A DNA stretch of 64,000 nucleotides from Flammeovirga sp. SJP92 (GTDB taxonomy: Bacteria; Bacteroidota; Bacteroidia; Cytophagales; Flammeovirgaceae). How positions within the stretch are numbered: position 1 is the first letter of the stretch; each line of letters begins with the position of its first letter. The position numbers were made by a program, and so were the translations under genes. The stretch covers positions 1 to 64,000 of the forward strand of contig NZ_LQAQ01000119.1 in the NCBI RefSeq assembly GCF_001583495.1, in the 5' to 3' direction. Below are positions 1 through 64,000 of this stretch, one piece after another. Below the pieces are notes generated by a model. That model was not told where the DNA came from and ran no database searches. It worked only from the letters and a program-made list of their open reading frames with translations.

Positions 1-650
1 GTTTCTAAATATTTCAAGGAATATATTTCAAAAAAATACTTAGAGAAGGTATTGGAGCTGGTTAATAAGCCTATTTCTCTTTCTATCAATCAGAAATTAA
101 ATGATCTACAAGGCATCATCGTTGTTGTTTCATTTAATAAAGTGATCTTCTATTGGCTTAAAACTACTGATTATCCAGTTGGGAAACTGGACTACTTTCC
201 CATTGTGGAGTACAAATATAATCATGTTCGTCAGGATTTTATTGATTTGATTGAGGAAAGTAATGTTGACCTGCTGAATGACTATTTACAACGGTAATAC
301 GAAATTGATGGTGAAAAGGGAAAATATTTTAGGAGTCGTCCTGGTTGCTTATTCTTTTTTATCAAGAAAATAGAATGGTTTTGGATAATGGCACAGCATC
401 CTACTCTTTTTGAAGAGGCAAAGAAATACGAAAAGATGGCTATTCTCGGATACAAGGAGTAAGCCATGAACAATTATCAAAACCAGAACATCTTAAGCGA
501 ATGAAGAGACGTTTTGAAAATCTTCAAATAAAAACAAGGTAGCAAGGTGAAATTTTAGGAGTAACGAAATCAACCAACACCTCTGATCCTAATTGGCTTG
601 ATAAGCTACTTGATGCAGAAGGTGATGGCTGTGCAAGTTGTTTTATTTAA
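1..650 (+). pseudogene. Broken PAPS-reductase-like gene (3' part, continues off the left edge)
   Basis: The reading frame is open from base 1 and stops at TAA 295-297. It then continues in the same frame with a stretch resembling the C-terminal half of phosphoadenosine-phosphosulfate-reductase-like proteins found in DNA-modification islands (RSRPGCLFFF, then KKIEWFW, HPTLFEEAKKYEK). A one-base loss in the A-run at 431-434 moves the frame; after it comes DGYSRIQGVSHEQLSKPEHL, then a TAG at 540-542, then an in-frame tail ending GDGCASCFI at TAA 648-650. Three lesions in 650 bases make an inactive gene the simplest reading. The family call is by eye from the R-S-x-x-G-C, I-E-W and HP-LFEEAKKYEK patterns. 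The first cysteine motif is degenerate (GCLFFF rather than a CxxC-like GCxxC). It runs tail to tail into the kinase gene, overlapping by a few bases. Confidence 0.5.
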
Positions 651-1575
651 AGCTTCTATTGTATTCTAGCTGTAATTGTTTAATTACAGCTGAAATATCT
701 TTAGGCCGAGAATCTTTAGAATAATTAAGCATTGATTTAATGATAGGAAACACATTCCCAGTTTTAAATTTAAAGTCTTTATTTTTAAAAATTCCAATTG
801 GTACATTACCTTGTAATATATACCATAATAATTTCCCTAATTGAAATATATCAGACTTCATATCAATCTGGTGATCATACGTATAGTGAGGAACAGTTTC
901 CGTAAGGAACTTATTCATTGTTTCTGGAGTAGACCACCCTCGAGGCCCAATAAAATCGCCTTTACGATCTATTTCATTATCCTGACCCCTCATTTCACAT
1001 AAACCTAAATCTCCAATTTTCCAATCTCCATTTACCTTAAGGATATTGTCAGGTTTTATATCTCTATGATAGATTCCTATGGTATGAAGATCATTCAATG
1101 CACTTGCTATTTCGATACAAAGCTCTAGCCTTGACCTTTCATCAATATTATTACTCTCAAGAAAACTTTTTAAATCAAGTTGAGCAGATTCCATTACATA
1201 ACAAAGAAATATTTTTCTCCCAATTATGATCTTTCCTTTATCAAAAATTTCAATTATATTCTGTGTTTTATTTTCTTTACACTTTTCAAGTGCGATTATC
1301 TCACGTAAAAATCTTAAGTGAATAGTTTTAATTCTTCCAGAAGAATTAACAGGAAACTTACAGAGTTTTAAAATCTTACAAGGCTCTTCTTCGTCTTGTG
1401 CATTCTTTAGTTTTAATAGTCTAGAGTTACCACCTTTTGCTGCAAACTCATTTATGATATAATCAATATTTCCGACCGTTAAATATATGTCTTGTGAATT
1501 ATTTTTAACCTGAATCTGTTGCCCATTACAAATAATTCCTCCGTTGGTATAAGGTAGCTGAGCTAAATTATTCAT
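643..1575 (-). CDS. Serine/threonine protein kinase, Hanks type, soluble
   Basis: A protein of about 310 residues with a C-terminal kinase lobe that looks active: the catalytic loop reads HRDIKPDN, followed by DLGL in place of DFG, a STPE motif matching the APE site, and DIFQLGKLLWYILQG matching the D-x-W/F-x-x-G helix. The N-terminal 80 residues are not a typical P-loop region and may be an extra domain. No membrane segment is visible, so it should be cytoplasmic. The ATG at 1575 is preferred over the upstream TTG at 1584; it overlaps the stop of the DUF262 gene by 8 bases, so translation is probably coupled. Kinases next to DUF262 proteins occur in defence islands, but which system this belongs to is not clear. 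Confidence 0.8.
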   Translation of the reverse strand: MNNLAQLPYTNGGIICNGQQIQVKNNSQDIYLTVGNIDYIINEFAAKGGNSRLLKLKNAQDEEEPCKILKLCKFPVNSSGRIKTIHLRFLREIIALEKCKENKTQNIIEIFDKGKIIIGRKIFLCYVMESAQLDLKSFLESNNIDERSRLELCIEIASALNDLHTIGIYHRDIKPDNILKVNGDWKIGDLGLCEMRGQDNEIDRKGDFIGPRGWSTPETMNKFLTETVPHYTYDHQIDMKSDIFQLGKLLWYILQGNVPIGIFKNKDFKFKTGNVFPIIKSMLNYSKDSRPKDISAVIKQLQLEYNRSFK

Positions 1576-2656
1576 CGATATCAAATTCTTTTATATTAAT
1601 TTGTTCTTGATCTTTTATTTTTATAAAGTGTTGATCTAATTCAATTTCGGATGAATCCTCTAGATAGTCAATTACGTCTAATACCACAGGGTCATTAATA
1701 TTTGGTTTTAATAGCATATCGAAAATTTGTAGCCTTTTTTGTCTCGCATCTTTTGAATTTGATTGAGAAACACAATTTAAAGCATATTCCTGCAGTAGAT
1801 CACATTCTTCTTGTGAAGGTCTTATATGTGGGGCTAATACTCTTAAAACCTTATATTGATATTTCAGTAGTTCTATATCATTTCCAATATTTTTATATAT
1901 AAATTGAAATAAAGTATAGAAATCATTTCGTTGTCTATATCTTGTTTTCTTAATTGGATACTCTTTATTTAAGATTAGAACTTTTTGAGTTATTTTCATA
2001 AATTTATTATATAACTCATCAGCTTCAGGTTGCTCAATACCCTCAAATAATTTAGTTACAACACCTCTTTTATCAACTTCATCATACTTAATAATGGCAA
2101 CAAGCTCTTCAATCAAAGCACGATCATTCATCCTTTTTCTAGTTGAATCCGTAAAGATATCTAACTCACAAAACTCTTTTGATTCCGCAATTTTTTCTAC
2201 CATTTTAAGAAAAGGAGTGTTGTTGAATTGAGCTTTATTTAATTCATTAGCGTTAAGATGCTTACCGGATTTATTTACTAGCGTGTAGAAATTAACCAAA
2301 TCAGACGAGTTCTCTATGTCTTTAATTATAGTAACATTAATTTGGTAGTCTAGAAAAGTATTTGAATTGGTATTCTTGATTGATTTTAAATCAGAGCCTG
2401 TAATTTCCCCTATATTAAATTCTAGCATAGTAGTTATTCGTTGCTGTCCATCGACTACTTCATATTCCTTGTCATTCTTAGAATATAAAAAGAATGAAGG
2501 TAAAGGATATCCAAAATAAATTGAATCAATTAATAAATTCTTATCCTTTTTGCTCCAAATGGAATTCCTTTGATAATGGGGTTTAAGGTTTAAGTTCCCT
2601 TTACTCATTAGTTCGATTAGCTTTGAAACCTTCCATGTTTCAAATAAATATTTCAT
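1568..2656 (-). CDS. DUF262 family protein (ParB/GmrSD-like nuclease fold)
   Basis: The N-terminal half carries DUF262 hallmarks: YQRNSIWSKKDKNLLIDSI, the PLPSFFL strand, and VDGQQRITTMLEF, the DGQQR motif that is the active-site signature of this ParB-like fold. DUF262 proteins such as GmrS and SspE use this motif to bind or hydrolyse nucleotides, usually in defence against modified or phage DNA. The protein has about 362 residues and no visible DUF1524 HNH domain, so it is a short, DUF262-only type. The ATG at 2656 begins MKYLFETWKVSKL, a natural start; the 16 upstream in-frame residues have no good start codon. The downstream kinase overlaps its stop codon. A broken PAPS-reductase-like gene converges on the pair, recalling DNA phosphorothioation contexts, but this is inference. 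Confidence 0.75.
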   Translation of the reverse strand: MKYLFETWKVSKLIELMSKGNLNLKPHYQRNSIWSKKDKNLLIDSIYFGYPLPSFFLYSKNDKEYEVVDGQQRITTMLEFNIGEITGSDLKSIKNTNSNTFLDYQINVTIIKDIENSSDLVNFYTLVNKSGKHLNANELNKAQFNNTPFLKMVEKIAESKEFCELDIFTDSTRKRMNDRALIEELVAIIKYDEVDKRGVVTKLFEGIEQPEADELYNKFMKITQKVLILNKEYPIKKTRYRQRNDFYTLFQFIYKNIGNDIELLKYQYKVLRVLAPHIRPSQEECDLLQEYALNCVSQSNSKDARQKRLQIFDMLLKPNINDPVVLDVIDYLEDSSEIELDQHFIKIKDQEQINIKEFDIDE

Positions 2657-2667
2657 ATCTTTATTAT

Positions 2668-2906
2668 TTAATTTTCTACTTCTCGTAATACCTTTACAAA
2701 ACAATCGTATTCATCGAAGAATGAAGGATTATCATTCACTTGTGAATTGATAAAATCAACAATGAATTTCTCTCAACAATTTCGTAAAATGCTCATTGGT
2801 AATTTTCTTAGCTTTGGTTTTTACCATAATTTTCTAACAAATCAATAAGTTTTGCATTCTTAAAAGCTTTATTTTTCTTCCTCAAAAGTTTATCAAATAT
2901 TCCCAT
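2668..2906 (-). pseudogene. Decayed small gene upstream of the DUF262 gene
   Basis: An ATG at 2906 opens MGIFDKLLRKKNKAFKNAKL and runs about 35 codons to a stop. In other frames further down, the same strand reads INSQVNDNPSFFDEYDCFVK and ends with a stop at 2668-2670, just before the DUF262 start. The two pieces look like the head and tail of one small protein split by frameshifts. No family was recognised. Position and orientation suggest it was the first gene of the DUF262-kinase operon. Confidence 0.35.
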
Positions 2907-3830
2907 TCAATTTTTAATATTTATTTACATTTACTAAACACCACCATGTCACATTATATTTTGCTAAACACCATGACGTTTATCCATTAGTATTAAACTT
3001 TTGTTTTAACACACTAAAAATAACATTACCCTATGAATTATCAAATAATTGATATTGTTATTTTTAGATGTAATACAAATTGACTTATGAATTTGTAAAC
3101 ACTGCTTTTCTATATTTATTCAATCATGTATGTATCCTCATGGAAACCTCTATTTAGACTTGAAGTAGTATTAAAACTAAACTGAATGCACTTCTTATTA
3201 TCAAATTTGCAAAATGCTGGAGATTTATCCGAGTTGTAATCGTTTATACACGTTTATATTTGCCTATTATTAGAAAATTTGAAATTAGGATTTTATTATT
3301 TCCTATAATTTTCATCTAAGAAATGCCCAGTGTTTACCTTTGTATTTAAGAGACTAAACCCCAACCTAATTCAATAAATTCATCTCCATCAGAAGAAAAT
3401 TAAGAGAAATCCACAGCCCCATATCATCCATAAAATTGAAGTAGCTACCATTGTATAAGGTGTTGAATAGAGTGATATTTTCCCTTAGGTAATACAAAAA
3501 GAATAAGCAGTGCTATTTTCAAATGTTACAAATCAAACCATTTTAAAATCCAATGCCAATAATTTTTCGTTGAAAAACTACAAAAATCACAAAAAACTTA
3601 ATGTTGTCATTAAGATGTGCGCATATCTTAAAATCTTGCTTTATGTGTGTTTAAATGCGGTTTTTTCTTGTTTTTAATCTGTGCATATGCGTTTTTTTGG
3701 AGTGTAAAAAAGTCTTAAATTTTACATTTGTTTATCTCAAAATTCGGTTCAGATGCAACTCTTTCTAGTATACTTGAAGTGTTATTTTACTTGCGATTAG
3801 AAAATCAATTATACCTATTAGAATTACGAA
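2907..3830. other. Long intergenic region between defence island and PUL 1
   Basis: About 920 bases without a supportable gene, AT-rich throughout. Near the right end lie two related short palindromic motifs, ATGTGCGCATAT (about 3614-3626) and GTGCATATGC (about 3681-3690). They could be operators for the downstream sulfatase gene, but this is a guess from symmetry only. A promoter-like pair follows. Confidence 0.4.
3696..3730 (+). promoter_or_regulatory. Possible Bacteroidetes-type promoter for PUL 1
   Basis: TTTG at 3696-3699 and TACATTTG at 3723-3730 match the -33 TTTG and -7 TAnnTTTG elements of Bacteroidetes sigma-ABfr promoters. The spacer is 23 bases, slightly longer than the usual 19-21. 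It would give a leader of about 95 bases before the sulfatase ATG at 3831. Confidence 0.35.
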
Positions 3831-5468
3831 ATGAAGAACTTGTACTTGATCAGTTTACTACTGTTGATTACTACTACAGCTTTTTCTCAAGAAAAAGACC
3901 AACGTCCAAATATCATCTATATAATGTCAGATGATCATGCGTTGCAGGCAATCAGTGCTTATGGGCATGAGATTTCAAAGGTTGCACCTACGCCTAACAT
4001 TGATCGAATTGCGAAAGAAGGAATTCAGTTCAATCAAAGTTTTGTGACCAACTCTTTATGTGGGCCGTCAAGAGCGACGATGCTTACAGGTAAGTACAGT
4101 CATAAAAATGGTTTCAGACATAATTCAGATACGTTTGATGCTTCTCAAAATACTTGGGTAAAAGAATTGAACAACGTTGGTTATGCAACGGCTATTATTG
4201 GTAAGTGGCACTTGAAAAGTACGCCAGAAGGATTTGATCACTGGAATATTTTAAATGATCAAGGAGAGTACTATAATCCTGACTTCATTTCTGGTGGTGA
4301 TACTACTATGGTAGAAGGGTATACTACTGATTTAATCACTGACTACTCGTTGGAGTGGTTAGAAGAGCAAAAAGACAAGAATGAGCCATTTGCTTTATTG
4401 ATTCACCATAAAGCACCGCATAGAAACTGGATGCCTCCATTGAGATATGCGAATGAGTTTGACAATGTGGAGTTCCCAGTTCCGGATACTTATTTTGATG
4501 ACTACGAAGGGAGAGTAGCGGCATCTACGCAAGAGATGAACGTTTACCGTGATATGCAAGAAGGACATGATTTGAAAATGTCTGTAGAGGAAGGTAGCGA
4601 CGAATGGAGAAAAGATATCTGGCCTCACTTATTTGCTCGTTTAACGCCTGAGCAAAAAGAAGGATGGCACAAAGCTTACAGAGCTAAAAACGACAAAATG
4701 CACCAAGCAAACTATTCTGAAAAGGATTTGGCACTTTGGAAATACCAACGTTACCTTCAAGACTACTGCGGTACTGTAAAAGCAGTTGACGAAAACATTG
4801 GTAGAGTTTTAGATTACTTAGACGAGAACGGTTTAGCTGAAAATACAATCATTGTTTATACTTCAGATCAAGGTTTCTACTTAGGTGAGCACGGATGGTT
4901 TGACAAGCGTTTTATGTACGAAGAGTCTTTCAAAACGCCATTAGTAATGCGTTATCCTAAAGAAATCAAAGCTGGTAAAGAAGCGGAAGCATTCGTTCAA
5001 AATATTGACTACGGTCCAACTTTCTTGGATTTTGCAGGGGTTGAAGTACCAGAAGATATGCAAGGAACTTCTTTAAGAGAAATCACGAAGAAAGGTAAAA
5101 CACCAAAAGACTGGAGAGAGTCGGTGTACTACCACTACTATGAATACCCTGGTTTCCACAAGGTGAAAAGACAGTATGGTGTAAGAACACAAGATTACAA
5201 ATTGATTCACTTCTACTTTGATAACGATGACTATGAGTTCTATGATCTAAAGAAAGATCCTCAAGAAATGAACAACGTGATCAATGATCCTGCTTACGCA
5301 AAGCAAATCAGCGAGTTGAAAGTTGAGTTAGCACGTTTGATGAAAGAAGCAGATGAGCCTGATTTTGAAGAGTGGAAAGACACGAACTACAGAAAAGAGG
5401 CACGTTTGAAAAAGCGTAAGGAAATGATGAAGCAGAAGAGACTTCAACAAAAAAATAATAGTAAATAA
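3831..5468 (+). CDS. Exported S1 family sulfatase, PUL 1
   Basis: Formylglycine-dependent arylsulfatase-type enzyme that removes sulfate esters from glycans. A signal peptide (about residues 1-19, ending AFSQ) is followed by PNIIYIMSDDHALQA with metal-binding D34/D35 and the maturation motif CGPSR at residues 77-81, where C77 would become formylglycine. A second metal site reads YTSDQGFYLGEHGWFDKR near residue 345. The length of 545 is normal. The DDHALQAISAYG strand is reminiscent of N-acetylglucosamine-6-sulfatase-like members, but the substrate cannot be read from sequence. The lysine/arginine-rich tail (about the last 25 residues) is unusual. It is the first gene of PUL 1, 26 bases before the GH144-like gene. 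Confidence 0.93.
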   Translation: MKNLYLISLLLLITTTAFSQEKDQRPNIIYIMSDDHALQAISAYGHEISKVAPTPNIDRIAKEGIQFNQSFVTNSLCGPSRATMLTGKYSHKNGFRHNSDTFDASQNTWVKELNNVGYATAIIGKWHLKSTPEGFDHWNILNDQGEYYNPDFISGGDTTMVEGYTTDLITDYSLEWLEEQKDKNEPFALLIHHKAPHRNWMPPLRYANEFDNVEFPVPDTYFDDYEGRVAASTQEMNVYRDMQEGHDLKMSVEEGSDEWRKDIWPHLFARLTPEQKEGWHKAYRAKNDKMHQANYSEKDLALWKYQRYLQDYCGTVKAVDENIGRVLDYLDENGLAENTIIVYTSDQGFYLGEHGWFDKRFMYEESFKTPLVMRYPKEIKAGKEAEAFVQNIDYGPTFLDFAGVEVPEDMQGTSLREITKKGKTPKDWRESVYYHYYEYPGFHKVKRQYGVRTQDYKLIHFYFDNDDYEFYDLKKDPQEMNNVINDPAYAKQISELKVELARLMKEADEPDFEEWKDTNYRKEARLKKRKEMMKQKRLQQKNNSK

Positions 5469-5494
5469 TTTTGACAATACTGGTCTTAGCTACT

Positions 5495-7126
5495 ATGAGA
5501 ACTAAAACTATATTATCAATTTTTGGATGTGGACTACTTTTTATCTTGATGGGTTACACGTACAGTGTGACCCGTCTGGAAAAAGAAGAAGATCGTTTTC
5601 AAAAAGACAGACAGATCTTTGAAGAGACGCACAGAGCATCTTTTGATTACTTCTGGGAATTAGGACACCCTGTTTCAGGACTTACGCCTAGAAGATCATT
5701 AAAAAACAAGAAATATGAGATTGGTATCGGAGCATCAGGTTTCGGTATTCAAGCCATTATCGTTGGGGCACACAGAGGTTGGGTGACAAGAGAGCAAGTC
5801 TTGAACCGTATGTTGAAAATGACGGATTTCTTAGAAAATAAGGCCGTTCGTTTCCACGGTGTTTACCCTCACTTGATCCACGGTAAAACGGGGCAGTTGA
5901 TTCACTTTGGTGGTCAAGATGGTGCGGACATTCAAGAGACTTCCAACTTAATGATGGGGTTATTGATGGCAAGAGCTTATTTTGATCAGGATACGCCAAA
6001 GGAAATCCAACTGAGAGAAGAAATTACAAAATTATGGGAAGCGGTGGATTACACTATGCATGAGCATCAAAATGCGTTGTGGTGGAATCACTCTTACCAG
6101 CAAAAAGAGAACAAAGGCCTGAAGTTGTTGATGAAAGGATATACTGAATCAATGACAAGTTATGTTTTAGCATTGGGTCATCCTTCAAAAGGAATCAAAA
6201 AGAGTTCTTATAGAGGTTATGTGGAAGGTAAAAACTTTGTAAACGGTAAAGAGTACTACGGTTATACATTGGATGTTGGAAAGCCAAAAGGTGGACCTTT
6301 GTACCTTGCTCAAACTCCATTCTTGGCGTTAGACCCAAGAGATATGGAAGACCAATACACTTACTATTGGAAGAGAAGTATCAATCACTCATTGATCAAC
6401 TGGACGTACTGCAGTAAGTTCGCTCCAAAAGAATTCCAATACAACAAGGAAGATTGGGGCTTAACAGCTTCTCAAACTCCATCAGAAGACGGTGGTTATA
6501 ACAACATGGCAGGGCCAGGTCCAAAAGACAAAGGGGTAATTGCTCCTTCGGCGGCATTGGGTGTATTCCCTTATGTGCCTTACCAATCGATGTTGGCGTT
6601 GAGAAACTTCTACGAAAACCATAAAGAAGGACTTTGGGGAGAATACGGTTTCAAAGATGCTTACAGCAAGAAGCGTGATTGGTATTCTGACCGTTACTTA
6701 GGTTTGGATCAGGGAAGAACAGTGATTATGATGGAAAATTATAGAAGCGGTCTTTTCTGGGAATTGTCTAAGAAAGTTCCTGAATTACAAGTGGCTTTAG
6801 GTAAGATGGGGATCAAATCTCCAAAACACAAGAATGGCTTCCCGTTAGCAGTGATCGAGAAATCATCTAAATCAGTTCAATTGTATCGTCATCCTGATTT
6901 AGAAAAGTATCACCTTGATTTCTACACAGACAAGGATGCAAACATTTCATTCTACTTGAAATCTACTAAAGCAGAAAAGAAGATGGAGATCCAATCGGAA
7001 CAGAAGTTTGAAGCAGGTTTACATCAACTTCAGTTCGAAAAAGATAATATTCTAGCTGGTACAAAAGGCATTTTAGTCATGAAAATGGGTAAAAAAGAAA
7101 TTGAATTACCAGTTCAATTATTCTAA
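5495..7126 (+). CDS. GH144-like glycoside hydrolase (PF10091), probable endo-beta-1,2-glucanase
   Basis: A protein of about 543 residues with an N-terminal hydrophobic signal (ILSIFGCGLLFILMGYTYS) and an (alpha/alpha)6-type PF10091 domain. Recognisable stretches are the SFDYFWELGHP opening, IGIGASGFGIQAIIVG, the acidic motif GADIQETSNLMMGLL, WWNHSYQQ, LAQTPFLALDPRDM and TASQTPSEDGGYNNM. In GH144 enzymes such as the Chitinophaga endo-beta-1,2-glucanase the conserved D-x-x-E pair is important for activity, and here it appears as D-I-Q-E. The ATG at 5495 is chosen over the TTG at 5471. It sits between a sulfatase and a GH3 beta-glucosidase; GH144+GH3 is the known pairing for beta-1,2-glucan use in Bacteroides. 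Other PF10091 families (GH162, GH189) remain possible. Confidence 0.8.
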   Translation: MRTKTILSIFGCGLLFILMGYTYSVTRLEKEEDRFQKDRQIFEETHRASFDYFWELGHPVSGLTPRRSLKNKKYEIGIGASGFGIQAIIVGAHRGWVTREQVLNRMLKMTDFLENKAVRFHGVYPHLIHGKTGQLIHFGGQDGADIQETSNLMMGLLMARAYFDQDTPKEIQLREEITKLWEAVDYTMHEHQNALWWNHSYQQKENKGLKLLMKGYTESMTSYVLALGHPSKGIKKSSYRGYVEGKNFVNGKEYYGYTLDVGKPKGGPLYLAQTPFLALDPRDMEDQYTYYWKRSINHSLINWTYCSKFAPKEFQYNKEDWGLTASQTPSEDGGYNNMAGPGPKDKGVIAPSAALGVFPYVPYQSMLALRNFYENHKEGLWGEYGFKDAYSKKRDWYSDRYLGLDQGRTVIMMENYRSGLFWELSKKVPELQVALGKMGIKSPKHKNGFPLAVIEKSSKSVQLYRHPDLEKYHLDFYTDKDANISFYLKSTKAEKKMEIQSEQKFEAGLHQLQFEKDNILAGTKGILVMKMGKKEIELPVQLF

Positions 7127-7196
7127 CTACTATCTATATTGGTCGCTTTTATTGTTTTAAAATGATCGCTTGTAGTACGTGCACCATTCTATGTCG

Positions 7197-7329
7197 CAAG
7201 TGTTAAGCCGTCAGGCGTCACTTGTGATAAAGGATTGGCGAAGTCTCCTGACTTCGAAATGAAAAGAAGGTGTGGTTCGAAGTCAGGAGACAATGTTCAG
7301 TTCCAAGTGACGCTATCGCTTAACACTTG
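7197..7329. repeat. Nested 133-base palindrome
   Basis: Three inverted repeats are nested around one centre. The outer arms are CAAGTGTTAAGC (7197-7208) and GCTTAACACTTG (7318-7329), the middle arms GCGTCACTTG (7215-7224) and CAAGTGACGC (7304-7313), and the inner arms GTCTCCTGACTTCGAA (7243-7258) and TTCGAAGTCAGGAGAC (7276-7291). All arms are perfect. The smaller units also form their own hairpins, for example CAAGTGACGCTATCGCTTAACACTTG at the right end. Related units recur at 17389-17448 and 18956-18991, so this is a dispersed intergenic repeat family. Confidence 0.85.
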
Positions 7330-7347
7330 AAACAGGGACATCATCAG

Positions 7348-7367
7348 CCCATGACTTCAGTCATGGG
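7348..7367. repeat. Short palindrome CCCATGAC-ttca-GTCATGGG
   Basis: Perfect 8-base arms with a TTCA loop. A looser relative is present around 50729-50747 (TCATGATTTCATTCATGGG). No T-tract follows, so it is not a typical terminator; it looks like a REP-like intergenic unit. Confidence 0.7.
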
Positions 7368-7505
7368 ACTACAAGACAATACATTTTAAGGCAATAAAAG
7401 CCCAGGATAAACACAAAACATACTTTGCAAAAGAGCTAGTTGAATACGGCTAGGTCCACGCTAACATTTCAACATTGATTACAGTTACTACCTAATACAT
7501 TGAAT

Positions 7506-9758
7506 ATGAATAAATTTTTATTAACGGTTACAGCCTTATTTTTAGGCAGTGCTCTTTACGCTCAAAATATTGAGGAGAAGGTAGAGAGTTTATTAAAAGA
7601 AATGACTTTAGAAGAGAAAATTGGTCAGATGACACAGTTTACTTCTTCAGGAGACGTTACAGGTCCTACACTTAGAGGAAATGTAGAAAAAGAGGTGAAG
7701 GCAGGTAATGTTGGTTCATTATTCAATGCATTTACAGCTTCTTACACAAGAAAATTACAAAAAATGGCCGTAGAGGAAACACGTTTAGGTATTCCTTTAT
7801 TATTCGGTTATGATGTTATCCACGGTCACAGAACGTTGTTCCCTATTCCACTAGGAGAGGCAAGTTCATTTGACTTGGAGGCGATGGAAGAAGCGGCAAG
7901 AATTGCAGCCGTAGAAGCATCAGCAGAAGGTATTCACTGGACATTTGCACCAATGGTGGACGTAAGTAGAGACCCACGTTGGGGTCGTGTGATGGAAGGT
8001 GCAGGTGAAGACACTTACTACAACAACTTGGTAGCAAAAGCAAGAGTGAAAGGTTTCCAAGGCGATGACTTATCAAAGGAAAATACAATCCTTGCTTGTG
8101 CGAAACACTTCTTAGCGTACGGTGCTCCAATTGCAGGTAGAGATTACAATACAGTAGATATGTCATTACAGACATTGCACGAAGTGTACTTACCTCCATT
8201 CAAAGCAACTGTTGATGCAGGTGTAGAAACATTTATGACTTCTTTCAACGAAATCAACGGTGTTCCAAGTACAGCCAACCCTTACTTATTCAAAGATATC
8301 TTAAGAGATCAATGGGGATTTGATGGTATGGTCGTAACGGATTATACTGCTATCAATGAGTTAGTTCCTCACGGTACTGCCAAAGACTTAGCACATGCAG
8401 GTGTTCAAGCGTTGAAAGCAGGTATCGACATGGATATGGAAGGTGCTGTATTCTTAGAGACATTAAAAGAGTCAGTAGAGAAAGGTGATGTAACAGAAGA
8501 GGAAATCAATGTTGCGGTAAGAAGAATCTTAACTTTAAAGCACAAATTAGGTCTTTTCGAAGATCCATACAGATACTCTGACGAAGAAAGAGAAGCACGT
8601 GTAGTGTTGTCAAAAGAGCACAAACAAGCGGCTAGAAAAATTGCTAGAAAGTCAATCGTATTATTGAAAAACGATAACCAAGTTTTACCATTAGACTTAG
8701 AGAAGCAAACTAAGATTGCAGCAATCGGTCCTTTGGTGAAAAGCAAAAAAGACGTATTGGGTGCTTGGAAAGCGAAAGGTTCTCCAAAAGATGCCAAGTC
8801 ATTATTTGAAGGTTTGAAAGGAGCAACAAAAGGTAAAGCAGAATTACTTTACGCTAAAGGTTGTGATATGAAGAGCGATGACAAAAGCGGTTTTGCGGAA
8901 GCTATCGAAGTTGCAAACCAATCTGACGTTGTAGTTTTGGCGATTGGTGAGCCAAGAACAATTTCTGGTGAAGCAAAAAGTAGAACAGACATCACAATTC
9001 CAGGTGTTCAAACAGAATTATTGGAGGCTTTAAAGGAAACGGGTAAGCCTATCGTAGTGGTATTGATGAACGGTAGACCGTTGGCACTTGAGAAAGAAGA
9101 TGAGTTGGCTGATGCGATCCTTGAGACATGGCACTTAGGTACTATGGCAGGTCCAGCTATCGCTGATGTGATCTTTGGTAAATACAACCCAGGTGGTAAA
9201 CTGCCAATGACTTTCCCAAGAAACGTTGGTCAAGTGCCAATTTACTACAATGCGAAGAACACAGGTAGACCATTTGATCCTGAAAAACCATCAGGTTACA
9301 AATCAAACTACTTAGATGTGCCAAACAGCCCATTGTACCCATTCGGTTACGGTTTGAGCTACACTACTTTTGAGTACGGTGAGATCACATTATCATCTGA
9401 TAAAATGACAGATGAGGCGATCACTGCATCAATCGAAGTAACAAACACAGGTGACTATGACGGTGAGGAAGTAGTACAAATGTACATCCAAGATGTTATT
9501 GGAAAATCAACTCGTCCTTTAAAAGAATTAAAAGGATTTGAGAAGGTTTTCATCAAGAAAGGTGAAACAAAGAAAATCACTTTCACTATCGAGAAAGAAG
9601 CATTGACATACTTCAGATGGGATATGTCTGAAGGTGTTGAAGCGGGTGATTTCAATGTATATATCGGAACAAACTCTGATGATGTGAAGTCGGCTACTTT
9701 TAATCTGACAAAAGACTACGAAGCATCAAAAAACTATAATCCTATCGGATCAAAATAA
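7506..9758 (+). CDS. GH3 beta-glucosidase, periplasmic (BglX-like)
   Basis: A 750-residue GH3 enzyme with signal peptide MNKFLLTVTALFLGSALYAQ, an N-terminal TIM barrel (KIGQMTQ, FGYDVIHGHRTLFPIP, GRVMEGAGEDTYY, CAKHFLAYG), and the nucleophile Asp in MVVTDYTAINEL. The alpha/beta sandwich domain (SIVLLKND, AIGPLV, GEPRTISGEA) and the C-terminal fibronectin-like domain (PFGYGLSYTTFEY onward) follow. It releases glucose from beta-linked oligosaccharides in the periplasm. Length and domain order match BglX. The ATG at 7506 gives the signal peptide; the upstream TTG does not fit. Beside a GH144-like enzyme it most likely finishes beta-1,2-gluco-oligosaccharides, though GH3 specificity is broad. Confidence 0.93.
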   Translation: MNKFLLTVTALFLGSALYAQNIEEKVESLLKEMTLEEKIGQMTQFTSSGDVTGPTLRGNVEKEVKAGNVGSLFNAFTASYTRKLQKMAVEETRLGIPLLFGYDVIHGHRTLFPIPLGEASSFDLEAMEEAARIAAVEASAEGIHWTFAPMVDVSRDPRWGRVMEGAGEDTYYNNLVAKARVKGFQGDDLSKENTILACAKHFLAYGAPIAGRDYNTVDMSLQTLHEVYLPPFKATVDAGVETFMTSFNEINGVPSTANPYLFKDILRDQWGFDGMVVTDYTAINELVPHGTAKDLAHAGVQALKAGIDMDMEGAVFLETLKESVEKGDVTEEEINVAVRRILTLKHKLGLFEDPYRYSDEEREARVVLSKEHKQAARKIARKSIVLLKNDNQVLPLDLEKQTKIAAIGPLVKSKKDVLGAWKAKGSPKDAKSLFEGLKGATKGKAELLYAKGCDMKSDDKSGFAEAIEVANQSDVVVLAIGEPRTISGEAKSRTDITIPGVQTELLEALKETGKPIVVVLMNGRPLALEKEDELADAILETWHLGTMAGPAIADVIFGKYNPGGKLPMTFPRNVGQVPIYYNAKNTGRPFDPEKPSGYKSNYLDVPNSPLYPFGYGLSYTTFEYGEITLSSDKMTDEAITASIEVTNTGDYDGEEVVQMYIQDVIGKSTRPLKELKGFEKVFIKKGETKKITFTIEKEALTYFRWDMSEGVEAGDFNVYIGTNSDDVKSATFNLTKDYEASKNYNPIGSK

Positions 9759-9770
9759 GCACAAAACAAA

Positions 9771-9800
9771 GCTGATGACTGGTGAAAGCCAGTTATCAGC
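9771..9800 (+). promoter_or_regulatory. Intercistronic hairpin after the GH3 gene
   Basis: GCTGATGACTGG and CCAGTTATCAGC form a 12-pair stem (one G-U pair in RNA) around the loop TGAAAG, 12 bases after the GH3 stop. A short CCTCTTTC tract follows, too weak for a clean terminator. It may act as an attenuator or 3'-end protector between GH3 and the lipoprotein-SusC-SusD genes. Confidence 0.55.
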
Positions 9801-9832
9801 CCTCTTTCTAATACACTAAATTTATAAATGAA

Positions 9833-11191
9833 ATGAAGATCAGACAGCTCTTTTTTTTAACAGTAGCGACATTGCTATTGGCATCCTGTCAAAAAGAAGA
9901 CAGTACTATGTACGTGGGTGCACCAAAAGACCTCCGCTATATCGGCATTGGAGAGTACTTTTGTGGTGAACCATTTACTACAGATCAGCCGTCAGTTTTT
10001 TCCGGTGGAGAAGAAGTGAGATTCTCTCTTATTGATGTGAAATCTGACGATTACAAAGGTGAAAATTTAATTGAAAACTTTAGAATTCATAGCGGAACGG
10101 GAATTATTACTATTAGAGATTTTAACGACCTCACTGTTGGTCGCTACACAGTAGATGTAGAAGTAAAAAACAGTATGGGAAGCACGACTTTCACAGATGT
10201 TCTTGATTTTACAGCAGATCAATCGATCCCTCAAGACATCATTTACATGCCCAACATTTATTCATTCTATGGAGATGATTTGGAGGTAGCTACAAGCCGT
10301 CCGAATGTAAAAGGCGGTGGCCCTTACGAATTTACACTTTCTAACTTTTCGGATGTCTTTGCGATTGATGCGGAGATTGGTAAAGTAAAATTACAACAAG
10401 CGTATCCTATTGGAGAGGATGATATTGAAGTGTTTGCATTGGACATTAATGTTGAAAATGCGTTAGGTTCTTTATCTAAAAGAACGGCGGTGATTATTGA
10501 GGTAATCGGTAAAAATGTAGGCCGTTTATTCTACAATGCTATTTCTTTCTTAGGTTCTCCCACTTCTTACGGTTTACAAAATGCAATCAATACCAACACT
10601 TATGGTGTAGTAGAAAAGGAAATTGATGGCGAAATGTATTCCACTGAACTAGAAGAGGGGAATAACGGCCCCAATTACACAGGTGGTTTATGGAGAAGAG
10701 CATGGTCAGGTGTTGCTTTTGATTTTGAAAACGAAGAAGGTTTTGTTTCAGAGAAAATTGTAAAAGCGTACTGGTCATGGAATCAGGAGTCAAGAGCTGA
10801 TTTAGTTTCTGACGTAATTGATTTGACTACGGTCAATGAGGAAGCTTATGTAGACGTAACAGGATTCTGGAGATATACAGGCGGTGCTCAAAATGTCAAC
10901 CAACATTTGGGAGTAATGGTTTGTAAAGCTTCTGATTATAACGAAGAGGCACCAGAACAATCCAACTGGACTTTAATTGAAAATGATATCTCTGAGCATT
11001 TGATGATGTATTCAACGGCGATCATCAATGAAAAACAATTAAAGGCAGAAGGAAATCATCAAGTCGCTATTCCATCTGAATTTTTAGGTGAGGAAATCAG
11101 AGTGGCGTTAAGAGCCGATTTCTTCAACCCTGGGGTAGGTGCTTTAGCAAGACGATTTTATATCTACCAATTACAAGTAAGAGCAAAATAA
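9833..11191 (+). CDS. Surface glycan-binding lipoprotein with cadherin-like domains, PUL 1
   Basis: A 452-residue lipoprotein with signal and lipobox LLLASC (Cys about residue 19). Two tandem cadherin/Ig-like repeats follow, each built around a 'G-x-I-x-I ... G-x-Y-x-V-x-V ... N-x-x-G' pattern (for example TVGRYTVDVEVKNSMGSTTF). The C-terminal half is beta-rich and aromatic (GGLWRRAWSGVAFDFENEEG, WSWNQE) and may bind the glycan. It precedes SusC by 26 bases and resembles the second lipoprotein after SusD in layout. The likely role is an outer-membrane surface glycan-binding protein of the SusE/F kind. No catalytic motif was seen. Confidence 0.75.
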   Translation: MKIRQLFFLTVATLLLASCQKEDSTMYVGAPKDLRYIGIGEYFCGEPFTTDQPSVFSGGEEVRFSLIDVKSDDYKGENLIENFRIHSGTGIITIRDFNDLTVGRYTVDVEVKNSMGSTTFTDVLDFTADQSIPQDIIYMPNIYSFYGDDLEVATSRPNVKGGGPYEFTLSNFSDVFAIDAEIGKVKLQQAYPIGEDDIEVFALDINVENALGSLSKRTAVIIEVIGKNVGRLFYNAISFLGSPTSYGLQNAINTNTYGVVEKEIDGEMYSTELEEGNNGPNYTGGLWRRAWSGVAFDFENEEGFVSEKIVKAYWSWNQESRADLVSDVIDLTTVNEEAYVDVTGFWRYTGGAQNVNQHLGVMVCKASDYNEEAPEQSNWTLIENDISEHLMMYSTAIINEKQLKAEGNHQVAIPSEFLGEEIRVALRADFFNPGVGALARRFYIYQLQVRAK

Positions 11192-11217
11192 TTCAGCAAA
11201 CTAAACTTCCTGAAGAC

Positions 11218-14200
11218 ATGAAAGACTTAACTAAAATCAAACTGTCCTTGCTACTGATGGGCTGTATATTCTTATACGCTCCATTGGCTTATGCTCAAGG
11301 AAATTATATAAAAATAAAAGGTACGGTTACAGGAGATGATGAAGAATCAATTCCTGGTGTAAGTATCAGAATTAAAGGCACACACAACGGTACTGCAACA
11401 GACTTTGAAGGTAACTACTCTTTGAGAGTAAAACCTGATGCTCGATTATTGGTTTCTTATGTGGGTTATGAAGCACAAGAAATTCCAGTAAATGGCCGTA
11501 AAATTATTGATATCCGATTGGTTGCTGAAATCGAACAACTAGACGAGCTCGTTGTTGTTGGTTATGGTAAGCAAGACGCGAAAGAGGTATCAGGCTCTAT
11601 CCAATCTATGGTGATGGGTGATGAAGTGAACTCAATGCCTGCCGCTTCTTTTGATCAGATGTTACAAGGTCGTATGGCGGGTGTACAGGTTTCAGCTGGT
11701 GAAGGTGGACCTGGTCAAGCCATGAACTTTGAAATTCGTGGTGCCAATACAATTACAGGTAGCTCGGCTCCATTATATGTAGTGGATGGTTTCCCATTAG
11801 AAGACCCTTCATTGTTTACATTAGACCCTGCTGATATTGATAGAATTGACGTTTTAAAAGACGCATCTGCAACAGCTATCTACGGTTCAAGAGGTTCGAA
11901 TGGTGTAATCTTGATTACTACAAAAGCAGGTATGAAAGGTAAGCCAGTTATTACTTTTAACACGAAAGTTGGTGTTTCTCAAATTCCTCAGAATAGAAGA
12001 ATGGAAACATTGAACGCTCAAGAATATGTGCAGTTACAGCATGACCTTGGAGGTGGTGACCCATGGGGTGAAGTAGGAAACTACACAGATGCGGATATGA
12101 CGAACTGGCAAGACGAGATTTTCACTACCGCACCTTTCCAAAACTACAATGTATCGATGAGAGGTGGTTCTGACCTTTCTAAATTCTTCGGTTCAGTAGG
12201 TTATATCAACCAAGCAGGTACATTGATGAACACTGGTTTTGAGCGTATCAACGGTCGTTTTAAAGTAGATCAGAAATTAGGTAAGAGAGTGGATATGAGT
12301 TTGAACGTAAACTACGCTCATACAGAACATACAGGGCAGAAGACTTCTACAGCAAGTGTATCGGCGATTAAATCAGCCATCATGTTTAGACCAATGACGC
12401 CAAAGAACGGTGATTTGGATGATGATGATGAATTAAGTGCAGGTTTCTATCCTCCAACTCAGACACTAGAAAATACAGACCGTTCGGAGATCTCAGACGT
12501 AATGCAAGCCAATATTAACTTTGATGTTGATATCGCAAAAGGTTTGAAATTCCGTTCGCAGTTAGGTTACCAAATCAACTATACGCAGGTGAAAACGTTC
12601 TTCAGAGAAGGAACTAACCAAGCGGATAGAGGTAGTGATGGTATCAACGGTCATGTCTCACAGATTAGAGCACAAAACTATATCAACGAGAATACATTAT
12701 CGTATGACTGGTCGAAAAACGGTCATAAGATCAATGCACTGACAGGTATCACATTCCAAAGCAGTAACAGATACAGATTCCAAGCTACAGCAATTCAATT
12801 CCCATTGGATGATCTCGGATGGGGGAACATCGGTTTAGGTAATGTTGCCAAAATGCCATCTTCGGCACAAACAGGACAAAACTTAATGTCAGGTTTAGGG
12901 CGTATCAACTATGCTTACAAAGGAAAATATATCCTTACAGCTTCAGTAAGAGCGGATGGTTCATCAAGATTTAAAGAAGGGAACCGCTTTGGTATTTTCC
13001 CATCAGTTTCAGCGGCATGGAGAGCAGGTGACGAAGACTTTATTCAAAACTGGAACGTATTTTCAGACCTTAAATTTAAAGCAGGTTTAGGTACTACTGG
13101 TAACAACAGAGTAGGTGATTTTGACTTTATTCCTACCATGGCTGTGGGTCCAGGATACTACTTCGGAGGACATTACCACTCAGCATTCTACCAAGAAAAA
13201 TTAGCCAATACAGACTTGAAGTGGGAAACTACTCAACAGTTCAACGTCGGTGCTGAAATGGGCTTCTTGAATAACCGTTTATTAGTGGATGTTGAATACT
13301 ACTACAACTTAACGGACAACCTTCTTTTCGATGCAAAAGTGGCTCCATCAACAGGTTATACGCAAGTGAAACAAAACATTGGTGCGGTAGTCAACAGAGG
13401 TGTAGAATTGAGTATCAATACGGTGAACGTACAGACGAAAAACTTCAAGTGGACGTCGAACTTCAACATTTCATTTAATGACAACGAAATCAAAAACTTA
13501 TCATATGGTGAGGATTTCAGATTATATGATCCAAATGTAGGCGGTATGTTTGCGGGTGAATTGTACTACGGTCTTTTTGTAGGAATGCCAATGACACAGA
13601 TGTACGGTTACCGTTATGACGGTATCTATCAGATGGATGATTTTGTTAGAAATTCAAATGGTGAGTTAGTATTGAAAGACGGGGTTCCTGGTTTCGATTC
13701 ACAAACAGGACAAGTAAGACCGGGTATGCCGAAATACAGAGACGTGAACGGTGATGGTGTAATTGATGAAAATGACAAAGAAATCATCGGTAACCCTAAC
13801 CCAAGACATTTCGGTGGTTTTACCAACAACTTCACCTATAAAAACTGGGACTTAAGTATCCTTTTAACTTGGTCAGTAGGCCAAGATGTATTCAATGGCA
13901 ACATGGCTGATTTTGGTGTAGTAGGTAACCAAAGAGGTAGAAACTACTTGAAAGATGTGGGTGACCGTTGGACATTGAATAACCCTGTCGGTGATGGCGT
14001 TTGGGGTGCTCCAGGTCCAGGACAAGAATATACTTATCAGCAAGTGTACGGTGGTCATCAAATGAGTGATTACTTTATCGAAGATGCTTCTTTCTTAAGA
14101 ATCAAGAACATCACATTGGGTTATACATTTGAACCGCAAAAACTGAAAAAGCTGAGAATCGATAAAATGAGAGTATACGCTTCAGTAGACAACCTTTGGG

Positions 14201-14328
14201 TATTTACAAACTACTCAGGTTATGATCCTGAAGTATCTGTCAGAAATCAAGCGATGTACAGAGGTATTGATTACTCATCATACCCAGCATCACAATCATT
14301 TATTGCAGGTTTCCAAGTTTCTTTCTAA
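11218..14328 (+). CDS. SusC/RagA family TonB-linked outer-membrane transporter, PUL 1
   Basis: A 1036-residue beta-barrel transporter that imports oligosaccharides with SusD using TonB energy. The signal peptide ends AYAQ. A carboxypeptidase-regulatory-like domain follows (IKGTVTGDDEESIPGVSIRI, GTATDFEGNYSL), then the TonB-box region ELVVVGYGKQ and the plug (LQGRMAGVQVSAGEGGPG, PLYVVDGFP, IDVLKDASATAIYGSRG, GVILITTK). The barrel ends with the typical ...SQSFIAGFQVSF, with terminal Phe for BAM recognition. The SusD gene begins 11 bases downstream, which together define the PUL. Length is usual for the family. Confidence 0.97.
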   Translation: MKDLTKIKLSLLLMGCIFLYAPLAYAQGNYIKIKGTVTGDDEESIPGVSIRIKGTHNGTATDFEGNYSLRVKPDARLLVSYVGYEAQEIPVNGRKIIDIRLVAEIEQLDELVVVGYGKQDAKEVSGSIQSMVMGDEVNSMPAASFDQMLQGRMAGVQVSAGEGGPGQAMNFEIRGANTITGSSAPLYVVDGFPLEDPSLFTLDPADIDRIDVLKDASATAIYGSRGSNGVILITTKAGMKGKPVITFNTKVGVSQIPQNRRMETLNAQEYVQLQHDLGGGDPWGEVGNYTDADMTNWQDEIFTTAPFQNYNVSMRGGSDLSKFFGSVGYINQAGTLMNTGFERINGRFKVDQKLGKRVDMSLNVNYAHTEHTGQKTSTASVSAIKSAIMFRPMTPKNGDLDDDDELSAGFYPPTQTLENTDRSEISDVMQANINFDVDIAKGLKFRSQLGYQINYTQVKTFFREGTNQADRGSDGINGHVSQIRAQNYINENTLSYDWSKNGHKINALTGITFQSSNRYRFQATAIQFPLDDLGWGNIGLGNVAKMPSSAQTGQNLMSGLGRINYAYKGKYILTASVRADGSSRFKEGNRFGIFPSVSAAWRAGDEDFIQNWNVFSDLKFKAGLGTTGNNRVGDFDFIPTMAVGPGYYFGGHYHSAFYQEKLANTDLKWETTQQFNVGAEMGFLNNRLLVDVEYYYNLTDNLLFDAKVAPSTGYTQVKQNIGAVVNRGVELSINTVNVQTKNFKWTSNFNISFNDNEIKNLSYGEDFRLYDPNVGGMFAGELYYGLFVGMPMTQMYGYRYDGIYQMDDFVRNSNGELVLKDGVPGFDSQTGQVRPGMPKYRDVNGDGVIDENDKEIIGNPNPRHFGGFTNNFTYKNWDLSILLTWSVGQDVFNGNMADFGVVGNQRGRNYLKDVGDRWTLNNPVGDGVWGAPGPGQEYTYQQVYGGHQMSDYFIEDASFLRIKNITLGYTFEPQKLKKLRIDKMRVYASVDNLWVFTNYSGYDPEVSVRNQAMYRGIDYSSYPASQSFIAGFQVSF

Positions 14329-14339
14329 TAGCTACAACC

Positions 14340-15956
14340 ATGAAAAATAATTTATTAATACTTATAGCCTTGATCATTTCGTCTTGTTCTTTCCTGGAGA
14401 TGGAACCAAAAGATGAAATCAGTAGAGATGATTATTATAAAAACGACAAACAAGTTTACCTCGCACTATCAGGTGCTTATGGATCATTAAGAGATATCTA
14501 CGATCAAGATTTCTCGATCTGGTTTAATGTGGGAACGGATGAAATGTTGTACAGAAGATCTTTATTCAATCACGAATTGACAAAGATGTCTTACAATGAA
14601 TCAGACGTTGACTTGAACCGTATCTGGACAAGTAGTTACAGAGGTGTAAACAGAGTCAATGACTTGATTCAGAACTTAAGTGAAAGAGATACGATTGAGA
14701 ATTTATCAAGAGCCGATCATGATTTAATGATTGGTGAAGGTCTGACGTTAAGAGCGTTATACTACTTCAACTTGGTAAGAGTATGGGAGCACATTCCATT
14801 AAGATTGGATCACTTTACGGATATTGATGGCAACTTGGATATGTTGAATTTACCCAACACGCCAGCTCCAAAAGTATACAATCAGATCATTGAAGATTTG
14901 GACAAAGCCATTACACTTTTAAATGACCGTCCAAAGGAATATGGAAGAGTAAGTAAGCAGATTGCACACGGTTTGGCCGCGCGTGTTTACTTGACAATGG
15001 CAGGAGCAAGAATCCAAGGTGGAGATATTGGTCGTGATGTTTGTCTTCAAAAAGTAATTGAGCATACCAATGCAGTAACAGAATTTGGTTACCACTCACT
15101 TTTACCCGATTATAAAGAGGTTTTTATGAACCAAATCCAAGGTATTCGTAGAGATGTAGAAGTAATGTGGGAAGTTGACTTTACAGTAACTGAAGGTCGT
15201 GATTTAGGAGGTAGAATTGGTAACTTCAACGGTGTTCAAATTCAGCTGACTACAGGTACAATGCCATTCAGTATTGGTCACGCCTACATCACGCCATCAA
15301 TGCATAAAAGTACTTACGGAGCAGATGATACACGTTATGAGTGGAACTGCGCTAATTTCAGTTTCAATTACAGAAACGATGAGTTTGTAGCAACGAATAT
15401 TGGTAACGAATTGCGTTGGTTCCCAGGTAAATGGAGAAGATTAGACAGAGGTAGAGACCATAACGGTGAGCTAGACGGAACGGTAGAAACATTAGAAAAC
15501 GGTGTAATTATCAAAGATAGAACGTCTATCAATTTCCCAATCTTACGTTTCAGTGATATCCTATTGATGCGTGCAGAAGCAAGTTACTTATTGTACGGTG
15601 CAGGTGGACAAGCTACAGCAGATATTGAAGCAGTTCGTGCACGTGCCAATGCAGGTTCATTGAGCCAAGGTTTGAGTGATGCCAACCAAGACTTTATGAA
15701 GTTGATTCAAGATGAGCGTAAAAGAGAGTTGTGCTTTGAAGGACATAGACGTTTTGACCTAGTGCGTTGGGGAATTTTAGAAGAGACAATGCAGGAGGTA
15801 AGTAGAAACGTGAGATCCAATAAAGATTTCCGTCCAGACAACGAGGAGCACTTGGCTTTCCCTGGTGAAAGATGTGAAGAAAAGCACGTAGTTTTCCCTA
15901 TTCCAACGGAAGAATTACAATTGAATTACAACATCAAACAACACCCTCTTTGGTAA
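14340..15956 (+). CDS. SusD/RagB family lipoprotein, PUL 1
   Basis: A 538-residue partner lid of the SusC above. The lipoprotein signal has the lipobox IISSC at about residue 16, followed by FLEMEPKDEISRDDYY, the usual SusD N-terminus. TPR-like helices are visible (LTLRALYYFNLVRVW, AARVYLTMAG), as is the conserved C-terminal region FPILRFSDILLMRAEASYLL, ERKRELCFEGHRRFDLVRWG and HVVFPIPTEELQLN. It sits on the cell surface and binds the glycan for import. Confidence 0.97.
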   Translation: MKNNLLILIALIISSCSFLEMEPKDEISRDDYYKNDKQVYLALSGAYGSLRDIYDQDFSIWFNVGTDEMLYRRSLFNHELTKMSYNESDVDLNRIWTSSYRGVNRVNDLIQNLSERDTIENLSRADHDLMIGEGLTLRALYYFNLVRVWEHIPLRLDHFTDIDGNLDMLNLPNTPAPKVYNQIIEDLDKAITLLNDRPKEYGRVSKQIAHGLAARVYLTMAGARIQGGDIGRDVCLQKVIEHTNAVTEFGYHSLLPDYKEVFMNQIQGIRRDVEVMWEVDFTVTEGRDLGGRIGNFNGVQIQLTTGTMPFSIGHAYITPSMHKSTYGADDTRYEWNCANFSFNYRNDEFVATNIGNELRWFPGKWRRLDRGRDHNGELDGTVETLENGVIIKDRTSINFPILRFSDILLMRAEASYLLYGAGGQATADIEAVRARANAGSLSQGLSDANQDFMKLIQDERKRELCFEGHRRFDLVRWGILEETMQEVSRNVRSNKDFRPDNEEHLAFPGERCEEKHVVFPIPTEELQLNYNIKQHPLW

Positions 15957-15974
15957 TCTATAAATCTTAGAATC

Positions 15975-17315
15975 ATGAAAAAATTAATATATATCGTTTT
16001 CGCATTCGTCATCACAAGTTGCCTTACCAACCATGAAGTGGACTTTGATGTGCCGAATGTCGCTCCAGAAAACCTATTGTATCACAGAAATGACCTCACT
16101 GTAGCACACAACAGAAGTGTACAAGGTGATGCTCCAGAAGTGATTTCTCAAGGAACACCCACTTTTGATATCGAAAGTGTGGCATGGTTTGAGGATTCTG
16201 TAAGAGTCGATGTTTCAGATGAGTTGAATCCTTTTACCATTGATATTGAAACAGGTCAATTATCATTAGAACCTACAGATGAAACGGCTTTAGGGAAATA
16301 CCATGTAAATGTCATGGCTTCTAATGAATATGGAACATCTACTTTTGAAGATGCTTTCAGAGTAATGTTAGTAGACAAACGCCCTGAACTTTCTTTAGAG
16401 ACAAAGAAAGATTCCATCATTATTTTTATGGATGAAGCGGGTACTCCTCTTACTACTCAATTGGAAAGTATCAGTGTGATGGCTGAAGGCGTATTTATGT
16501 CAGATATCAATGTCACAACTTCACCAGCATTGCCTTCTGCAACAACAATTACGATTGACGCAAATGGTCGATTCAATATTAGAGGAAATCTAGAGGAGTT
16601 TGATTATGAAATCACAATCAGTGCTGAAAACGAATACGGTGCATCTGAAAATAATCCTTCATTTACATTATATACCAAAACGCTGAAAATTGTAGAGCGT
16701 GATATGTTTGTAATGAATATTGAAGCTGGTTTAAAGCCAGATGATCAAGATGAATTCATTTTTGCAGGCATGGATTTCATGAAGATTGAAGGTCCAGAAT
16801 TGCCAAGTGGTCAGACATGGTGGAATATCGCTATTGATAGAAACAACCACCCTGATGCAGACCGTAAAGAGAACTTCATTACAAGAAATTATGCTAGAAA
16901 TTACGATGGAGTTTCTACAGCAAAACACATGATTGTATCGCCTTCATTATCAACAGATGGTATGGAAGTAATGACCGTTGACATCGGAGCCATGTTCAAT
17001 AACATCACCGGCGTAGGCGGAGAGCAAAGAATTGAAGCAAGAGTAGTGAGCGAAAGTGCTTACCAAGAAGCTTTAACTTCAGGCAATATCAACAACGTTT
17101 ACGAAAACTGGACATTGGCATTCAACTCTGCTGATTTCCAAACGGATGAAAGTAAGTTGTTTATCCATAATTCATCAGAACACAGTAACCTTTTCGAAGG
17201 AGAAGATCTTAGAGTAGTAGTAGTACTAGTTCACGGATTGACTTCAGCAGTCAACAGAGGTTATATGGGTATTGATGAATTAGAGATCAAAGGAAGATTT
17301 TTAGAAATCGATTAG
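15975..17315 (+). CDS. Second cadherin-like surface lipoprotein, PUL 1
   Basis: A 446-residue lipoprotein: lipobox VITSC (Cys about residue 16), then tandem cadherin/Ig-like repeats (TALGKYHVNVMASNEYGTSTF, FDYEITISAENEYGASEN), then an aromatic C-terminal beta domain (GQTWWNIAIDRNNHP onward). It follows SusD by 18 bases and shares architecture with the lipoprotein before SusC, so the two are probably paralogous glycan-binding proteins. A terminator follows. No enzyme motif was seen. Confidence 0.72.
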   Translation: MKKLIYIVFAFVITSCLTNHEVDFDVPNVAPENLLYHRNDLTVAHNRSVQGDAPEVISQGTPTFDIESVAWFEDSVRVDVSDELNPFTIDIETGQLSLEPTDETALGKYHVNVMASNEYGTSTFEDAFRVMLVDKRPELSLETKKDSIIIFMDEAGTPLTTQLESISVMAEGVFMSDINVTTSPALPSATTITIDANGRFNIRGNLEEFDYEITISAENEYGASENNPSFTLYTKTLKIVERDMFVMNIEAGLKPDDQDEFIFAGMDFMKIEGPELPSGQTWWNIAIDRNNHPDADRKENFITRNYARNYDGVSTAKHMIVSPSLSTDGMEVMTVDIGAMFNNITGVGGEQRIEARVVSESAYQEALTSGNINNVYENWTLAFNSADFQTDESKLFIHNSSEHSNLFEGEDLRVVVVLVHGLTSAVNRGYMGIDELEIKGRFLEID

Positions 17316-17332
17316 TGTAGTTTATTTATTAA

Positions 17333-17362
17333 GGTCCCTAAATAAAATAGGGGCCTGTTTTT
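17333..17362 (+). terminator. Terminator at end of PUL 1
   Basis: GGTCCCTA (17333-17340) pairs with TAGGGGCC (17348-17355) around AATAAAA, and is followed by TGTTTTT. It lies 18 bases after the last PUL 1 stop codon. Confidence 0.75.
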
Positions 17363-17388
17363 ACAACTTCAGGGTTTTGATGGTGATT

Positions 17389-17448
17389 AGAAATCAGGAG
17401 ATTTCTGATGATCTATAGGACACGAATGACGCTATCGCTAAACATTCG
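17389..17448. repeat. Palindromic repeat units, relatives of the 7197 element
   Basis: AGAAATC-AGGA-GATTTCT (17389-17406) has the same AGGA loop as GAAGTC-AGGA-GACTTC in the 7197 element, with changed but still complementary arms. CGAATG-acgctatcgctaaa-CATTCG (17423-17448) matches CAAGTG-acgctatcgcttaa-CACTTG at 7304-7329 in the same way. A third hairpin, ACTACC-gttatcgtt-GGGTAGT, follows at about 17463-17484. Confidence 0.7.
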
Positions 17449-17546
17449 CGCCATTGGGCTGACTACCGTTATCGTTGGGTAGTAGAACTTTGAAATTTTG
17501 TACAAAAAAAAGCCACCTCTTCACTCTCACAATAGATACAATAATT

Positions 17547-18947
17547 ATGAAAAAGTCGATTTTACTAAGTTTTATATTACTGAGCATATTACAATTTGCA
17601 GAAGCTAAAACACCACCTAATGTTGTCTTGATTTTTGTTGACGATATGGGTTGGGGAGATGTGGGTTATCACGGAGTAAATACAATCCATACACCTCAAA
17701 TTGATCAGCTGGCCAACGAAGGAGTTTACTTCTCACAAGGTTATGTCACTGCTTCAATTTGTGGACCTTCAAGAGCTGGATTGATCACTGGAAAATACCA
17801 ACAGCGTTTTGGGTGTTTCGGTAATAGTAAACACGGAATACCTAACGAAGAAAAACTACTTTTCCATTATTTAAAAGAACAAGGTTATCAAACCGCTTCC
17901 ATTGGGAAGTGGCACCTTGGGGAAGGAGAAGGAAGATTAATGCCTAACGAACGTGGAGTAGATTACTTCTATGGTTTTTTAGGAGGATCACATGATTATA
18001 CAAAATCAGGAAAAGATGAAAATGTAAAAAGAAGTTTGCTGAAGCCCATTTATGAAAATGGAGAAATACAACCTCCAATTCAAAATGACAATGGGTATTT
18101 AACGGACTTATTTACAGAAAAAGCGATATCTTTTATCGATAAAAATAAAGAAAATCCTTTCTGCCTTTATTTAGCTTACAATGCAGTGCATCACCCCTGG
18201 CAAGTGCCTCAAAAGTATGTAGATGCTTTGGATCACCTAGAAGTAGGAGAGGAAAGAAAACATTTTGCGGGAATGGTCTATGCTTTGGATGTAGGGATTG
18301 GTCAGATTCGAGAAGCACTGAAAGAAAATGGCATCGATGATAATACCATCATATTTTTCATTAGTGATAATGGAACTCCTGCAGGTCAAGGTTTTAAAGA
18401 GCCAAGACGTAAGAAAAGAGGAGAAACAACTATGTCTTCACCGGGACCTTTCAATGGTTTTAAAGGTTCAACTTACGAAGGAGGTATCCGAATTCCTTTT
18501 ATCGCCCATTATCCAAAACATTTTCCAGAAAATAAACATTCTGAAGTTCCTGTGACCTCTTTGGATGTATTGCCTACCATCTTAAATCAGATTGGTAAAG
18601 GTTTGGGGAGTGATGATTTAGAAGGAAAAGACCTTTTGGAATTAATTGATGGAGAAGAAGAAAGACCATTATTTTGGGCTAGAGATGGAGACATTGCGGT
18701 ACGATATCAAGATTGGAAATTATCCATCAATAATAAACAAGGTAGTGGAGATGTAGAGTTGTATGATTTGAAAAATGATCCGGGTGAATGGAAGGATATT
18801 GCATCCAATAATCCAGAAAAAGTGAAGCAGTTATTGCACCTTTTTCAAGAGTGGGATCAAAAGAATACAAAAGTCACAAACCATAGTGGTTTAACTCCAA
18901 AATACAGAGCAAAAATCGAAAAGTATTTGGAAGAGTTAGGAAGATAA
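17547..18947 (+). CDS. Exported S1 sulfatase
   Basis: A 466-residue sulfatase. The signal peptide ends FAEA; the metal site is IFVDDMGWGDVGYHG (D32/D33), and the maturation motif CGPSR at residues 72-76 is followed by AGLITGKYQQRFG. The second metal site reads FFISDNGTPAGQ, and FKGSTYEGGIRIPFIAHYP carries the basic substrate-end residue. The YQQRFG extension is shared with the sulfatases at 21092 and 55102, so these three probably belong to one or closely related subfamilies. The ATG at 17547 is used; the longer ORF upstream lacks a signal. It lies between the PUL 1 terminator and the 7TM receptor gene. Confidence 0.93.
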   Translation: MKKSILLSFILLSILQFAEAKTPPNVVLIFVDDMGWGDVGYHGVNTIHTPQIDQLANEGVYFSQGYVTASICGPSRAGLITGKYQQRFGCFGNSKHGIPNEEKLLFHYLKEQGYQTASIGKWHLGEGEGRLMPNERGVDYFYGFLGGSHDYTKSGKDENVKRSLLKPIYENGEIQPPIQNDNGYLTDLFTEKAISFIDKNKENPFCLYLAYNAVHHPWQVPQKYVDALDHLEVGEERKHFAGMVYALDVGIGQIREALKENGIDDNTIIFFISDNGTPAGQGFKEPRRKKRGETTMSSPGPFNGFKGSTYEGGIRIPFIAHYPKHFPENKHSEVPVTSLDVLPTILNQIGKGLGSDDLEGKDLLELIDGEEERPLFWARDGDIAVRYQDWKLSINNKQGSGDVELYDLKNDPGEWKDIASNNPEKVKQLLHLFQEWDQKNTKVTNHSGLTPKYRAKIEKYLEELGR

Positions 18948-18955
18948 AATACATG

Positions 18956-18991
18956 TTTCAAGTGTTTAGTTGATTGGCTTAACACTTGAAA
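18956..18991. repeat. Hairpin after the sulfatase gene
   Basis: TTTCAAGTGTT (18956-18966) and AACACTTGAAA (18981-18991) are perfect 11-base arms with a 14-base loop. It shares CAAGTGTT/AACACTTG with the outer arms of the 7197 element. No T-run follows, so it is more like a REP-type unit than a standard terminator, though it may shield the sulfatase mRNA end. Confidence 0.7.
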
Positions 18992-19137
18992 TATTGAGAT
19001 CAGAAATCATACCTAAACACTTCCTAACAATTGAACTAAATTCGATAAAAAATATCTATTTTTATACTATAAGAACATGGGGGGATTTTCCATCAAAAAG
19101 AAGGTCTAATCATGTGCTAAGAACTGAAACTACTTTC

Positions 19138-21051
19138 ATGAGAATCACGATAAAAAGGCATATTTTATTACTACTGTGCACATTATCAATTCTAACAACA
19201 TACGCAACTTCTAACAATGTAACGCACCTTACTGTACGTTTGGATGATTCATTGGACGAGCAAATTTTGAACCTGGAGAAAATTCCTTTTTGGGAAGATT
19301 CCTCAAGGTTGATGACGTATGAAGAAATGATATTGAAGGCACCGAGTTTTAATACCATTGGGAGATATTCGAAAGAATCTTACAATGTTAATTCTGCCTA
19401 TTGGTTAAAATTATATATTGATATAGAAGAACATAACAGCAAGTCGTGGACACTTGAATTGTATGATCAATCTATTGATGAAATAGTATTCTTTTTACCA
19501 CAAAAAAACGGTGTAATTAGAAAGGAGTTTATGGGCGATAGTTATCTTTTTGATCAGAGAATTTACTTCCACAAAAACTTTATCATTCCATTAAATAACG
19601 ATATAGACTATACTAAACCAATCTATATTAGTATCAAATCCAATCATAAAGTGGATTTACACGTCAATATCCGTAGTACAGAGCGTTTGATTAAACATGC
19701 TACTTTAGAATACCTTTGGTTTGGTATCTATTACGGGGCCATCATCATTATGTCATTTTATAACTTTATGCTTTGGTTGAGTATCAAAGAATCCAAGTAT
19801 TTAGTTTATATCTTACATATTCTCACGGTAGGTGTTTTTAATGCCTCAACGGATGGAACAGGTTTTCAATTTATTTGGAGCTATAACCCTAGTATCAATA
19901 ATTATGTGATCACATTATTGAGTTACGCGGCGGCGCTATCCTTGATCTTTTTTATCAAAGAAATGATGAAACAAGAGGCGAAAACCGTAAAGTATTATCA
20001 CTATATGAATTACTTGGTGGGTATTGTGACCTCTATTTTGATTATCGATTTATTTCATTTCAATTCTCAGTTTAGTGATGTCATGCTGATTGTAACTATT
20101 GTGGGATTGACGTTAATTGTTGCAAAACTAAGATTTGAGAATAAGAAAGTTTCCCCTTTCTATATTTATGGATTGGCGGCCATTTTAATTGGAGCTATTT
20201 TTCAGATGTTGAAAATCTTTGGAGTTATTCCATTGACACCGATTACACAGTATTTATTACGTTTCTCTATTTTCTTAGAAATGCTTCTGTTCTCTTATGC
20301 GCTTTATGATTCACTTCGACTTATAAAAGAAGAACAGCAGCGATCGAAAGATGAGGTGATTGAGCATCAGAAAAAGACAGAAGCGATGCAACTGAAGGTC
20401 ATTGAAGAACAAGAAAAAACGGTTTCCTTGAAAAATAAAGTCAATGAAGAATTAGAAGAGAAAGTAAGGGAAAGGACGATTTCTTTAATGCAAAGTGAAG
20501 AAAAACTCAAGGAGGCATATCGTAAATTGGAAGAAAAATCGGAGCGTTTAAATCTCATTAATAGAACCCTTGATGTCAATAATAGTAAGTTGAAAGAAGG
20601 GATTAAGAAGGAGAGGGAAAAGCGATTTATTCATAAAATCATCAGCTTGGAAGAGTTTATGGAATTGTTCCCAGATCAGGTGTCATGCAAAAGGTATTTG
20701 GACAAGCAAAAATGGGAGAAAGGTTTTACTTGTAAACAGTGCCATAATCATAAGCAATGTAATGACGATAACACTTCGGGAAGTGCACAGTTTTCAAGAC
20801 GTTGTTCTAAATGTGGTTATGTAGAATCAGTGACCAGCAATACGGTCTTCCATCATGTGAAGTTTGATTTGACAAAGGCTTTTTACCTGTCGTATATCTT
20901 CCGTTATCACGAAAATGAATTCACCAATATTGAGCTAGGAATACAGCTTGATATGTCAAGAAATACAATTGCGAAATTTAAGACTAAAGTGAAGTCTGCT
21001 AACGAAAATAAATTACTACTACCAACTTTTGAGTTGTTTGAAATGGCTTAG
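19138..21051 (+). CDS. 7TMR-DISM membrane receptor fused to IS1595-type transposase zinc-ribbon/HTH domain
   Basis: A 637-residue protein from ATG 19138. In order: signal peptide (about 1-24); extracellular sensor domain of the 7TMR-DISM-E2 kind (SYNVNSAYWLKLYIDI, SWTLELYDQSIDEIVFFLP, GDSYLFDQRIYFHKNFIIP); seven hydrophobic helices (about 190-395, from YGAIIIMSFYNFMLWL); a long charged coiled coil (about 397-500). The end (about 510-637) reads as the N-terminal part of IS1595/ISXO2 transposases: EEFMELFPDQVSCKRYLDKQ, WEKGFTCKQC, RRCSKCGYVESV, TVFHHVKFDLTKAFYLSYIF, then an HTH-like IELGIQLDMSRNTIAKFKTK. Zinc ligands would be C532, C535, C556 and C559. The DDE catalytic domain is absent. The probable role is a membrane-tethered transcription regulator. 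It ends 40 bases before a sulfatase gene, so it is probably co-transcribed with it. Confidence 0.85.
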   Translation: MRITIKRHILLLLCTLSILTTYATSNNVTHLTVRLDDSLDEQILNLEKIPFWEDSSRLMTYEEMILKAPSFNTIGRYSKESYNVNSAYWLKLYIDIEEHNSKSWTLELYDQSIDEIVFFLPQKNGVIRKEFMGDSYLFDQRIYFHKNFIIPLNNDIDYTKPIYISIKSNHKVDLHVNIRSTERLIKHATLEYLWFGIYYGAIIIMSFYNFMLWLSIKESKYLVYILHILTVGVFNASTDGTGFQFIWSYNPSINNYVITLLSYAAALSLIFFIKEMMKQEAKTVKYYHYMNYLVGIVTSILIIDLFHFNSQFSDVMLIVTIVGLTLIVAKLRFENKKVSPFYIYGLAAILIGAIFQMLKIFGVIPLTPITQYLLRFSIFLEMLLFSYALYDSLRLIKEEQQRSKDEVIEHQKKTEAMQLKVIEEQEKTVSLKNKVNEELEEKVRERTISLMQSEEKLKEAYRKLEEKSERLNLINRTLDVNNSKLKEGIKKEREKRFIHKIISLEEFMELFPDQVSCKRYLDKQKWEKGFTCKQCHNHKQCNDDNTSGSAQFSRRCSKCGYVESVTSNTVFHHVKFDLTKAFYLSYIFRYHENEFTNIELGIQLDMSRNTIAKFKTKVKSANENKLLLPTFELFEMA

Positions 21052-21091
21052 AGGATGTTTGAAACATGCTCTTAAAAACCAATTGAATGAT

Positions 21092-23110
21092 ATGAAAATT
21101 ACAAGACTACTAAGTACTATAGTACTGCTTCTTTGGAGCGGTTACTTATGGGCTCAAACACCCAATTTTATCGTCATCATAGCAGATGACTTAGGTTATT
21201 CGGACGTAGGTTATCATGGTCTACGTACGGATATTCCTACTCCTAACATTGATGCATTAGCAAATAAAGGAGTGCAGTTTTCTGAAGGATATGTTACAGC
21301 CCCAGTTTGTGCTCCATCAAGAGCAGGGTTGTTGACGGGTGTCTACCAACAGCGTTTTGGTTTTAAAGATAATCCAGGTCCCTTCCGTCCTTCTCCAGAG
21401 ATTGTACCGGGAATCAGCCATGATTATCCTACTATCGCTCAGGAATTAAAGAAAGTTGGTTACAATACAGCGGCCATTGGAAAATGGCATTTAGGAGGAC
21501 AAGAAGACAACTCATTTATTCCCACAGGTAAAGGTTTTGACTACTACTACGGTTTCCTTGGAGGAGCATCTTCGTATTATTTTGAAGATCATGCCACACA
21601 ATTTTTCTTAGAAAATGATCAGCCCATCCAAACACCAAACCGTTATTTGACATCATTGTTTGGCGACAAAGCCGTAGAATATATTTTACAGCAGGATAAG
21701 GCAAAACCCTTCTTTATGTATTGGGCGCCGAATGCTGTCCATTCTCCATTACAAGCACCTGAAGAGGTTTTAGAAAAATTCAAACATATCAAGGATCCTA
21801 AGCGTCAGAAGTTAGTAGCCATGCAATATGTGATGGACCAGAACATTGGTAGAATTGTTGATGCGTTGGAAACGAAAGGTTTGATGGACAATACAATGAT
21901 TGTTTTCATCAGTGACAACGGTGGAAAACCACATGAAAATGCGTCTTACAACTTACCATTGAACGGAGCAAAGGGATCTCTTTTTGATGGTGGAATCAGG
22001 GTGCCTTATTTCATGTATTACCCGAAAATGATCAAAGAGGGACAAAAATACGATGAGATGGTGAGTAGCCTTGATATTATGCCGACCTTCTTATCATTGG
22101 CCAATGCTAATGCAACACAAGAATTATCAGGTGTTAATTTATTGCCTTATATCTCTAAAGAAATTTCTGAAAAGCCACATGATAAATTGTATTGGAAAAA
22201 CGCCAACAAATGGGGAGTACGTGATCAGGACTGGAAACTATTTTATGATCAAGACAGTGATAAGGTAAGGTTGTTTCATTTAGCTAAAGATGCTTATGAA
22301 AAAGAAGATGTGTATGATCAATACCCTGAGCAAGTAGAGCGTTTGTTGAAAGCGTATCAAGAATGGGATTATCAAAATGCCTCTTTTTCCTGGGGATGGA
22401 ATCCTGCGGCTATCGGAAAGTATAAAACGGAGAATCAATTTACATTTGAAGAATTGATTTCTGAAAAATTAGCAAGTGAAGAATTCGCAGATGTAATGGT
22501 GATTGAAAACCCAGCTAAAACTGGAATCAATACATCAAACAAGGTTTTACATCTAAAAGTAGACCAACATCATGAGAAATATTTCTTAAGTGCCCGTCAT
22601 TCTCCTATGATGAAAAGAGGGAATAAGGTAGCACATATTAAAGTGAAAAGTAAACAGAATTTCCGTTTGAATCTGACTATGATCGATGACAAAAAAGGAA
22701 ATGTTTCTGCCTACGCTCATAAAGAATACAATGGTAATGATGAATGGCAAGATTTAGTTTTTGATTTCACTGATTGGAAAGGAATGAAGTCGAAAGGTAT
22801 CGAGCTTTCATTTGAAGGGTTGGAGAACAATGAAGATATCTATTTGGATGATATTTGGTGGAATGTTCAGAAGAAAGAAATCAAAAATAACGAAACGGTA
22901 AGGGTAGAGAATATTCAGGTTTACAAAAGTATTTTCCAGAAAGACAAACAAGTACTGGTTTGGAAACCGATTCCTAATGTAAACGCCTATACAATCTACC
23001 ATAATGAAGAGGTGATTGGTACAGCAGATCAGCATTTCCACCTATTGCCAATGGATTATCAATTGAAAGACATCAAAATAAGTACTAAGCCAAAATTATT
23101 TGATAATTAA
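21092..23110 (+). CDS. S1 sulfatase with C-terminal jelly-roll extension
   Basis: A 672-residue enzyme from ATG 21092: signal peptide ending LWAQ, metal site IIADDLGYSDVGYHG (D32/D33), maturation motif CAPSR at residues 73-77 followed by AGLLTGVYQQRFG, and FISDNGGKPHENASYN. The sulfatase core ends near residue 430. About 240 extra residues follow. The first part resembles a carbohydrate-binding jelly roll (EWQDLVFDFTDWKGMKSKGI, DIYLDDIWWNV); the last 60 look like a small fibronectin-like strand set (VLVWKPIPNVNAYTIYHNEE). The extension probably binds the glycan substrate. The gene lies directly after the receptor gene. Confidence 0.9.
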   Translation: MKITRLLSTIVLLLWSGYLWAQTPNFIVIIADDLGYSDVGYHGLRTDIPTPNIDALANKGVQFSEGYVTAPVCAPSRAGLLTGVYQQRFGFKDNPGPFRPSPEIVPGISHDYPTIAQELKKVGYNTAAIGKWHLGGQEDNSFIPTGKGFDYYYGFLGGASSYYFEDHATQFFLENDQPIQTPNRYLTSLFGDKAVEYILQQDKAKPFFMYWAPNAVHSPLQAPEEVLEKFKHIKDPKRQKLVAMQYVMDQNIGRIVDALETKGLMDNTMIVFISDNGGKPHENASYNLPLNGAKGSLFDGGIRVPYFMYYPKMIKEGQKYDEMVSSLDIMPTFLSLANANATQELSGVNLLPYISKEISEKPHDKLYWKNANKWGVRDQDWKLFYDQDSDKVRLFHLAKDAYEKEDVYDQYPEQVERLLKAYQEWDYQNASFSWGWNPAAIGKYKTENQFTFEELISEKLASEEFADVMVIENPAKTGINTSNKVLHLKVDQHHEKYFLSARHSPMMKRGNKVAHIKVKSKQNFRLNLTMIDDKKGNVSAYAHKEYNGNDEWQDLVFDFTDWKGMKSKGIELSFEGLENNEDIYLDDIWWNVQKKEIKNNETVRVENIQVYKSIFQKDKQVLVWKPIPNVNAYTIYHNEEVIGTADQHFHLLPMDYQLKDIKISTKPKLFDN

Positions 23111-23220
23111 TTCTTAAATATTTTTTGTGAGTACAACTTAAAAAAATGCATAAATAGTGGTTCTATTGATAGTTTTTTTAAGGCAGTAATCGCAAAACAA
23201 TAATTGGAATTACTATTAAA

Positions 23221-23228
23221 TAATTTTG
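23221..23228 (+). promoter_or_regulatory. Possible -7 promoter element
   Basis: TAATTTTG fits the Bacteroidetes -7 consensus TAnnTTTG exactly, 36 bases before the sulfatase ATG at 23264. No good TTTG is found at the expected upstream distance. Confidence 0.3.
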
Positions 23229-23263
23229 GGTTGGTACTTCAGCATCAAAAATAAACTAAAACC

Positions 23264-24754
23264 ATGAAAACATTTTACAGAATTGCAATTGCATTAGTAA
23301 TTTGCATTGGTGCTAGAGTAGCACAAGGACAAACGCCGAATATCTTATTAATCACAGCGGATGATATGGATTATTATTCGTTAGGAGTCAATGGGAGTAA
23401 GGTAGAAGACATCACACCTAACTTGGATAAACTAGCTGATGAAGGCGTTCGTTTTACCAATGCACACGTAACAGTAGCCGTTTGTCAGCCTTCAAGAGGT
23501 GTAATTGGTACAGGTAGATACCCTAACAACAGTGGGATTTTAGGTTTTTATAATACAAAAGCCTCTGTTCCAACTTTAGCGGAAGAACTGAAAAATGCGA
23601 AGGGATATGAAGTGGGTATTTTAGGAAAAGTAAGCCACTCTACTCCAAAAGACAAGTACATTTGGGACTACGAGCAAGATGCAAAAGACTTAGGTAGCGG
23701 ACGTGGTACACAACTATACAGAGATCATTTCCAGAAGTTTGTACAGCAAGCAAAAGCAGGTGATGCTCCATTCTTTATGATGGCTAACTCACATGACCCT
23801 CATAGACCATTTTTTGAGGATACACCAAACTATGAGAATGGTGGAAAAAAGCGTCCTTCAAGAATTTATACTACAGATGAAATTGAAGTACCAGGATTTT
23901 TAGAAGATCTTCCTGAAGTGAGAAAAGAGTTGGCCGCTTATTACTCATCAGTAAGAAGATGTGATGATGTAGTGGGTGCATTTATGGAAGTATTGGAAGA
24001 AGAAGGCGTTGCTGATAACACTATCGTTGTTTTCCTTTCTGATAATGGAATGGCTTTCCCATTTGCAAAATCAAATGTTTATGTTCAATCAACAAGAACA
24101 CCATTTATTGTAAAATGGCCTAAAGGGTTCAAAGGTGGAAAAGTAGATGAAACACACCTTATTTCCATGGTAGACCTAATGCCTACTTTATTGGAAGCTG
24201 CAAAAATTAAAGCTCCAAAGAAATTGGATGGTAGAAGTTTCTTCCCATTATTAAAAGGGAAAAAGCAAGACGATCGAGAGTATGTATATACGCATTACAA
24301 TGAAAATATTGGTAGCAGAGCTTACACTATGAGAGCGGTGCAATCAAAAGACTACCTTTATATTTTCAACCCTTGGGCTGTTGGAGGAAGACAATATAAA
24401 ACATCTTCTATTAATGGCACATCATTTAAAGCCATGCAGGCAGCCGCTGAGGGTGATAAAGAACGTGAAGAAAGAGTGAATTTCTGTCTTTTTAGAACGG
24501 TTTTAGAATTTTATGACCTTAGTAAAGATCCTCATGCATTGAATAACCTAGCTGGAAATCCTGAATACGCTAAACAGCAAAAAGAAATGGAGGAAGAAAT
24601 GGTTAGAAGTATGCAAGCTACAAAAGATCCTATGTTGGAACTTTATAAGCAAAAGAATGATGAAGAATTCTTGATCAAGGCTACTCAAAAAATCCAAAGA
24701 GAAGCGAATATCAAAAAGAAAGAGAGAAGGGCTTTGAAAAATAATAAGCATTAG
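23264..24754 (+). CDS. Exported S1 sulfatase
   Basis: A 496-residue sulfatase with signal peptide (about 1-23), metal site LITADDMDYYSLGVNG (D33/D34), maturation motif CQPSR at residues 74-78 and VFLSDNGMAFPFAKSNVY as the second metal site, plus the histidine region ANSHDPHRPF. The general look (CQPSRG, HDPHRPF, short loops) recalls the N-sulfoglucosamine sulfohydrolase-like branch rather than the YQQRFG group, but subfamily and substrate need a SulfAtlas comparison. The lysine-rich C-terminus resembles that of the sulfatase at 3831. It is followed by a terminator, so it is the last gene of its transcript. Confidence 0.92.
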   Translation: MKTFYRIAIALVICIGARVAQGQTPNILLITADDMDYYSLGVNGSKVEDITPNLDKLADEGVRFTNAHVTVAVCQPSRGVIGTGRYPNNSGILGFYNTKASVPTLAEELKNAKGYEVGILGKVSHSTPKDKYIWDYEQDAKDLGSGRGTQLYRDHFQKFVQQAKAGDAPFFMMANSHDPHRPFFEDTPNYENGGKKRPSRIYTTDEIEVPGFLEDLPEVRKELAAYYSSVRRCDDVVGAFMEVLEEEGVADNTIVVFLSDNGMAFPFAKSNVYVQSTRTPFIVKWPKGFKGGKVDETHLISMVDLMPTLLEAAKIKAPKKLDGRSFFPLLKGKKQDDREYVYTHYNENIGSRAYTMRAVQSKDYLYIFNPWAVGGRQYKTSSINGTSFKAMQAAAEGDKEREERVNFCLFRTVLEFYDLSKDPHALNNLAGNPEYAKQQKEMEEEMVRSMQATKDPMLELYKQKNDEEFLIKATQKIQREANIKKKERRALKNNKH

Positions 24755-24802
24755 AAAAATAGCATAGAATCAAGTGAATAGACTTTTTTAAATTAAGTAA
24801 AA

Positions 24803-24830
24803 TCCTGCCTCTTTGAGGTGGGACTTTTTG
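24803..24830 (+). terminator. Terminator after sulfatase gene
   Basis: TCCTGCCTC-ttt-GAGGTGGGA stem followed by CTTTTTGTTTT, about 50 bases after the stop codon. Confidence 0.75.
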
Positions 24831-25031
24831 TTTTATGATAGTATTTGAATATCAATGATGTTTAGAAATCAGGTGATTTTTGAAATCTAATTTAACTTTT
24901 GACTACCAAGTCTTGACTTTAAAAAGAAGAATAAGGGAAGTTGAAAGAAAACCATAGGAAACGTATAGAAATGTCAATAAGAAATTGACGATAGTTTAGT
25001 TTACAAAACAGTGCCTTCATATATTGTAACA

Positions 25032-25063
25032 CAAAAAATCCTACCTCATGGAGATAGGATTTT
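25032..25063 (-). terminator. Terminator of the peroxiredoxin gene
   Basis: On the reverse strand AATCCTA-tctccatgagg-TAGGATT is followed by a T-run (TTTTTTGTG). It lies about 75 bases after the peroxiredoxin stop. Confidence 0.75.
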
Positions 25064-25137
25064 AGGCTAATTTAAAAGCAAACTATTGTATAATTTAACT
25101 ATTACTAATGTCTAATACTGGGGTGTAATTTTATATC

Positions 25138-25701
25138 TTAGATCAATCCAACAAGATCGATGCTTGGTTTCAATGTATCATTACCTTCTTTCCATTTTGC
25201 TGGGCAAACTTCAGAAGGATTCTCAGCCACAAATTGTAACGCTTTCAATTTTCTCAATAACTCCTCAGCATTTCTACCAACGTTACCTGCTACTACTTCA
25301 TAAGAAACGATTTCGCCTTCAGGATTCACAATGAAAGTACCTCTTTCGGCCATTCCATCTTCCTCAATCATTACTTCAAAACCTCTTGAAAGTACACCTG
25401 TTGGGTCTGCAAGCATTGGGTAATTGATTTTTTTGATGGTTTCAGAAGTATCATGCCATGCTTTGTGCACGAAGTGAGTGTCTGTTGAAACAGAGTAAAT
25501 TTCAGTACCTGTTGCTTTGAAATCTTCATAAAGATTAGCAAGGTCTTCTAGTTCCGTTGGACACACAAAAGTGAAGTCGGCAGGGTAGAAGAAGAAAATC
25601 GACCATTTGTCTAAAATATCTTCTTTAGTAACTGTTTTGAAGTCGTTGTTTTCGAAGGCTTGTACTTTAAAATCTACTACTTGTTTTCCGATTTGTGACA
25701 T
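25138..25701 (-). CDS. ahpC: 2-Cys peroxiredoxin, alkyl hydroperoxide reductase C type
   Basis: A 187-residue cytoplasmic peroxidase that reduces H2O2 and organic peroxides. The peroxidatic site is FYPADFTFVCPTELEDL, and the resolving cysteine lies in SEVCPAKW near the C-terminus; length and motifs match AhpC of the Prx1/AhpC group. No ahpF lies beside it, so the electron donor is encoded elsewhere. It is monocistronic on the reverse strand, with its own promoter-like box and terminator, inside the sulfatase block. The placement may be accidental. Confidence 0.95.
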   Translation of the reverse strand: MSQIGKQVVDFKVQAFENNDFKTVTKEDILDKWSIFFFYPADFTFVCPTELEDLANLYEDFKATGTEIYSVSTDTHFVHKAWHDTSETIKKINYPMLADPTGVLSRGFEVMIEEDGMAERGTFIVNPEGEIVSYEVVAGNVGRNAEELLRKLKALQFVAENPSEVCPAKWKEGNDTLKPSIDLVGLI

Positions 25702-25767
25702 AGTTTTATATTTTTTTGATTGATGTTTGTTTCAGTTTATTCAACCGCTTTCCGATTGATTACGATA

Positions 25768-25775
25768 CAAACATA
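25768..25775 (-). promoter_or_regulatory. Probable -7 element of the ahpC promoter
   Basis: The reverse strand reads TATGTTTG, an exact match to TAnnTTTG, about 67 bases upstream of the ahpC start. The expected -33 TTTG is only partly matched (TTTTAC). No clear OxyR site was seen. Confidence 0.4.
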
Positions 25776-25989
25776 CGGCGGGATTAGGTATTTGTAAAAT
25801 TGATTGTTTTTATATTGATATAGATTTCTATTATGGGGTATGTCTTGTGGAGGGGACTTTCACTTCTACTTATAGAGAAATTAAAAGAAGCATAATTTTA
25901 TCACCTTTCTTTTATAGAAAATTCACCCATTCAATTATGAAGGTTTGTTATTTTTATTCATCAAATTGACTACTAAACTTCAAAACGAA

Positions 25990-27858
25990 ATGAAATATCA
26001 TTACAAAGGTCTTTTTTTAATTTTAGCTATCTGTTGGCAAACTACATTATTTGCTCAACAAAAACGCCCGAATATCGTTTGGCTCACATCTGAGGATAAT
26101 TCAGCCAATTGGTACAGGCTGTACAATCCAGAACATGGAGCACCAATGCCGAATATTGAGAAATTAGCAGAAGGTGGATTGGTTTTTAATCATGCTTACT
26201 CGAATGCTCCAGTTTGCTCAACGGCAAGAAGTACAATTATTTCAGGTGTTTATGCTCCAAAAACAGGTGTGCATTTTCACCGTCCTCAAGAGAAAGTACA
26301 CATGCCTCAAGGATTAAAAATGTTCCCAAAATACCTTAGAGAAGCGGGGTATTATACTACCAATAACAATAAACAGGATTATAACTTCACAAAGGAAGAA
26401 GTAGAAGGTGTTTGGGACGAAAGCTCTAAGAAAGCCACTTTTAGAAATAGAAAGCCCAATCAACCGTTCTTTCATGTTCAAAATTTTGCCGACACACATG
26501 AAAGCCAAATGTTTGGTCCTCTTAAATCACATGTTGAAGATATAGGAGAGCCTGATAATGTTGATTTATTTCCTTACCATCCTGATACACCCATTTTTAG
26601 ACAGAAGTATGCACAGTATATTTCATTAAATCACCATGTTGACAAGAGAATTGGTAAGATTGTAAAACAATTGGAAGAAGATGGTTTGTTGGATGATACT
26701 TTCATTTTCCATTATGGAGACCATGGCGGAGTGCTTCCGGGTGGAAAAGGTTATGCTCACAATGACGGTTTGCAAGTGGCCATGGTAGTTTATGTGCCTG
26801 AAAATTGGAAGCACCTAGCACCTGCTTCTAAAGGCTCTAGAGTGGATGGCTTTGTAGAATTTGTTGATTTGTCTGCCACCGTATTGCACCTTGCAGGAAT
26901 TCCAGTACCAGAGCAAATAGATGGAAAACCATTTTTAGGTGAAGGTGTGACTTTAAAAGAATTGGATAAAAGAGATGAGGCATTTGGTTATGCGGACCGT
27001 TTTGATGAGAAATATGATTTGGTACGTTTCCTCCGAAAAGGGAAATACAGTTATTGGAGAAGCTATCAGCCGTTTAATTTTGATGGTTTACATAATTTCT
27101 ACCGTTACAAACAACCGGCTTTTAGAGAGTGGAGAGATTTAGTGAGAAAAGGAGAGTTGGAAGAAGTACAGGAGGCTTTTTATCGATCACGTTTGCCAGA
27201 GCAATTGTATAATTTAGAAAATGACCCTCATGAAATCAATAACTTGGCTAATGACCCAGCTTACAAGAAGGTGTTATTAGAAATGCGAAAAATAATGCAA
27301 GACCGTGTAAAAGGAATGCCTGATTTATCATTTTATCCAGAACCTACATTTTTAAAACTAAGTAAAGGAGATGGAGTAGCTTTTGGCAAAGAAAATAAAA
27401 GTCAAATCAATAAATTAATCAACCTTGCAGACTTACAACTTTTACCTTTCAAAAAAGCGAAGAAAGGAATAGAAAAAGCATTGCATTCTGATGATGCTAT
27501 GGAACGTTATTGGGCTTTGATCAATTGCAGTGCGTATGGAAAAGAAGCATCTCTTTTTTATGAGACTGCTAAGGAATTAGCCTCTTCTGATCCCGACCTG
27601 CTAGTACGAACACGTGCTGCTGAATTTCTAGGACTTACAGAAACAGTTGACCCAAAACCTTTAATACTAGATATTTTGGATCATTGTAAAGATCCTATCG
27701 AGACCAATTTTGTCTTAAATACAGTTGTATTATTAATGGATGCCAAAGGTATGGAGATTGATTTGGAAACGATAGAAAATGCAAAGTGGTCTAAGTTTGA
27801 AGGTCTAGTGCCTAGAAGAATTGAATATTTGAAAGAATTGGCACAGAAGAATATGTAA
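25990..27858 (+). CDS. Atypical S1 sulfatase with C-terminal HEAT-like region
   Basis: A 622-residue protein from ATG 25990, which gives signal peptide ...TTLFAQ. The N-terminal metal site is WLTSEDNSANWY, with Glu35-Asp36 where most sulfatases have Asp-Asp. The maturation motif is CSTAR at residues 76-80 instead of C-x-P-S-R. The second metal site is FHYGDHGGVLPGGKGY. These features resemble the N-sulfoglucosamine sulfohydrolase-like branch. The last 130 residues (ALHSDDAMERYWALINCSAYG, DLLVRTRAAEFLGL) look like HEAT-type helical repeats. CxxxR without the central Pro-Ser can still be matured by some systems, so it may be active. A terminator follows. Confidence 0.85.
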   Translation: MKYHYKGLFLILAICWQTTLFAQQKRPNIVWLTSEDNSANWYRLYNPEHGAPMPNIEKLAEGGLVFNHAYSNAPVCSTARSTIISGVYAPKTGVHFHRPQEKVHMPQGLKMFPKYLREAGYYTTNNNKQDYNFTKEEVEGVWDESSKKATFRNRKPNQPFFHVQNFADTHESQMFGPLKSHVEDIGEPDNVDLFPYHPDTPIFRQKYAQYISLNHHVDKRIGKIVKQLEEDGLLDDTFIFHYGDHGGVLPGGKGYAHNDGLQVAMVVYVPENWKHLAPASKGSRVDGFVEFVDLSATVLHLAGIPVPEQIDGKPFLGEGVTLKELDKRDEAFGYADRFDEKYDLVRFLRKGKYSYWRSYQPFNFDGLHNFYRYKQPAFREWRDLVRKGELEEVQEAFYRSRLPEQLYNLENDPHEINNLANDPAYKKVLLEMRKIMQDRVKGMPDLSFYPEPTFLKLSKGDGVAFGKENKSQINKLINLADLQLLPFKKAKKGIEKALHSDDAMERYWALINCSAYGKEASLFYETAKELASSDPDLLVRTRAAEFLGLTETVDPKPLILDILDHCKDPIETNFVLNTVVLLMDAKGMEIDLETIENAKWSKFEGLVPRRIEYLKELAQKNM

Positions 27859-28348
27859 AACTGTATTCGTAAACTATTTTTATTTGAACCTTATAGACTG
27901 TCAAATCTATAGAAGTAAAGTAGTGACTTTAATGGCCTTGAAGGGAATTTAGCTTTTGCCTTCAAGGCCTTGATTTTTTTGTTTCGTTTTGGCTTAACAT
28001 AAAAATGAAGTTAGAGAACCTTATATACTTATATTAATGCTTATTGTACGTAAACGAAAACTCAACTCACAATACCTCATCATTTAAAGCACATATGGCA
28101 AACTTTCAATTGAAAATCAGGGGATAAATTTAAAAGTAGAAATTTCACCATGCTTTTATGATAGATTCAAATAAAAAAGCAAATGAATATTCCGTAATTT
28201 TTGATTAATATAAAATTTTGATCCTTGAAACGTTAATAACTGTAATTAAAAATGAAATTGGAATAAATTCTGTAACAGATTATAAACAAGCTAACAATCA
28301 ATTTTAGAATAGAAATTATCGTCAATCAAAGCACAAACAATATACACT
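27859..28348. other. Gap after the atypical sulfatase
   Basis: About 490 AT-rich bases. It holds the terminator at 27934-27980 and no gene that can be supported. Confidence 0.5.
27934..27980 (+). terminator. Terminator after atypical sulfatase
   Basis: GGCCTTGAAGG (27934-27944) pairs perfectly with CCTTCAAGGCC (27959-27969), followed by TTGATTTTTTTG. Confidence 0.85.
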
Positions 28349-28669
28349 ATGTTAATTTGGTCAGGTAGAGGAATTCTCTCTTTATTCGTATTTATTGGAA
28401 GTATAATAATTTTTTCATTGGTACTCCCTCAATCTCTAGAAGCAGACTACAAAATTGTTTTTAGTTTCATCACCACAGCCCTGTTTTCTTGGTTTATGGG
28501 AAAACGATGGAATGCTTCAGAAGAGCATGAGATTTTGGATGAAACAACAGGTAAGAAGGTGGTTTTTAGAGAAATGAGTCATTCTTTTTTCTGGATTAAA
28601 ATGCAGTATTGGGGATTGATCTCAGGGGTTTTAGGCCTTTCACTTTTCGCGACAATAGCATTTGAATAA
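28349..28669 (+). CDS. Small integral membrane protein, unknown function
   Basis: A 106-residue protein. Three hydrophobic segments are visible: about 7-26 (ILSLFVFIGSIIIFSLVL), 33-48 (YKIVFSFITTALFSWFMG) and 85-105 (YWGLISGVLGLSLFATIAF), with a polar loop between the second and third. No family was recognised. It stands alone between the sulfatase and the reverse-strand GH86 gene and converges on the latter. Confidence 0.65.
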   Translation: MLIWSGRGILSLFVFIGSIIIFSLVLPQSLEADYKIVFSFITTALFSWFMGKRWNASEEHEILDETTGKKVVFREMSHSFFWIKMQYWGLISGVLGLSLFATIAFE

Positions 28670-28692
28670 TAATTATAAGAAGATAAGGGTGT

Positions 28693-28728
28693 AAAAAAAG
28701 CCTTCAGAATGAACCATTTCCGAAGGCC
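28693..28728 (-). terminator. Terminator of reverse-strand GH86 gene
   Basis: On the reverse strand GCCTTCGG...CTGAAGGC forms the stem and is followed by TTTTTTT, about 50 bases past the GH86 stop. Confidence 0.8.
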
Positions 28729-28778
28729 TAGATGTTATAAACATCTTTTTTAAACACTATTAAATTGAATGTTTGAAT

Positions 28779-30728
28779 TTACTTTACTACTTGTTTTTCT
28801 TTTGTAATTTTTAATGTAACACTACTTACATGTCCTCCATTATCAGGATAAGTAACCTTTACCTTGTTATTTTCGGCCAGTAGATCTTGAGGAATTTCAA
28901 CATTAATAAGCGTGAAATATTGTGCCCTTAGATGTTGTGATTGTCCTTGTATTTCTTGATGATATTTTACTTCTTTTCCATTAATACTAACTGTAGGGAA
29001 AGCTACTGTATGATGCGGTCTGCCAATACCAATTCTAAGTTGAGCAGTAACAGTCTTGTTGACATCTACTCCTTTAAAATCATATTCAAAGCTCTTATTA
29101 GCTGTGATTTCCTCTAAAATGTTATCAGAATAATATTTCGATTCAGCAATCTCTTTATTTGGGTTAGCCCCTTCCTTCAATTCTACCTTAACAATAGCTG
29201 TTGCTTCGCTCTCCAATGTAATTCCGTGATTGAAATCGATGTTTTCATTACTCAAAGTAGGTTGATGCTCTTTGAGATAGAGTTGTTTGACACTAGTAGA
29301 TTTGATATTATTTTTATTGAAGCCTAAAGTATTCAAATGAATATTTTGGACGTCTCTTTTTAGATTACTTACAATAATATAAGCTGTGTTTCCATCAATA
29401 TATGCATCAGTCAATAAGTTTTGATTGACCGAAGAAGTCTGTACTCTTTGCCCTTTCACTTCAGACCATAATTCATAAAATTTGATCTGTTCTGTGAAAA
29501 CCCATTTTTCACTTTCACCTTCCAACTCAAACTCTTGTCTCAATAAACGCCACGGGTAAGGATTCTTTTTACGGCCCCATTCCGCTTTTGGAATCATAAA
29601 AGGAATCGCTTTTAAAATATGGTTTGGACGTTGCATAAACTGCATCATCATTGGACTCATAGATTTCATAAAATCCCAATCTCTTTCTGCAAACCAAGGT
29701 TTCCATTCCGTAGAGTGGTCACGACCGCCATACTCAGAGATTAACAGAGGAATGATTTTACCGTATTTCGCCATGCTGTAAGACTCCATCAAATCCAAAG
29801 TAGCTTCAATTCTACCACCAGTATAATTAATTGGCCCATCAAAAGTGCTTGGATCATTATCACTTAAGTGATGTTTATTAAAGTCATAAAGATGAATAGA
29901 GATAAAGTCCATGTATTCCCCAGACATATCGTAAAAAAGTTGCATGCGCTCATTCCACTGCTCAAAATTTCGATCATCAAAAAATGGGAAAGCGGCAGTA
30001 TACCCGCCAATCATTACTTCTTGATTATGTTTCTTGAAAGCCACAGAGGCGTCATTGTGAAATTGGAAAATCTCTTTCACTGGTTTTCTATCACTTTCCT
30101 CTTTCACGCCGTCAATCAGTTCATAAAGAGGCTCATTGATCACCTCCACATATTTCGGTCTTAAAGGACCTTTTGTAATTGGTTCACCTTCATTTCTATA
30201 AAATTCATTGATGAATTGTCCCATAAAGTCACCGATGGCATCACCACCTTGGATTGTCCAACCCTTTTCAGGTTCTTTTAGGTTAGAAGAGTGCCCCGTC
30301 CAGAAATAATGTACTTGCCCACCTACCATTTCATCTACATGAGGTTCGTATTGATGTGTGTTCTTTCCATTTTTTCCATAAACAGTCAAACGATATTTCT
30401 TCCCTGCTTTTTTCATGTATTTAGGGTCGACATATCCTTTCTTCTTTGTATTTTCAGTAGAACGTTGCATTACTCCACCCATAATACCGTTGTTTCTTCC
30501 TAAGTACACATCAAGATCATTGATTACATAATCCTTTAACTCTTCTAGACCTTTAAAGTCATTTTCCATTTGAGTGGAATGTAAAACAATGTATTTTTTT
30601 CTGTCAAAATCTGAATACCCCTCTACCGAATATTTTGTGTCAAACGCCACTTTTACCTCCGAGGTTTGCCCAAAGGAAAAATAGGGGATAATCAAGAATA
30701 AGATTGATAAGAGTCGTGAAGTTTTCAT
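28779..30728 (-). CDS. GH86 endo-beta-agarase/porphyranase without T9SS tail
   Basis: A 649-residue GH86 enzyme with signal peptide ending FSFGQ. The TIM-barrel (clan A) catalytic pair is likely E199 in EVINEPLYE (acid/base) and E332 in LLISEYGGRDH (nucleophile). Other family stretches are HYFWTGHSS, GGYTAAFPFFDD and MDFISIHLYDF. Two C-terminal beta domains follow (about 430-649). Unlike the second GH86 of this PUL it ends without a sorting domain, so it is probably periplasmic or differently anchored. GH86 members cut agarose or porphyran internally; which of the two cannot be told. It stands on the opposite strand from the main PUL, downstream of the TPR regulator but separated from it by a terminator. 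Confidence 0.9.
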   Translation of the reverse strand: MKTSRLLSILFLIIPYFSFGQTSEVKVAFDTKYSVEGYSDFDRKKYIVLHSTQMENDFKGLEELKDYVINDLDVYLGRNNGIMGGVMQRSTENTKKKGYVDPKYMKKAGKKYRLTVYGKNGKNTHQYEPHVDEMVGGQVHYFWTGHSSNLKEPEKGWTIQGGDAIGDFMGQFINEFYRNEGEPITKGPLRPKYVEVINEPLYELIDGVKEESDRKPVKEIFQFHNDASVAFKKHNQEVMIGGYTAAFPFFDDRNFEQWNERMQLFYDMSGEYMDFISIHLYDFNKHHLSDNDPSTFDGPINYTGGRIEATLDLMESYSMAKYGKIIPLLISEYGGRDHSTEWKPWFAERDWDFMKSMSPMMMQFMQRPNHILKAIPFMIPKAEWGRKKNPYPWRLLRQEFELEGESEKWVFTEQIKFYELWSEVKGQRVQTSSVNQNLLTDAYIDGNTAYIIVSNLKRDVQNIHLNTLGFNKNNIKSTSVKQLYLKEHQPTLSNENIDFNHGITLESEATAIVKVELKEGANPNKEIAESKYYSDNILEEITANKSFEYDFKGVDVNKTVTAQLRIGIGRPHHTVAFPTVSINGKEVKYHQEIQGQSQHLRAQYFTLINVEIPQDLLAENNKVKVTYPDNGGHVSSVTLKITKEKQVVK

Positions 30729-31217
30729 TTCATTTAAATTCTATTTTGGATAAAATTGTTCGCTTCAAAACTAAATAATTGAATTGGCCGGAAATAACAA
30801 TATAATAATGTGTTGAGGAGGAATCTATTGAAAACAAGCTGTTTTTATGGGTTGTTGAGGTGTTGTCTAGTTATAGGAAATGAAAAACCTCATCGGCTGT
30901 CCAATTGACAGATGATGAGGTGAGTTTTTTTGCCCTTAAAAAGCGTGTATTTTTTCCCTTCTAGTTTTACTTGATGGATCTATTATATCATTTCATGTAG
31001 TTTTTTTATCGAGTATATTACTTATGACAATATATTAGGTCTTTATAAATCCAACCTTTTATAGGCTGTATATACTTGAATCAGCTTGTTACAGCAAAAC
31101 CATGTTTCATATGAATTTGACCGGACAGGAAGCTTTCTTATATCTTTTACGAAAGAAGTAAGCTTTTAATAAGTTGGTATGGGTGTTAAAGCTCAAGACC
31201 CATACCACTTACTATTT
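30729..31217. other. Gap between GH86 and TPR regulator genes
   Basis: About 490 bases with no gene. It contains the two-way terminator hairpin at 30888-30931 and, between it and the GH86 start, presumably the GH86 promoter, for which no convincing box was found. Confidence 0.5.
30888..30931. terminator. Bidirectional terminator hairpin
   Basis: CCTCATC (30888-30894) and GATGAGG (30914-30920) form the stem, with an inner GTC/GAC pair set. T-runs lie on both sides (GAGTTTTTTT on the + strand, TTTTTC on the - strand). On the reverse strand it would end the regulator transcript. Confidence 0.65.
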
Positions 31218-32903
31218 TTATCCAATATTGGAGATAAACTCCTCTAGGTTATCTTGTCTGGACAGCCCCAGTTTTTTACGTAATCTGTATCTAGTGGTGT
31301 GTACTGATTCCGTAGAGATACCCAGAAGCTTCGCCATACCTTTACTGTCGAAGTTTAATTTGATTAAAGCACAAATCTTCTGATCGCCTTGTGTCAACTT
31401 AGGGAACTGTTTGTGGAGTTCTTTATAGAAGTTACCGTTGACTTCCACAAATCGAGCCTCAAACTCTTTCCAGTTGTTATTGGTATTTAAGTTGATCTTC
31501 TTCGAAAGTTTATTGATTTGATTAGCGTCAGGCTCTTTTTTCAATTCAGTCAATTCCTTTTTGATTTCCGCTAAAGTTTCTTCATGTTGAATAATTTGAA
31601 GGACAGAGGCGGTCAGTTCTTTGTTTTTAATTTCAAGGACCTCTTTAATTTTCTCCTCTTCCATTTTTTGTTTCTCAATAAAGAACTTCTTGTCAGCTTT
31701 ATATTTATTTCTAAGGTTTCTGTATACAAAGAATACCACTAAGACTAGAGCAGAGATTGTAATGTAAAATATAATATTTCTAAGGTAGTTGATTTTACTT
31801 TCCTGCGTAAGACGCTCCAATTCCCTTTTCTGTTGAAGCTCCTTTTGATATTCTTGTTCTTTTCTGTACTGATCCTTGATCTCCAGGAATTTTTTGTTGT
31901 TGTTGCTTCTACTACCATATTGTCTCTCATTTAGCTCCTTAGACTTTAAAAGGTATTGATAAGCTTCTTTTGTTTTGCCCATCTTTAATTTCACCTTCGA
32001 AAGCTCATTATTAATAATAGGTAAAAGGTCAGAGTGACTTTTATGTCGCATACCTGCTTCAAGTGCACTGTGGTAGAACTGCTCACTTTTTTGAAGTTGA
32101 TTCTTTTTCTGATAAATATTACCGATAAAATAATGAAAGATGACAAGATAACTATGCTGGTATCTCGTGAAAAATTCATCTAAAGGAAGTAACCGATCCA
32201 AAGCTTTATCATATTCTTCATCTTCATAAAGCAAGTAGCCATATTCCGCTTCAATAAAACTATTGTCATTTCTTTCCTCTGTAGCTTCAATAATACTGTT
32301 CTTTTGAAGAATACAAGTGTCAAGGTAAGCTCTTGCTTGTTCTATGTCTCCACTCTTTCTAGCGATTGTTGCTTTAGCGTAATAGTTATCGACAAGAATA
32401 TATTGATCTATACTTTCATTGTTTTTGCAAATAGAAATTGCTTGATCGAAATATTCATTTGAAAGTTTATTTCTTTCATAAAAACTATAGAGCCATCCAA
32501 GCCCATTATAGATGTGTACTCTTAAAAGGTCATCCTCTAATTGATTGGCCAGAGACAGCGCATTCCAATAGCCGTCATAAGCATGTCCGAAGTTTCCATT
32601 ATGTGCATATAAATAAGATAAACTTGTTAAAGATTTTACCCAAAAAACACTGTCTTTAGATTTTATTGATTCAGAGATGGCGTACTGATAAAGTGAGATG
32701 GCGCTATCCGGTTGGAGGAATTTTAACATTTCTGCTTCCTCGTAAATTTTTTGTGTAAAATTTACACTCAATTTTTCCTGAACACCCTCTTTTTTGTCCC
32801 TATCAATTAAGGGGGAGGAATTGTTATTTTGAAAAACCCCACCAAAAATTGAAATTTTACCAATTAAAAAAGTAAATAAAATAAGTAATATTTGTCTAGT
32901 CAT
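31218..32903 (-). CDS. Membrane-anchored TPR regulator with LuxR-type HTH
   Basis: A 561-residue protein: signal or anchor at the N-terminus, about 6 TPR-like helical pairs (about 50-330, for example FGHAYDGYWNALSLANQ, EYDKALDRLLPLDEF), one transmembrane helix (IIFYITISALVLVVFFVY, about 370-387) and a charged coiled coil. The C-terminal HTH reads LTQGDQKICALIKLNFDSKG, AKLLGISTESVHTTRYRLRKKLGL. This arrangement is common in Bacteroidetes as a membrane-bound one-component regulator, with TPRs outside the cytoplasm and HTH inside. It is transcribed away from the SusC gene of PUL 2 across a 274-base shared region, so it is the best candidate for control of PUL 2. The inducer is unknown. Confidence 0.85.
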   Translation of the reverse strand: MTRQILLILFTFLIGKISIFGGVFQNNNSSPLIDRDKKEGVQEKLSVNFTQKIYEEAEMLKFLQPDSAISLYQYAISESIKSKDSVFWVKSLTSLSYLYAHNGNFGHAYDGYWNALSLANQLEDDLLRVHIYNGLGWLYSFYERNKLSNEYFDQAISICKNNESIDQYILVDNYYAKATIARKSGDIEQARAYLDTCILQKNSIIEATEERNDNSFIEAEYGYLLYEDEEYDKALDRLLPLDEFFTRYQHSYLVIFHYFIGNIYQKKNQLQKSEQFYHSALEAGMRHKSHSDLLPIINNELSKVKLKMGKTKEAYQYLLKSKELNERQYGSRSNNNKKFLEIKDQYRKEQEYQKELQQKRELERLTQESKINYLRNIIFYITISALVLVVFFVYRNLRNKYKADKKFFIEKQKMEEEKIKEVLEIKNKELTASVLQIIQHEETLAEIKKELTELKKEPDANQINKLSKKINLNTNNNWKEFEARFVEVNGNFYKELHKQFPKLTQGDQKICALIKLNFDSKGMAKLLGISTESVHTTRYRLRKKLGLSRQDNLEEFISNIG

Positions 32904-33177
32904 AATTCATAAAAAGTAATGTTTTTGTAATATTTAATTTGTTGATAATTAGTTAATTATGTATTTTGTGTTTAGAAAATTGTTGAGTTCTGAGTACCAT
33001 AAATTCGGTTTGTACAGTTTTGATCTAGTCAAATATAGAGCAAATAAATTTATAAACACTCATATTTGTTAAAGGTTTCGCAGACACTTATAATTTTTAT
33101 TTAGCCAGTCGCTAATTGTATTTGAAATGAAATGAAAAGCAGACTAGCTCTTTAATCTTAATTAACTTTTTACAAGT

Positions 33178-36100
33178 ATGAGTAAAGCTTATCTTATTTT
33201 AAAATTCATTCTGACTTGCTTTATACTGTCTACATTCAGCATGGAGAGTATGGCACAAGAAGTTCAAGAGAATGTTTTGAAAGGGCGAGTGATAGACACT
33301 GAAACAGGTGAGCCTATCCCAGGGGTGAATATCGTTATTCAAAAAACTAGCAAAGGTACTACTACAAATTTTGACGGTAATTTTTCATTAGGCGTAGCTC
33401 CAGGAGAATCTATTGTAGTAAGCTACATTGGATACCAGGATCAAGTGATTTTGGTGGGCAACCAGACTAACATTGAAGTGAAATTGATGGTAGATGTAGA
33501 GGCACTAGATGAAGTAGTTGTAATTGGTTACGGTACTCAAACCAAGAAAGAGATTACAGGTTCTGTAGGATCTGTAAAATCAGAAGACATCTTGAAAGTA
33601 CCAACATCAGATCTTGGTGAGTCATTACAAGGTCAAATCGCAGGTGTAGATGTTCAAGCAAGTTCAGGACGTCCTGGTGCTGAAGCGAACATTCAAATCC
33701 GTGGTGTAGTTTCAGCTAAGTCGGCAGGTTCTCCACTTTACATTGTAGATGGTATCCCTTTTCAAGGAAATCCAAACATCGCACCAGAACAAATTAAAAG
33801 TATTGATGTACTAAAAGATGGTGCAGCAGCATCAGTTTATGGTACAAGAGCAGCAGGTGGTGTAATTTTGATTACAACAAAAAGAGGTGAGCAAGGGAAG
33901 TTGTCAGTTGATTTCTCAGCTTACGCAGGTATTCAAAACATCACATCAAACACTCCTCTTAATAATCACCAAGAGCAGTTGTATGTAGATCACAACAGAA
34001 TCACAGCAGAAGGTGGTATGCAGAATTTGTACTTATTCAACCCTAACGCTGGATACAACAATTCAGATTATGTAGGAGATGTACAAAACAACAACGCATC
34101 GATCCAATCGTACAACTTAGGTGTTTCAGGAGGATCTGAGCATTTGAAATTTAATGTTTCAACCAACTACTTCAACCAAGACGGTGTATTGATCAATTCT
34201 GGTTTTGAGCGTTTCACTACACGTATGAACGGTGAGTATACTCAAGGGAAATTCAAAGCTTTCGCATCAGTGGGTATCACAGATGAGAAAAGAGAGCAAG
34301 AGCCTTGGGGATTATACGAATTAGCAATTGCTCAAAAACCTTGGGTTCCAGCTTTAGATCAAAACACGCAAGTTGGCGGTAATGGTTTAGTAGTAGAAAC
34401 AGAGCAGGTAGAGAACTTCGGTTACTTAGCTACTCAGCTTTCAAATGAGAACAACACAGACGTAATGTCAACGAACTTGGCATTAGCATTAGAGTATGAA
34501 ATTATTGATGGATTAAAATATAAAGCGAGTTTTGGTAGAAATACTTACTCTTCTGAAAACGTATTTTTCCAACCTCAATTATTGATCTACAGAGAAGACG
34601 GTACATTAGCAGCAGGTGCTTCTCAAATGGAATCAAGAATGACGATCAATAACTACTTATCGAATTCAACAACTTTTGAGAACATTCTTTCATACAACAA
34701 AACATTCGGTCGTCACACACTAGGTTTAACAGCAGTATACTCATTTGAAGAGTATAACAATGAAACAAGAAGTGTATTGACAGAAGGTTTATTAGATAAC
34801 CAAACAAAAGTATTGAGTGCAGGTTCAGTGGCTTTCTTACCACAGCAATATGTATCAACCAATACATTGGTAGGTAAAATGTTTAGAGCTCAATATAATT
34901 ACGATAACCGTTATTTAGTTTCGTTATCTGTAAGAAATGATGGGTCATCTAACTTCTCAAAAGATAACAGATACGGTACATTCTACGGTGCTTCGGCAGG
35001 TTGGAATATCAGTGAGGAAGAGTTTTTCAAAAGCTCATCAATTAATGAAATCGTAAATGGATTCAAGCTTCGTGGTAGTTTCGGTCAAGTGGGTAACCAA
35101 AATATTGAGCCTTACTCATTCATGCCAAGAATTGAAAGTGGTGTAGATTATACTTTCGGTTTAGGACAAAACGAAAGATTAGCGACAGGTGCTATCTTCA
35201 GAAGATATGTGAATCCAGATTTAAAATGGGAAACTACAATTTCAAGAAACATTGGTGTTGATTTGAATTTCTTGAATGACCGTTTATCATTCTCATATGA
35301 TTTCTATGTGAACAGTAAGGAAGATATGTTATTGGATCAGACAATTCCACCATCATTTGGTACTTCTGTAACGGAGCCAGCAGGTGGCAATGCAACGCCA
35401 TATACATCAATCCTTGTTAATGCAGGTAACATGGTCAACAGAGGTCATGAGGTAGCAATTACTTATAAGCACCTTCATGAAAATGGTTTCCAATGGAGCG
35501 TAAATTATACTTTCGCAAGAAACGTAAACGAAGTAACAGACTTGAATGGTGTTGATGGTTTTGCATTTAGAGGAGGTATTCCAGTACAAACTAGAGCAGG
35601 ATTCCAAGATCATACAACATTCTTAAAAGAAGGTTATCCAGCAGGTTCATTCTTCTTGTTAGAAAGCATGGGAGTGATCAAAACAGAAGAGCAGCTGAAA
35701 GCTTACAACGAAAGCTTACCAGGTGTAGAAGCAGAGATGGGTGATATGATGTACCGTGATGTAAACGGAGATGGCGTTATTGATGATAACGATAGAATAT
35801 ATGCAGGTTCAGGTCAAGCAAAATTCAACATGGGTATGGGGCTTAATGCATCTTATAAAGGATTTGATTTATTCGTTCAGATGTATTACTCACATGGTGC
35901 AAAAATCTACAACGGTGCTAACCTTTACGCATATGGTATGGGTAGACACAAAGATATGCAGTATGCTTGGACGCCAGCTAACCCTAATTCAGATATTCCA
36001 GCAGCAAGATCAAATTCGGAGCACCCGAATACAAAATCTTACTCTGATTTCTTCCTAGAGGATGGTACTTACTTACGTATCCGTAACATCACTTTGGGTT

Positions 36101-36300
36101 ACACAGTACCAAGCCACTTATTTAATAACAAAATTAGTCGTTTAAGGTTCTACATAACTGCTCAGAATCCATTTACAATTACAGGTTATAAAGGATATGA
36201 CCCAGAAGTTGGTGGAGACGGTCTTTACATGAGAGGTGTAGATACAGGTAGTTACCCAATTACAAGAAGATTCTTGGGTGGTGTGAAGTTTAACTTTTAG
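33178..36300 (+). CDS. SusC/RagA family TonB-linked transporter, PUL 2
   Basis: A 1040-residue transporter: signal peptide ending SMAQ, carboxypeptidase-regulatory-like domain (LKGRVIDTETGEPIPGVNIV, GTTTNFDGNFSL), TonB-box region EVVVIGYGTQTKKEITGSV, plug (LQGQIAGVDVQASSGRPG, PLYIVDGIP, IDVLKDGAAASVYGTRAAGG) and barrel ending RRFLGGVKFNF. It imports the oligosaccharides made by the GH86 enzymes. The SusD gene starts 23 bases later. The divergent TPR regulator gene shares its upstream region, where TTTG (33065-33068) and TAATTTTT (33091-33098) could be a weak promoter. Confidence 0.97.
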   Translation: MSKAYLILKFILTCFILSTFSMESMAQEVQENVLKGRVIDTETGEPIPGVNIVIQKTSKGTTTNFDGNFSLGVAPGESIVVSYIGYQDQVILVGNQTNIEVKLMVDVEALDEVVVIGYGTQTKKEITGSVGSVKSEDILKVPTSDLGESLQGQIAGVDVQASSGRPGAEANIQIRGVVSAKSAGSPLYIVDGIPFQGNPNIAPEQIKSIDVLKDGAAASVYGTRAAGGVILITTKRGEQGKLSVDFSAYAGIQNITSNTPLNNHQEQLYVDHNRITAEGGMQNLYLFNPNAGYNNSDYVGDVQNNNASIQSYNLGVSGGSEHLKFNVSTNYFNQDGVLINSGFERFTTRMNGEYTQGKFKAFASVGITDEKREQEPWGLYELAIAQKPWVPALDQNTQVGGNGLVVETEQVENFGYLATQLSNENNTDVMSTNLALALEYEIIDGLKYKASFGRNTYSSENVFFQPQLLIYREDGTLAAGASQMESRMTINNYLSNSTTFENILSYNKTFGRHTLGLTAVYSFEEYNNETRSVLTEGLLDNQTKVLSAGSVAFLPQQYVSTNTLVGKMFRAQYNYDNRYLVSLSVRNDGSSNFSKDNRYGTFYGASAGWNISEEEFFKSSSINEIVNGFKLRGSFGQVGNQNIEPYSFMPRIESGVDYTFGLGQNERLATGAIFRRYVNPDLKWETTISRNIGVDLNFLNDRLSFSYDFYVNSKEDMLLDQTIPPSFGTSVTEPAGGNATPYTSILVNAGNMVNRGHEVAITYKHLHENGFQWSVNYTFARNVNEVTDLNGVDGFAFRGGIPVQTRAGFQDHTTFLKEGYPAGSFFLLESMGVIKTEEQLKAYNESLPGVEAEMGDMMYRDVNGDGVIDDNDRIYAGSGQAKFNMGMGLNASYKGFDLFVQMYYSHGAKIYNGANLYAYGMGRHKDMQYAWTPANPNSDIPAARSNSEHPNTKSYSDFFLEDGTYLRIRNITLGYTVPSHLFNNKISRLRFYITAQNPFTITGYKGYDPEVGGDGLYMRGVDTGSYPITRRFLGGVKFNF

Positions 36301-36323
36301 TTAGGAAATTAAATTAAGATTCA

Positions 36324-38066
36324 ATGAAATTTTTAAAATATAGTCTGATTACGTTATTATCTTCTATCTTACTCATAGGATGTAACGAGGACGAGTTTTT
36401 GTCACAGACGAACATCAATGCCTTGACTCCAGAAACGTTCTGGAAAAACACTGAGCATTTTGATTACGCTTTAAATACAGCTTACGCAGCGTTGCAGTTC
36501 AATACTATTTCTGGGTATAGAATCTCAAATGAAATGGCGCTGACGGATTTGGCCAAATGTGATACTTGGTATCCTTCATATACTACTTATAAATTATTCA
36601 ATTATACAAGTAGTGATCCATTGGTTCAAAATAGATGGGCTGAATTGTATATCGGTATTAACAGAGCCAACCAAATTATTACTTTCATTGAAGGTGATGA
36701 TGTTGATATGGCTGCAGAAGAAAAGTTTGAAGTGGCAGCTCAAGCAAGAACATTGAGAGCATTTTATTACTTCGAATTGGCAAACAGCTACAATGGTGCT
36801 GTAATCAATACAAAGTATTATGCTAACTCTGATAGTTTGAACAAGAAGTTCAACACAAGAGCTGATGTGATTTCACAAGTTGTAGTTCCAGATTTACAAT
36901 TTGCAGCAGAGCACTTACCAACTTCATGGAGCAACATGGAAGCAGGTAGAGTAACTTGGGGAGCAGCAGTGTCATTATTAGGTAAAGCTTACTTATACGA
37001 TGGAAAATGGGCTGAAGCGGCCGCAGAATTTAAGAAAGTTGTAGATAGCAATATCTATTCATTAAGACCAGTTTTTGGTAACAACTTTGACGAAGAAGGT
37101 GAGCATAATTCAGAATCTATTTTTGAAGTAAACTATTCAACGTCAGTATTGCCTCCAACAAACAATAGAGATTGGGTAGACAATATTGCAGGTGGTAATG
37201 TAACTCCATCAGAAGCATCAAGTTTAGAGCACTCGTTTACACATATCTTAACAGCAGGTGGCTTTAACGTAGTAACTCCTTCTCAATATTTACACGAGAT
37301 GTTCTTGAATGATGAAGTAAACCCTTCACATCCAATTAATGCTGCAGGAGAAACGCACTCTCAACGATTAACAAACTCAATCTTAGTACCACGTTTCTAC
37401 GGTACTTACTTTAATAGAGTTTGGGAAGAAGACAACGGCGATACTTACCCAATGGGTGGTGGTCACTCAGGTTATGTGAAGAAGTTTACAAGATGGAATA
37501 CAGGAATCTCGAACTTGGAAAACAACGGTCAAACTTCTCCAATCAACTTTAGATTAATCAGATATGCTGACGTGTTATTAATGTACGCAGAAGCATTGAA
37601 TGAACTTGGAAACTTCTCAGATGCAATTACTTACATTGATATGGTAAGAGAAAGAGCAGGTGTTTACACATTACAGTATTATATGGACAACAATGCTGGA
37701 TCTTTCCCTAAACTAAATATCAGTAAGGAAGTGACAGGTGCTCCACAACCATTAGTAGTACCATCACAAGAGTCAGTAAGAGAGCATATCAGATATGTGG
37801 AAAGACCATTAGAACTTGCTTTTGAAGGTCATAGATGGAAAGATTTAAGAAGATGGGGTATCATTGGTGAAGCATTAGACAGAAGAGCGGTAGATGAGCA
37901 ATGGAGATTAGACAATGCAGAATCTATTCTTGGTCAGCCACCATTATATATCGGAGGGCACATTATTCAAAACTTTGTTTTCCAAGCTGATAAATACAAT
38001 GAGAGTGTACATAAGTACTATCCATTGCCAGCTAACGAAGTTCAAACGAATCCAGATTTATTATAG
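36324..38066 (+). CDS. SusD/RagB family lipoprotein, PUL 2
   Basis: A 580-residue surface lipoprotein with lipobox LLIGC (Cys about residue 20) and the SusD N-terminus NEDEFLSQTNINALTPETFW. Helical TPR-like segments are QARTLRAFYYFELANSYNG and WGAAVSLLGKAYLYDGKWAE; the C-terminal signatures are FRLIRYADVLLMYAEALNEL, ERPLELAFEGHRWKDLRRWG and YYPLPANEVQTNPDL. It acts as the glycan-binding lid of the adjacent SusC. Confidence 0.97.
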   Translation: MKFLKYSLITLLSSILLIGCNEDEFLSQTNINALTPETFWKNTEHFDYALNTAYAALQFNTISGYRISNEMALTDLAKCDTWYPSYTTYKLFNYTSSDPLVQNRWAELYIGINRANQIITFIEGDDVDMAAEEKFEVAAQARTLRAFYYFELANSYNGAVINTKYYANSDSLNKKFNTRADVISQVVVPDLQFAAEHLPTSWSNMEAGRVTWGAAVSLLGKAYLYDGKWAEAAAEFKKVVDSNIYSLRPVFGNNFDEEGEHNSESIFEVNYSTSVLPPTNNRDWVDNIAGGNVTPSEASSLEHSFTHILTAGGFNVVTPSQYLHEMFLNDEVNPSHPINAAGETHSQRLTNSILVPRFYGTYFNRVWEEDNGDTYPMGGGHSGYVKKFTRWNTGISNLENNGQTSPINFRLIRYADVLLMYAEALNELGNFSDAITYIDMVRERAGVYTLQYYMDNNAGSFPKLNISKEVTGAPQPLVVPSQESVREHIRYVERPLELAFEGHRWKDLRRWGIIGEALDRRAVDEQWRLDNAESILGQPPLYIGGHIIQNFVFQADKYNESVHKYYPLPANEVQTNPDLL

Positions 38067-38086
38067 TCTATCCAAACAAAGAAGAA

Positions 38087-39664
38087 ATGAAAAAAATTAA
38101 TTATATAATAGGTTTACTTACACTACTTTCCGTTTTCGGTTGTACAAAAGAATGGGAAGCTCCAGGTGTAGAACCTAATCATCAAGTGATTTATACTTCT
38201 GAATATCAATTCGGAAATAGAGTGCAAGTAGGTGGTTCTATGACATTTACAGATGCTTCAAAGGGTATTGTAAGTAGAACATGGACTTTGCCAGAAGGTT
38301 CACATATTGAAGGTTCATCAGAGACAAGTTCAACAAATGATTTAATTCATATTCAATTCAACGAAGCAGGATTAAAAGAAGTGAACTTATCACAAAGCTT
38401 TGGAGGTGCTGCATACGATGGAAATACGCAAAGAGAATCTCAATTAGATACTGCAATTCTTATCAATGTAGTTGACTCATTAAGCTTACAAGTAAAAGCA
38501 CATTTCTATTTCCCTGATGGTACTACAGGTGAAGAGCTTGATTTAACAAAAACAAATGAAGTTCAGGCAGGTAGAATGGTCAAATATACGTTGACAGCTA
38601 TTGGTGAGCCAGCAAGAATTGTTTATAATTTTGGAGGCGGTGACCCAAGTTCTGTTACCTATATTGAATCTGAAATTGAAGATGGCACTGCTGCAGAAAC
38701 AATTGTACAGTACAAGCAATTAGGTACTTTCTCTACCACTGTATTAGGAGATAGACCAAGACCTGCAGGAATAGATACTTTAAATTTCATCAATACAATC
38801 AATGTAATTCCTTCAAGTGATCCGTTATTATTAACCGATGTTTATGTGAAAGATGGCTTCATTGCATTGGATTACTCTAGAGAAATTGAGCCAGCGTCTG
38901 TTGATCCTTCAACTTTCTCAGTACACTTAACAAACGAAGGAAAAGGTCTTGATATAAATCCTGCAGTTTTAACTGCTACTGTTGATCCAACAGCAGGAAA
39001 TATTGTATTGATTGCTTTAGATGGCGAGAATATTTATGATGATGATGTAGTGACAGTTACTTACCAAGGTGGTATTTTACAATCTACTGATTTTGTAGCT
39101 GCAGATGAGTTTATAGATGAGCTGCTTGTACATAGACCAAACAAAAATATTCTAGAGGATAGTGATTATCACTATAGTATGGAAACTTCAACAGGTTTAG
39201 ATTGGCCAAATGGAGGCTGGGGAGCACCTTTCGACCATTATGATTTCACTATTTCAGACACTGAATCATATCACGGTTCTAAATCAGGTAAATTAGTTTT
39301 ACCTCCGGGTAAAGGTTCTGCGTTCTCAAATAATAAGACATTCCCGTTAGAAGCAGGTAAATCTTATGAATTTGGAGTTTGGATTAAAGTTGAAAGTGGT
39401 GCATCTACAATTGATGACGCAGCAGGAGAGGTACCTTCTATTTTAGTATACACAGCACCAGATACAGATTGGGGAGCAGGCAGATTCAATATCACTACAG
39501 AAACTCCAGAAGGTGAGTGGATCTATGCTAGAATGGATTACTACACTGCAAAAACGTCTACAGATTTCACTTTTACTTATAGACCATTTAACTCGGCTAA
39601 TACTCAGGATTTAGTATTATACATGGACTATGTAACAGTGAGAGAAGTAAACTTAAGACCATAA
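38087..39664 (+). CDS. Surface glycan-binding lipoprotein with PKD-like and jelly-roll domains, PUL 2
   Basis: A 525-residue lipoprotein with lipobox SVFGC (Cys about residue 19). PKD/Ig-like domains are suggested by RVQVGGSMTFTDASKGIVSR and GRMVKYTLTAIGEPARIVYN; a Big/SwmB-like domain by SREIEPASVDPSTFSV and DDDVVTVTYQGG. The last 170 residues look like a carbohydrate-binding jelly roll (GLDWPNGGWGAPFDHYDFTI, YHGSKSGKLVL, YEFGVWIKV, LVLYMDYVTVREV). It follows SusD by 20 bases. The likely role is glycan capture at the cell surface. No catalytic residues were recognised. Confidence 0.8.
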   Translation: MKKINYIIGLLTLLSVFGCTKEWEAPGVEPNHQVIYTSEYQFGNRVQVGGSMTFTDASKGIVSRTWTLPEGSHIEGSSETSSTNDLIHIQFNEAGLKEVNLSQSFGGAAYDGNTQRESQLDTAILINVVDSLSLQVKAHFYFPDGTTGEELDLTKTNEVQAGRMVKYTLTAIGEPARIVYNFGGGDPSSVTYIESEIEDGTAAETIVQYKQLGTFSTTVLGDRPRPAGIDTLNFINTINVIPSSDPLLLTDVYVKDGFIALDYSREIEPASVDPSTFSVHLTNEGKGLDINPAVLTATVDPTAGNIVLIALDGENIYDDDVVTVTYQGGILQSTDFVAADEFIDELLVHRPNKNILEDSDYHYSMETSTGLDWPNGGWGAPFDHYDFTISDTESYHGSKSGKLVLPPGKGSAFSNNKTFPLEAGKSYEFGVWIKVESGASTIDDAAGEVPSILVYTAPDTDWGAGRFNITTETPEGEWIYARMDYYTAKTSTDFTFTYRPFNSANTQDLVLYMDYVTVREVNLRP

Positions 39665-39748
39665 TTACAATTAAGAAGCAGCTATATTTTGCATGTTTTA
39701 TTATAGATGCTTCCTACTTGAAAGTTAGTTAGGTTTGAATAAATAATG

Positions 39749-39787
39749 GAGGTTGCCGGAAGGTAAGCCCGACGGCAACCTCTTATT
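39749..39787 (+). terminator. Hairpin after SusC-SusD-lipoprotein genes
   Basis: GAGGTTGCCG (39749-39758) pairs perfectly with CGGCAACCTC (39773-39782), followed by TTATTCT. The weak T-tract suggests partial termination, lowering expression of the enzyme genes relative to SusC/D, or a 3'-end stabiliser. Confidence 0.55.
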
Positions 39788-39871
39788 CTAAAAAGAAAAA
39801 ACTTGGTGAAAATAAAAAATGTCATGCATTAAAAAATGACTATGTTGAGCGGTAAAAATGGATAGGAACTA

Positions 39872-42454
39872 ATGAAAAACTTTGTGTATAGCATATTGGC
39901 CCTAGTAATATTAGGGTGTCAAGGAAAAGCCCCAGAAGTTCAAAGGGAATCAGATTTTAATTTTGATTGGCAATTTGCACTTTTAGATACTAGTCAGTCT
40001 GATTTGGAAACTGATAAAATCCCTTCCACTTCCTGGGAAGAGGTAAGATTACCTCATGATTGGGTGATAGGAAATCAGTATGATTCGGCAAACCATGAAT
40101 TTGCACCTGCTACGGGATACATTTATGGCGGAGGTATAGGATGGTATAAAAAGGAATTTGAATTGCCTTTAACTGACAATCAAAATGCATTTATTCTTTT
40201 TGATGGAGTTTATAACAATTCTGAGGTTTACCTTAATGGTACAAAACTAGGATTTCATCCTTATGGTTATTCACCTTTCCATTATGAGTTAACGCCTTTT
40301 TTAAAGAAAAGCGGTAAAAATGAACTATTAGTCAAAGTAGATCATAGCAATTTTGCAGACAGCAGATGGTATACAGGAGCCGGAATCTACAGAAATGTTG
40401 AACTGATTGTAACGGACAAATTACATGTACCAGTTTGGGGTACTTTTATTAAAACAAATATTATTAACGATCAATTAGCTGAAGTAATCATTGAGACAGA
40501 TATTAATAATGGTTATTCAAAAGAAAAAGATATTAAGTTAATCCACGACATTATCGATCATAAAGGAAATATCATTGCTTCAATTTCATCTAATGAAAAG
40601 GTAAAAGCAAACAAGAATAAATTGGTAATTCATTCGACTAAACTAGACAAACCAAACTTATGGGATGTAGACGATCCATTCCTTTATACAGTTAAGACAA
40701 AGCTAATAGACGGCGATAATACAACTGACGAACTAACAAACAAATTTGGTGTAAGAAGTATTGCTTTTCAGGCAGACTCCGGCTTTTATTTGAACGGACG
40801 TAATATGAAAATTAAAGGAGTCTGCCTTCACCATGACGCCGGTTTAGTGGGTACTGCTGTGCCAAAAGATGTATGGAAAAGAAGATTGCAAATCTTGAAA
40901 GATGGTGGTTGTAATGCCATCAGAGTAGCACACAACCCAGCTTCAAGTGAGTTTTTGGATTTGTGTGATGAGATGGGCTTCTTAGTGCAGGACGAGTTTT
41001 TTGATGAGTGGGATTATCCAAAAGACAAACGATGGAATCAAAAAGAGAAATCTAAAAATAATGAGACAGAAGGTTATGCAAACTACTTCCAGGATTATGC
41101 AGAAAGTGATTTGAAAGCAGTGATATTATCACATAGAAATCACCCCTCTATTTTCCAATGGAGTATTGGCAACGAAATTGAGTGGACGTACCCTCGTATC
41201 TCTCAAGCAACAGGTTTCTTCAATAATATGAACTGGAAAGGAAATTATTTCTGGTCAAAACCTCCTCACTCAAGAAAGAAGATTCAAGAGGAGTTAGCAT
41301 CGTTGCCAAGACAGGAATACAACATTGGTTCAACAGCAAGAAAATTAGTACAATGGACAAAGGAAATGGACACAACTCGTCCAGTAATTGCCAACTGTAT
41401 TTTACCGTCAGCTTCACACGAGACGGACTATGGTAAGTCTTTAGACATTGTAGGTTATAGTTATAGAAGAGTATTGTATGATTACGGCCATGAAAACTAT
41501 CCTGATAAAGTTATCATGGGTACAGAAAACTTGGCACAGTATCATGAGTGGAAGGCAATCATGGATAGACCATTTATAGCTGGTACATTCTTCTGGACAG
41601 GTATTAATTATTTGGGAGAAATCAGAGCACCTTGGCCAAATAAGGGTAATGATGCTGGAATGGTCGACTTTGCAGGATTCACAAAGCCTTCTTACCATAT
41701 GATTAAAACGCTTTGGGATGAAAGACCTCATACGTACATCGCAACGCAGGTACTTTCAAAATCGATCAATAAAATCGATAAGAAGACAGGTAAAATGGTA
41801 GCAAAAGATTCTGAAAAATGGAAGACTGCACTTTGGGAATGGCATGATGTCAATAACCACTGGAATTATGAAAAAGGGGAGATGATTAGCGTAGAATTAT
41901 ATTCTAATGCAGAGGAGATTGAATTGCTGTTAAATGGTAAAAGTTTAGGAACTAGACAGCTTGAAGAATTTGAAGATCATATCTACAAGTGGGGAGTACC
42001 GTTTGAAGAAGGAACTTTAACAGCAGTTGGCAAAAAAGATGGGAAAACGTTTACTACTGAATTAATCACAGCCGGTGAACCAGTAGCCGTTCAACTATCA
42101 ATGGATAAAAAAGTACTTGTGAATAATCAATATGATGTGGCTCATGTAGTGGCACAATTAGTCGATAAAAACGGCAATCCAGTCAAACATTTAGAAAAAG
42201 TTATTGATTTTGAAACACCATCTTACCTAAGAGCATTGGGTGTGGATAACGGTTCAAATACTAATGTACAGCCTCATGTTTCTAGAAAAATTGAAACAGA
42301 TCAAGGTAGAGCATTATTGGTATTACAATCCACAGAAAAGCAAGGGAAAGTGGAAATCAAAGCTACTGTTGACGGGTTGGACGAAGACAAAGTACTACTA
42401 ACTATTAGTACTGAAAAGGATGATAATGAAGAAGTATTAGCAGAATTAAACTAA
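39872..42454 (+). CDS. GH2 beta-galactosidase-like lipoprotein, PUL 2
   Basis: An 860-residue GH2 enzyme with lipobox ILGC near residue 16, so it is tethered to a membrane. Domain order: sugar-binding jelly roll (VRLPHDWVIGNQYDS, GWYKKEFELP, GVYNNSEVYLNG), Ig-like domain, TIM barrel (IKGVCLHHDAGLVG, NAIRVAHNPASSEFLDLCDE, QDEFFDEWDYPK), and C-terminal DUF4982-like and Ig domains. The acid/base is probably E435 in WSIGNEIEW and the nucleophile E552 in IMGTENLAQY. Beside GH86 and GH117 it most likely removes terminal beta-D-galactose from agaro- or porphyran oligosaccharides; beta-glucuronidase or mannosidase activity is not supported by context. It precedes the dehydrogenase gene by 10 bases. 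Confidence 0.9.
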   Translation: MKNFVYSILALVILGCQGKAPEVQRESDFNFDWQFALLDTSQSDLETDKIPSTSWEEVRLPHDWVIGNQYDSANHEFAPATGYIYGGGIGWYKKEFELPLTDNQNAFILFDGVYNNSEVYLNGTKLGFHPYGYSPFHYELTPFLKKSGKNELLVKVDHSNFADSRWYTGAGIYRNVELIVTDKLHVPVWGTFIKTNIINDQLAEVIIETDINNGYSKEKDIKLIHDIIDHKGNIIASISSNEKVKANKNKLVIHSTKLDKPNLWDVDDPFLYTVKTKLIDGDNTTDELTNKFGVRSIAFQADSGFYLNGRNMKIKGVCLHHDAGLVGTAVPKDVWKRRLQILKDGGCNAIRVAHNPASSEFLDLCDEMGFLVQDEFFDEWDYPKDKRWNQKEKSKNNETEGYANYFQDYAESDLKAVILSHRNHPSIFQWSIGNEIEWTYPRISQATGFFNNMNWKGNYFWSKPPHSRKKIQEELASLPRQEYNIGSTARKLVQWTKEMDTTRPVIANCILPSASHETDYGKSLDIVGYSYRRVLYDYGHENYPDKVIMGTENLAQYHEWKAIMDRPFIAGTFFWTGINYLGEIRAPWPNKGNDAGMVDFAGFTKPSYHMIKTLWDERPHTYIATQVLSKSINKIDKKTGKMVAKDSEKWKTALWEWHDVNNHWNYEKGEMISVELYSNAEEIELLLNGKSLGTRQLEEFEDHIYKWGVPFEEGTLTAVGKKDGKTFTTELITAGEPVAVQLSMDKKVLVNNQYDVAHVVAQLVDKNGNPVKHLEKVIDFETPSYLRALGVDNGSNTNVQPHVSRKIETDQGRALLVLQSTEKQGKVEIKATVDGLDEDKVLLTISTEKDDNEEVLAELN

Positions 42455-42464
42455 AAAAAAGACG

Positions 42465-43487
42465 ATGAAAGCAGCATTTTATGAATCGAAAGGGAAGATT
42501 ACTGTAGGAGAAGGAAAACAAATTACTCCAGGTAAAGGGGAAGTAAGATTAGATGTAGCCTATTGTGGAGTATGTGGAACTGACGTTCATATTTTCCATG
42601 GAGTGATGGACCAAAGAGTTGCTCCTCCACAGACAGTAGGACACGAAGCTTCAGCTGTTGTGGCAGAAGTGGGTGAAGGTGTTGAAAATGTAAAAGTGGG
42701 TGATAAAGTTGCCGTTAGACCTTTACATTTTGGAGAAGAGCATCCTTTCGATAAAGGCTTCAAGCATGTAGGTAAAAACTTGAAGTTTATTGGAATTGAC
42801 TCAAGCGGTGCATTCCAAAATTCATGGACAGTTCCGTCTTATACTCTGCATAAATTACCAGAGCAATTAAGCCTAATGCACGGTGCATTTATTGAGCCTT
42901 TAGCAGTGGCTTGCCATGATGTGAAAATTGGTAGAGTAGAGAAAGGTGAAAACTGTTTGGTAATTGGCGGTGGTCCTATCGGAACATTGATCGGTTATGT
43001 TTTAAAAGAAAAAGGAGCCAACGTATTCATTTCTGAAGTAAATGAAACACGTCTTTCAATGCTTAACGAGTTAGGTTTTACAACAATTAACCCTGCTAAA
43101 GAAAATCTTTCTGAAAGAATTTCTGAATTAACAGGTGAAAAAATGATTGATTGTGCGTTTGAGGTATCGGGTTCAGCACCAGGTGTTCAGACTATGACTG
43201 AAGTAGTCAACGTAAGAGGTAGAATTGTGATGGTTGCTATTCATGGTGGTGAGCAAAAGCAAGTTGACTTATTCAAATTCTTCTGGTCTGAAATCGAATT
43301 ATTAGGAGCAAGATTATACGAAGAAGATGATTATGAAGAGGCTATTCGAATTGCAGATTCAGGTTTTGTTCCATTCGAAAAATTAATCACTAAGGTAGAT
43401 TCTCTAGACAATATTCAGGCAGTATTTGATGAAATTGATCAAAATCCTGAAGGGATGAAATACCTAATTAAGTGTAACGACAATTAA
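42465..43487 (+). CDS. Zn-dependent medium-chain dehydrogenase, likely L-2-keto-3-deoxygalactonate 5-dehydrogenase
   Basis: A 340-residue MDR-family enzyme with the catalytic zinc motif AYCGVCGTDVHIFHG, GHEASAVV, and the NAD-binding GGGPIGTLIGYVL. The four-cysteine structural zinc lobe usual in this family is missing: the stretch RPLHFGEEHPFDKGFKHV has no cysteines. In agar degraders such as Pseudoalteromonas atlantica, an oxidoreductase of this kind oxidises L-KDGal to 2,5-diketo-3-deoxygalactonate before a KduD-like reductase makes D-KDG. The neighbours here (KduD-like gene next, then L-AHG dehydrogenase and cycloisomerase) fit that step well. The assignment to this reaction is inferred from context; the family call is firm. 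A hairpin begins 7 bases after the stop. Confidence 0.85.
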   Translation: MKAAFYESKGKITVGEGKQITPGKGEVRLDVAYCGVCGTDVHIFHGVMDQRVAPPQTVGHEASAVVAEVGEGVENVKVGDKVAVRPLHFGEEHPFDKGFKHVGKNLKFIGIDSSGAFQNSWTVPSYTLHKLPEQLSLMHGAFIEPLAVACHDVKIGRVEKGENCLVIGGGPIGTLIGYVLKEKGANVFISEVNETRLSMLNELGFTTINPAKENLSERISELTGEKMIDCAFEVSGSAPGVQTMTEVVNVRGRIVMVAIHGGEQKQVDLFKFFWSEIELLGARLYEEDDYEEAIRIADSGFVPFEKLITKVDSLDNIQAVFDEIDQNPEGMKYLIKCNDN

Positions 43488-43493
43488 TCGTAG

Positions 43494-43515
43494 GGGCAGA
43501 CCTGCGTGTCTGCCC
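43494..43515 (+). repeat. Post-stop hairpin GGGCAGAC-ctgcgt-GTCTGCCC
   Basis: Perfect 8-base arms and a 6-base loop, starting 7 bases after the dehydrogenase stop. It has two relatives in the same gene cluster, at 47041 and 49284. No T-tract follows. Confidence 0.8.
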
Positions 43516-43551
43516 GAATTAAAAAATATCAAACATCGGAAAAAAAATATC

Positions 43552-44322
43552 ATGAGTATTCTAAACAAATTCGGACTAAACAATAAAGTAGCATTAGTAA
43601 CAGGTTGTAAAAGAGGTATTGGTAAAGCAATGGCAGTAGGTCTTGCTGAAGCAGGGGCTGATATTATTGGCGTTTCTGCATCATTAGAATTGGAGGGCAG
43701 CGATGTACAAAAAGCTGTAGAAGAAAAAGGAAGAAAATTCAAGGCTTACCAGTGTGACTTTTCAGATAGAAAAGCTTTATACGATTTCATTTTAACAGTA
43801 AAAGCGAACCATCCACAAATTGATATTTTGGTGAACAATGCAGGTACAATCCTAAGAACTCCTGCGGCAGAACACCCTGATGAAATGTGGGATACTGTAA
43901 TTGAAGTAAACCAGAATGCTCAGTTTATCCTGACAAGAGAAATTGGAAAAGAAATGGTAGCAAGAGGTGAAGGTAAAGTGATTTTCACAGCTTCATTATT
44001 AACGTTCCAAGGTGGTATTACTGTACCAGGTTATGCAGCGAGTAAAGGAGCTGTTGGTCAGTTGACAATGGCGTTTGCCAATGAGTGGGCAAGCAAAGGT
44101 GTGAACGTAAATGCAATTGCTCCAGGTTATATCAGTACTGACAATACAGAAGCATTAAGAAACGATCCAGAAAGAGCTACATCAATCTTATCTAGAATTC
44201 CAGCCGCACGTTGGGGAGAACCAGAAGATTTTGCAGGTCCTGTAGTATTCTTAGCGTCAGAAGCAGCTGCTTATATGCATGGCAGTATTATGCTAGTAGA
44301 TGGTGGCTGGATGGGCCGTTAA
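43552..44322 (+). CDS. kduD: KduD-like short-chain dehydrogenase/reductase, likely 2,5-diketo-3-deoxygalactonate reductase
   Basis: A 256-residue SDR with cofactor motif TGCKRGIG, NNAG, catalytic Ser in FTASLL, and Tyr-Lys in PGYAASKGA. The C-terminal region (NVNAIAPGYISTDNTEALR, IPAARWGEPEDFAGPVVFLA, VDGGWMGR) follows KduD (2-deoxy-D-gluconate 3-dehydrogenase / diketo-uronate reductase) closely. In L-AHG breakdown a KduD-type enzyme reduces 2,5-diketo-3-deoxygalactonate to D-KDG. It stands between the Zn-type dehydrogenase and the aldehyde dehydrogenase, as that role requires. Another KduD substrate is possible if the organism also uses uronates. Confidence 0.9.
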   Translation: MSILNKFGLNNKVALVTGCKRGIGKAMAVGLAEAGADIIGVSASLELEGSDVQKAVEEKGRKFKAYQCDFSDRKALYDFILTVKANHPQIDILVNNAGTILRTPAAEHPDEMWDTVIEVNQNAQFILTREIGKEMVARGEGKVIFTASLLTFQGGITVPGYAASKGAVGQLTMAFANEWASKGVNVNAIAPGYISTDNTEALRNDPERATSILSRIPAARWGEPEDFAGPVVFLASEAAAYMHGSIMLVDGGWMGR

Positions 44323-44442
44323 TTCATTGACAAATAAATAGGGAATTCATAGAGTGATGGGTGTTTAAATGGATAATACCAAAAGCCCTCTCTTCCCCAT
44401 CATTCTTTTTCCCTTTATCTTAAAATACCTAAAAGAAAAGCT

Positions 44443-45906
44443 ATGCAGACATTAACAGAAACAGAAATTAAAGAATATAAATTATTCATCAATGGTGAGT
44501 GGATTGAAGCTTCTTCTGGACAGACAGAAGATGTCATTAGCCCTATTGATGAAGCAGTAGTAGGTAAGGTACAAATGGGAGATGAGCATGAAGCGAATCT
44601 TGCATTGGAAGCGGCAGAACAAGCACAAAAAGCTTGGAAAAAAGTACCGGCAATTGAAAGAGCAAACTTATTAAGAAAATTTGCGGCGGAAATTCGTGCC
44701 AACAAACCTTACCTTTCAAACTTACTGACAAGAGAGCAAGGAAAATTATTATCAGTGGCAGAAATGGAAGTGGAAGTAACTGCTACTTTCATTGAGTATG
44801 CATGCGACTGGGCAAGACATATTGAAGGTGATATTATCCCTTCTAACAATCCAAAAGAACAAATTTGGATTCAAAAAATCCCTCGTGGTGTGATAGTGGC
44901 GATAACAGCATGGAACTTCCCGCTGGCTTTGGCTGGTAGAAAGATTGGGCCAGCTTTAGTAGCGGGAAATGCCATTGTTGTAAAACCTACTCAAGAAACG
45001 CCATTAGCAACTTTAGAATTAGGTTTCTTGGCGGAGAAAGTGGGTATCCCAGCAGGTTTGATCAACATTGTGACGGGTAAAGGTAGAGTATTGGGTAATG
45101 CTTTGGTGGCAAGTCCAATTACTAGAATGGTAACGATGACGGGTTCTACGCCTGCAGGTCAGCAAATCTTCAAAACAGCGTCTGAGCATTTAGCTCATGT
45201 ACAGTTGGAATTGGGTGGTAAAGCTCCTGCGATTGTATTTGCAGATGCTGATATTGACCAAGCAGTAGATGCTTGTTTCCACTCTCGTTTTGATAACTGC
45301 GGTCAGGTATGTACATGTAATGAAAGAATGTATGTACATGAGGATATTTATGACGCATTCATGGAGAAATTCATGGAAAAAGTGAAAAACATCAAAGTAG
45401 GTAATCCATTAGATGCTTCTTCTACAATGGGACCAAAAGTGAATGCTTCAGAGATCAAAAACATGGAGCATCTAGTAGCGAAGTCGGTAGAAGAAGGTGC
45501 AACGATTGCATTTGGTGGTGGTAAGCCATCAGGTAGTGAGTTTGAAAAAGGATTCTGGTTCGAGCCAACTGTTATCACAGATGTGACACAAGAAATGACT
45601 GTAGTACATGAAGAAGCTTTCGGCCCAATTTTACCAGTATTGAAATTTAAGGAGTTCGATCAAGTAGTAGAATATGCTAACGACTGTGAGTTTGGTTTAG
45701 CGGCAATGGTCTTCACGCAAGACATCAAAACAATCATGCAGCTGAATGAAGATTTAGAGTTTGGTGAAATCTATGTCAACAGAGGTCATGGTGAGCAGCA
45801 CCAAGGTTTCCACAACGGTTATAAACTAAGTGGTACAGGTGGTGAAGATGGGAAATATGGATTTGAGCAATACATGGAGAAGAAAACTTTCTATGTAAAA
45901 TATTAA
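44443..45906 (+). CDS. Aldehyde dehydrogenase, likely 3,6-anhydro-L-galactose dehydrogenase
   Basis: A 487-residue NAD(P)-dependent aldehyde dehydrogenase of the AldA/lactaldehyde type: Asn in TAWNFPLALAGRK, MTGSTPAGQQ, general base Glu in LELGGKAPAIV, catalytic Cys in DNCGQVCTCNER, and the tail KLSGTGGEDGKYGFEQYM. In Vibrio and Pseudoalteromonas agar pathways the first enzyme of L-AHG breakdown (AHGD) belongs to this group and oxidises L-AHG to 3,6-anhydro-L-galactonate. The cycloisomerase gene, which uses that product, starts 15 bases later, so this is the most likely role. About 120 bases precede it, with an imperfect inverted repeat (GAGTGATGGG ... CCCCATCATTC). Confidence 0.9.
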   Translation: MQTLTETEIKEYKLFINGEWIEASSGQTEDVISPIDEAVVGKVQMGDEHEANLALEAAEQAQKAWKKVPAIERANLLRKFAAEIRANKPYLSNLLTREQGKLLSVAEMEVEVTATFIEYACDWARHIEGDIIPSNNPKEQIWIQKIPRGVIVAITAWNFPLALAGRKIGPALVAGNAIVVKPTQETPLATLELGFLAEKVGIPAGLINIVTGKGRVLGNALVASPITRMVTMTGSTPAGQQIFKTASEHLAHVQLELGGKAPAIVFADADIDQAVDACFHSRFDNCGQVCTCNERMYVHEDIYDAFMEKFMEKVKNIKVGNPLDASSTMGPKVNASEIKNMEHLVAKSVEEGATIAFGGGKPSGSEFEKGFWFEPTVITDVTQEMTVVHEEAFGPILPVLKFKEFDQVVEYANDCEFGLAAMVFTQDIKTIMQLNEDLEFGEIYVNRGHGEQHQGFHNGYKLSGTGGEDGKYGFEQYMEKKTFYVKY

Positions 45907-45921
45907 GATTGGACTACTGAC

Positions 45922-47031
45922 ATGAATACGATAATAACTAGTGTACAAAATAGGCTATTTGAAGTACCTCTTCCGGAGGTGCTTTCAGATGCCAAACACG
46001 GAGATCATACACATTTTGAACTGGTTACTTCTACCATTACATTAGAAAATGGAATGGAGGGAACAGGTTATACTTACACTGGAGGTAAAGGCGGAAAAGC
46101 GATCAAAGCAATGCTAGATTACGATCTTGGCCCAGCTTTGGTAGGGAAAGATGCCACTCAAATTGATGAGATCTATGATTTTATGGAATGGCACATCCAC
46201 TATGTGGGTAGAGGAGGAATTGCCTCTTTCGCTATTTCAGCCATTGATATTGCACTTTGGGATATCAAAGGTAAAGCTTCTAAGCAACCACTTTGGAAAA
46301 TGGCTGGAGGAGTAAACAATACTTGTAAGGCTTATTGTGGTGGTATCGATTTGATGTTCCCGATTGAGAAACTTCTGAAAAATATGCAGTCGTATATGGA
46401 CAAAGGTTTCAGTGCAGTGAAGATCAAAATCGGTAGAGAAAACCTTGATGAAGATATAGAAAGAATCAAAGCAGTTAGAGAATACATTGGTGATGATATC
46501 ACATTTATGGTAGATGCCAATTATTCAATGTCAGTGGAAAAAGCCATTGAGTGTGCTGAAAGATTCAAGCCTTACAACATCACTTGGTTTGAAGAGCCTA
46601 TCATTCCTGATAACTACAAAGGATACGCTGAAATCACAGAAAAGACAGGAGTACCTTTAGCGATGGGTGAAAACTTACATACTATTCATGAATTTGAATA
46701 CGCAATGGAACAATCAAAACTGTCATTCGTACAGCCGGATGCCTCTAACTGTGGTGGTGTGACAGGATGGTTGAGAGCTGCAAAGTTAGCCAAAGAAAAC
46801 AACATCCCAGTATGTTCGCACGGTATGCAGGAATTACATGTAAGTCTTGTTTCTTCTCAAGAAAATTCAGGATGGTTAGAAGTACATAGCTTTCCGATAG
46901 ATGAGTACACAACTCGTCCATTGGTTGTAGAAAACTTCAGAGCTGTAGCATCAGATGAGCCAGGAACAGGAGTAACATTCGACTGGGAAAAGCTAGCACC
47001 ATTTGAAGCGAAATTACAAGAATATGCATAA
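45922..47031 (+). CDS. 3,6-anhydro-L-galactonate cycloisomerase, enolase superfamily
   Basis: A 369-residue mandelate racemase/muconate-lactonising-type enzyme. Visible are the catalytic base region AVKIKIGRE (K-x-K), metal ligands in [18 protein letters not shown] and AMGENLHT, the Asp of [11 protein letters not shown] and the His of CSHGMQELH. Agar-degrading bacteria use an enzyme of this family (ACI) to open 3,6-anhydro-L-galactonate to L-2-keto-3-deoxygalactonate. The adjacent AHG dehydrogenase, dehydrogenase/KduD pair and GH117 make ACI the best call. The family is certain; the reaction is inferred from context. Confidence 0.88.
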
Positions 47032-47040
47032 ACTTATGTG

Positions 47041-47064
47041 AGGGTAGGCCGATGTGCCTGCCCT
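47041..47064 (+). repeat. Post-stop hairpin AGGGTAGGC-cgatgt-GCCTGCCCT
   Basis: Nine-base arms with one T-G position that would be a G-U pair in the + strand RNA, and a 6-base loop. It starts 10 bases after the cycloisomerase stop and belongs to the same family as the hairpins at 43494 and 49284. Confidence 0.8.
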
Positions 47065-47212
47065 GTATTTGAAAAAGGATATTGTATGACCATTGTCCTT
47101 TTGAACCAACAACTAATTGGAAAACTATTATTTGAAATGAAATAAGTGTTGGTCTTTGAAATTACTGGAATGATTTTAAGGACGAACAAACCAACCGCAA
47201 AGTACAAACAAC

Positions 47213-48253
47213 ATGATCAAACAGCAATTATTCGGGGTGCATGAAGGGTACAAAGTGCATCTCTACGAAATGAAAAACAAAAATGGAATGAGCGTCAAAA
47301 TAATGACATTAGGAGCGACCATAACTTCCATTCAAGTACCCAACAAAGATGGAAATTTAACAGAGGTAGCCTGTGGGTTTGATCAGTTGGGAGGATATTT
47401 TTCTGAGGCTTATAAAGCAAATGCACCTTATTTTGGCTGTACTGTAGGCCGATTTGCCTCTAGAATTAAAGATGGTAAATTTGCAGTAGATGGTGTGGAC
47501 TACATTTTAGCAACTAACGATGGACCTAATCACCTTCATGGCGGAATCAAAGGTCTTGACAAGCAACTTTGGTCATGCGTCAATGAATTGTCTACAGACG
47601 TGGCAGATAGCATCACTTTCCAAAGAAAAAGTGAAGATATGGAAGAGGGTTTCCCTGGTAACGTAGTGGTACAAGTGACTTTTACATTGACAAAAAACAA
47701 TAACCTTGAAATTGCTTATCATGCAACAACGGATAAGAAAACACCAATTTCATTGACAAATCATACTTATTTCAACCTATCAGGTTTTAAAGAAACAATT
47801 GGCGGACATACCGCAAAAATACTCGCAGACAAGTTCTTAAAAGCAGATCCAACTAACGTTCCCGTGGGAGAGATAGAAGAAGTGGCAGGGACCGTTCTGG
47901 ACTTGACTGAAGGAAAAAAACTGGCTGAAGTATTTGAAGAATTAGAAACAGGATGTGAGCATTATTTCTTATTTGACGATGAAGAACAATTAAGAAGTGT
48001 GGCTGCTTTTAAAAATGAAGAAACAGGAATAGCACTGGAAATTTCAACAACTGAGCCAGGAATGCTATTCTATACAGGATATTTTACATCCAACGAATTG
48101 CAAAGAGAAAGTGGCGATCAATTTGGCAGATATAAAGCATTTTGCTGTGAGACACACCGTTATCCTAACGGGCCAAATATTGATGGTGCACCAAAAGCAT
48201 TTACAACTCCAGAGGAACCTTATGCCTCTACTACAGTCTATTCATTTAATTAA
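47213..48253 (+). CDS. galM: Aldose 1-epimerase (mutarotase)
   Basis: A 346-residue GalM-family protein that interconverts alpha and beta sugar anomers, here probably D-galactose released by GH2 and GH117. Family stretches are IMTLGATITSIQVPNKDG, the substrate-contact TVGRFASRIKDGKF, NDGPNHLHGGIKGLDKQLW (first His), SLTNHTYFNLSG (second His), and the Glu near CCETHRYPNGPN. No signal peptide is seen, so it is cytoplasmic. The permease gene follows by 18 bases. Confidence 0.93.
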   Translation: MIKQQLFGVHEGYKVHLYEMKNKNGMSVKIMTLGATITSIQVPNKDGNLTEVACGFDQLGGYFSEAYKANAPYFGCTVGRFASRIKDGKFAVDGVDYILATNDGPNHLHGGIKGLDKQLWSCVNELSTDVADSITFQRKSEDMEEGFPGNVVVQVTFTLTKNNNLEIAYHATTDKKTPISLTNHTYFNLSGFKETIGGHTAKILADKFLKADPTNVPVGEIEEVAGTVLDLTEGKKLAEVFEELETGCEHYFLFDDEEQLRSVAAFKNEETGIALEISTTEPGMLFYTGYFTSNELQRESGDQFGRYKAFCCETHRYPNGPNIDGAPKAFTTPEEPYASTTVYSFN

Positions 48254-48271
48254 CAAAAAAATATTGTCGTC

Positions 48272-49279
48272 ATGATCGAAGGAGTTTTATGGTCCATTTT
48301 TGCAGGACTGATGTTAGGCTTATATGCCTTACCGGAAAAGTTTACAAAAGAATTTGAATTCGAAAATACATGGGGATTGTTCTTTATGATCAATACCTTC
48401 ATCATCCCAAATATTGCAGCCTACTTTATGGTAGACAATTTCACGGAAGTACTTGGAGCAATTCCAGGTAATGTCTTGCTTGGAATGGGAGTTGCTAGTT
48501 TCTTATGGGGAATTGGTGTGATGATGTGGGGTAAAGCCATTAACTATATAGGATTGTCGCTTGGTTTTTCACTGTTTATAGGTACTATTATTCTGATTGG
48601 TTCACTGATTCCATTTATGATTGATGGAATTCCTGAATTGCACGTTTTTGGTACTATCATGGTAGGTATTTTGATAGTATTAATTGGTGTGATGAGTAAT
48701 GGTAGAGCAGGTATCTTAAAGCAACAAGAGAGTGAGAAGGAATCAGAAGTGAAAAGTGATAACATGATCAAAGGTATTGCAATTGCCGTGATCGGTGGTC
48801 TTTTAGCAACAGGATTCAACTATGCCAACACTGTTGGTGGTGGTGTAATCAGAGATGCCGTTGTAGCCAACGGAAATGCAGAGTGGGTAAGTGCCATTGT
48901 TGTGATGTATATTATTTACATTTTCGGTGGTTTATCAATCGCCACTTATTTCATTTATCAATTATCGAAAAAGAAACTATGGGGTAATTTTGTAACTGCT
49001 CAATTGCCAAGAAATACAGTATTAACAACAGTAATGGGTATCTTCAACTTTGCTGCTTCTGCATTGTTTGCTTATGCCGCTTTCAGGTTGGGACAAAACG
49101 GAGGTACAGTAGGTTATGCAATCTTCAATACAGTATCTGTGGGTGTTGCAATTGTAGGTGGTTTAATTACAAAAGAATGGTTGGAAGCACCAAAGCAAGC
49201 CAAAACGTCCCTATATGTTGGGTTGTCTTGTATGGTGTTGGGCATTACAGTAATTGCATTTGGAAACAGCCTAATTTAA
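48272..49279 (+). CDS. RhaT/GRP-like sugar permease (drug/metabolite transporter superfamily)
   Basis: A 335-residue inner-membrane protein with about ten hydrophobic helices (for example VLWSIFAGLMLGLYALPEKF, NVLLGMGVASFLWGIGVMMW, YIGLSLGFSLFIGTIILIG, GIAIAVIGGLLATGFNYA). The N-terminal pattern, with Trp/Gly-rich helix ends and a charged loop after the fifth helix, matches the L-rhamnose-proton symporter RhaT group. It sits between the mutarotase and GH117 genes, so it probably carries L-AHG, galactose or small agar products into the cytoplasm. Substrate and coupling ion are not shown by the sequence. Confidence 0.82.
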   Translation: MIEGVLWSIFAGLMLGLYALPEKFTKEFEFENTWGLFFMINTFIIPNIAAYFMVDNFTEVLGAIPGNVLLGMGVASFLWGIGVMMWGKAINYIGLSLGFSLFIGTIILIGSLIPFMIDGIPELHVFGTIMVGILIVLIGVMSNGRAGILKQQESEKESEVKSDNMIKGIAIAVIGGLLATGFNYANTVGGGVIRDAVVANGNAEWVSAIVVMYIIYIFGGLSIATYFIYQLSKKKLWGNFVTAQLPRNTVLTTVMGIFNFAASALFAYAAFRLGQNGGTVGYAIFNTVSVGVAIVGGLITKEWLEAPKQAKTSLYVGLSCMVLGITVIAFGNSLI

Positions 49280-49283
49280 TGTA

Positions 49284-49311
49284 AACGGGTAGATACTGAA
49301 GTCTGCCCGTT
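49284..49311 (+). repeat. Post-stop hairpin AACGGGTAGA-tactgaag-TCTGCCCGTT
   Basis: Ten-base arms with one T-G position at the same relative place as in the 47041 copy (a G-U pair in + strand RNA) and an 8-base loop. It starts 5 bases after the permease stop. Confidence 0.8.
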
Positions 49312-49363
49312 ACAAAATATTTTTTCAGTTAGTATATTATTAGATTATAAGATTAAACAAGAG

Positions 49364-50605
49364 ATGAATTTATTTAAGAATATTGCAGGTACATTTATGA
49401 TTGGTGCTATCATGGCATCATCTTGCTCTAAGTCTACTGGCCCTCATTCGCATACTGATGTAAGTGAGGAAAAAATAGAAATCTCAAAAGAAAAGTTAGA
49501 CTTCTTGGGTATTACAGATCCCAATCATTTAAGTGCGGCGTCAAAAAGAGCTTTAGCTTGGCCTGATTCATTGACAAATGAGTGGTTTGGTGAATTTACG
49601 GTTCATGATTTAAAAGGTGATTTAGCATATGAGGAAGGTGTGGTAAGACGTGACCCTTCAGCATTACTTTATATTGATGGAAAATACCACGTTTATTACT
49701 CAAAATCTGTAGGAAAAACTCAAGGATTTGGTGGTGATATTGAAAAAGAAAAAGTATTCCCATGGGATCGTTGTGACATCTGGCATGCCACTTCAACTGA
49801 TGGATGGACATGGAAAGAAGAAGGACTTTCTGTTGCAAGAGGTGAAAAAGGTACGTTTGATGACCGTTCGGTTTTCACTCCTGAAGTAATGGAGTACGAA
49901 GGAAAATACTATTTATGTTACCAAACAATTAAGTCGCCTTATAACGTAAGAACGAAAAACCAAGTAGGGTTAGCTTATGCAGATTCACCTTATGGACCTT
50001 GGACGAAATTAGAAGATCCTATTTTAAGTCCTGCTGACAATGGTGTTTGGAAAGGTACGGAGCAAAACCGTTTCTTAGTAGAAAAGAAGGGTGATTTCGA
50101 TAGCCATAAAGTACACGATCCATGTATCATCCCTTACAAAGGTAAATTCTACTTGTACTACAAAGGTGAGCAAATGGGTGAGGCAATCACTTTCGGTGGA
50201 CGTCAAATCCGTCATGGTGTAGCGATTGCAGATAATCCGTTAGGACCTTATGTGAAATCAAAGTATAATCCTATCTCAAATTCAGGTCACGAAATTTGTG
50301 TGTTCAAATACAAAGACGGCATCATGTCATTGATCACAACAGATGGTCCTGAAAAAGGAACTGTTCAGTTTGCTAACGATGGTATCAACTTTAATATTCA
50401 AGCTGTAATTCCTGGAGCACCGCATGCTATGGGATTAAACAGAAGCTTAAACAGTGATGAGCCTTTCTCAATTTTCGGATGGGGTTTAACTCACCGTTAT
50501 GTATCGTATGATTATCAGCATATCAGACGTTTCCAAGGTAAGAGAAAAACATCTCATACTGCCAAAAACGAAAAGTCAGCAAAACAGCCTAAGGCTTCTA
50601 GATAA
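49364..50605 (+). CDS. GH117 alpha-1,3-L-neoagarooligosaccharide hydrolase
   Basis: A 413-residue GH117 five-bladed propeller enzyme that removes 3,6-anhydro-L-galactose from the non-reducing end of neoagaro-oligosaccharides, giving L-AHG and D-galactose. The likely catalytic residues are D97 (VVRRDPSALL), D252 (KVHDPCII) and E310 (SGHEICVF, with its neighbouring His), the same residues I recall for the Zobellia enzyme AhgA. Other family signatures are FDDRSVFTPEV, KSPYNVRTKNQVG and FGWGLTHRY. The N-terminus (MIGAIMASSCSKS) looks like a lipoprotein signal with a weak lipobox. This gene ties PUL 2 to agar-type polymers, since L-AHG is absent from carrageenan (which has the D form). Confidence 0.94.
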   Translation: MNLFKNIAGTFMIGAIMASSCSKSTGPHSHTDVSEEKIEISKEKLDFLGITDPNHLSAASKRALAWPDSLTNEWFGEFTVHDLKGDLAYEEGVVRRDPSALLYIDGKYHVYYSKSVGKTQGFGGDIEKEKVFPWDRCDIWHATSTDGWTWKEEGLSVARGEKGTFDDRSVFTPEVMEYEGKYYLCYQTIKSPYNVRTKNQVGLAYADSPYGPWTKLEDPILSPADNGVWKGTEQNRFLVEKKGDFDSHKVHDPCIIPYKGKFYLYYKGEQMGEAITFGGRQIRHGVAIADNPLGPYVKSKYNPISNSGHEICVFKYKDGIMSLITTDGPEKGTVQFANDGINFNIQAVIPGAPHAMGLNRSLNSDEPFSIFGWGLTHRYVSYDYQHIRRFQGKRKTSHTAKNEKSAKQPKASR

Positions 50606-50655
50606 TCATTGAGGTTTTGTGAAAGAGGCTATCGCAAAACAAAAAATATCTTTTA

Positions 50656-50751
50656 CCCACGAGTGAGATTGTGGGCTTTTGGATGGGTATTACACTTAAA
50701 GTATATAAAAGTGACGTATCCAAAAGCTCATGATTTCATTCATGGGATACA
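50656..50751. repeat. Compound palindromic repeat between GH117 and GH86
   Basis: Inverted repeats are CCCAC-GTGGG (50656-50675), GCTTTTGGAT (50675-50684) with ATCCAAAAGC (50718-50727), inner CACTT-AAGTG, and a final TCATGATTTCATTCATGGG related to the 7348 palindrome. It fills most of the 214-base space between the two genes. No T-run follows. Confidence 0.65.
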
Positions 50752-50819
50752 TTGCAAATCATGGCAAATGAAATGAGTGAACTATGATTCATCATCAACT
50801 TCTAACGCAAATGAACAAT

Positions 50820-53036
50820 ATGAAATATATTATTATTACCATACTTTACTTACTATCTTTTCCGGTACTGGCGCAAACATCTAAGGTAGATGTGAACCTT
50901 AATGTGAAGCATACAGTTGGTGAAGTGTCTACTTTTGAAAGAGAAAAATTTATTGGCGTACATGCGGGCATCAGAGAAAATGATTGGACAAAGTATGGTG
51001 ACGCCAAACCATTAGATATCAAGGACGATTTTATCAATAAGAAGAACGTGTATTTTGGTAGAAATACAGGTACAATCACTTGGAACATTAATTCTGTATT
51101 AAATGAAGATCCCAATAGACCGGGTTTTGTTGATTTGGATCAATTAAGAACGGAAGGGGAAAAGCATAGAAATAATTATTTAAATAATTCAGATTACCAC
51201 AGTTACGCAGATCGAAACAAATCACACATTTTGGCCACTCAATACCACCCGTTTTGGCCTGATGGTAAACTAACAAATAAAGGATGGGCATTTTCTCAGA
51301 GTGATACAGAAAGCGAGCCTTTCGGTACTGCAACTGGTGAATACTGTGCGCATTTTATCAAAGAATTTTATGGTTCAGGATCAGAAGTAGCTCCAGAATT
51401 TTTTGAGGTGATCAATGAACCGGTTTACGAAATGTTTGGCTGTGAAGACTGTGGAGAAACTGACGAAGGATTAGAGCAGATCTTCAAATATCACAATACA
51501 ATAGCACAAGAAGTAAAGAAAGTCAACCCTGATCAGAAAGTAGGTGGTTTCACTACTGCTTTCCCGAATTTTGATTACGACAACTTCCAAAGATGGGAGA
51601 AACGTTGGAACAAGTTTATGGATATGGCAGGTGATAATATGGATTTCTGGTCGATTCACCTTTACGACTGGCCTACATTCCAAAACAAAAGAATCATGAG
51701 AAAAGGAAGTAATCTTGAGGCTACCTTGGACATGATGGATCATGCGAGTTACGATAAGTTTGGAGTTGTAAAACCTACATTGATATCAGAATATGGTGCT
51801 CAAGTGCACACAATGATGAATCAACAATGGTCGGCTGAAAGAGATTGGTATTATTTGGTTTCAACAAACTCTATGTTGATGACATTTATGGACAGAACCA
51901 ATACTATTGCAAAGGCACTTCCTTTTATTGTGCTGAAAGCAACTTGGGGTACAGTGGGTGATGTTCCTTATAACTGGAGATTATTAAGAGGAGAAAACGA
52001 GCCAGGGAGTCTTTCGGGAACATGGGTTTATACAGATTTGGTGAAATTCTATGAACTATGGACAGAAGTTGAAGGAACAAGAGTAGACCATATTTCTGAG
52101 AATGTTGATATTCAGACTGACGCGTATGTAGATAGAAATATTGCTTATGTCATTATGAATAACTTGACGTTGGAAGATCAATTGATAGAATTAAATGTAG
52201 CAGGGTTAGGAGATGACAATGTCGATAAGGTGGAAATAAGACATCTTTATAGTAATGGAGGAGTTCCTGTTATTGAAGAGAATTCATACAATGCAGCACC
52301 TTCTCAAGCGGTATTAAAACCTGAGTCTACAATGATCATTCGTTATCAATTGAAAGCTAATATTGATATCAATGAAACATCTGATGAGACAAAATATTTT
52401 GCATCTACTTATTACCAGCCTATCACAAGTGAAGCCATGACATTTGATTTGTCAAAAGTAGAATTGGCAGAAAATGGGGAAGCAGTATTGAGAATTGGTT
52501 TAGGTAGAGCACATCATCTTTCTTTAAAGCCTACAGTAAAAATTAATGGACAATTATTGGATGTTTCTCAAAATATCAAAGGTGACCTCCAAGAGGAAAG
52601 AAGATCATTCTTTGGTGTAATAGAGATTCCTGTGGATTATGAATTACTAGAGGAAAGTAACACGGTAAGCATACAATTCCCAGAAAGTGGTGGTCACATC
52701 AGTAGTGTGAATATGAGAGTGTATAACTTCAGTTTGCCTATTGAAAGATCATTTGATGCTACTGAACCACCAACAAGCATTTCAACAGAAAGTTTAGAAG
52801 AGCAAATTGTATTGTTCCCTAACCCTTCAAATGGTGGAAATGTAAAGTTATTTTTCAAGGGAGGTTTGAAAATGGATGCTATTCGAGTAATGGATATTGC
52901 AGGTAGAACTATTGAGACTATTGTTCCAGAAGGAAGTGAAGTCACAATCAATACTTCTTCGTTGAAATCGGGTATTTACCTTATTCAAGCAAATGTTGAC
53001 GGAAAAGTAGTTTCAAAGAAATTGATGGTAGATTAA
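50820..53036 (+). CDS. GH86 endo-beta-agarase/porphyranase with T9SS sorting domain
   Basis: A 738-residue GH86 from ATG 50820, which gives signal peptide ...SFPVLAQ. The likely acid/base is E200 in EVINEPVYEMF and the nucleophile E324 in TLISEYGAQVH; VGGFTTAFPNFDYDN and MDFWSIHLYDWP match its reverse-strand paralogue. Two beta domains follow. The last 80 residues (IVLFPNPSNGGNVKLFF, MDIAGRTIETI, LKSGIYLIQANVDGK) form a type A T9SS C-terminal domain, so the enzyme should be secreted or attached to the cell surface. A CEDCGE loop just after the acid/base is not in the paralogue. It lies 10 bases before the KDG kinase gene. Confidence 0.93.
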   Translation: MKYIIITILYLLSFPVLAQTSKVDVNLNVKHTVGEVSTFEREKFIGVHAGIRENDWTKYGDAKPLDIKDDFINKKNVYFGRNTGTITWNINSVLNEDPNRPGFVDLDQLRTEGEKHRNNYLNNSDYHSYADRNKSHILATQYHPFWPDGKLTNKGWAFSQSDTESEPFGTATGEYCAHFIKEFYGSGSEVAPEFFEVINEPVYEMFGCEDCGETDEGLEQIFKYHNTIAQEVKKVNPDQKVGGFTTAFPNFDYDNFQRWEKRWNKFMDMAGDNMDFWSIHLYDWPTFQNKRIMRKGSNLEATLDMMDHASYDKFGVVKPTLISEYGAQVHTMMNQQWSAERDWYYLVSTNSMLMTFMDRTNTIAKALPFIVLKATWGTVGDVPYNWRLLRGENEPGSLSGTWVYTDLVKFYELWTEVEGTRVDHISENVDIQTDAYVDRNIAYVIMNNLTLEDQLIELNVAGLGDDNVDKVEIRHLYSNGGVPVIEENSYNAAPSQAVLKPESTMIIRYQLKANIDINETSDETKYFASTYYQPITSEAMTFDLSKVELAENGEAVLRIGLGRAHHLSLKPTVKINGQLLDVSQNIKGDLQEERRSFFGVIEIPVDYELLEESNTVSIQFPESGGHISSVNMRVYNFSLPIERSFDATEPPTSISTESLEEQIVLFPNPSNGGNVKLFFKGGLKMDAIRVMDIAGRTIETIVPEGSEVTINTSSLKSGIYLIQANVDGKVVSKKLMVD

Positions 53037-53046
53037 TAAAGGCAGG

Positions 53047-54045
53047 ATGAAAAAGATAGTAAGTTTTGGAGAACTCTTGATCAGATTGTCATCTCCAGGA
53101 AATCAACGATTACAGCAAACCAAATCGCTGAATATTGATTTTGGAGGAGCTGAAGCCAATGTGGCAGTTTCATTGGGTCAATTTGGAGATCAGGTGAAGT
53201 ACGTGACAAGAGTACCCAAAAATGATATGGTGCTGAGTGCAGTGAGACACTTGAACAGCTTTGGTGTAGAAACCTCAGATATACTTTATGGTGGCGATAG
53301 AATGGGTCTGTATTTTTATGAAAATGGCTCATGTGGAAGATCAAGTAAAGTGGTGTACGATAGAGCTTATTCTTCTACAGCTACCTTGACAAGAGGAATG
53401 CTGGATTGGGATACTATTTTCAAAGATGCTGACTGGTTTCATTGGTCGGGTATCACTCCGGCAGTTTCTGAAGGTGCCAAAGAAGCACTTTTAGAAGGCT
53501 TGGAAGAAGCCGCCAAAAGAGGCTTGAAAGTTTCAATGGATTATAATTTCAGGGGCAACTTATGGAAATGGGGAAAGACTGCTGAGGAAGTAATGCCAGA
53601 GTTGATGGAATACAATCATGTGATGTCAGGTACTCATCCTGATGTTGATGTATTGAATGATACCATTGAAGATTATCACTTTCAGCTAGAAGGAGATAAG
53701 ATCATGAAGCGTTTTCCCAATTGTCAAATCGTAGTGTTCACTTCAAGGGGAGTTATTTCAAATAATCACAATACATGGAGTGGTGCTTTGTATGATGGAA
53801 AGCAAGTATATAGAAGTCAGCAATATGATCTAACACATATTGTGGACAGAGTAGGAGGAGGAGATTCCTTTATGGCGGCTTTGATTTATGGATTAAGAAA
53901 CATCGAAACATTACAGGAAGTGATAGATTTTGCTATCGCAGCCTCTGCCATTAAGCATACCATTGAAGGAGATCAGAACATCTGTTCTGTAGAAGAAGTA
54001 AAACATTTTATAGCTACAAACGGAACCGGAAAAATAGTCAGATAA
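53047..54045 (+). CDS. kdgK: 2-keto-3-deoxygluconate kinase (PfkB family)
   Basis: A 332-residue ribokinase/PfkB-family sugar kinase: FGELLIRLSSPG start, substrate loop DFGGAEANVAVSLGQFG, and the ATP/catalytic motif DRVGGGDSFMAALIYG containing the base Asp. It phosphorylates D-KDG at O-6. The overlap with the KDPG aldolase start (TAATG) shows a coupled pair. In this locus it takes up the D-KDG made from L-AHG. Confidence 0.93.
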   Translation: MKKIVSFGELLIRLSSPGNQRLQQTKSLNIDFGGAEANVAVSLGQFGDQVKYVTRVPKNDMVLSAVRHLNSFGVETSDILYGGDRMGLYFYENGSCGRSSKVVYDRAYSSTATLTRGMLDWDTIFKDADWFHWSGITPAVSEGAKEALLEGLEEAAKRGLKVSMDYNFRGNLWKWGKTAEEVMPELMEYNHVMSGTHPDVDVLNDTIEDYHFQLEGDKIMKRFPNCQIVVFTSRGVISNNHNTWSGALYDGKQVYRSQQYDLTHIVDRVGGGDSFMAALIYGLRNIETLQEVIDFAIAASAIKHTIEGDQNICSVEEVKHFIATNGTGKIVR

Positions 54046-54728
54046 TGAAATTTTCAAGAATAGAAGTTGCTTTAAAAATGAAAGAAACGGGTTTTGTTCC
54101 TGTATTCTTTCATAAAGATGTAGAAGTAAGCATCAATATTTTAAAGGCATGTTATGAGGGTGGAGTGAGAGTATTTGAGTTTACCAATAGAGGGGATAAT
54201 GCTCATGAGATCTTTAGAAAACTTATTGATTATAGAAATGAGTTTTTACCAGATCTCGCTTTAGGAATAGGTTCAATCATTGATGCTCCTACCACCGCAC
54301 TTTACATACAAACGGGAGCCGACTTTGTGGTCTCTCCTATTGTCAATGAAGAAATGGCAAAGATCTGTAACCGTAGAAAAGTGGCTTGGAACCCAGGTTG
54401 CGGTACTATTTCAGACATTTCAAAAGCAGAAGAATTGGGTGCTGAGGTAGTAAAAGTTTTCCCTGCTACACAGGTTGGTGGACCAGGTTTCATCAAAGCT
54501 GTGAAAGCACCAATGCCATGGACTAATATTATGCCCACAGGCGGAGTAAAGCCCACTTTTGAAAACTTGAAGGACTGGTTTGATGCAGGAGCCTACTGTG
54601 TAGGAATTGGAGGGCAGTTATTTGTCAAGTCAGAAGACGGAACGTTCGACTTTGAGCAAATAAAAAACTTAGTTCATGATGTACGAATATATATTGAAAA
54701 ATTACAGTGTAAAACTGTAGATGTTTGA
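54045..54728 (+). CDS. eda: 2-keto-3-deoxy-6-phosphogluconate aldolase
   Basis: A 227-residue class I aldolase: VFEFTNRGDNAHEIF with the catalytic Glu, GIGSIIDAPT, FVVSPIVNEEM, WNPGCGT, and the Schiff-base Lys in VVKVFPATQVGG; GGVKPT and VGIGGQLF form the phosphate site. It splits KDPG to pyruvate and glyceraldehyde 3-phosphate, the last step of L-AHG breakdown. The start codon overlaps the kinase stop by one base. A strong terminator follows, closing PUL 2. Confidence 0.94.
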   Translation: MKFSRIEVALKMKETGFVPVFFHKDVEVSINILKACYEGGVRVFEFTNRGDNAHEIFRKLIDYRNEFLPDLALGIGSIIDAPTTALYIQTGADFVVSPIVNEEMAKICNRRKVAWNPGCGTISDISKAEELGAEVVKVFPATQVGGPGFIKAVKAPMPWTNIMPTGGVKPTFENLKDWFDAGAYCVGIGGQLFVKSEDGTFDFEQIKNLVHDVRIYIEKLQCKTVDV

Positions 54729-55101
54729 TCACATTATTCATTCCATTAAAGAGGGCCATTTTTTTGGTCCTTTTTTTTCTTGATATTCAATTATGAATAA
54801 ACTTTCTAAACTCTACTTTTAAGCTTCCTTTTTCTATTGATGAAAAATATAGCAAAAAATCTAGACTTAGGAGTCAAAAGCTAAATTCTACTCCTTTCGC
54901 CTCAATGATTTTAAACTCGCTAAAACTCAAATAGAAAATCATTTTTATAGGCTCAATCCATGAAATTCTTAACGCTTTTCTCTTCAAGGTCGGATGAGTA
55001 CTACTAAACTAAAAGATTAAAATTCCACTATTATGAATGTTTAGCAAAAGTAGAATTCGTGACTAAAAGAGGACAAAAATTTAATTAAAAATAGAAATGA
55101 A
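54729..55101. other. Gap after PUL 2
   Basis: A terminator at the left end, then about 320 AT-rich bases before the next sulfatase. No gene or clear promoter was seen. Confidence 0.5.
54752..54778 (+). terminator. Terminator closing PUL 2
   Basis: A GGGCCA/TGGTCC stem with a T-rich loop, followed by eight T, 24 bases after the aldolase stop. Confidence 0.85.
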
Positions 55102-56493
55102 ATGAGACAATTACTTTTACTCACTTTGATATATCTATCAGGCAACTCACTCTTTGCACAAAAAGATAAACCCCAAAATATCATTATCATCCTCTCAGAT
55201 GATGCAGGATACGCAGATTTTGGTTTTCAAGGCAGTACTGTTATGAAAACACCAGTATTGGATCAATTGGCAAAAGAAGGAACAGTTTGTACGCAAGCCT
55301 ATGTGGCAGGAGCCGTTTGTGGACCTTCCAGAGCCGCATTATTAACCGGTAAATATCAACAGCGATTTGGTTTTGAAGAGAACAATGTTCCTGGTTATAT
55401 GCAAAATTATTGTTTAGAAGATGATGATATGGGCTTGCCTTTAGAAGAAACAACAATTGCCGATTATATGAAATCATTGGGATACACTACGGGTATAATT
55501 GGAAAGTGGCATATGGGAAATAAAGACCAATTCCATCCTTTGAAAAGAGGTTTTGATTTCTTTTATGGATTTAGAGGAGGAGCAAGAAGTTATTGGGCTT
55601 TCAACAACAAGAACCCTAATCATAGAGAAGAAGATAAGATGGAACGTAACTTCAAAAATTATGAAGAGCCTGATGAATACTTGACAGATGCATTTGCCAA
55701 TGAAACCATCGATTTTATCTCAAAAAATAAAAGCAAACCCTTCTTCCTATTTTTATCTTACAATGCTGTTCACGCTCCAATGCATGCGAAGAAAGAAGAC
55801 CTTGCACAATTTCCAGAGTTAGAAGGGAAACGCAAAAAATTAGCTGCAATGACTTTGGCAATGGATAGAGCTTGTGGGAATATTTTGGAACATTTAGAGA
55901 AGGAAGGTTTAGCTGATAACACAGTGATTATTTATACGAATGATAACGGAGGTCCAACCGACGGAAATGCTTCTGACAATAGCCCATTGAGCGGAACAAA
56001 AGCGAGTCACTTGGAAGGTGGAATCCGAGTGCCATTTATCATTAAGTTACCAAATCATCAGCTTCAAAAGAAATATTCTAATCCAATCAGCACCTTAGAC
56101 TTATTGCCGATGTGCTATACTATAGGTGGAGGAAATACAAGTGATTTGAACGGGATCGATGGAGTAAACCTTTTGCCTTATTTATCAAAAGAGAATAAAG
56201 AAAAACCACACCAAACGCTCTATTGGAAAAAGGAAAATAGAGGAGCCATTATACATAACAATTGGAAAATGCTCCGCTACCCTGACCGACCTGCAGAACT
56301 GTATGACCTGTCAAAAGATATTTCAGAAACCAACAACCTAGCTTCACAATACCCTGATGTGGTCAGAGATTTATACAAAAAGTTATTTGAGTGGGAAACT
56401 ACGCTAGCAAGGCCACGCTGGCAATTGCAACGCAAATATGAAAAAGCAGCCATGGAACGTATTGATAAATACAAGAAGAAGGCAGTGCATTAG
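55102..56493 (+). CDS. Exported S1 sulfatase
   Basis: A 463-residue sulfatase: signal peptide ending LFAQ, metal site IILSDDAGYADFGFQG (D33/D34), maturation motif CGPSR at residues 73-77 followed by AALLTGKYQQRFG, second metal site YTNDNGGPTDGNASDN, and KASHLEGGIRVPFI. It shares the YQQRFG motif with the sulfatases at 17547 and 21092. Being next to PUL 2 it may remove sulfate from porphyran or agar fragments, but it has its own upstream region and is beyond the PUL 2 terminator, so the link is by position only. Confidence 0.93.
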   Translation: MRQLLLLTLIYLSGNSLFAQKDKPQNIIIILSDDAGYADFGFQGSTVMKTPVLDQLAKEGTVCTQAYVAGAVCGPSRAALLTGKYQQRFGFEENNVPGYMQNYCLEDDDMGLPLEETTIADYMKSLGYTTGIIGKWHMGNKDQFHPLKRGFDFFYGFRGGARSYWAFNNKNPNHREEDKMERNFKNYEEPDEYLTDAFANETIDFISKNKSKPFFLFLSYNAVHAPMHAKKEDLAQFPELEGKRKKLAAMTLAMDRACGNILEHLEKEGLADNTVIIYTNDNGGPTDGNASDNSPLSGTKASHLEGGIRVPFIIKLPNHQLQKKYSNPISTLDLLPMCYTIGGGNTSDLNGIDGVNLLPYLSKENKEKPHQTLYWKKENRGAIIHNNWKMLRYPDRPAELYDLSKDISETNNLASQYPDVVRDLYKKLFEWETTLARPRWQLQRKYEKAAMERIDKYKKKAVH

Positions 56494-56884
56494 GGCATCG
56501 ATATTTGATTATAACGATTTTGATTAAAGTAAATACACAAAGTACAAATTCAAAACAATCAATAGAATTAACTATGATTTATTTTTGACTTAGTACTTAC
56601 GTCAAATAAGATACTTTTTCTTAGCATTCATCCTCTAAGTTTTCAATGACTATATCAAATAGAGCATGAGTTAAGAGAAAGTGTCTTTTTGGTTTAATGA
56701 TTTTAGATATTTCTGAATAAGTTCTAGCCCAAAAATCACAATAACACAGTGTAGAATGTGTGATTTTGTTTATGTTGTGTTATAGTGATAATTATCATTA
56801 TTTACGAATGATTAACATTCCTTTAGTCAATTATTTCATCTTCTAATTTTGATTCATTATTAAAAATAAGTCTAAATAAGAATA
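56494..56884. other. Gap before TonB receptor gene
   Basis: About 390 AT-rich bases with no gene. The notable item is the Fur-like palindrome at 56786-56800. Confidence 0.5.
56786..56800 (+). promoter_or_regulatory. Fur-box-like palindrome upstream of TonB receptor
   Basis: TGATAATTATCATTA contains the perfect 12-base palindrome TGATAATTATCA and resembles the GATAAT hexamer arrangement of Fur boxes, 85 bases before the receptor ATG. The match is partial, and in AT-rich DNA such strings arise by chance. Confidence 0.35.
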
Positions 56885-59308
56885 ATGAAATCTAACTTCG
56901 CTTCATATATCTTTTCAACGATACTCACGCTATTCAGCTTACATCTCTATGCTGGCAATCCTATTAAGATTAAAGGACACATTACATCTGGTAAAGAGCA
57001 TATTCCATTTGTAAACATCTCGGTCAACAATGGTCAGTTGGGCACAACAACCGATGAAACAGGCCACTTCATTTTAGAATTGGAGAAAGGTGAAACATAT
57101 CATTTTACTGTATCTACAGTGGGATATAAAACGATAGAAATGGATTGGGAAGCTAGTACCAATCAAAAAGAATTACATATTGAATTGCAAAAAGACCTTC
57201 TAGAATTGAATGAGGTCATTGTATCAAGCAATAGAAGAGCACAAAGTAGAAACGAAACGTCTTCTGTTGTCAATGTAATAGGCAGTGACCTTTTCCAAAG
57301 TGCTAACTTTAAAGTAGCAGGTGAAGGTTTGAATTATGTGTCGGGTGCAAGAGTTGAAACTACTTGCGGTAACTGTGGTTCATCGGAGCTTCGCTTGAAT
57401 GGTTTGGAAGGTCCCTATACTCAAATCTTGATTGATAGTCGTCCCGTTTTTAATGGATTGGTAGGTGTATATGGATTAGAGCAAATTCCGGTGGCAATGG
57501 TTGATCAGATTGAAATTGTAAGAGGTGGAGGTTCTGTACTTTTCGGAGCGAATGCTATTGGCGGTACAGTCAACATTTTGACCAAATCTCCTCAATTCAA
57601 TTCTTATGAGGTGGGAACAAACTTCTCTTCTTTGAATGGAGAAGCGAGTGATTACAACGTTTACTTCAACACTTCATTGATTTCTAAAAATGAAAAAACA
57701 TCAGGTTATGTTTTTGGTTCATATAGAAACAGAGATTCTTGGAATGCAAATCCGGATGATATCTACTATAAAATTGATGATGATGGTAACCCATACGGTG
57801 AGCCAATCAAAGATGACTTCTCAGAAGTAACGGCCTTAGAGACCATTTCAGTTGGAACCAAAATTTATCATCAATTGAATGATCAAAATAAGTTTACTTT
57901 TGATGCTAAATATATTAATGATGAAAGAAGAGGAGGAAACAAGTTTGACAAACCTTTTCATGAAACTGATCTAACGGAAGCTATCACAATGCATATTGGT
58001 AGTGCAAGTCTTACTCATGATTGGTTTAGTAAAAATAAAAAATGGCATTTGAATACTTATGCTATCGGTCAATTTGTAGATAGAGATAGTTACTATGGTG
58101 CACATCAAGCACCTGATGGTTATGGTTCAACAACTGGTAGTACTATTATAGGAGGTTCTCAAATGAGTTATGATATTGGTAAAGTAGCTGGTGGAAAGTC
58201 TGTTTTAGTGGTAGGAGCTGAGTTTATCAATGACCGTATTAACGATAAAAAATTAGCATACCTTGATGAAGAAACGGGGCAATGGACAAAAGATGCTACT
58301 GTTTCTGATCAAAATTCGAATACTTATGCAGTTTTTGCTCAACAAGAATGGACGAATGAAAAATGGTCTTTATTGACTGGTATTCGAATGGATTATGTAG
58401 ACATTACTGATTTACAAAACCATGAAAATGATAAGAGTGTTCCTGCTGTAAATCCAAGAGTAAATTTGAAGTACAAGATCTTGAAAAACTTACAAGTCAG
58501 AGGTGGTTTTGCAACAGGTTTTAGAGCGCCTCAAATGTTCTCAGAAGACCTTCATATTGAAGTGACAAGCGGTCAAGGAGTAAGAACAGTTTTAGATCCA
58601 GACCTTAAATCAGAAACTTCAATTTCTTATAACTTGGCATTGGATTTAGATCAGCAAATTGGAAAGACACAGTTCTATTTCTTAGTAGAAGGTTTCCATA
58701 CCACCATCAACGATCGTTTTGACAATCAATACCACTACCAAGATGATGGAACGTTGATTTTATTCAAGAGAAATTCCACTTCAAATGCAGTGGTAAAAGG
58801 GTTGAACTTTGAAACGAAAATTGCTCCAAGTGAATCATTGATGTTCCAAGCGAATTATACCATCCAATCATCACAGTATGGAGAGGAAAATCAATGGGGT
58901 GATGAGGAATCAAGTACTTCAAAAGAGATTTTAAGAACACCAAACCAATATGGTTCATTGACTGCCAATTATAAGATTACAAATCAATGGCAAGCGTCAT
59001 TGACGGGTGTATATACAGGGAAAATGTTTGTTCCGTATCTGCCAGGTGGTTTCATCAATGGTGAGCTAACAGAAAATGAAGAATTGATTGAATCAGAATC
59101 ATTTGTAGATATGGGCCTTAAACTAGCTTATACTACAAAATTAACAAAAGGTGCTAATATCCAAATTGGTGCTGGTGTGAAAAATATTTTCAACCAGATG
59201 CAATCTAATTTTGTAAGTGGAATAGATAAAGATGCAGGTTTCGTTTATGGACCTTATACTCCTAGAACATTTTATATCGATGTAAAGATTGGGAATTTAT
59301 TGAATTAA
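56885..59308 (+). CDS. TonB-dependent outer-membrane receptor (CirA/FecA/BtuB type)
   Basis: An 807-residue receptor: signal peptide ending LYAG, a carboxypeptidase-regulatory-like domain (IKGHITSGKEHIPFVNISV), a TonB-box-like LNEVIVSSNRRAQ, and a plug with TTCGNCGSSELRLNGLEG, YTQILIDSRPVFNGL, IEIVRGGGSVLFGANAIGG, then a 22-strand barrel ending with an Asn after DVKIGNLL. It lacks the SusC length and has no SusD partner, so it is the metal-chelate/vitamin type rather than a glycan transporter. The Cys pair CGNC in the plug occurs in a Bacteroidetes subgroup and could contact a metal. A Fur-like palindrome upstream suggests iron, but the substrate is unknown. A strong terminator follows. Confidence 0.9.
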   Translation: MKSNFASYIFSTILTLFSLHLYAGNPIKIKGHITSGKEHIPFVNISVNNGQLGTTTDETGHFILELEKGETYHFTVSTVGYKTIEMDWEASTNQKELHIELQKDLLELNEVIVSSNRRAQSRNETSSVVNVIGSDLFQSANFKVAGEGLNYVSGARVETTCGNCGSSELRLNGLEGPYTQILIDSRPVFNGLVGVYGLEQIPVAMVDQIEIVRGGGSVLFGANAIGGTVNILTKSPQFNSYEVGTNFSSLNGEASDYNVYFNTSLISKNEKTSGYVFGSYRNRDSWNANPDDIYYKIDDDGNPYGEPIKDDFSEVTALETISVGTKIYHQLNDQNKFTFDAKYINDERRGGNKFDKPFHETDLTEAITMHIGSASLTHDWFSKNKKWHLNTYAIGQFVDRDSYYGAHQAPDGYGSTTGSTIIGGSQMSYDIGKVAGGKSVLVVGAEFINDRINDKKLAYLDEETGQWTKDATVSDQNSNTYAVFAQQEWTNEKWSLLTGIRMDYVDITDLQNHENDKSVPAVNPRVNLKYKILKNLQVRGGFATGFRAPQMFSEDLHIEVTSGQGVRTVLDPDLKSETSISYNLALDLDQQIGKTQFYFLVEGFHTTINDRFDNQYHYQDDGTLILFKRNSTSNAVVKGLNFETKIAPSESLMFQANYTIQSSQYGEENQWGDEESSTSKEILRTPNQYGSLTANYKITNQWQASLTGVYTGKMFVPYLPGGFINGELTENEELIESESFVDMGLKLAYTTKLTKGANIQIGAGVKNIFNQMQSNFVSGIDKDAGFVYGPYTPRTFYIDVKIGNLLN

Positions 59309-59424
59309 GTTTTTTCTATCACAACATTAGCTTAGTGTAAGTGGGCATGAAATAGCAATTTAAAACATTTTTCATTGTATTGAATTCAATTTTCCGATTC
59401 CTTAATTGATAATTTACACTATGA

Positions 59425-59464
59425 TAACACCTTGATATTCAGTTAAAATATCAAGGTGTTTTTT
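59425..59464 (+). terminator. Terminator after TonB receptor
   Basis: AACACCTTGATATT and AATATCAAGGTGTT are perfect 14-base arms with a 7-base loop, running into TTTTTT. Confidence 0.9.
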
Positions 59465-59585
59465 ATATGGAATTAACTGATAGTTCACACATTGTTTTAT
59501 CTCGTTTAGTACTTTTCAACTGAGTTGAATACAAAAGATATTGTTGAAGCTCTTATGATCACTACTCATCTCTATTGAACTAGAT

Positions 59586-61268
59586 ATGTCAGTAACTACT
59601 AAACAAAAATACAAAGTGGGACTTTGTATGGCAGGTGCAATTTCAGGAGGTGCCTACACCGCTGGAGTAATCGATTATCTCATTGAGGCACTAGATGCTT
59701 GGGAAGAGAAAAAGAAAAATGATAACTCCACTTCCATTCCAAACCACGATATCGAAATACCCATCATAGGTGGGGCATCAGCAGGAGGAATAACAGGGGT
59801 GATTTTAGCTTCTATTCTCAATGAAAAAATTCCTCATGTAAGAGAAGTGAAAAGTAAAAATATCTTAGAAAATATTACGACCAACAAACTATATCATAGC
59901 TGGGTAGATCTAACCAATGTCAATATGTTGAGTAGAATATTAGATACCAAAGACCTGAAAAGAACCAAAAAACTAGATTCTCTTATCAATTCTGATTTTA
60001 TTGATGAAATAGCAGACAGAGCGATCAAAAATTGCAAGAATGAGCTAAAGAGAAATTATATTCCCGAAGACCTTAAAGTTTTTGTTACGCTTACGAATCT
60101 CAACGGATACGATTATAAATATTCTTTCAAAGGAAATGGAAAAAAATCAGACGATTTTTATGTAACGTACCACAACGATTTTGCTTGTTTTAAACTTGCC
60201 AAAGATGTCAAAGATTACAGTGATGATGGTTGGATTCCATTGAATTTCTTTAAAGACACTTCCCTCAACTTGGACCTTCTGAAAAGGGCCACTTTAGCTA
60301 CTGGAGCCTTTCCTTTTGGTTTAAAATCTAGAAGTGTTACTCGAAAAGGGAAGTACATTATTGATAATAAATGGATCAATCAAGGTGCTGAGTTGGGTGA
60401 CATCGGAAAAGAAGAAGAATGCGAAAACATTATTGTAGATGGTGGAGTGATCAACAACGAACCTTTTTTACATGTTGAGGAAGTATTGAAGGAAAAGAAA
60501 AATAAAGAATATGTGGTGCTGACAATTGATCCATTTCCTGAAGAAACCACACACGAACGAACAAATAAGAGAAAGAACAAAGAGATTAGAGATATAATGG
60601 GGCTCGCAGGACCTTTCTTAGAAACCTTAAGGCACCAAGCCAAGGTTAAACCCAAAATAGAAAATGAAACAAAGAATGCTAGCGCTTTAGAAAAGCATTA
60701 TATTATTTCTCCTAAAAGAGGTGATTATTCTGGTGAGAAAGCAATTGCTTGTGGTTCATTGGGCGGTTTTGGCGGTTTTATCAGCAAAGAGTTTAGAATC
60801 CATGATTATTTTTTAGGCAGGGCCAATTGTCAGAAATTCCTCAAAGATTATTTTACTGTAGATATCCACAAAGAAGAAAATACTTTGGTGAAGGCGGGCT
60901 ATGAGCAAATGCCTGAAGAGGAACAAAAGAAATACAGAAATGAAAAAGGTGAATACCAGATTATTCCCATCTTTGATTTCGATGAAACTGAAATGTACAT
61001 GCCCAAATTCGGAAACGGTAATCATTTCCCTTCAGTCAGCACATTTTATCTTTCTTCCTTCCGAAAAGAGATTGGCAAGAGGGTCAAGGCCATTATGAAA
61101 CTAGCCATTCCGAGTAGAATTACCTACAATATCCTTAAACAATTTTTACCGATTGACATGGTCATCGATTTCCTCACTAAAGAACTCAGCGATTGGCAAT
61201 TAGTAGATATGCATCCCAACTCAACAGAACAGAGTGAAAGAAAAAGGATAAGGGATTTGAGAAGGTAA
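59586..61268 (+). CDS. Patatin-like phospholipase
   Basis: A 560-residue patatin-family protein. It has the oxyanion/glycine stretch GLCMAGAISGGAYTAGVIDY, the nucleophile Ser in GGASAGGITG (G-x-S-x-G), and the catalytic Asp in IIVDGGVINNEPF (D-G-G), so the Ser-Asp dyad is complete. No signal peptide is seen, so it may act in the cytoplasm or be exported by another route. The C-terminal 250 residues are outside the patatin core; a SLGGFGGFISKEFRIHDYFLG stretch is typical of the larger bacterial patatin-related group. It stands alone, after a terminator. Confidence 0.88.
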   Translation: MSVTTKQKYKVGLCMAGAISGGAYTAGVIDYLIEALDAWEEKKKNDNSTSIPNHDIEIPIIGGASAGGITGVILASILNEKIPHVREVKSKNILENITTNKLYHSWVDLTNVNMLSRILDTKDLKRTKKLDSLINSDFIDEIADRAIKNCKNELKRNYIPEDLKVFVTLTNLNGYDYKYSFKGNGKKSDDFYVTYHNDFACFKLAKDVKDYSDDGWIPLNFFKDTSLNLDLLKRATLATGAFPFGLKSRSVTRKGKYIIDNKWINQGAELGDIGKEEECENIIVDGGVINNEPFLHVEEVLKEKKNKEYVVLTIDPFPEETTHERTNKRKNKEIRDIMGLAGPFLETLRHQAKVKPKIENETKNASALEKHYIISPKRGDYSGEKAIACGSLGGFGGFISKEFRIHDYFLGRANCQKFLKDYFTVDIHKEENTLVKAGYEQMPEEEQKKYRNEKGEYQIIPIFDFDETEMYMPKFGNGNHFPSVSTFYLSSFRKEIGKRVKAIMKLAIPSRITYNILKQFLPIDMVIDFLTKELSDWQLVDMHPNSTEQSERKRIRDLRR

Positions 61269-61636
61269 TTTTTTAATTGTTAATTATTTTTAGTAATACT
61301 TATTTGGTCTTATCTACCTATAAGATAAATGATGACTTAGAGATAGAGTTAGTAGGAGGTGATATCTATAAGAATGAAGGTGGAAAGTAAAATAATTTGA
61401 TTTAAGTTTTTGTTGATAAGTACCTGTTCAAAATTATCTATAGCTTAAATGCATTTGAATTAAACTCAGGTTTCGTTAAAATTTTTCGTCTTAGCTATGG
61501 CTAGGACGAAAAATTTTACCTTACCTGAGATCAATTCATTCTACATTTATAAACTATATTTAATTATGATCAGCTACTTATTTTGAAAATTCAAAGTTTT
61601 ATCATTCATTGGTGTATAACTAATTTCTCCTTGAGT
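61269..61636. other. Gap between patatin and YARHG genes
   Basis: About 370 bases without a gene; it contains the strong palindrome at 61464-61531. Confidence 0.5.
61464..61531. repeat. Long palindrome with AAAATTTTTCGTC arms
   Basis: Inner arms AAAATTTTTCGTC and GACGAAAAATTTT, with TAGC/GCTA toward the centre, are enclosed by outer arms CTCAGGT and ACCTGAG. The symmetry covers nearly 68 bases. It looks like a dispersed intergenic element or a two-way transcription stop; it is not related in sequence to the 7197 family. Confidence 0.75.
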
Positions 61637-62368
61637 ATGATTATTTTACACCCTATACAAAAATCAATAAATCTATTCCCTCTTATATTTATATTTTCTT
61701 CATTTTCAAATTTACAGGCCCAAACCATTGGTGGAGTTGAAGAAATTGATGACACCAAAGTGGTAGAATGGAATGTAACAGATGAGTCAGAATATATTGG
61801 CGTTTACAGTTTAGGGTATTCTGAAATGGAATATTCTTTGGTGATTCTCAAAGATAAAAATGATGTGGTGGCTCAGATTAAAAGAGGGGGATGGAGTGAA
61901 GGTGAACCTATGGCTTGGGTGATCAGTTATGAGACTTTGACTTATACTTTTATAAGAGGCAATAGATTCTTTTCAGATGAGTTTAATGGACAATTTGCAA
62001 TTTATGATAATGGATCTGAAAGGGTGAGAGGCTTTAAGAGACTGGATTCGTTAGATGTGCATAAAGATTATGAATTTGGACAATGGTCAAGTAAGTTAGA
62101 GCATTACTTTTCAGGTCAGTACCCACAAGCTTCCACAAGATTTTTAACTTCTTCTGATCTTGAATCTTTGTCTAAAGAAGAATTACAATTGATGAGAAAT
62201 GAAATCTTTGCACGCTATGGCTATAAGTTTATTGAAGGCGGAAAGATGGATCAACACTTTCAAGCATTAGAGTGGTATCAAGGGCAGCATGAATCAGTTG
62301 ATAAATGGTTGACTGAATTTGAAAGAGAAAATATAGAACTTATCCAAGAATTTGAAAAGAAAAGGTAG
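61637..62368 (+). CDS. Exported YARHG-domain protein, function unknown
   Basis: A protein of about 243 residues from ATG 61637. This start gives a signal peptide (FPLIFIFSSFSNLQAQ), whereas the upstream TTG adds an unlikely leader. The middle part is beta-rich (YIGVYSLGYSEMEYSLVILK). The C-terminal 75 residues form a YARHG domain (LMRNEIFARYGYKF, then a W-Y-x-G region), an extracellular module of unknown role. No operon partner is obvious. Confidence 0.75.
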   Translation: MIILHPIQKSINLFPLIFIFSSFSNLQAQTIGGVEEIDDTKVVEWNVTDESEYIGVYSLGYSEMEYSLVILKDKNDVVAQIKRGGWSEGEPMAWVISYETLTYTFIRGNRFFSDEFNGQFAIYDNGSERVRGFKRLDSLDVHKDYEFGQWSSKLEHYFSGQYPQASTRFLTSSDLESLSKEELQLMRNEIFARYGYKFIEGGKMDQHFQALEWYQGQHESVDKWLTEFERENIELIQEFEKKR

Positions 62369-62514
62369 TAAGTAGCGTCTTATTGAAAATGTAAAGAATT
62401 TGATTTTTATTAGAAATGTGTTTTTACTAAATTACGACATCAATTATGTCATACCTAAGAACGCGAGCTTCAATTAGCTGAAGTTACTGATTTCAATTCT
62501 TTTACTAAATACTA

Positions 62515-63462
62515 ATGAAACTACTATCACTAATTACTCTTACTTCATTTTTCCTGATTTCCACTAATACATACTCGAGAACTATTGATAGTTTACAGAA
62601 TTTTTTAGGAAAATATGAAATGCTCGAAAGTGAATATATCTACGAAGATGGACGGTATTCACCTCAGAAATCCATAGCATTAAGTTTAACTAAACAACTT
62701 AATGAAAAGGAACTAGTAGTATTACAATCCAGTGAAAATCTATTGGTCAGGTGCTATGCTTTCCAACAACTATGTCTGAATAATTCACTCAAAGTACTTA
62801 CTGTAATTCAAAATAACATCTCTAATGGATTGAAAATAAGTAGGATTGATGGGTGCCTAATAACAGAGCAATTGTTGATAGAATATTATTTAGAATCATG
62901 CTTTACAACATCAAATCAGAGTATCCGAACAAAGTTATTTCATTTGCTTTACTCCTTTGGAAAAACGGATTTACTGACTAAATACACTATAGAGAGGATT
63001 CCAGTTAATGAACAAAATTATCCCTTAATAGAAAAAGCGATTTTAGAAGGCGACAATCGCTTCCTTTATTTATTTCTTTCCTACAGAAAAGGGAATTATG
63101 ATAGAATGATCGAAAAGGCTGTTCAAAAGGATTCAATGAAAATAGCGACCATCGACTTATTTCAATTTATCAACAATGATGTTATTTTGAAAGACCTTTC
63201 CATTGTATTTTTAGAGCAAAATGACAGACTCAATCAATTAAGAAGAGAACAGGTTTTTTTGAACTTATTGAAGTTGGAAAAATTTGATTTAGTGATGGAA
63301 TATAAAGACCTTCCAGAATATCAGAAGCCATTGTATATCGCTTTATATATGACATGCACTTTTCCGGAATTACGTCTAGAATTAGAAAAAAAATATCCAT
63401 CTTTCACTAAAAGAGCAAGGCAACGAATTGATGGTAATTATCCTTCTGAGTTAACTTGGTAG
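62515..63462 (+). CDS. Exported protein of unknown function
   Basis: A 315-residue protein with a signal peptide (LLSLITLTSFFLISTNTYS). The remainder is helical and rich in Leu, Glu and Lys (VLQSSENLLVRCYAFQQLCL, LFHLLYSFGKTDLLTKY), with a HEAT/TPR-like feel but no clear repeat. No family was recognised. Its gene converges with the reverse-strand gene at the window edge. Confidence 0.65.
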   Translation: MKLLSLITLTSFFLISTNTYSRTIDSLQNFLGKYEMLESEYIYEDGRYSPQKSIALSLTKQLNEKELVVLQSSENLLVRCYAFQQLCLNNSLKVLTVIQNNISNGLKISRIDGCLITEQLLIEYYLESCFTTSNQSIRTKLFHLLYSFGKTDLLTKYTIERIPVNEQNYPLIEKAILEGDNRFLYLFLSYRKGNYDRMIEKAVQKDSMKIATIDLFQFINNDVILKDLSIVFLEQNDRLNQLRREQVFLNLLKLEKFDLVMEYKDLPEYQKPLYIALYMTCTFPELRLELEKKYPSFTKRARQRIDGNYPSELTW

Positions 63463-63500
63463 TCATTATCTAAGAAATAGAATTTTTTCATGTTTAAAAC

Positions 63501-64000
63501 TTACTCTTTCATTTCGCATTCCTCATTTCTATCAAAAATCATAGCATCTACAATTGATTGTAGTAAAAAACTTACTGGAAAAAAACGAATCAACCAACCT
63601 AAAGAAGCATAACCTAAATGAATATGCTCTAGTGCTTGACCAACAGCATTCACACCATTTTCAATATGACCATTCACATCAACATAAGTTACTTTTGTAA
63701 GGGGCTCTCCTTTGTAAGTAGAAGCAGGCTTAATATCGAGGTGAATACAATTTCTTTTTTGGAACCATTGTTCTATCTGTGAACATTGATGGCAGTTGGC
63801 ATCAAAATAAATTGTCCCTTTGGGAATTGAAGTTGGAACCCAAAGGAAATACCATTTTGGTACTTCTTTTAAATAATTGGACCAAATATCCCCAAATCGA
63901 TTTTCCATATCGTCATATTCGTGAAATTCAGAAACACCAATCACATAGGCTATGGAAATAACACTTCCTATAAGGAAAATGGGACTTTGATAATAATAAC
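63501..64000 (-). CDS. Membrane protein with ICMT-like end and CxxC thioredoxin/DCC-like domain (partial, continues past right edge)
   Basis: The reverse-strand frame is open to the last base: residues YYYQSPIFLIGSVISIAYVI lie upstream of any start, so the gene begins outside the window. The hydrophobic stretch followed by HEYDDMENRFGDIWSNYLKE and VPKWYFLWVP resembles the conserved end of isoprenylcysteine-carboxymethyltransferase-like membrane proteins. Then TIYFDANCHQCSQIEQWFQK gives a C-x-x-C site like that of DCC/thioredoxin-fold oxidoreductases (DUF393), with a hydrophobic tail (LGWLIRFFPVSFLLQSIVDA). The combination suggests a fusion of both domains. Function is not known. Confidence 0.6.
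   Translation of the reverse strand, partial: YYYQSPIFLIGSVISIAYVIGVSEFHEYDDMENRFGDIWSNYLKEVPKWYFLWVPTSIPKGTIYFDANCHQCSQIEQWFQKRNCIHLDIKPASTYKGEPLTKVTYVDVNGHIENGVNAVGQALEHIHLGYASLGWLIRFFPVSFLLQSIVDAMIFDRNEECEMKE

Follow-up and report, generated by a model that had tools for sequence, protein, structure and literature searches.

A gene of Flammeovirga sp. SJP92, located at 19138..21051 on the plus strand of the window (the whole 64,000-nucleotide stretch of DNA analysed here), encodes a 637-residue 7TMR-DISM receptor with an IS1595-type zinc ribbon/HTH output, as assigned from its ORF, Pfam and three full-length paralogs. From its sequence, the protein is probably a membrane-bound, one-component regulator that controls transcription of the adjacent polysaccharide-utilisation locus (PUL), carrying a DNA-binding domain (DBD) captured from an IS1595 transposase. 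The parts of this explanation that rest on computed evidence are the domain order, the homology of the DBD, the lack of a DDE domain, the conservation of the fusion, its clustering within transposases and its linkage to SusC/SusD and glycosidase genes. The fused proteins constitute a real, conserved family of probable regulators, which is new, as far as the literature searched goes, in its DBD and in its recurrent linkage to PULs; the general working of membrane-bound one-component regulators is already known.

The receptor, its DNA-binding domain and its locus

The reading frame is intact from the ATG at 19138 to the stop at 21051, and a longer version starts with TTG at 18970. All of its features lie on the plus strand. 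An N-terminal hydrophobic segment, located by a hydropathy scan and probably a signal peptide (19138..19212), is followed by a 7TMR-DISMED2 extracellular (periplasmic) sensor domain at residues 50–178 (19285..19671; PF07696, 73.9 bits against a Pfam cut-off of 22, E 1.5e-20) and by a 7TMR-DISM_7TM membrane domain at residues 191–391 (19708..20310; PF07695, 124 bits against a cut-off of 29, E 1e-35), which was also recovered in the genome scan; in addition to the N-terminal stretch, six more hydropathy peaks rise over the chosen threshold. The membrane domain leads into a charged, heptad-biased linker of 111 residues with one Pro/Gly, which contains EELEEKVRERT and is predicted from the heptad count and alignment to form a coiled coil (20311..20637). 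The linker is followed by the zinc ribbon at residues 513–561 (20674..20820) with C532, C535, C556 and C559, and by a segment (20821..21012) which in hhalign and other alignments corresponds to the IS1595 region between the zinc ribbon and the DDE domain, and which we take, on inspection by eye, to be HTH-like. The four zinc cysteines are kept, as had been noted from the sequence, and the motifs FPD..C..YL..KW..GF, S.T..T.F and KAFY are also present. The predicted lack of a DDE domain was borne out by the Pfam scan, which found no PF12762 in the window protein; nor were histidine kinase, receiver, AraC or sigma domains found by Pfam in this protein or in L250 and L251, two relatives described below.

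Taken alone, the window protein leaves the identity of its DBD doubtful, because PF12760 scores 15.6 bits with the whole protein, 17.1 bits with the C-terminus alone and 17.7 bits in the genome scan, under the cut-off of 25.4. This doubt is addressed by the paralogs and by a profile comparison. The genome contains four fused genes (the window gene, C18, C90 and C116), the three paralogs being 47, 49 and 25% identical to the window protein over the whole protein and 65, 65 and 41% identical in the DBD. In the genome scan C18 (46.5 bits) and C90 (27.7 bits) score above the PF12760 cut-off and C116 (22.6 bits) below it, so that in the HMM check suggested with the original prediction two of the four genes pass the cut-off and two, the window gene among them, do not; as proteins, C18 passes with 41.5 bits and the fused protein L079 stays below the cut-off with 21.2 bits. 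When the profile of seven fused DBDs was compared with that of nine IS1595-type transposases by hhalign, 123 columns running through both the zinc ribbon and the HTH were aligned with 100% probability and E 2e-42. A significant IS1595 match thus exists at the profile level, though the window protein alone falls below the Pfam cut-off, and together with the Pfam domains it confirms the original description of a 7TMR-DISM sensor with an IS1595 zinc ribbon/HTH end. PF12762 follows the DBD in L270, L171 and L134, the three of the nine profiled transposases that were scanned in Pfam. Cys517, 532, 535, 556 and 559 do not vary among the 62 fused DBDs examined, and 0–42 residues follow the DBD match in all 62 proteins; these are the distinct DBDs from the 63 loci of samples 1–3 of the survey below, with an ORF of at least 400 residues and a match of at least 90 residues. 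A search of solved structures gave 16 matches to E 10, the best at E 0.017 and none informative.

The receptor gene belongs to one strand-run (plus strand) that also comprises PF10091, GH3, SGBP-like, SusC and SusD genes and several sulfatases. Pfam identifies, in order, a sulfatase (3831..5468), a PF10091 glycosidase (5471..7126), which is presumably GH144, a GH3 glycosidase (7500..9758), an SGBP_BT4661-like surface glycan-binding protein (9833..11191), a SusC-type TonB-dependent transporter (11218..14328) and SusD (14340..15956); an SGBP-like protein (15975..17315) scores below the Pfam cut-off and belongs to a cluster that is so placed in four more loci. The two sulfatase genes noted in its strand-run are real by Pfam and flank the receptor gene, one directly upstream (17475..18947) and one directly downstream (21029..23110, with a likely start at ATG 21092 from the ATG list), and two more sulfatases follow (23264..24754 and 25945..27858). 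The place of the gene in this locus is common to its ortholog in L064 and, in part, to L098.

Elsewhere in the window, 31218–32903 (minus strand) encodes a TPR protein (Pfam) with, by eye, a TM segment, a coiled coil and a C-terminal LuxR-like HTH, which probably regulates a second PUL; the likeness in domain order originally drawn between this protein and the receptor is a fair one. Two porphyranase-type enzymes and a gene set (GH2, aldehyde dehydrogenase, enolase-like, aldose epimerase and RhaT-like) lie at 28779–30728 (minus), 50784–53036 (plus) and 39872–49279 (plus), and we take them to be a porphyran/agar-type locus adjoining the PUL of the receptor. At 643–2704 (minus) a protein kinase gene overlaps a GmrSD-N-domain gene, perhaps as a defence pair.

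In the proposed working, the periplasmic DISMED2 domain and the 7TM bundle would sense a glycan fragment or a related cue, and the signal would pass down a parallel coiled coil in a dimer. The zinc ribbon/HTH dimer could then bind, from the membrane, operators near SusC/SusD and enzyme promoters, and this binding would change transcription, most likely by activation. Alternatively, the DBD may act only after proteolytic release, as a soluble regulator that is cut off its 7TM anchor on signal. Other regulators are known to be freed from the membrane by release, the linker between anchor and DBD is long, and L097 and L078 each have a peptidase M3 gene two ORFs upstream of the fused one. However, no protease was recognised by Pfam beside the window gene, where most flanking ORFs are without an assignment, and linker residues 392–504 are 96.5–100% identical in three ortholog pairs and 70.8% identical in a fourth, which makes the linker more like a signal-transmitting coil. 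In the three Flammeovirga ortholog pairs, dN/dS from a simple count method is 0–0.025 for the DBD, 0–0.025 for the coil and 0.04–0.084 for the sensor and 7TM parts; in the fourth, more distant pair dS is saturated. Release is considered unlikely, and regulation from the membrane is the reading that we prefer.

Linkage to SusC/SusD and searches for an operator

Of the 83 loci examined, 28 have SusC as the next gene (9/26, 9/20, 0/17 and 10/20 in samples 1–4). Sample 1 consisted of chosen fused loci, with close Flammeovirga copies left out and L064 kept, and samples 2–4 were hand-picked, non-randomly, among the matches listed, mainly on long contigs; genes were labelled as SusC, SusD or glycosidase by HMMs from our own clusters (E 1e-5 in samples 1–3, and 1e-8 for SusC in sample 4), of which just the representatives were checked in Pfam. 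SusC and SusD are present in the stretch in 19 loci of sample 1 and in nine loci of sample 2, always as the next gene in the latter, and no SusC/SusD pair is nearby in seven and 11 loci, respectively. In sample 4, SusC is separated from the fused gene by one ORF in three further loci and was not found in seven within the approximately 4.6 kb read downstream. In sample 3, which represents family f92, no SusC/SusD pair was found nearby in any of the 17 loci; in 11 of them the stretch contains an ORF labelled as a glycosidase or sulfatase. In family f15, three genomes are without a SusD match, yet their fused gene lies beside GH81 and GH16 genes. With one genome per genus, SusC is the next gene in five of eight, for which the rough chance is about 1.7e-10, given SusD counts per genome, an assumed 900 genes per Mb and genera treated as independent; genus g3 is represented here by G378, in which SusC is next, and in the two other g3 genomes that were examined a single gene intervenes. 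In the genome of the window, with 42 SusD places listed, two of the four fused receptors lie less than 10 kb from SusD, whereas none of the six SpoIIE-output 7TMR-DISM receptors does so; the paralogs C90 and C18 are away from any of these places.

This linkage supports the part of the original prediction that sees in the protein a putative membrane-bound regulator. The specification of sulfated-glycan use proved too narrow, since fused genes elsewhere are often linked to GH3, GH16, GH30, GH81 or GH144-type enzymes with SusC/SusD and since family f92 is without the pair; it suits this window, not the whole fused family.

The same DBD also occurs behind a second type of sensor. In L250 (1068 residues) and L251 (997 residues) Reg_prop and Y_Y_Y domains precede the DBD, for which PF12760 is above the cut-off (26.6 and 32.1 bits, respectively); SusC and SusD follow L250 but not L251. 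This second arrangement suggests that the DBD may be a reusable output module. Free-standing DBD-only proteins of about 148 residues are also found, at L080:5630–6073 and L092:7911–8351, in two MAGs that agree in the neighbouring genes: a pair of thioredoxin genes flanks the DBD gene on one side, and a formiminotransferase-cyclodeaminase gene and an amidohydrolase gene, the latter presumably an imidazolonepropionase, flank it on the other (all by Pfam in L080). These proteins are possible soluble regulators. Further short ORFs that consist of the DBD and have no DDE domain are found at L074:7989–8420 and in L220.

TIRs of related elements were found, and a matrix of 11 TIR ends, picked by eye, scored 18 REG-SusC intergenic regions no better than 20 control SusC promoters (p 0.93), the control SusC genes being those at high-scoring SusD places; an operator derived from the IS ends was accordingly dropped. 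The strongest shared motif of the REG-SusC regions (17 regions) has the look of a LacI-type site, and for this reason it cannot be assigned to the fused regulator; LacI-like sites lie upstream of SusC in REG-SusC regions such as L109, L112 and L256. The second motif, TTWAAGYG, which was discovered de novo after masking of the LacI-like one, occurs in 9/18 regions of the discovery set against 1/20 controls (leave-one-out matrix p 0.002). Its enrichment did not hold in ten new regions (2/10 against 1/20 controls, p 0.25), and it was likewise dropped as the operator of the regulator. AAGCGTAT is found in 6/18 discovery regions and 0/10 validation regions. Of the LacI-like sites, WCGWTT occurs in 15/18 REG-SusC regions against 9/20 controls, and AAWCGWTT in 1/10 new regions against 4/20 controls. 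With the TIR matrix null, the top motif LacI-like and the second motif unreplicated, no operator is claimed.

The outcome of these searches would fit a different role, in which the zinc ribbon/HTH has lost specific DNA binding and serves protein contacts, for example with RNA polymerase or a partner regulator, and the zinc-ribbon half of the DBD indeed matches general zinc ribbons weakly as well. However, the HTH half has been retained along with the ribbon, purifying selection is strong and a second type of sensor carries the DBD too, and we consider such a role quite unlikely.

Origin and spread of the fused domain

The best-supported origin of the fused DBDs, as judged from their sequences, would be one capture out of an IS1595-type transposase. 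In a tree of 96 DBDs (119 columns, midpoint root, many forks unresolved), computed without ten short or truncated loci and without rows of fewer than 96 residues, a branch (74/83) separates the 34 fused DBDs from all others, and together with two short DBD-only proteins they form a clade (98/90) nested in a larger one that includes transposases. A second tree, of 60 7TMR-fused and two propeller-fused DBDs, was made by a quick method with a chosen subset of transposases and a midpoint root; all of the fused DBDs group with three short forms (88), three changes are needed for the 7TMR label and two f92 rows are basal. With one exception, the searches were made within the phylum. In genome G572, two element copies with inverted-repeat ends are 99.5% identical over 1006 bases. 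The domestication of a transposase DBD that was originally proposed is supported by the homology of the DBD, the missing DDE domain and the clustering of the fused DBDs within the transposase clade. In the opposite direction, IS1595 transposases may have acquired their DBD from such a host regulator, a flow that the midpoint rooting of both trees and their many open forks would accommodate. It is nevertheless very improbable: transposases share the clade of the fused DBDs, the second large clade of the 96-DBD tree consists of transposases and short forms only, and relatives with intact DDE residues, such as L171 and L270, exist and adjoin the fused clade.

One genome, G350 (L161–L170 and L172–L181), contains about ten diverged full-length IS1595-type proteins, with approximately 71–87% DNA identity where aligned; the nine that were translated are all without the DDE residues of their relatives. 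The neighbours of these copies vary, so that they may represent another domestication, one in which the catalytic domain is dead. A 25-base inverted repeat around L170 could be old IS ends.

Orthologs of the window gene in three Flammeovirga genomes are 94–97% identical. Within the genus, full-length matches at E 1e-60 were found in 7/9 genomes and matches to the DBD profile in 9/9. Fused relatives occur in Flammeovirga aprica, F. pacifica, two more Flammeovirga strains, a Cyclobacteriaceae MAG and Mucilaginibacter arboris. In the order, 105/291 genomes have a DBD match at E 1e-20, and by a hand count about 135 of the best 150 matches listed sit in frames of 590–720 residues. All 19 genomes of family f92 have a DBD match at E 1e-30, with up to 12 matches each, some of them in frames that are transposase-length or truncated. 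In the class, a DBD match at E 1e-8 was found in 92/395 genomes, 16 of which have a fused-length frame of at least 600 residues, the remaining frames among the matches listed being mostly of transposase length or shorter; in the phylum, 28/395 genomes have a match, transposases counted in. The fusion, which was to be sought in other genomes, therefore recurs in four genes here and in many genomes. An assembly error or a recent insertion of a transposon fragment, for which just the general oddity of the fusion speaks, is ruled out to near certainty by the orthologs, the three paralogs and the many recurrences elsewhere.

One fused gene, L245 of genome G572, is broken into two, a 7TMR part of 191 residues and another part of 475; each of its counterparts, L277, L281 and L284, is a single ORF.

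There is a slightly better than even chance that the fused proteins make up a lineage-wide class of regulators new to science, in which one IS1595 DBD was captured, lost its catalysis, multiplied to as many as 12 DBD matches per genome, had its sensors swapped between 7TMR-DISM and propeller and became a standard PUL switch. A transposase-derived, membrane-bound class present in up to about one third of the sampled genomes of the order (105/291 with DBD matches) would easily escape annotation.

Comparison with known systems

No description of a 7TMR-DISM protein with a zinc ribbon or transposase DBD was found in the open-access literature searched, and the original statement that no example had been described has held for the fused family in this literature. 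The passages on 7TMR-DISM in PMC1592074 and PMC8092284 contain no transposase DBD; for the domestication of IS1595 elements the closest among the papers listed was PMC8101967, on eukaryotic Merlin elements. The literature on Flammeovirga PUL regulators led to a Vibrio XylR-type regulator, as outlined in PMC12125979.

The window protein shares its periplasmic and 7TM modules (PF07696 and PF07695) with the 7TMR-DISM receptors; six others in this genome end in SpoIIE, whereas its own output is the IS1595 zinc ribbon/HTH. With the IS1595-family transposases (PF12760 and PF12762), the fused DBDs share the zinc ribbon and HTH over the 123 aligned columns; however, these transposases carry the PF12762 DDE domain (L270, L171 and L134), whereas the fused proteins extend at most 42 residues past the DBD.

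Reg_prop/Y_Y_Y is the usual sensor of hybrid two-component systems (HTCS), and L250 and L251 share these domains with them. The regulators of glycan use are described, in the parts of PMC10766802 that concern them, chiefly as HTCS, ECF-sigma/anti-sigma pairs and catabolite repression, and the first two likewise couple glycan sensing at the membrane to the control of carbohydrate-use genes. Unlike these systems, the fused proteins attach the DBD directly, and Pfam finds in the window protein, L250 and L251 neither a kinase nor a receiver, AraC or sigma domain.

In its working, the nearest known system is ChiS, a membrane-embedded chitin sensor which, like the window protein, bears its own DBD. 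A figure legend of PMC8092284 names 7TMR-DISM as one of the domains that accompany the ChiS DBD; this DBD is set apart as a cryptic HTH, for which no transposase origin is given there, whereas IS1595 homology accounts for the DBD of the window protein.

Fusions of host proteins with transposases have been studied in vertebrates. If the present reading is true, the fused family would be the bacterial counterpart of host–transposase fusion transcription factors, and would offer a genetically testable capture of a transposase DBD in bacteria, with several paralogs and two sensor types to compare. In the eukaryotic fusion proteins, a host domain is joined to a transposase DBD, as it is here; the window protein differs in being bacterial and in having its DBD joined to a transmembrane sensor.
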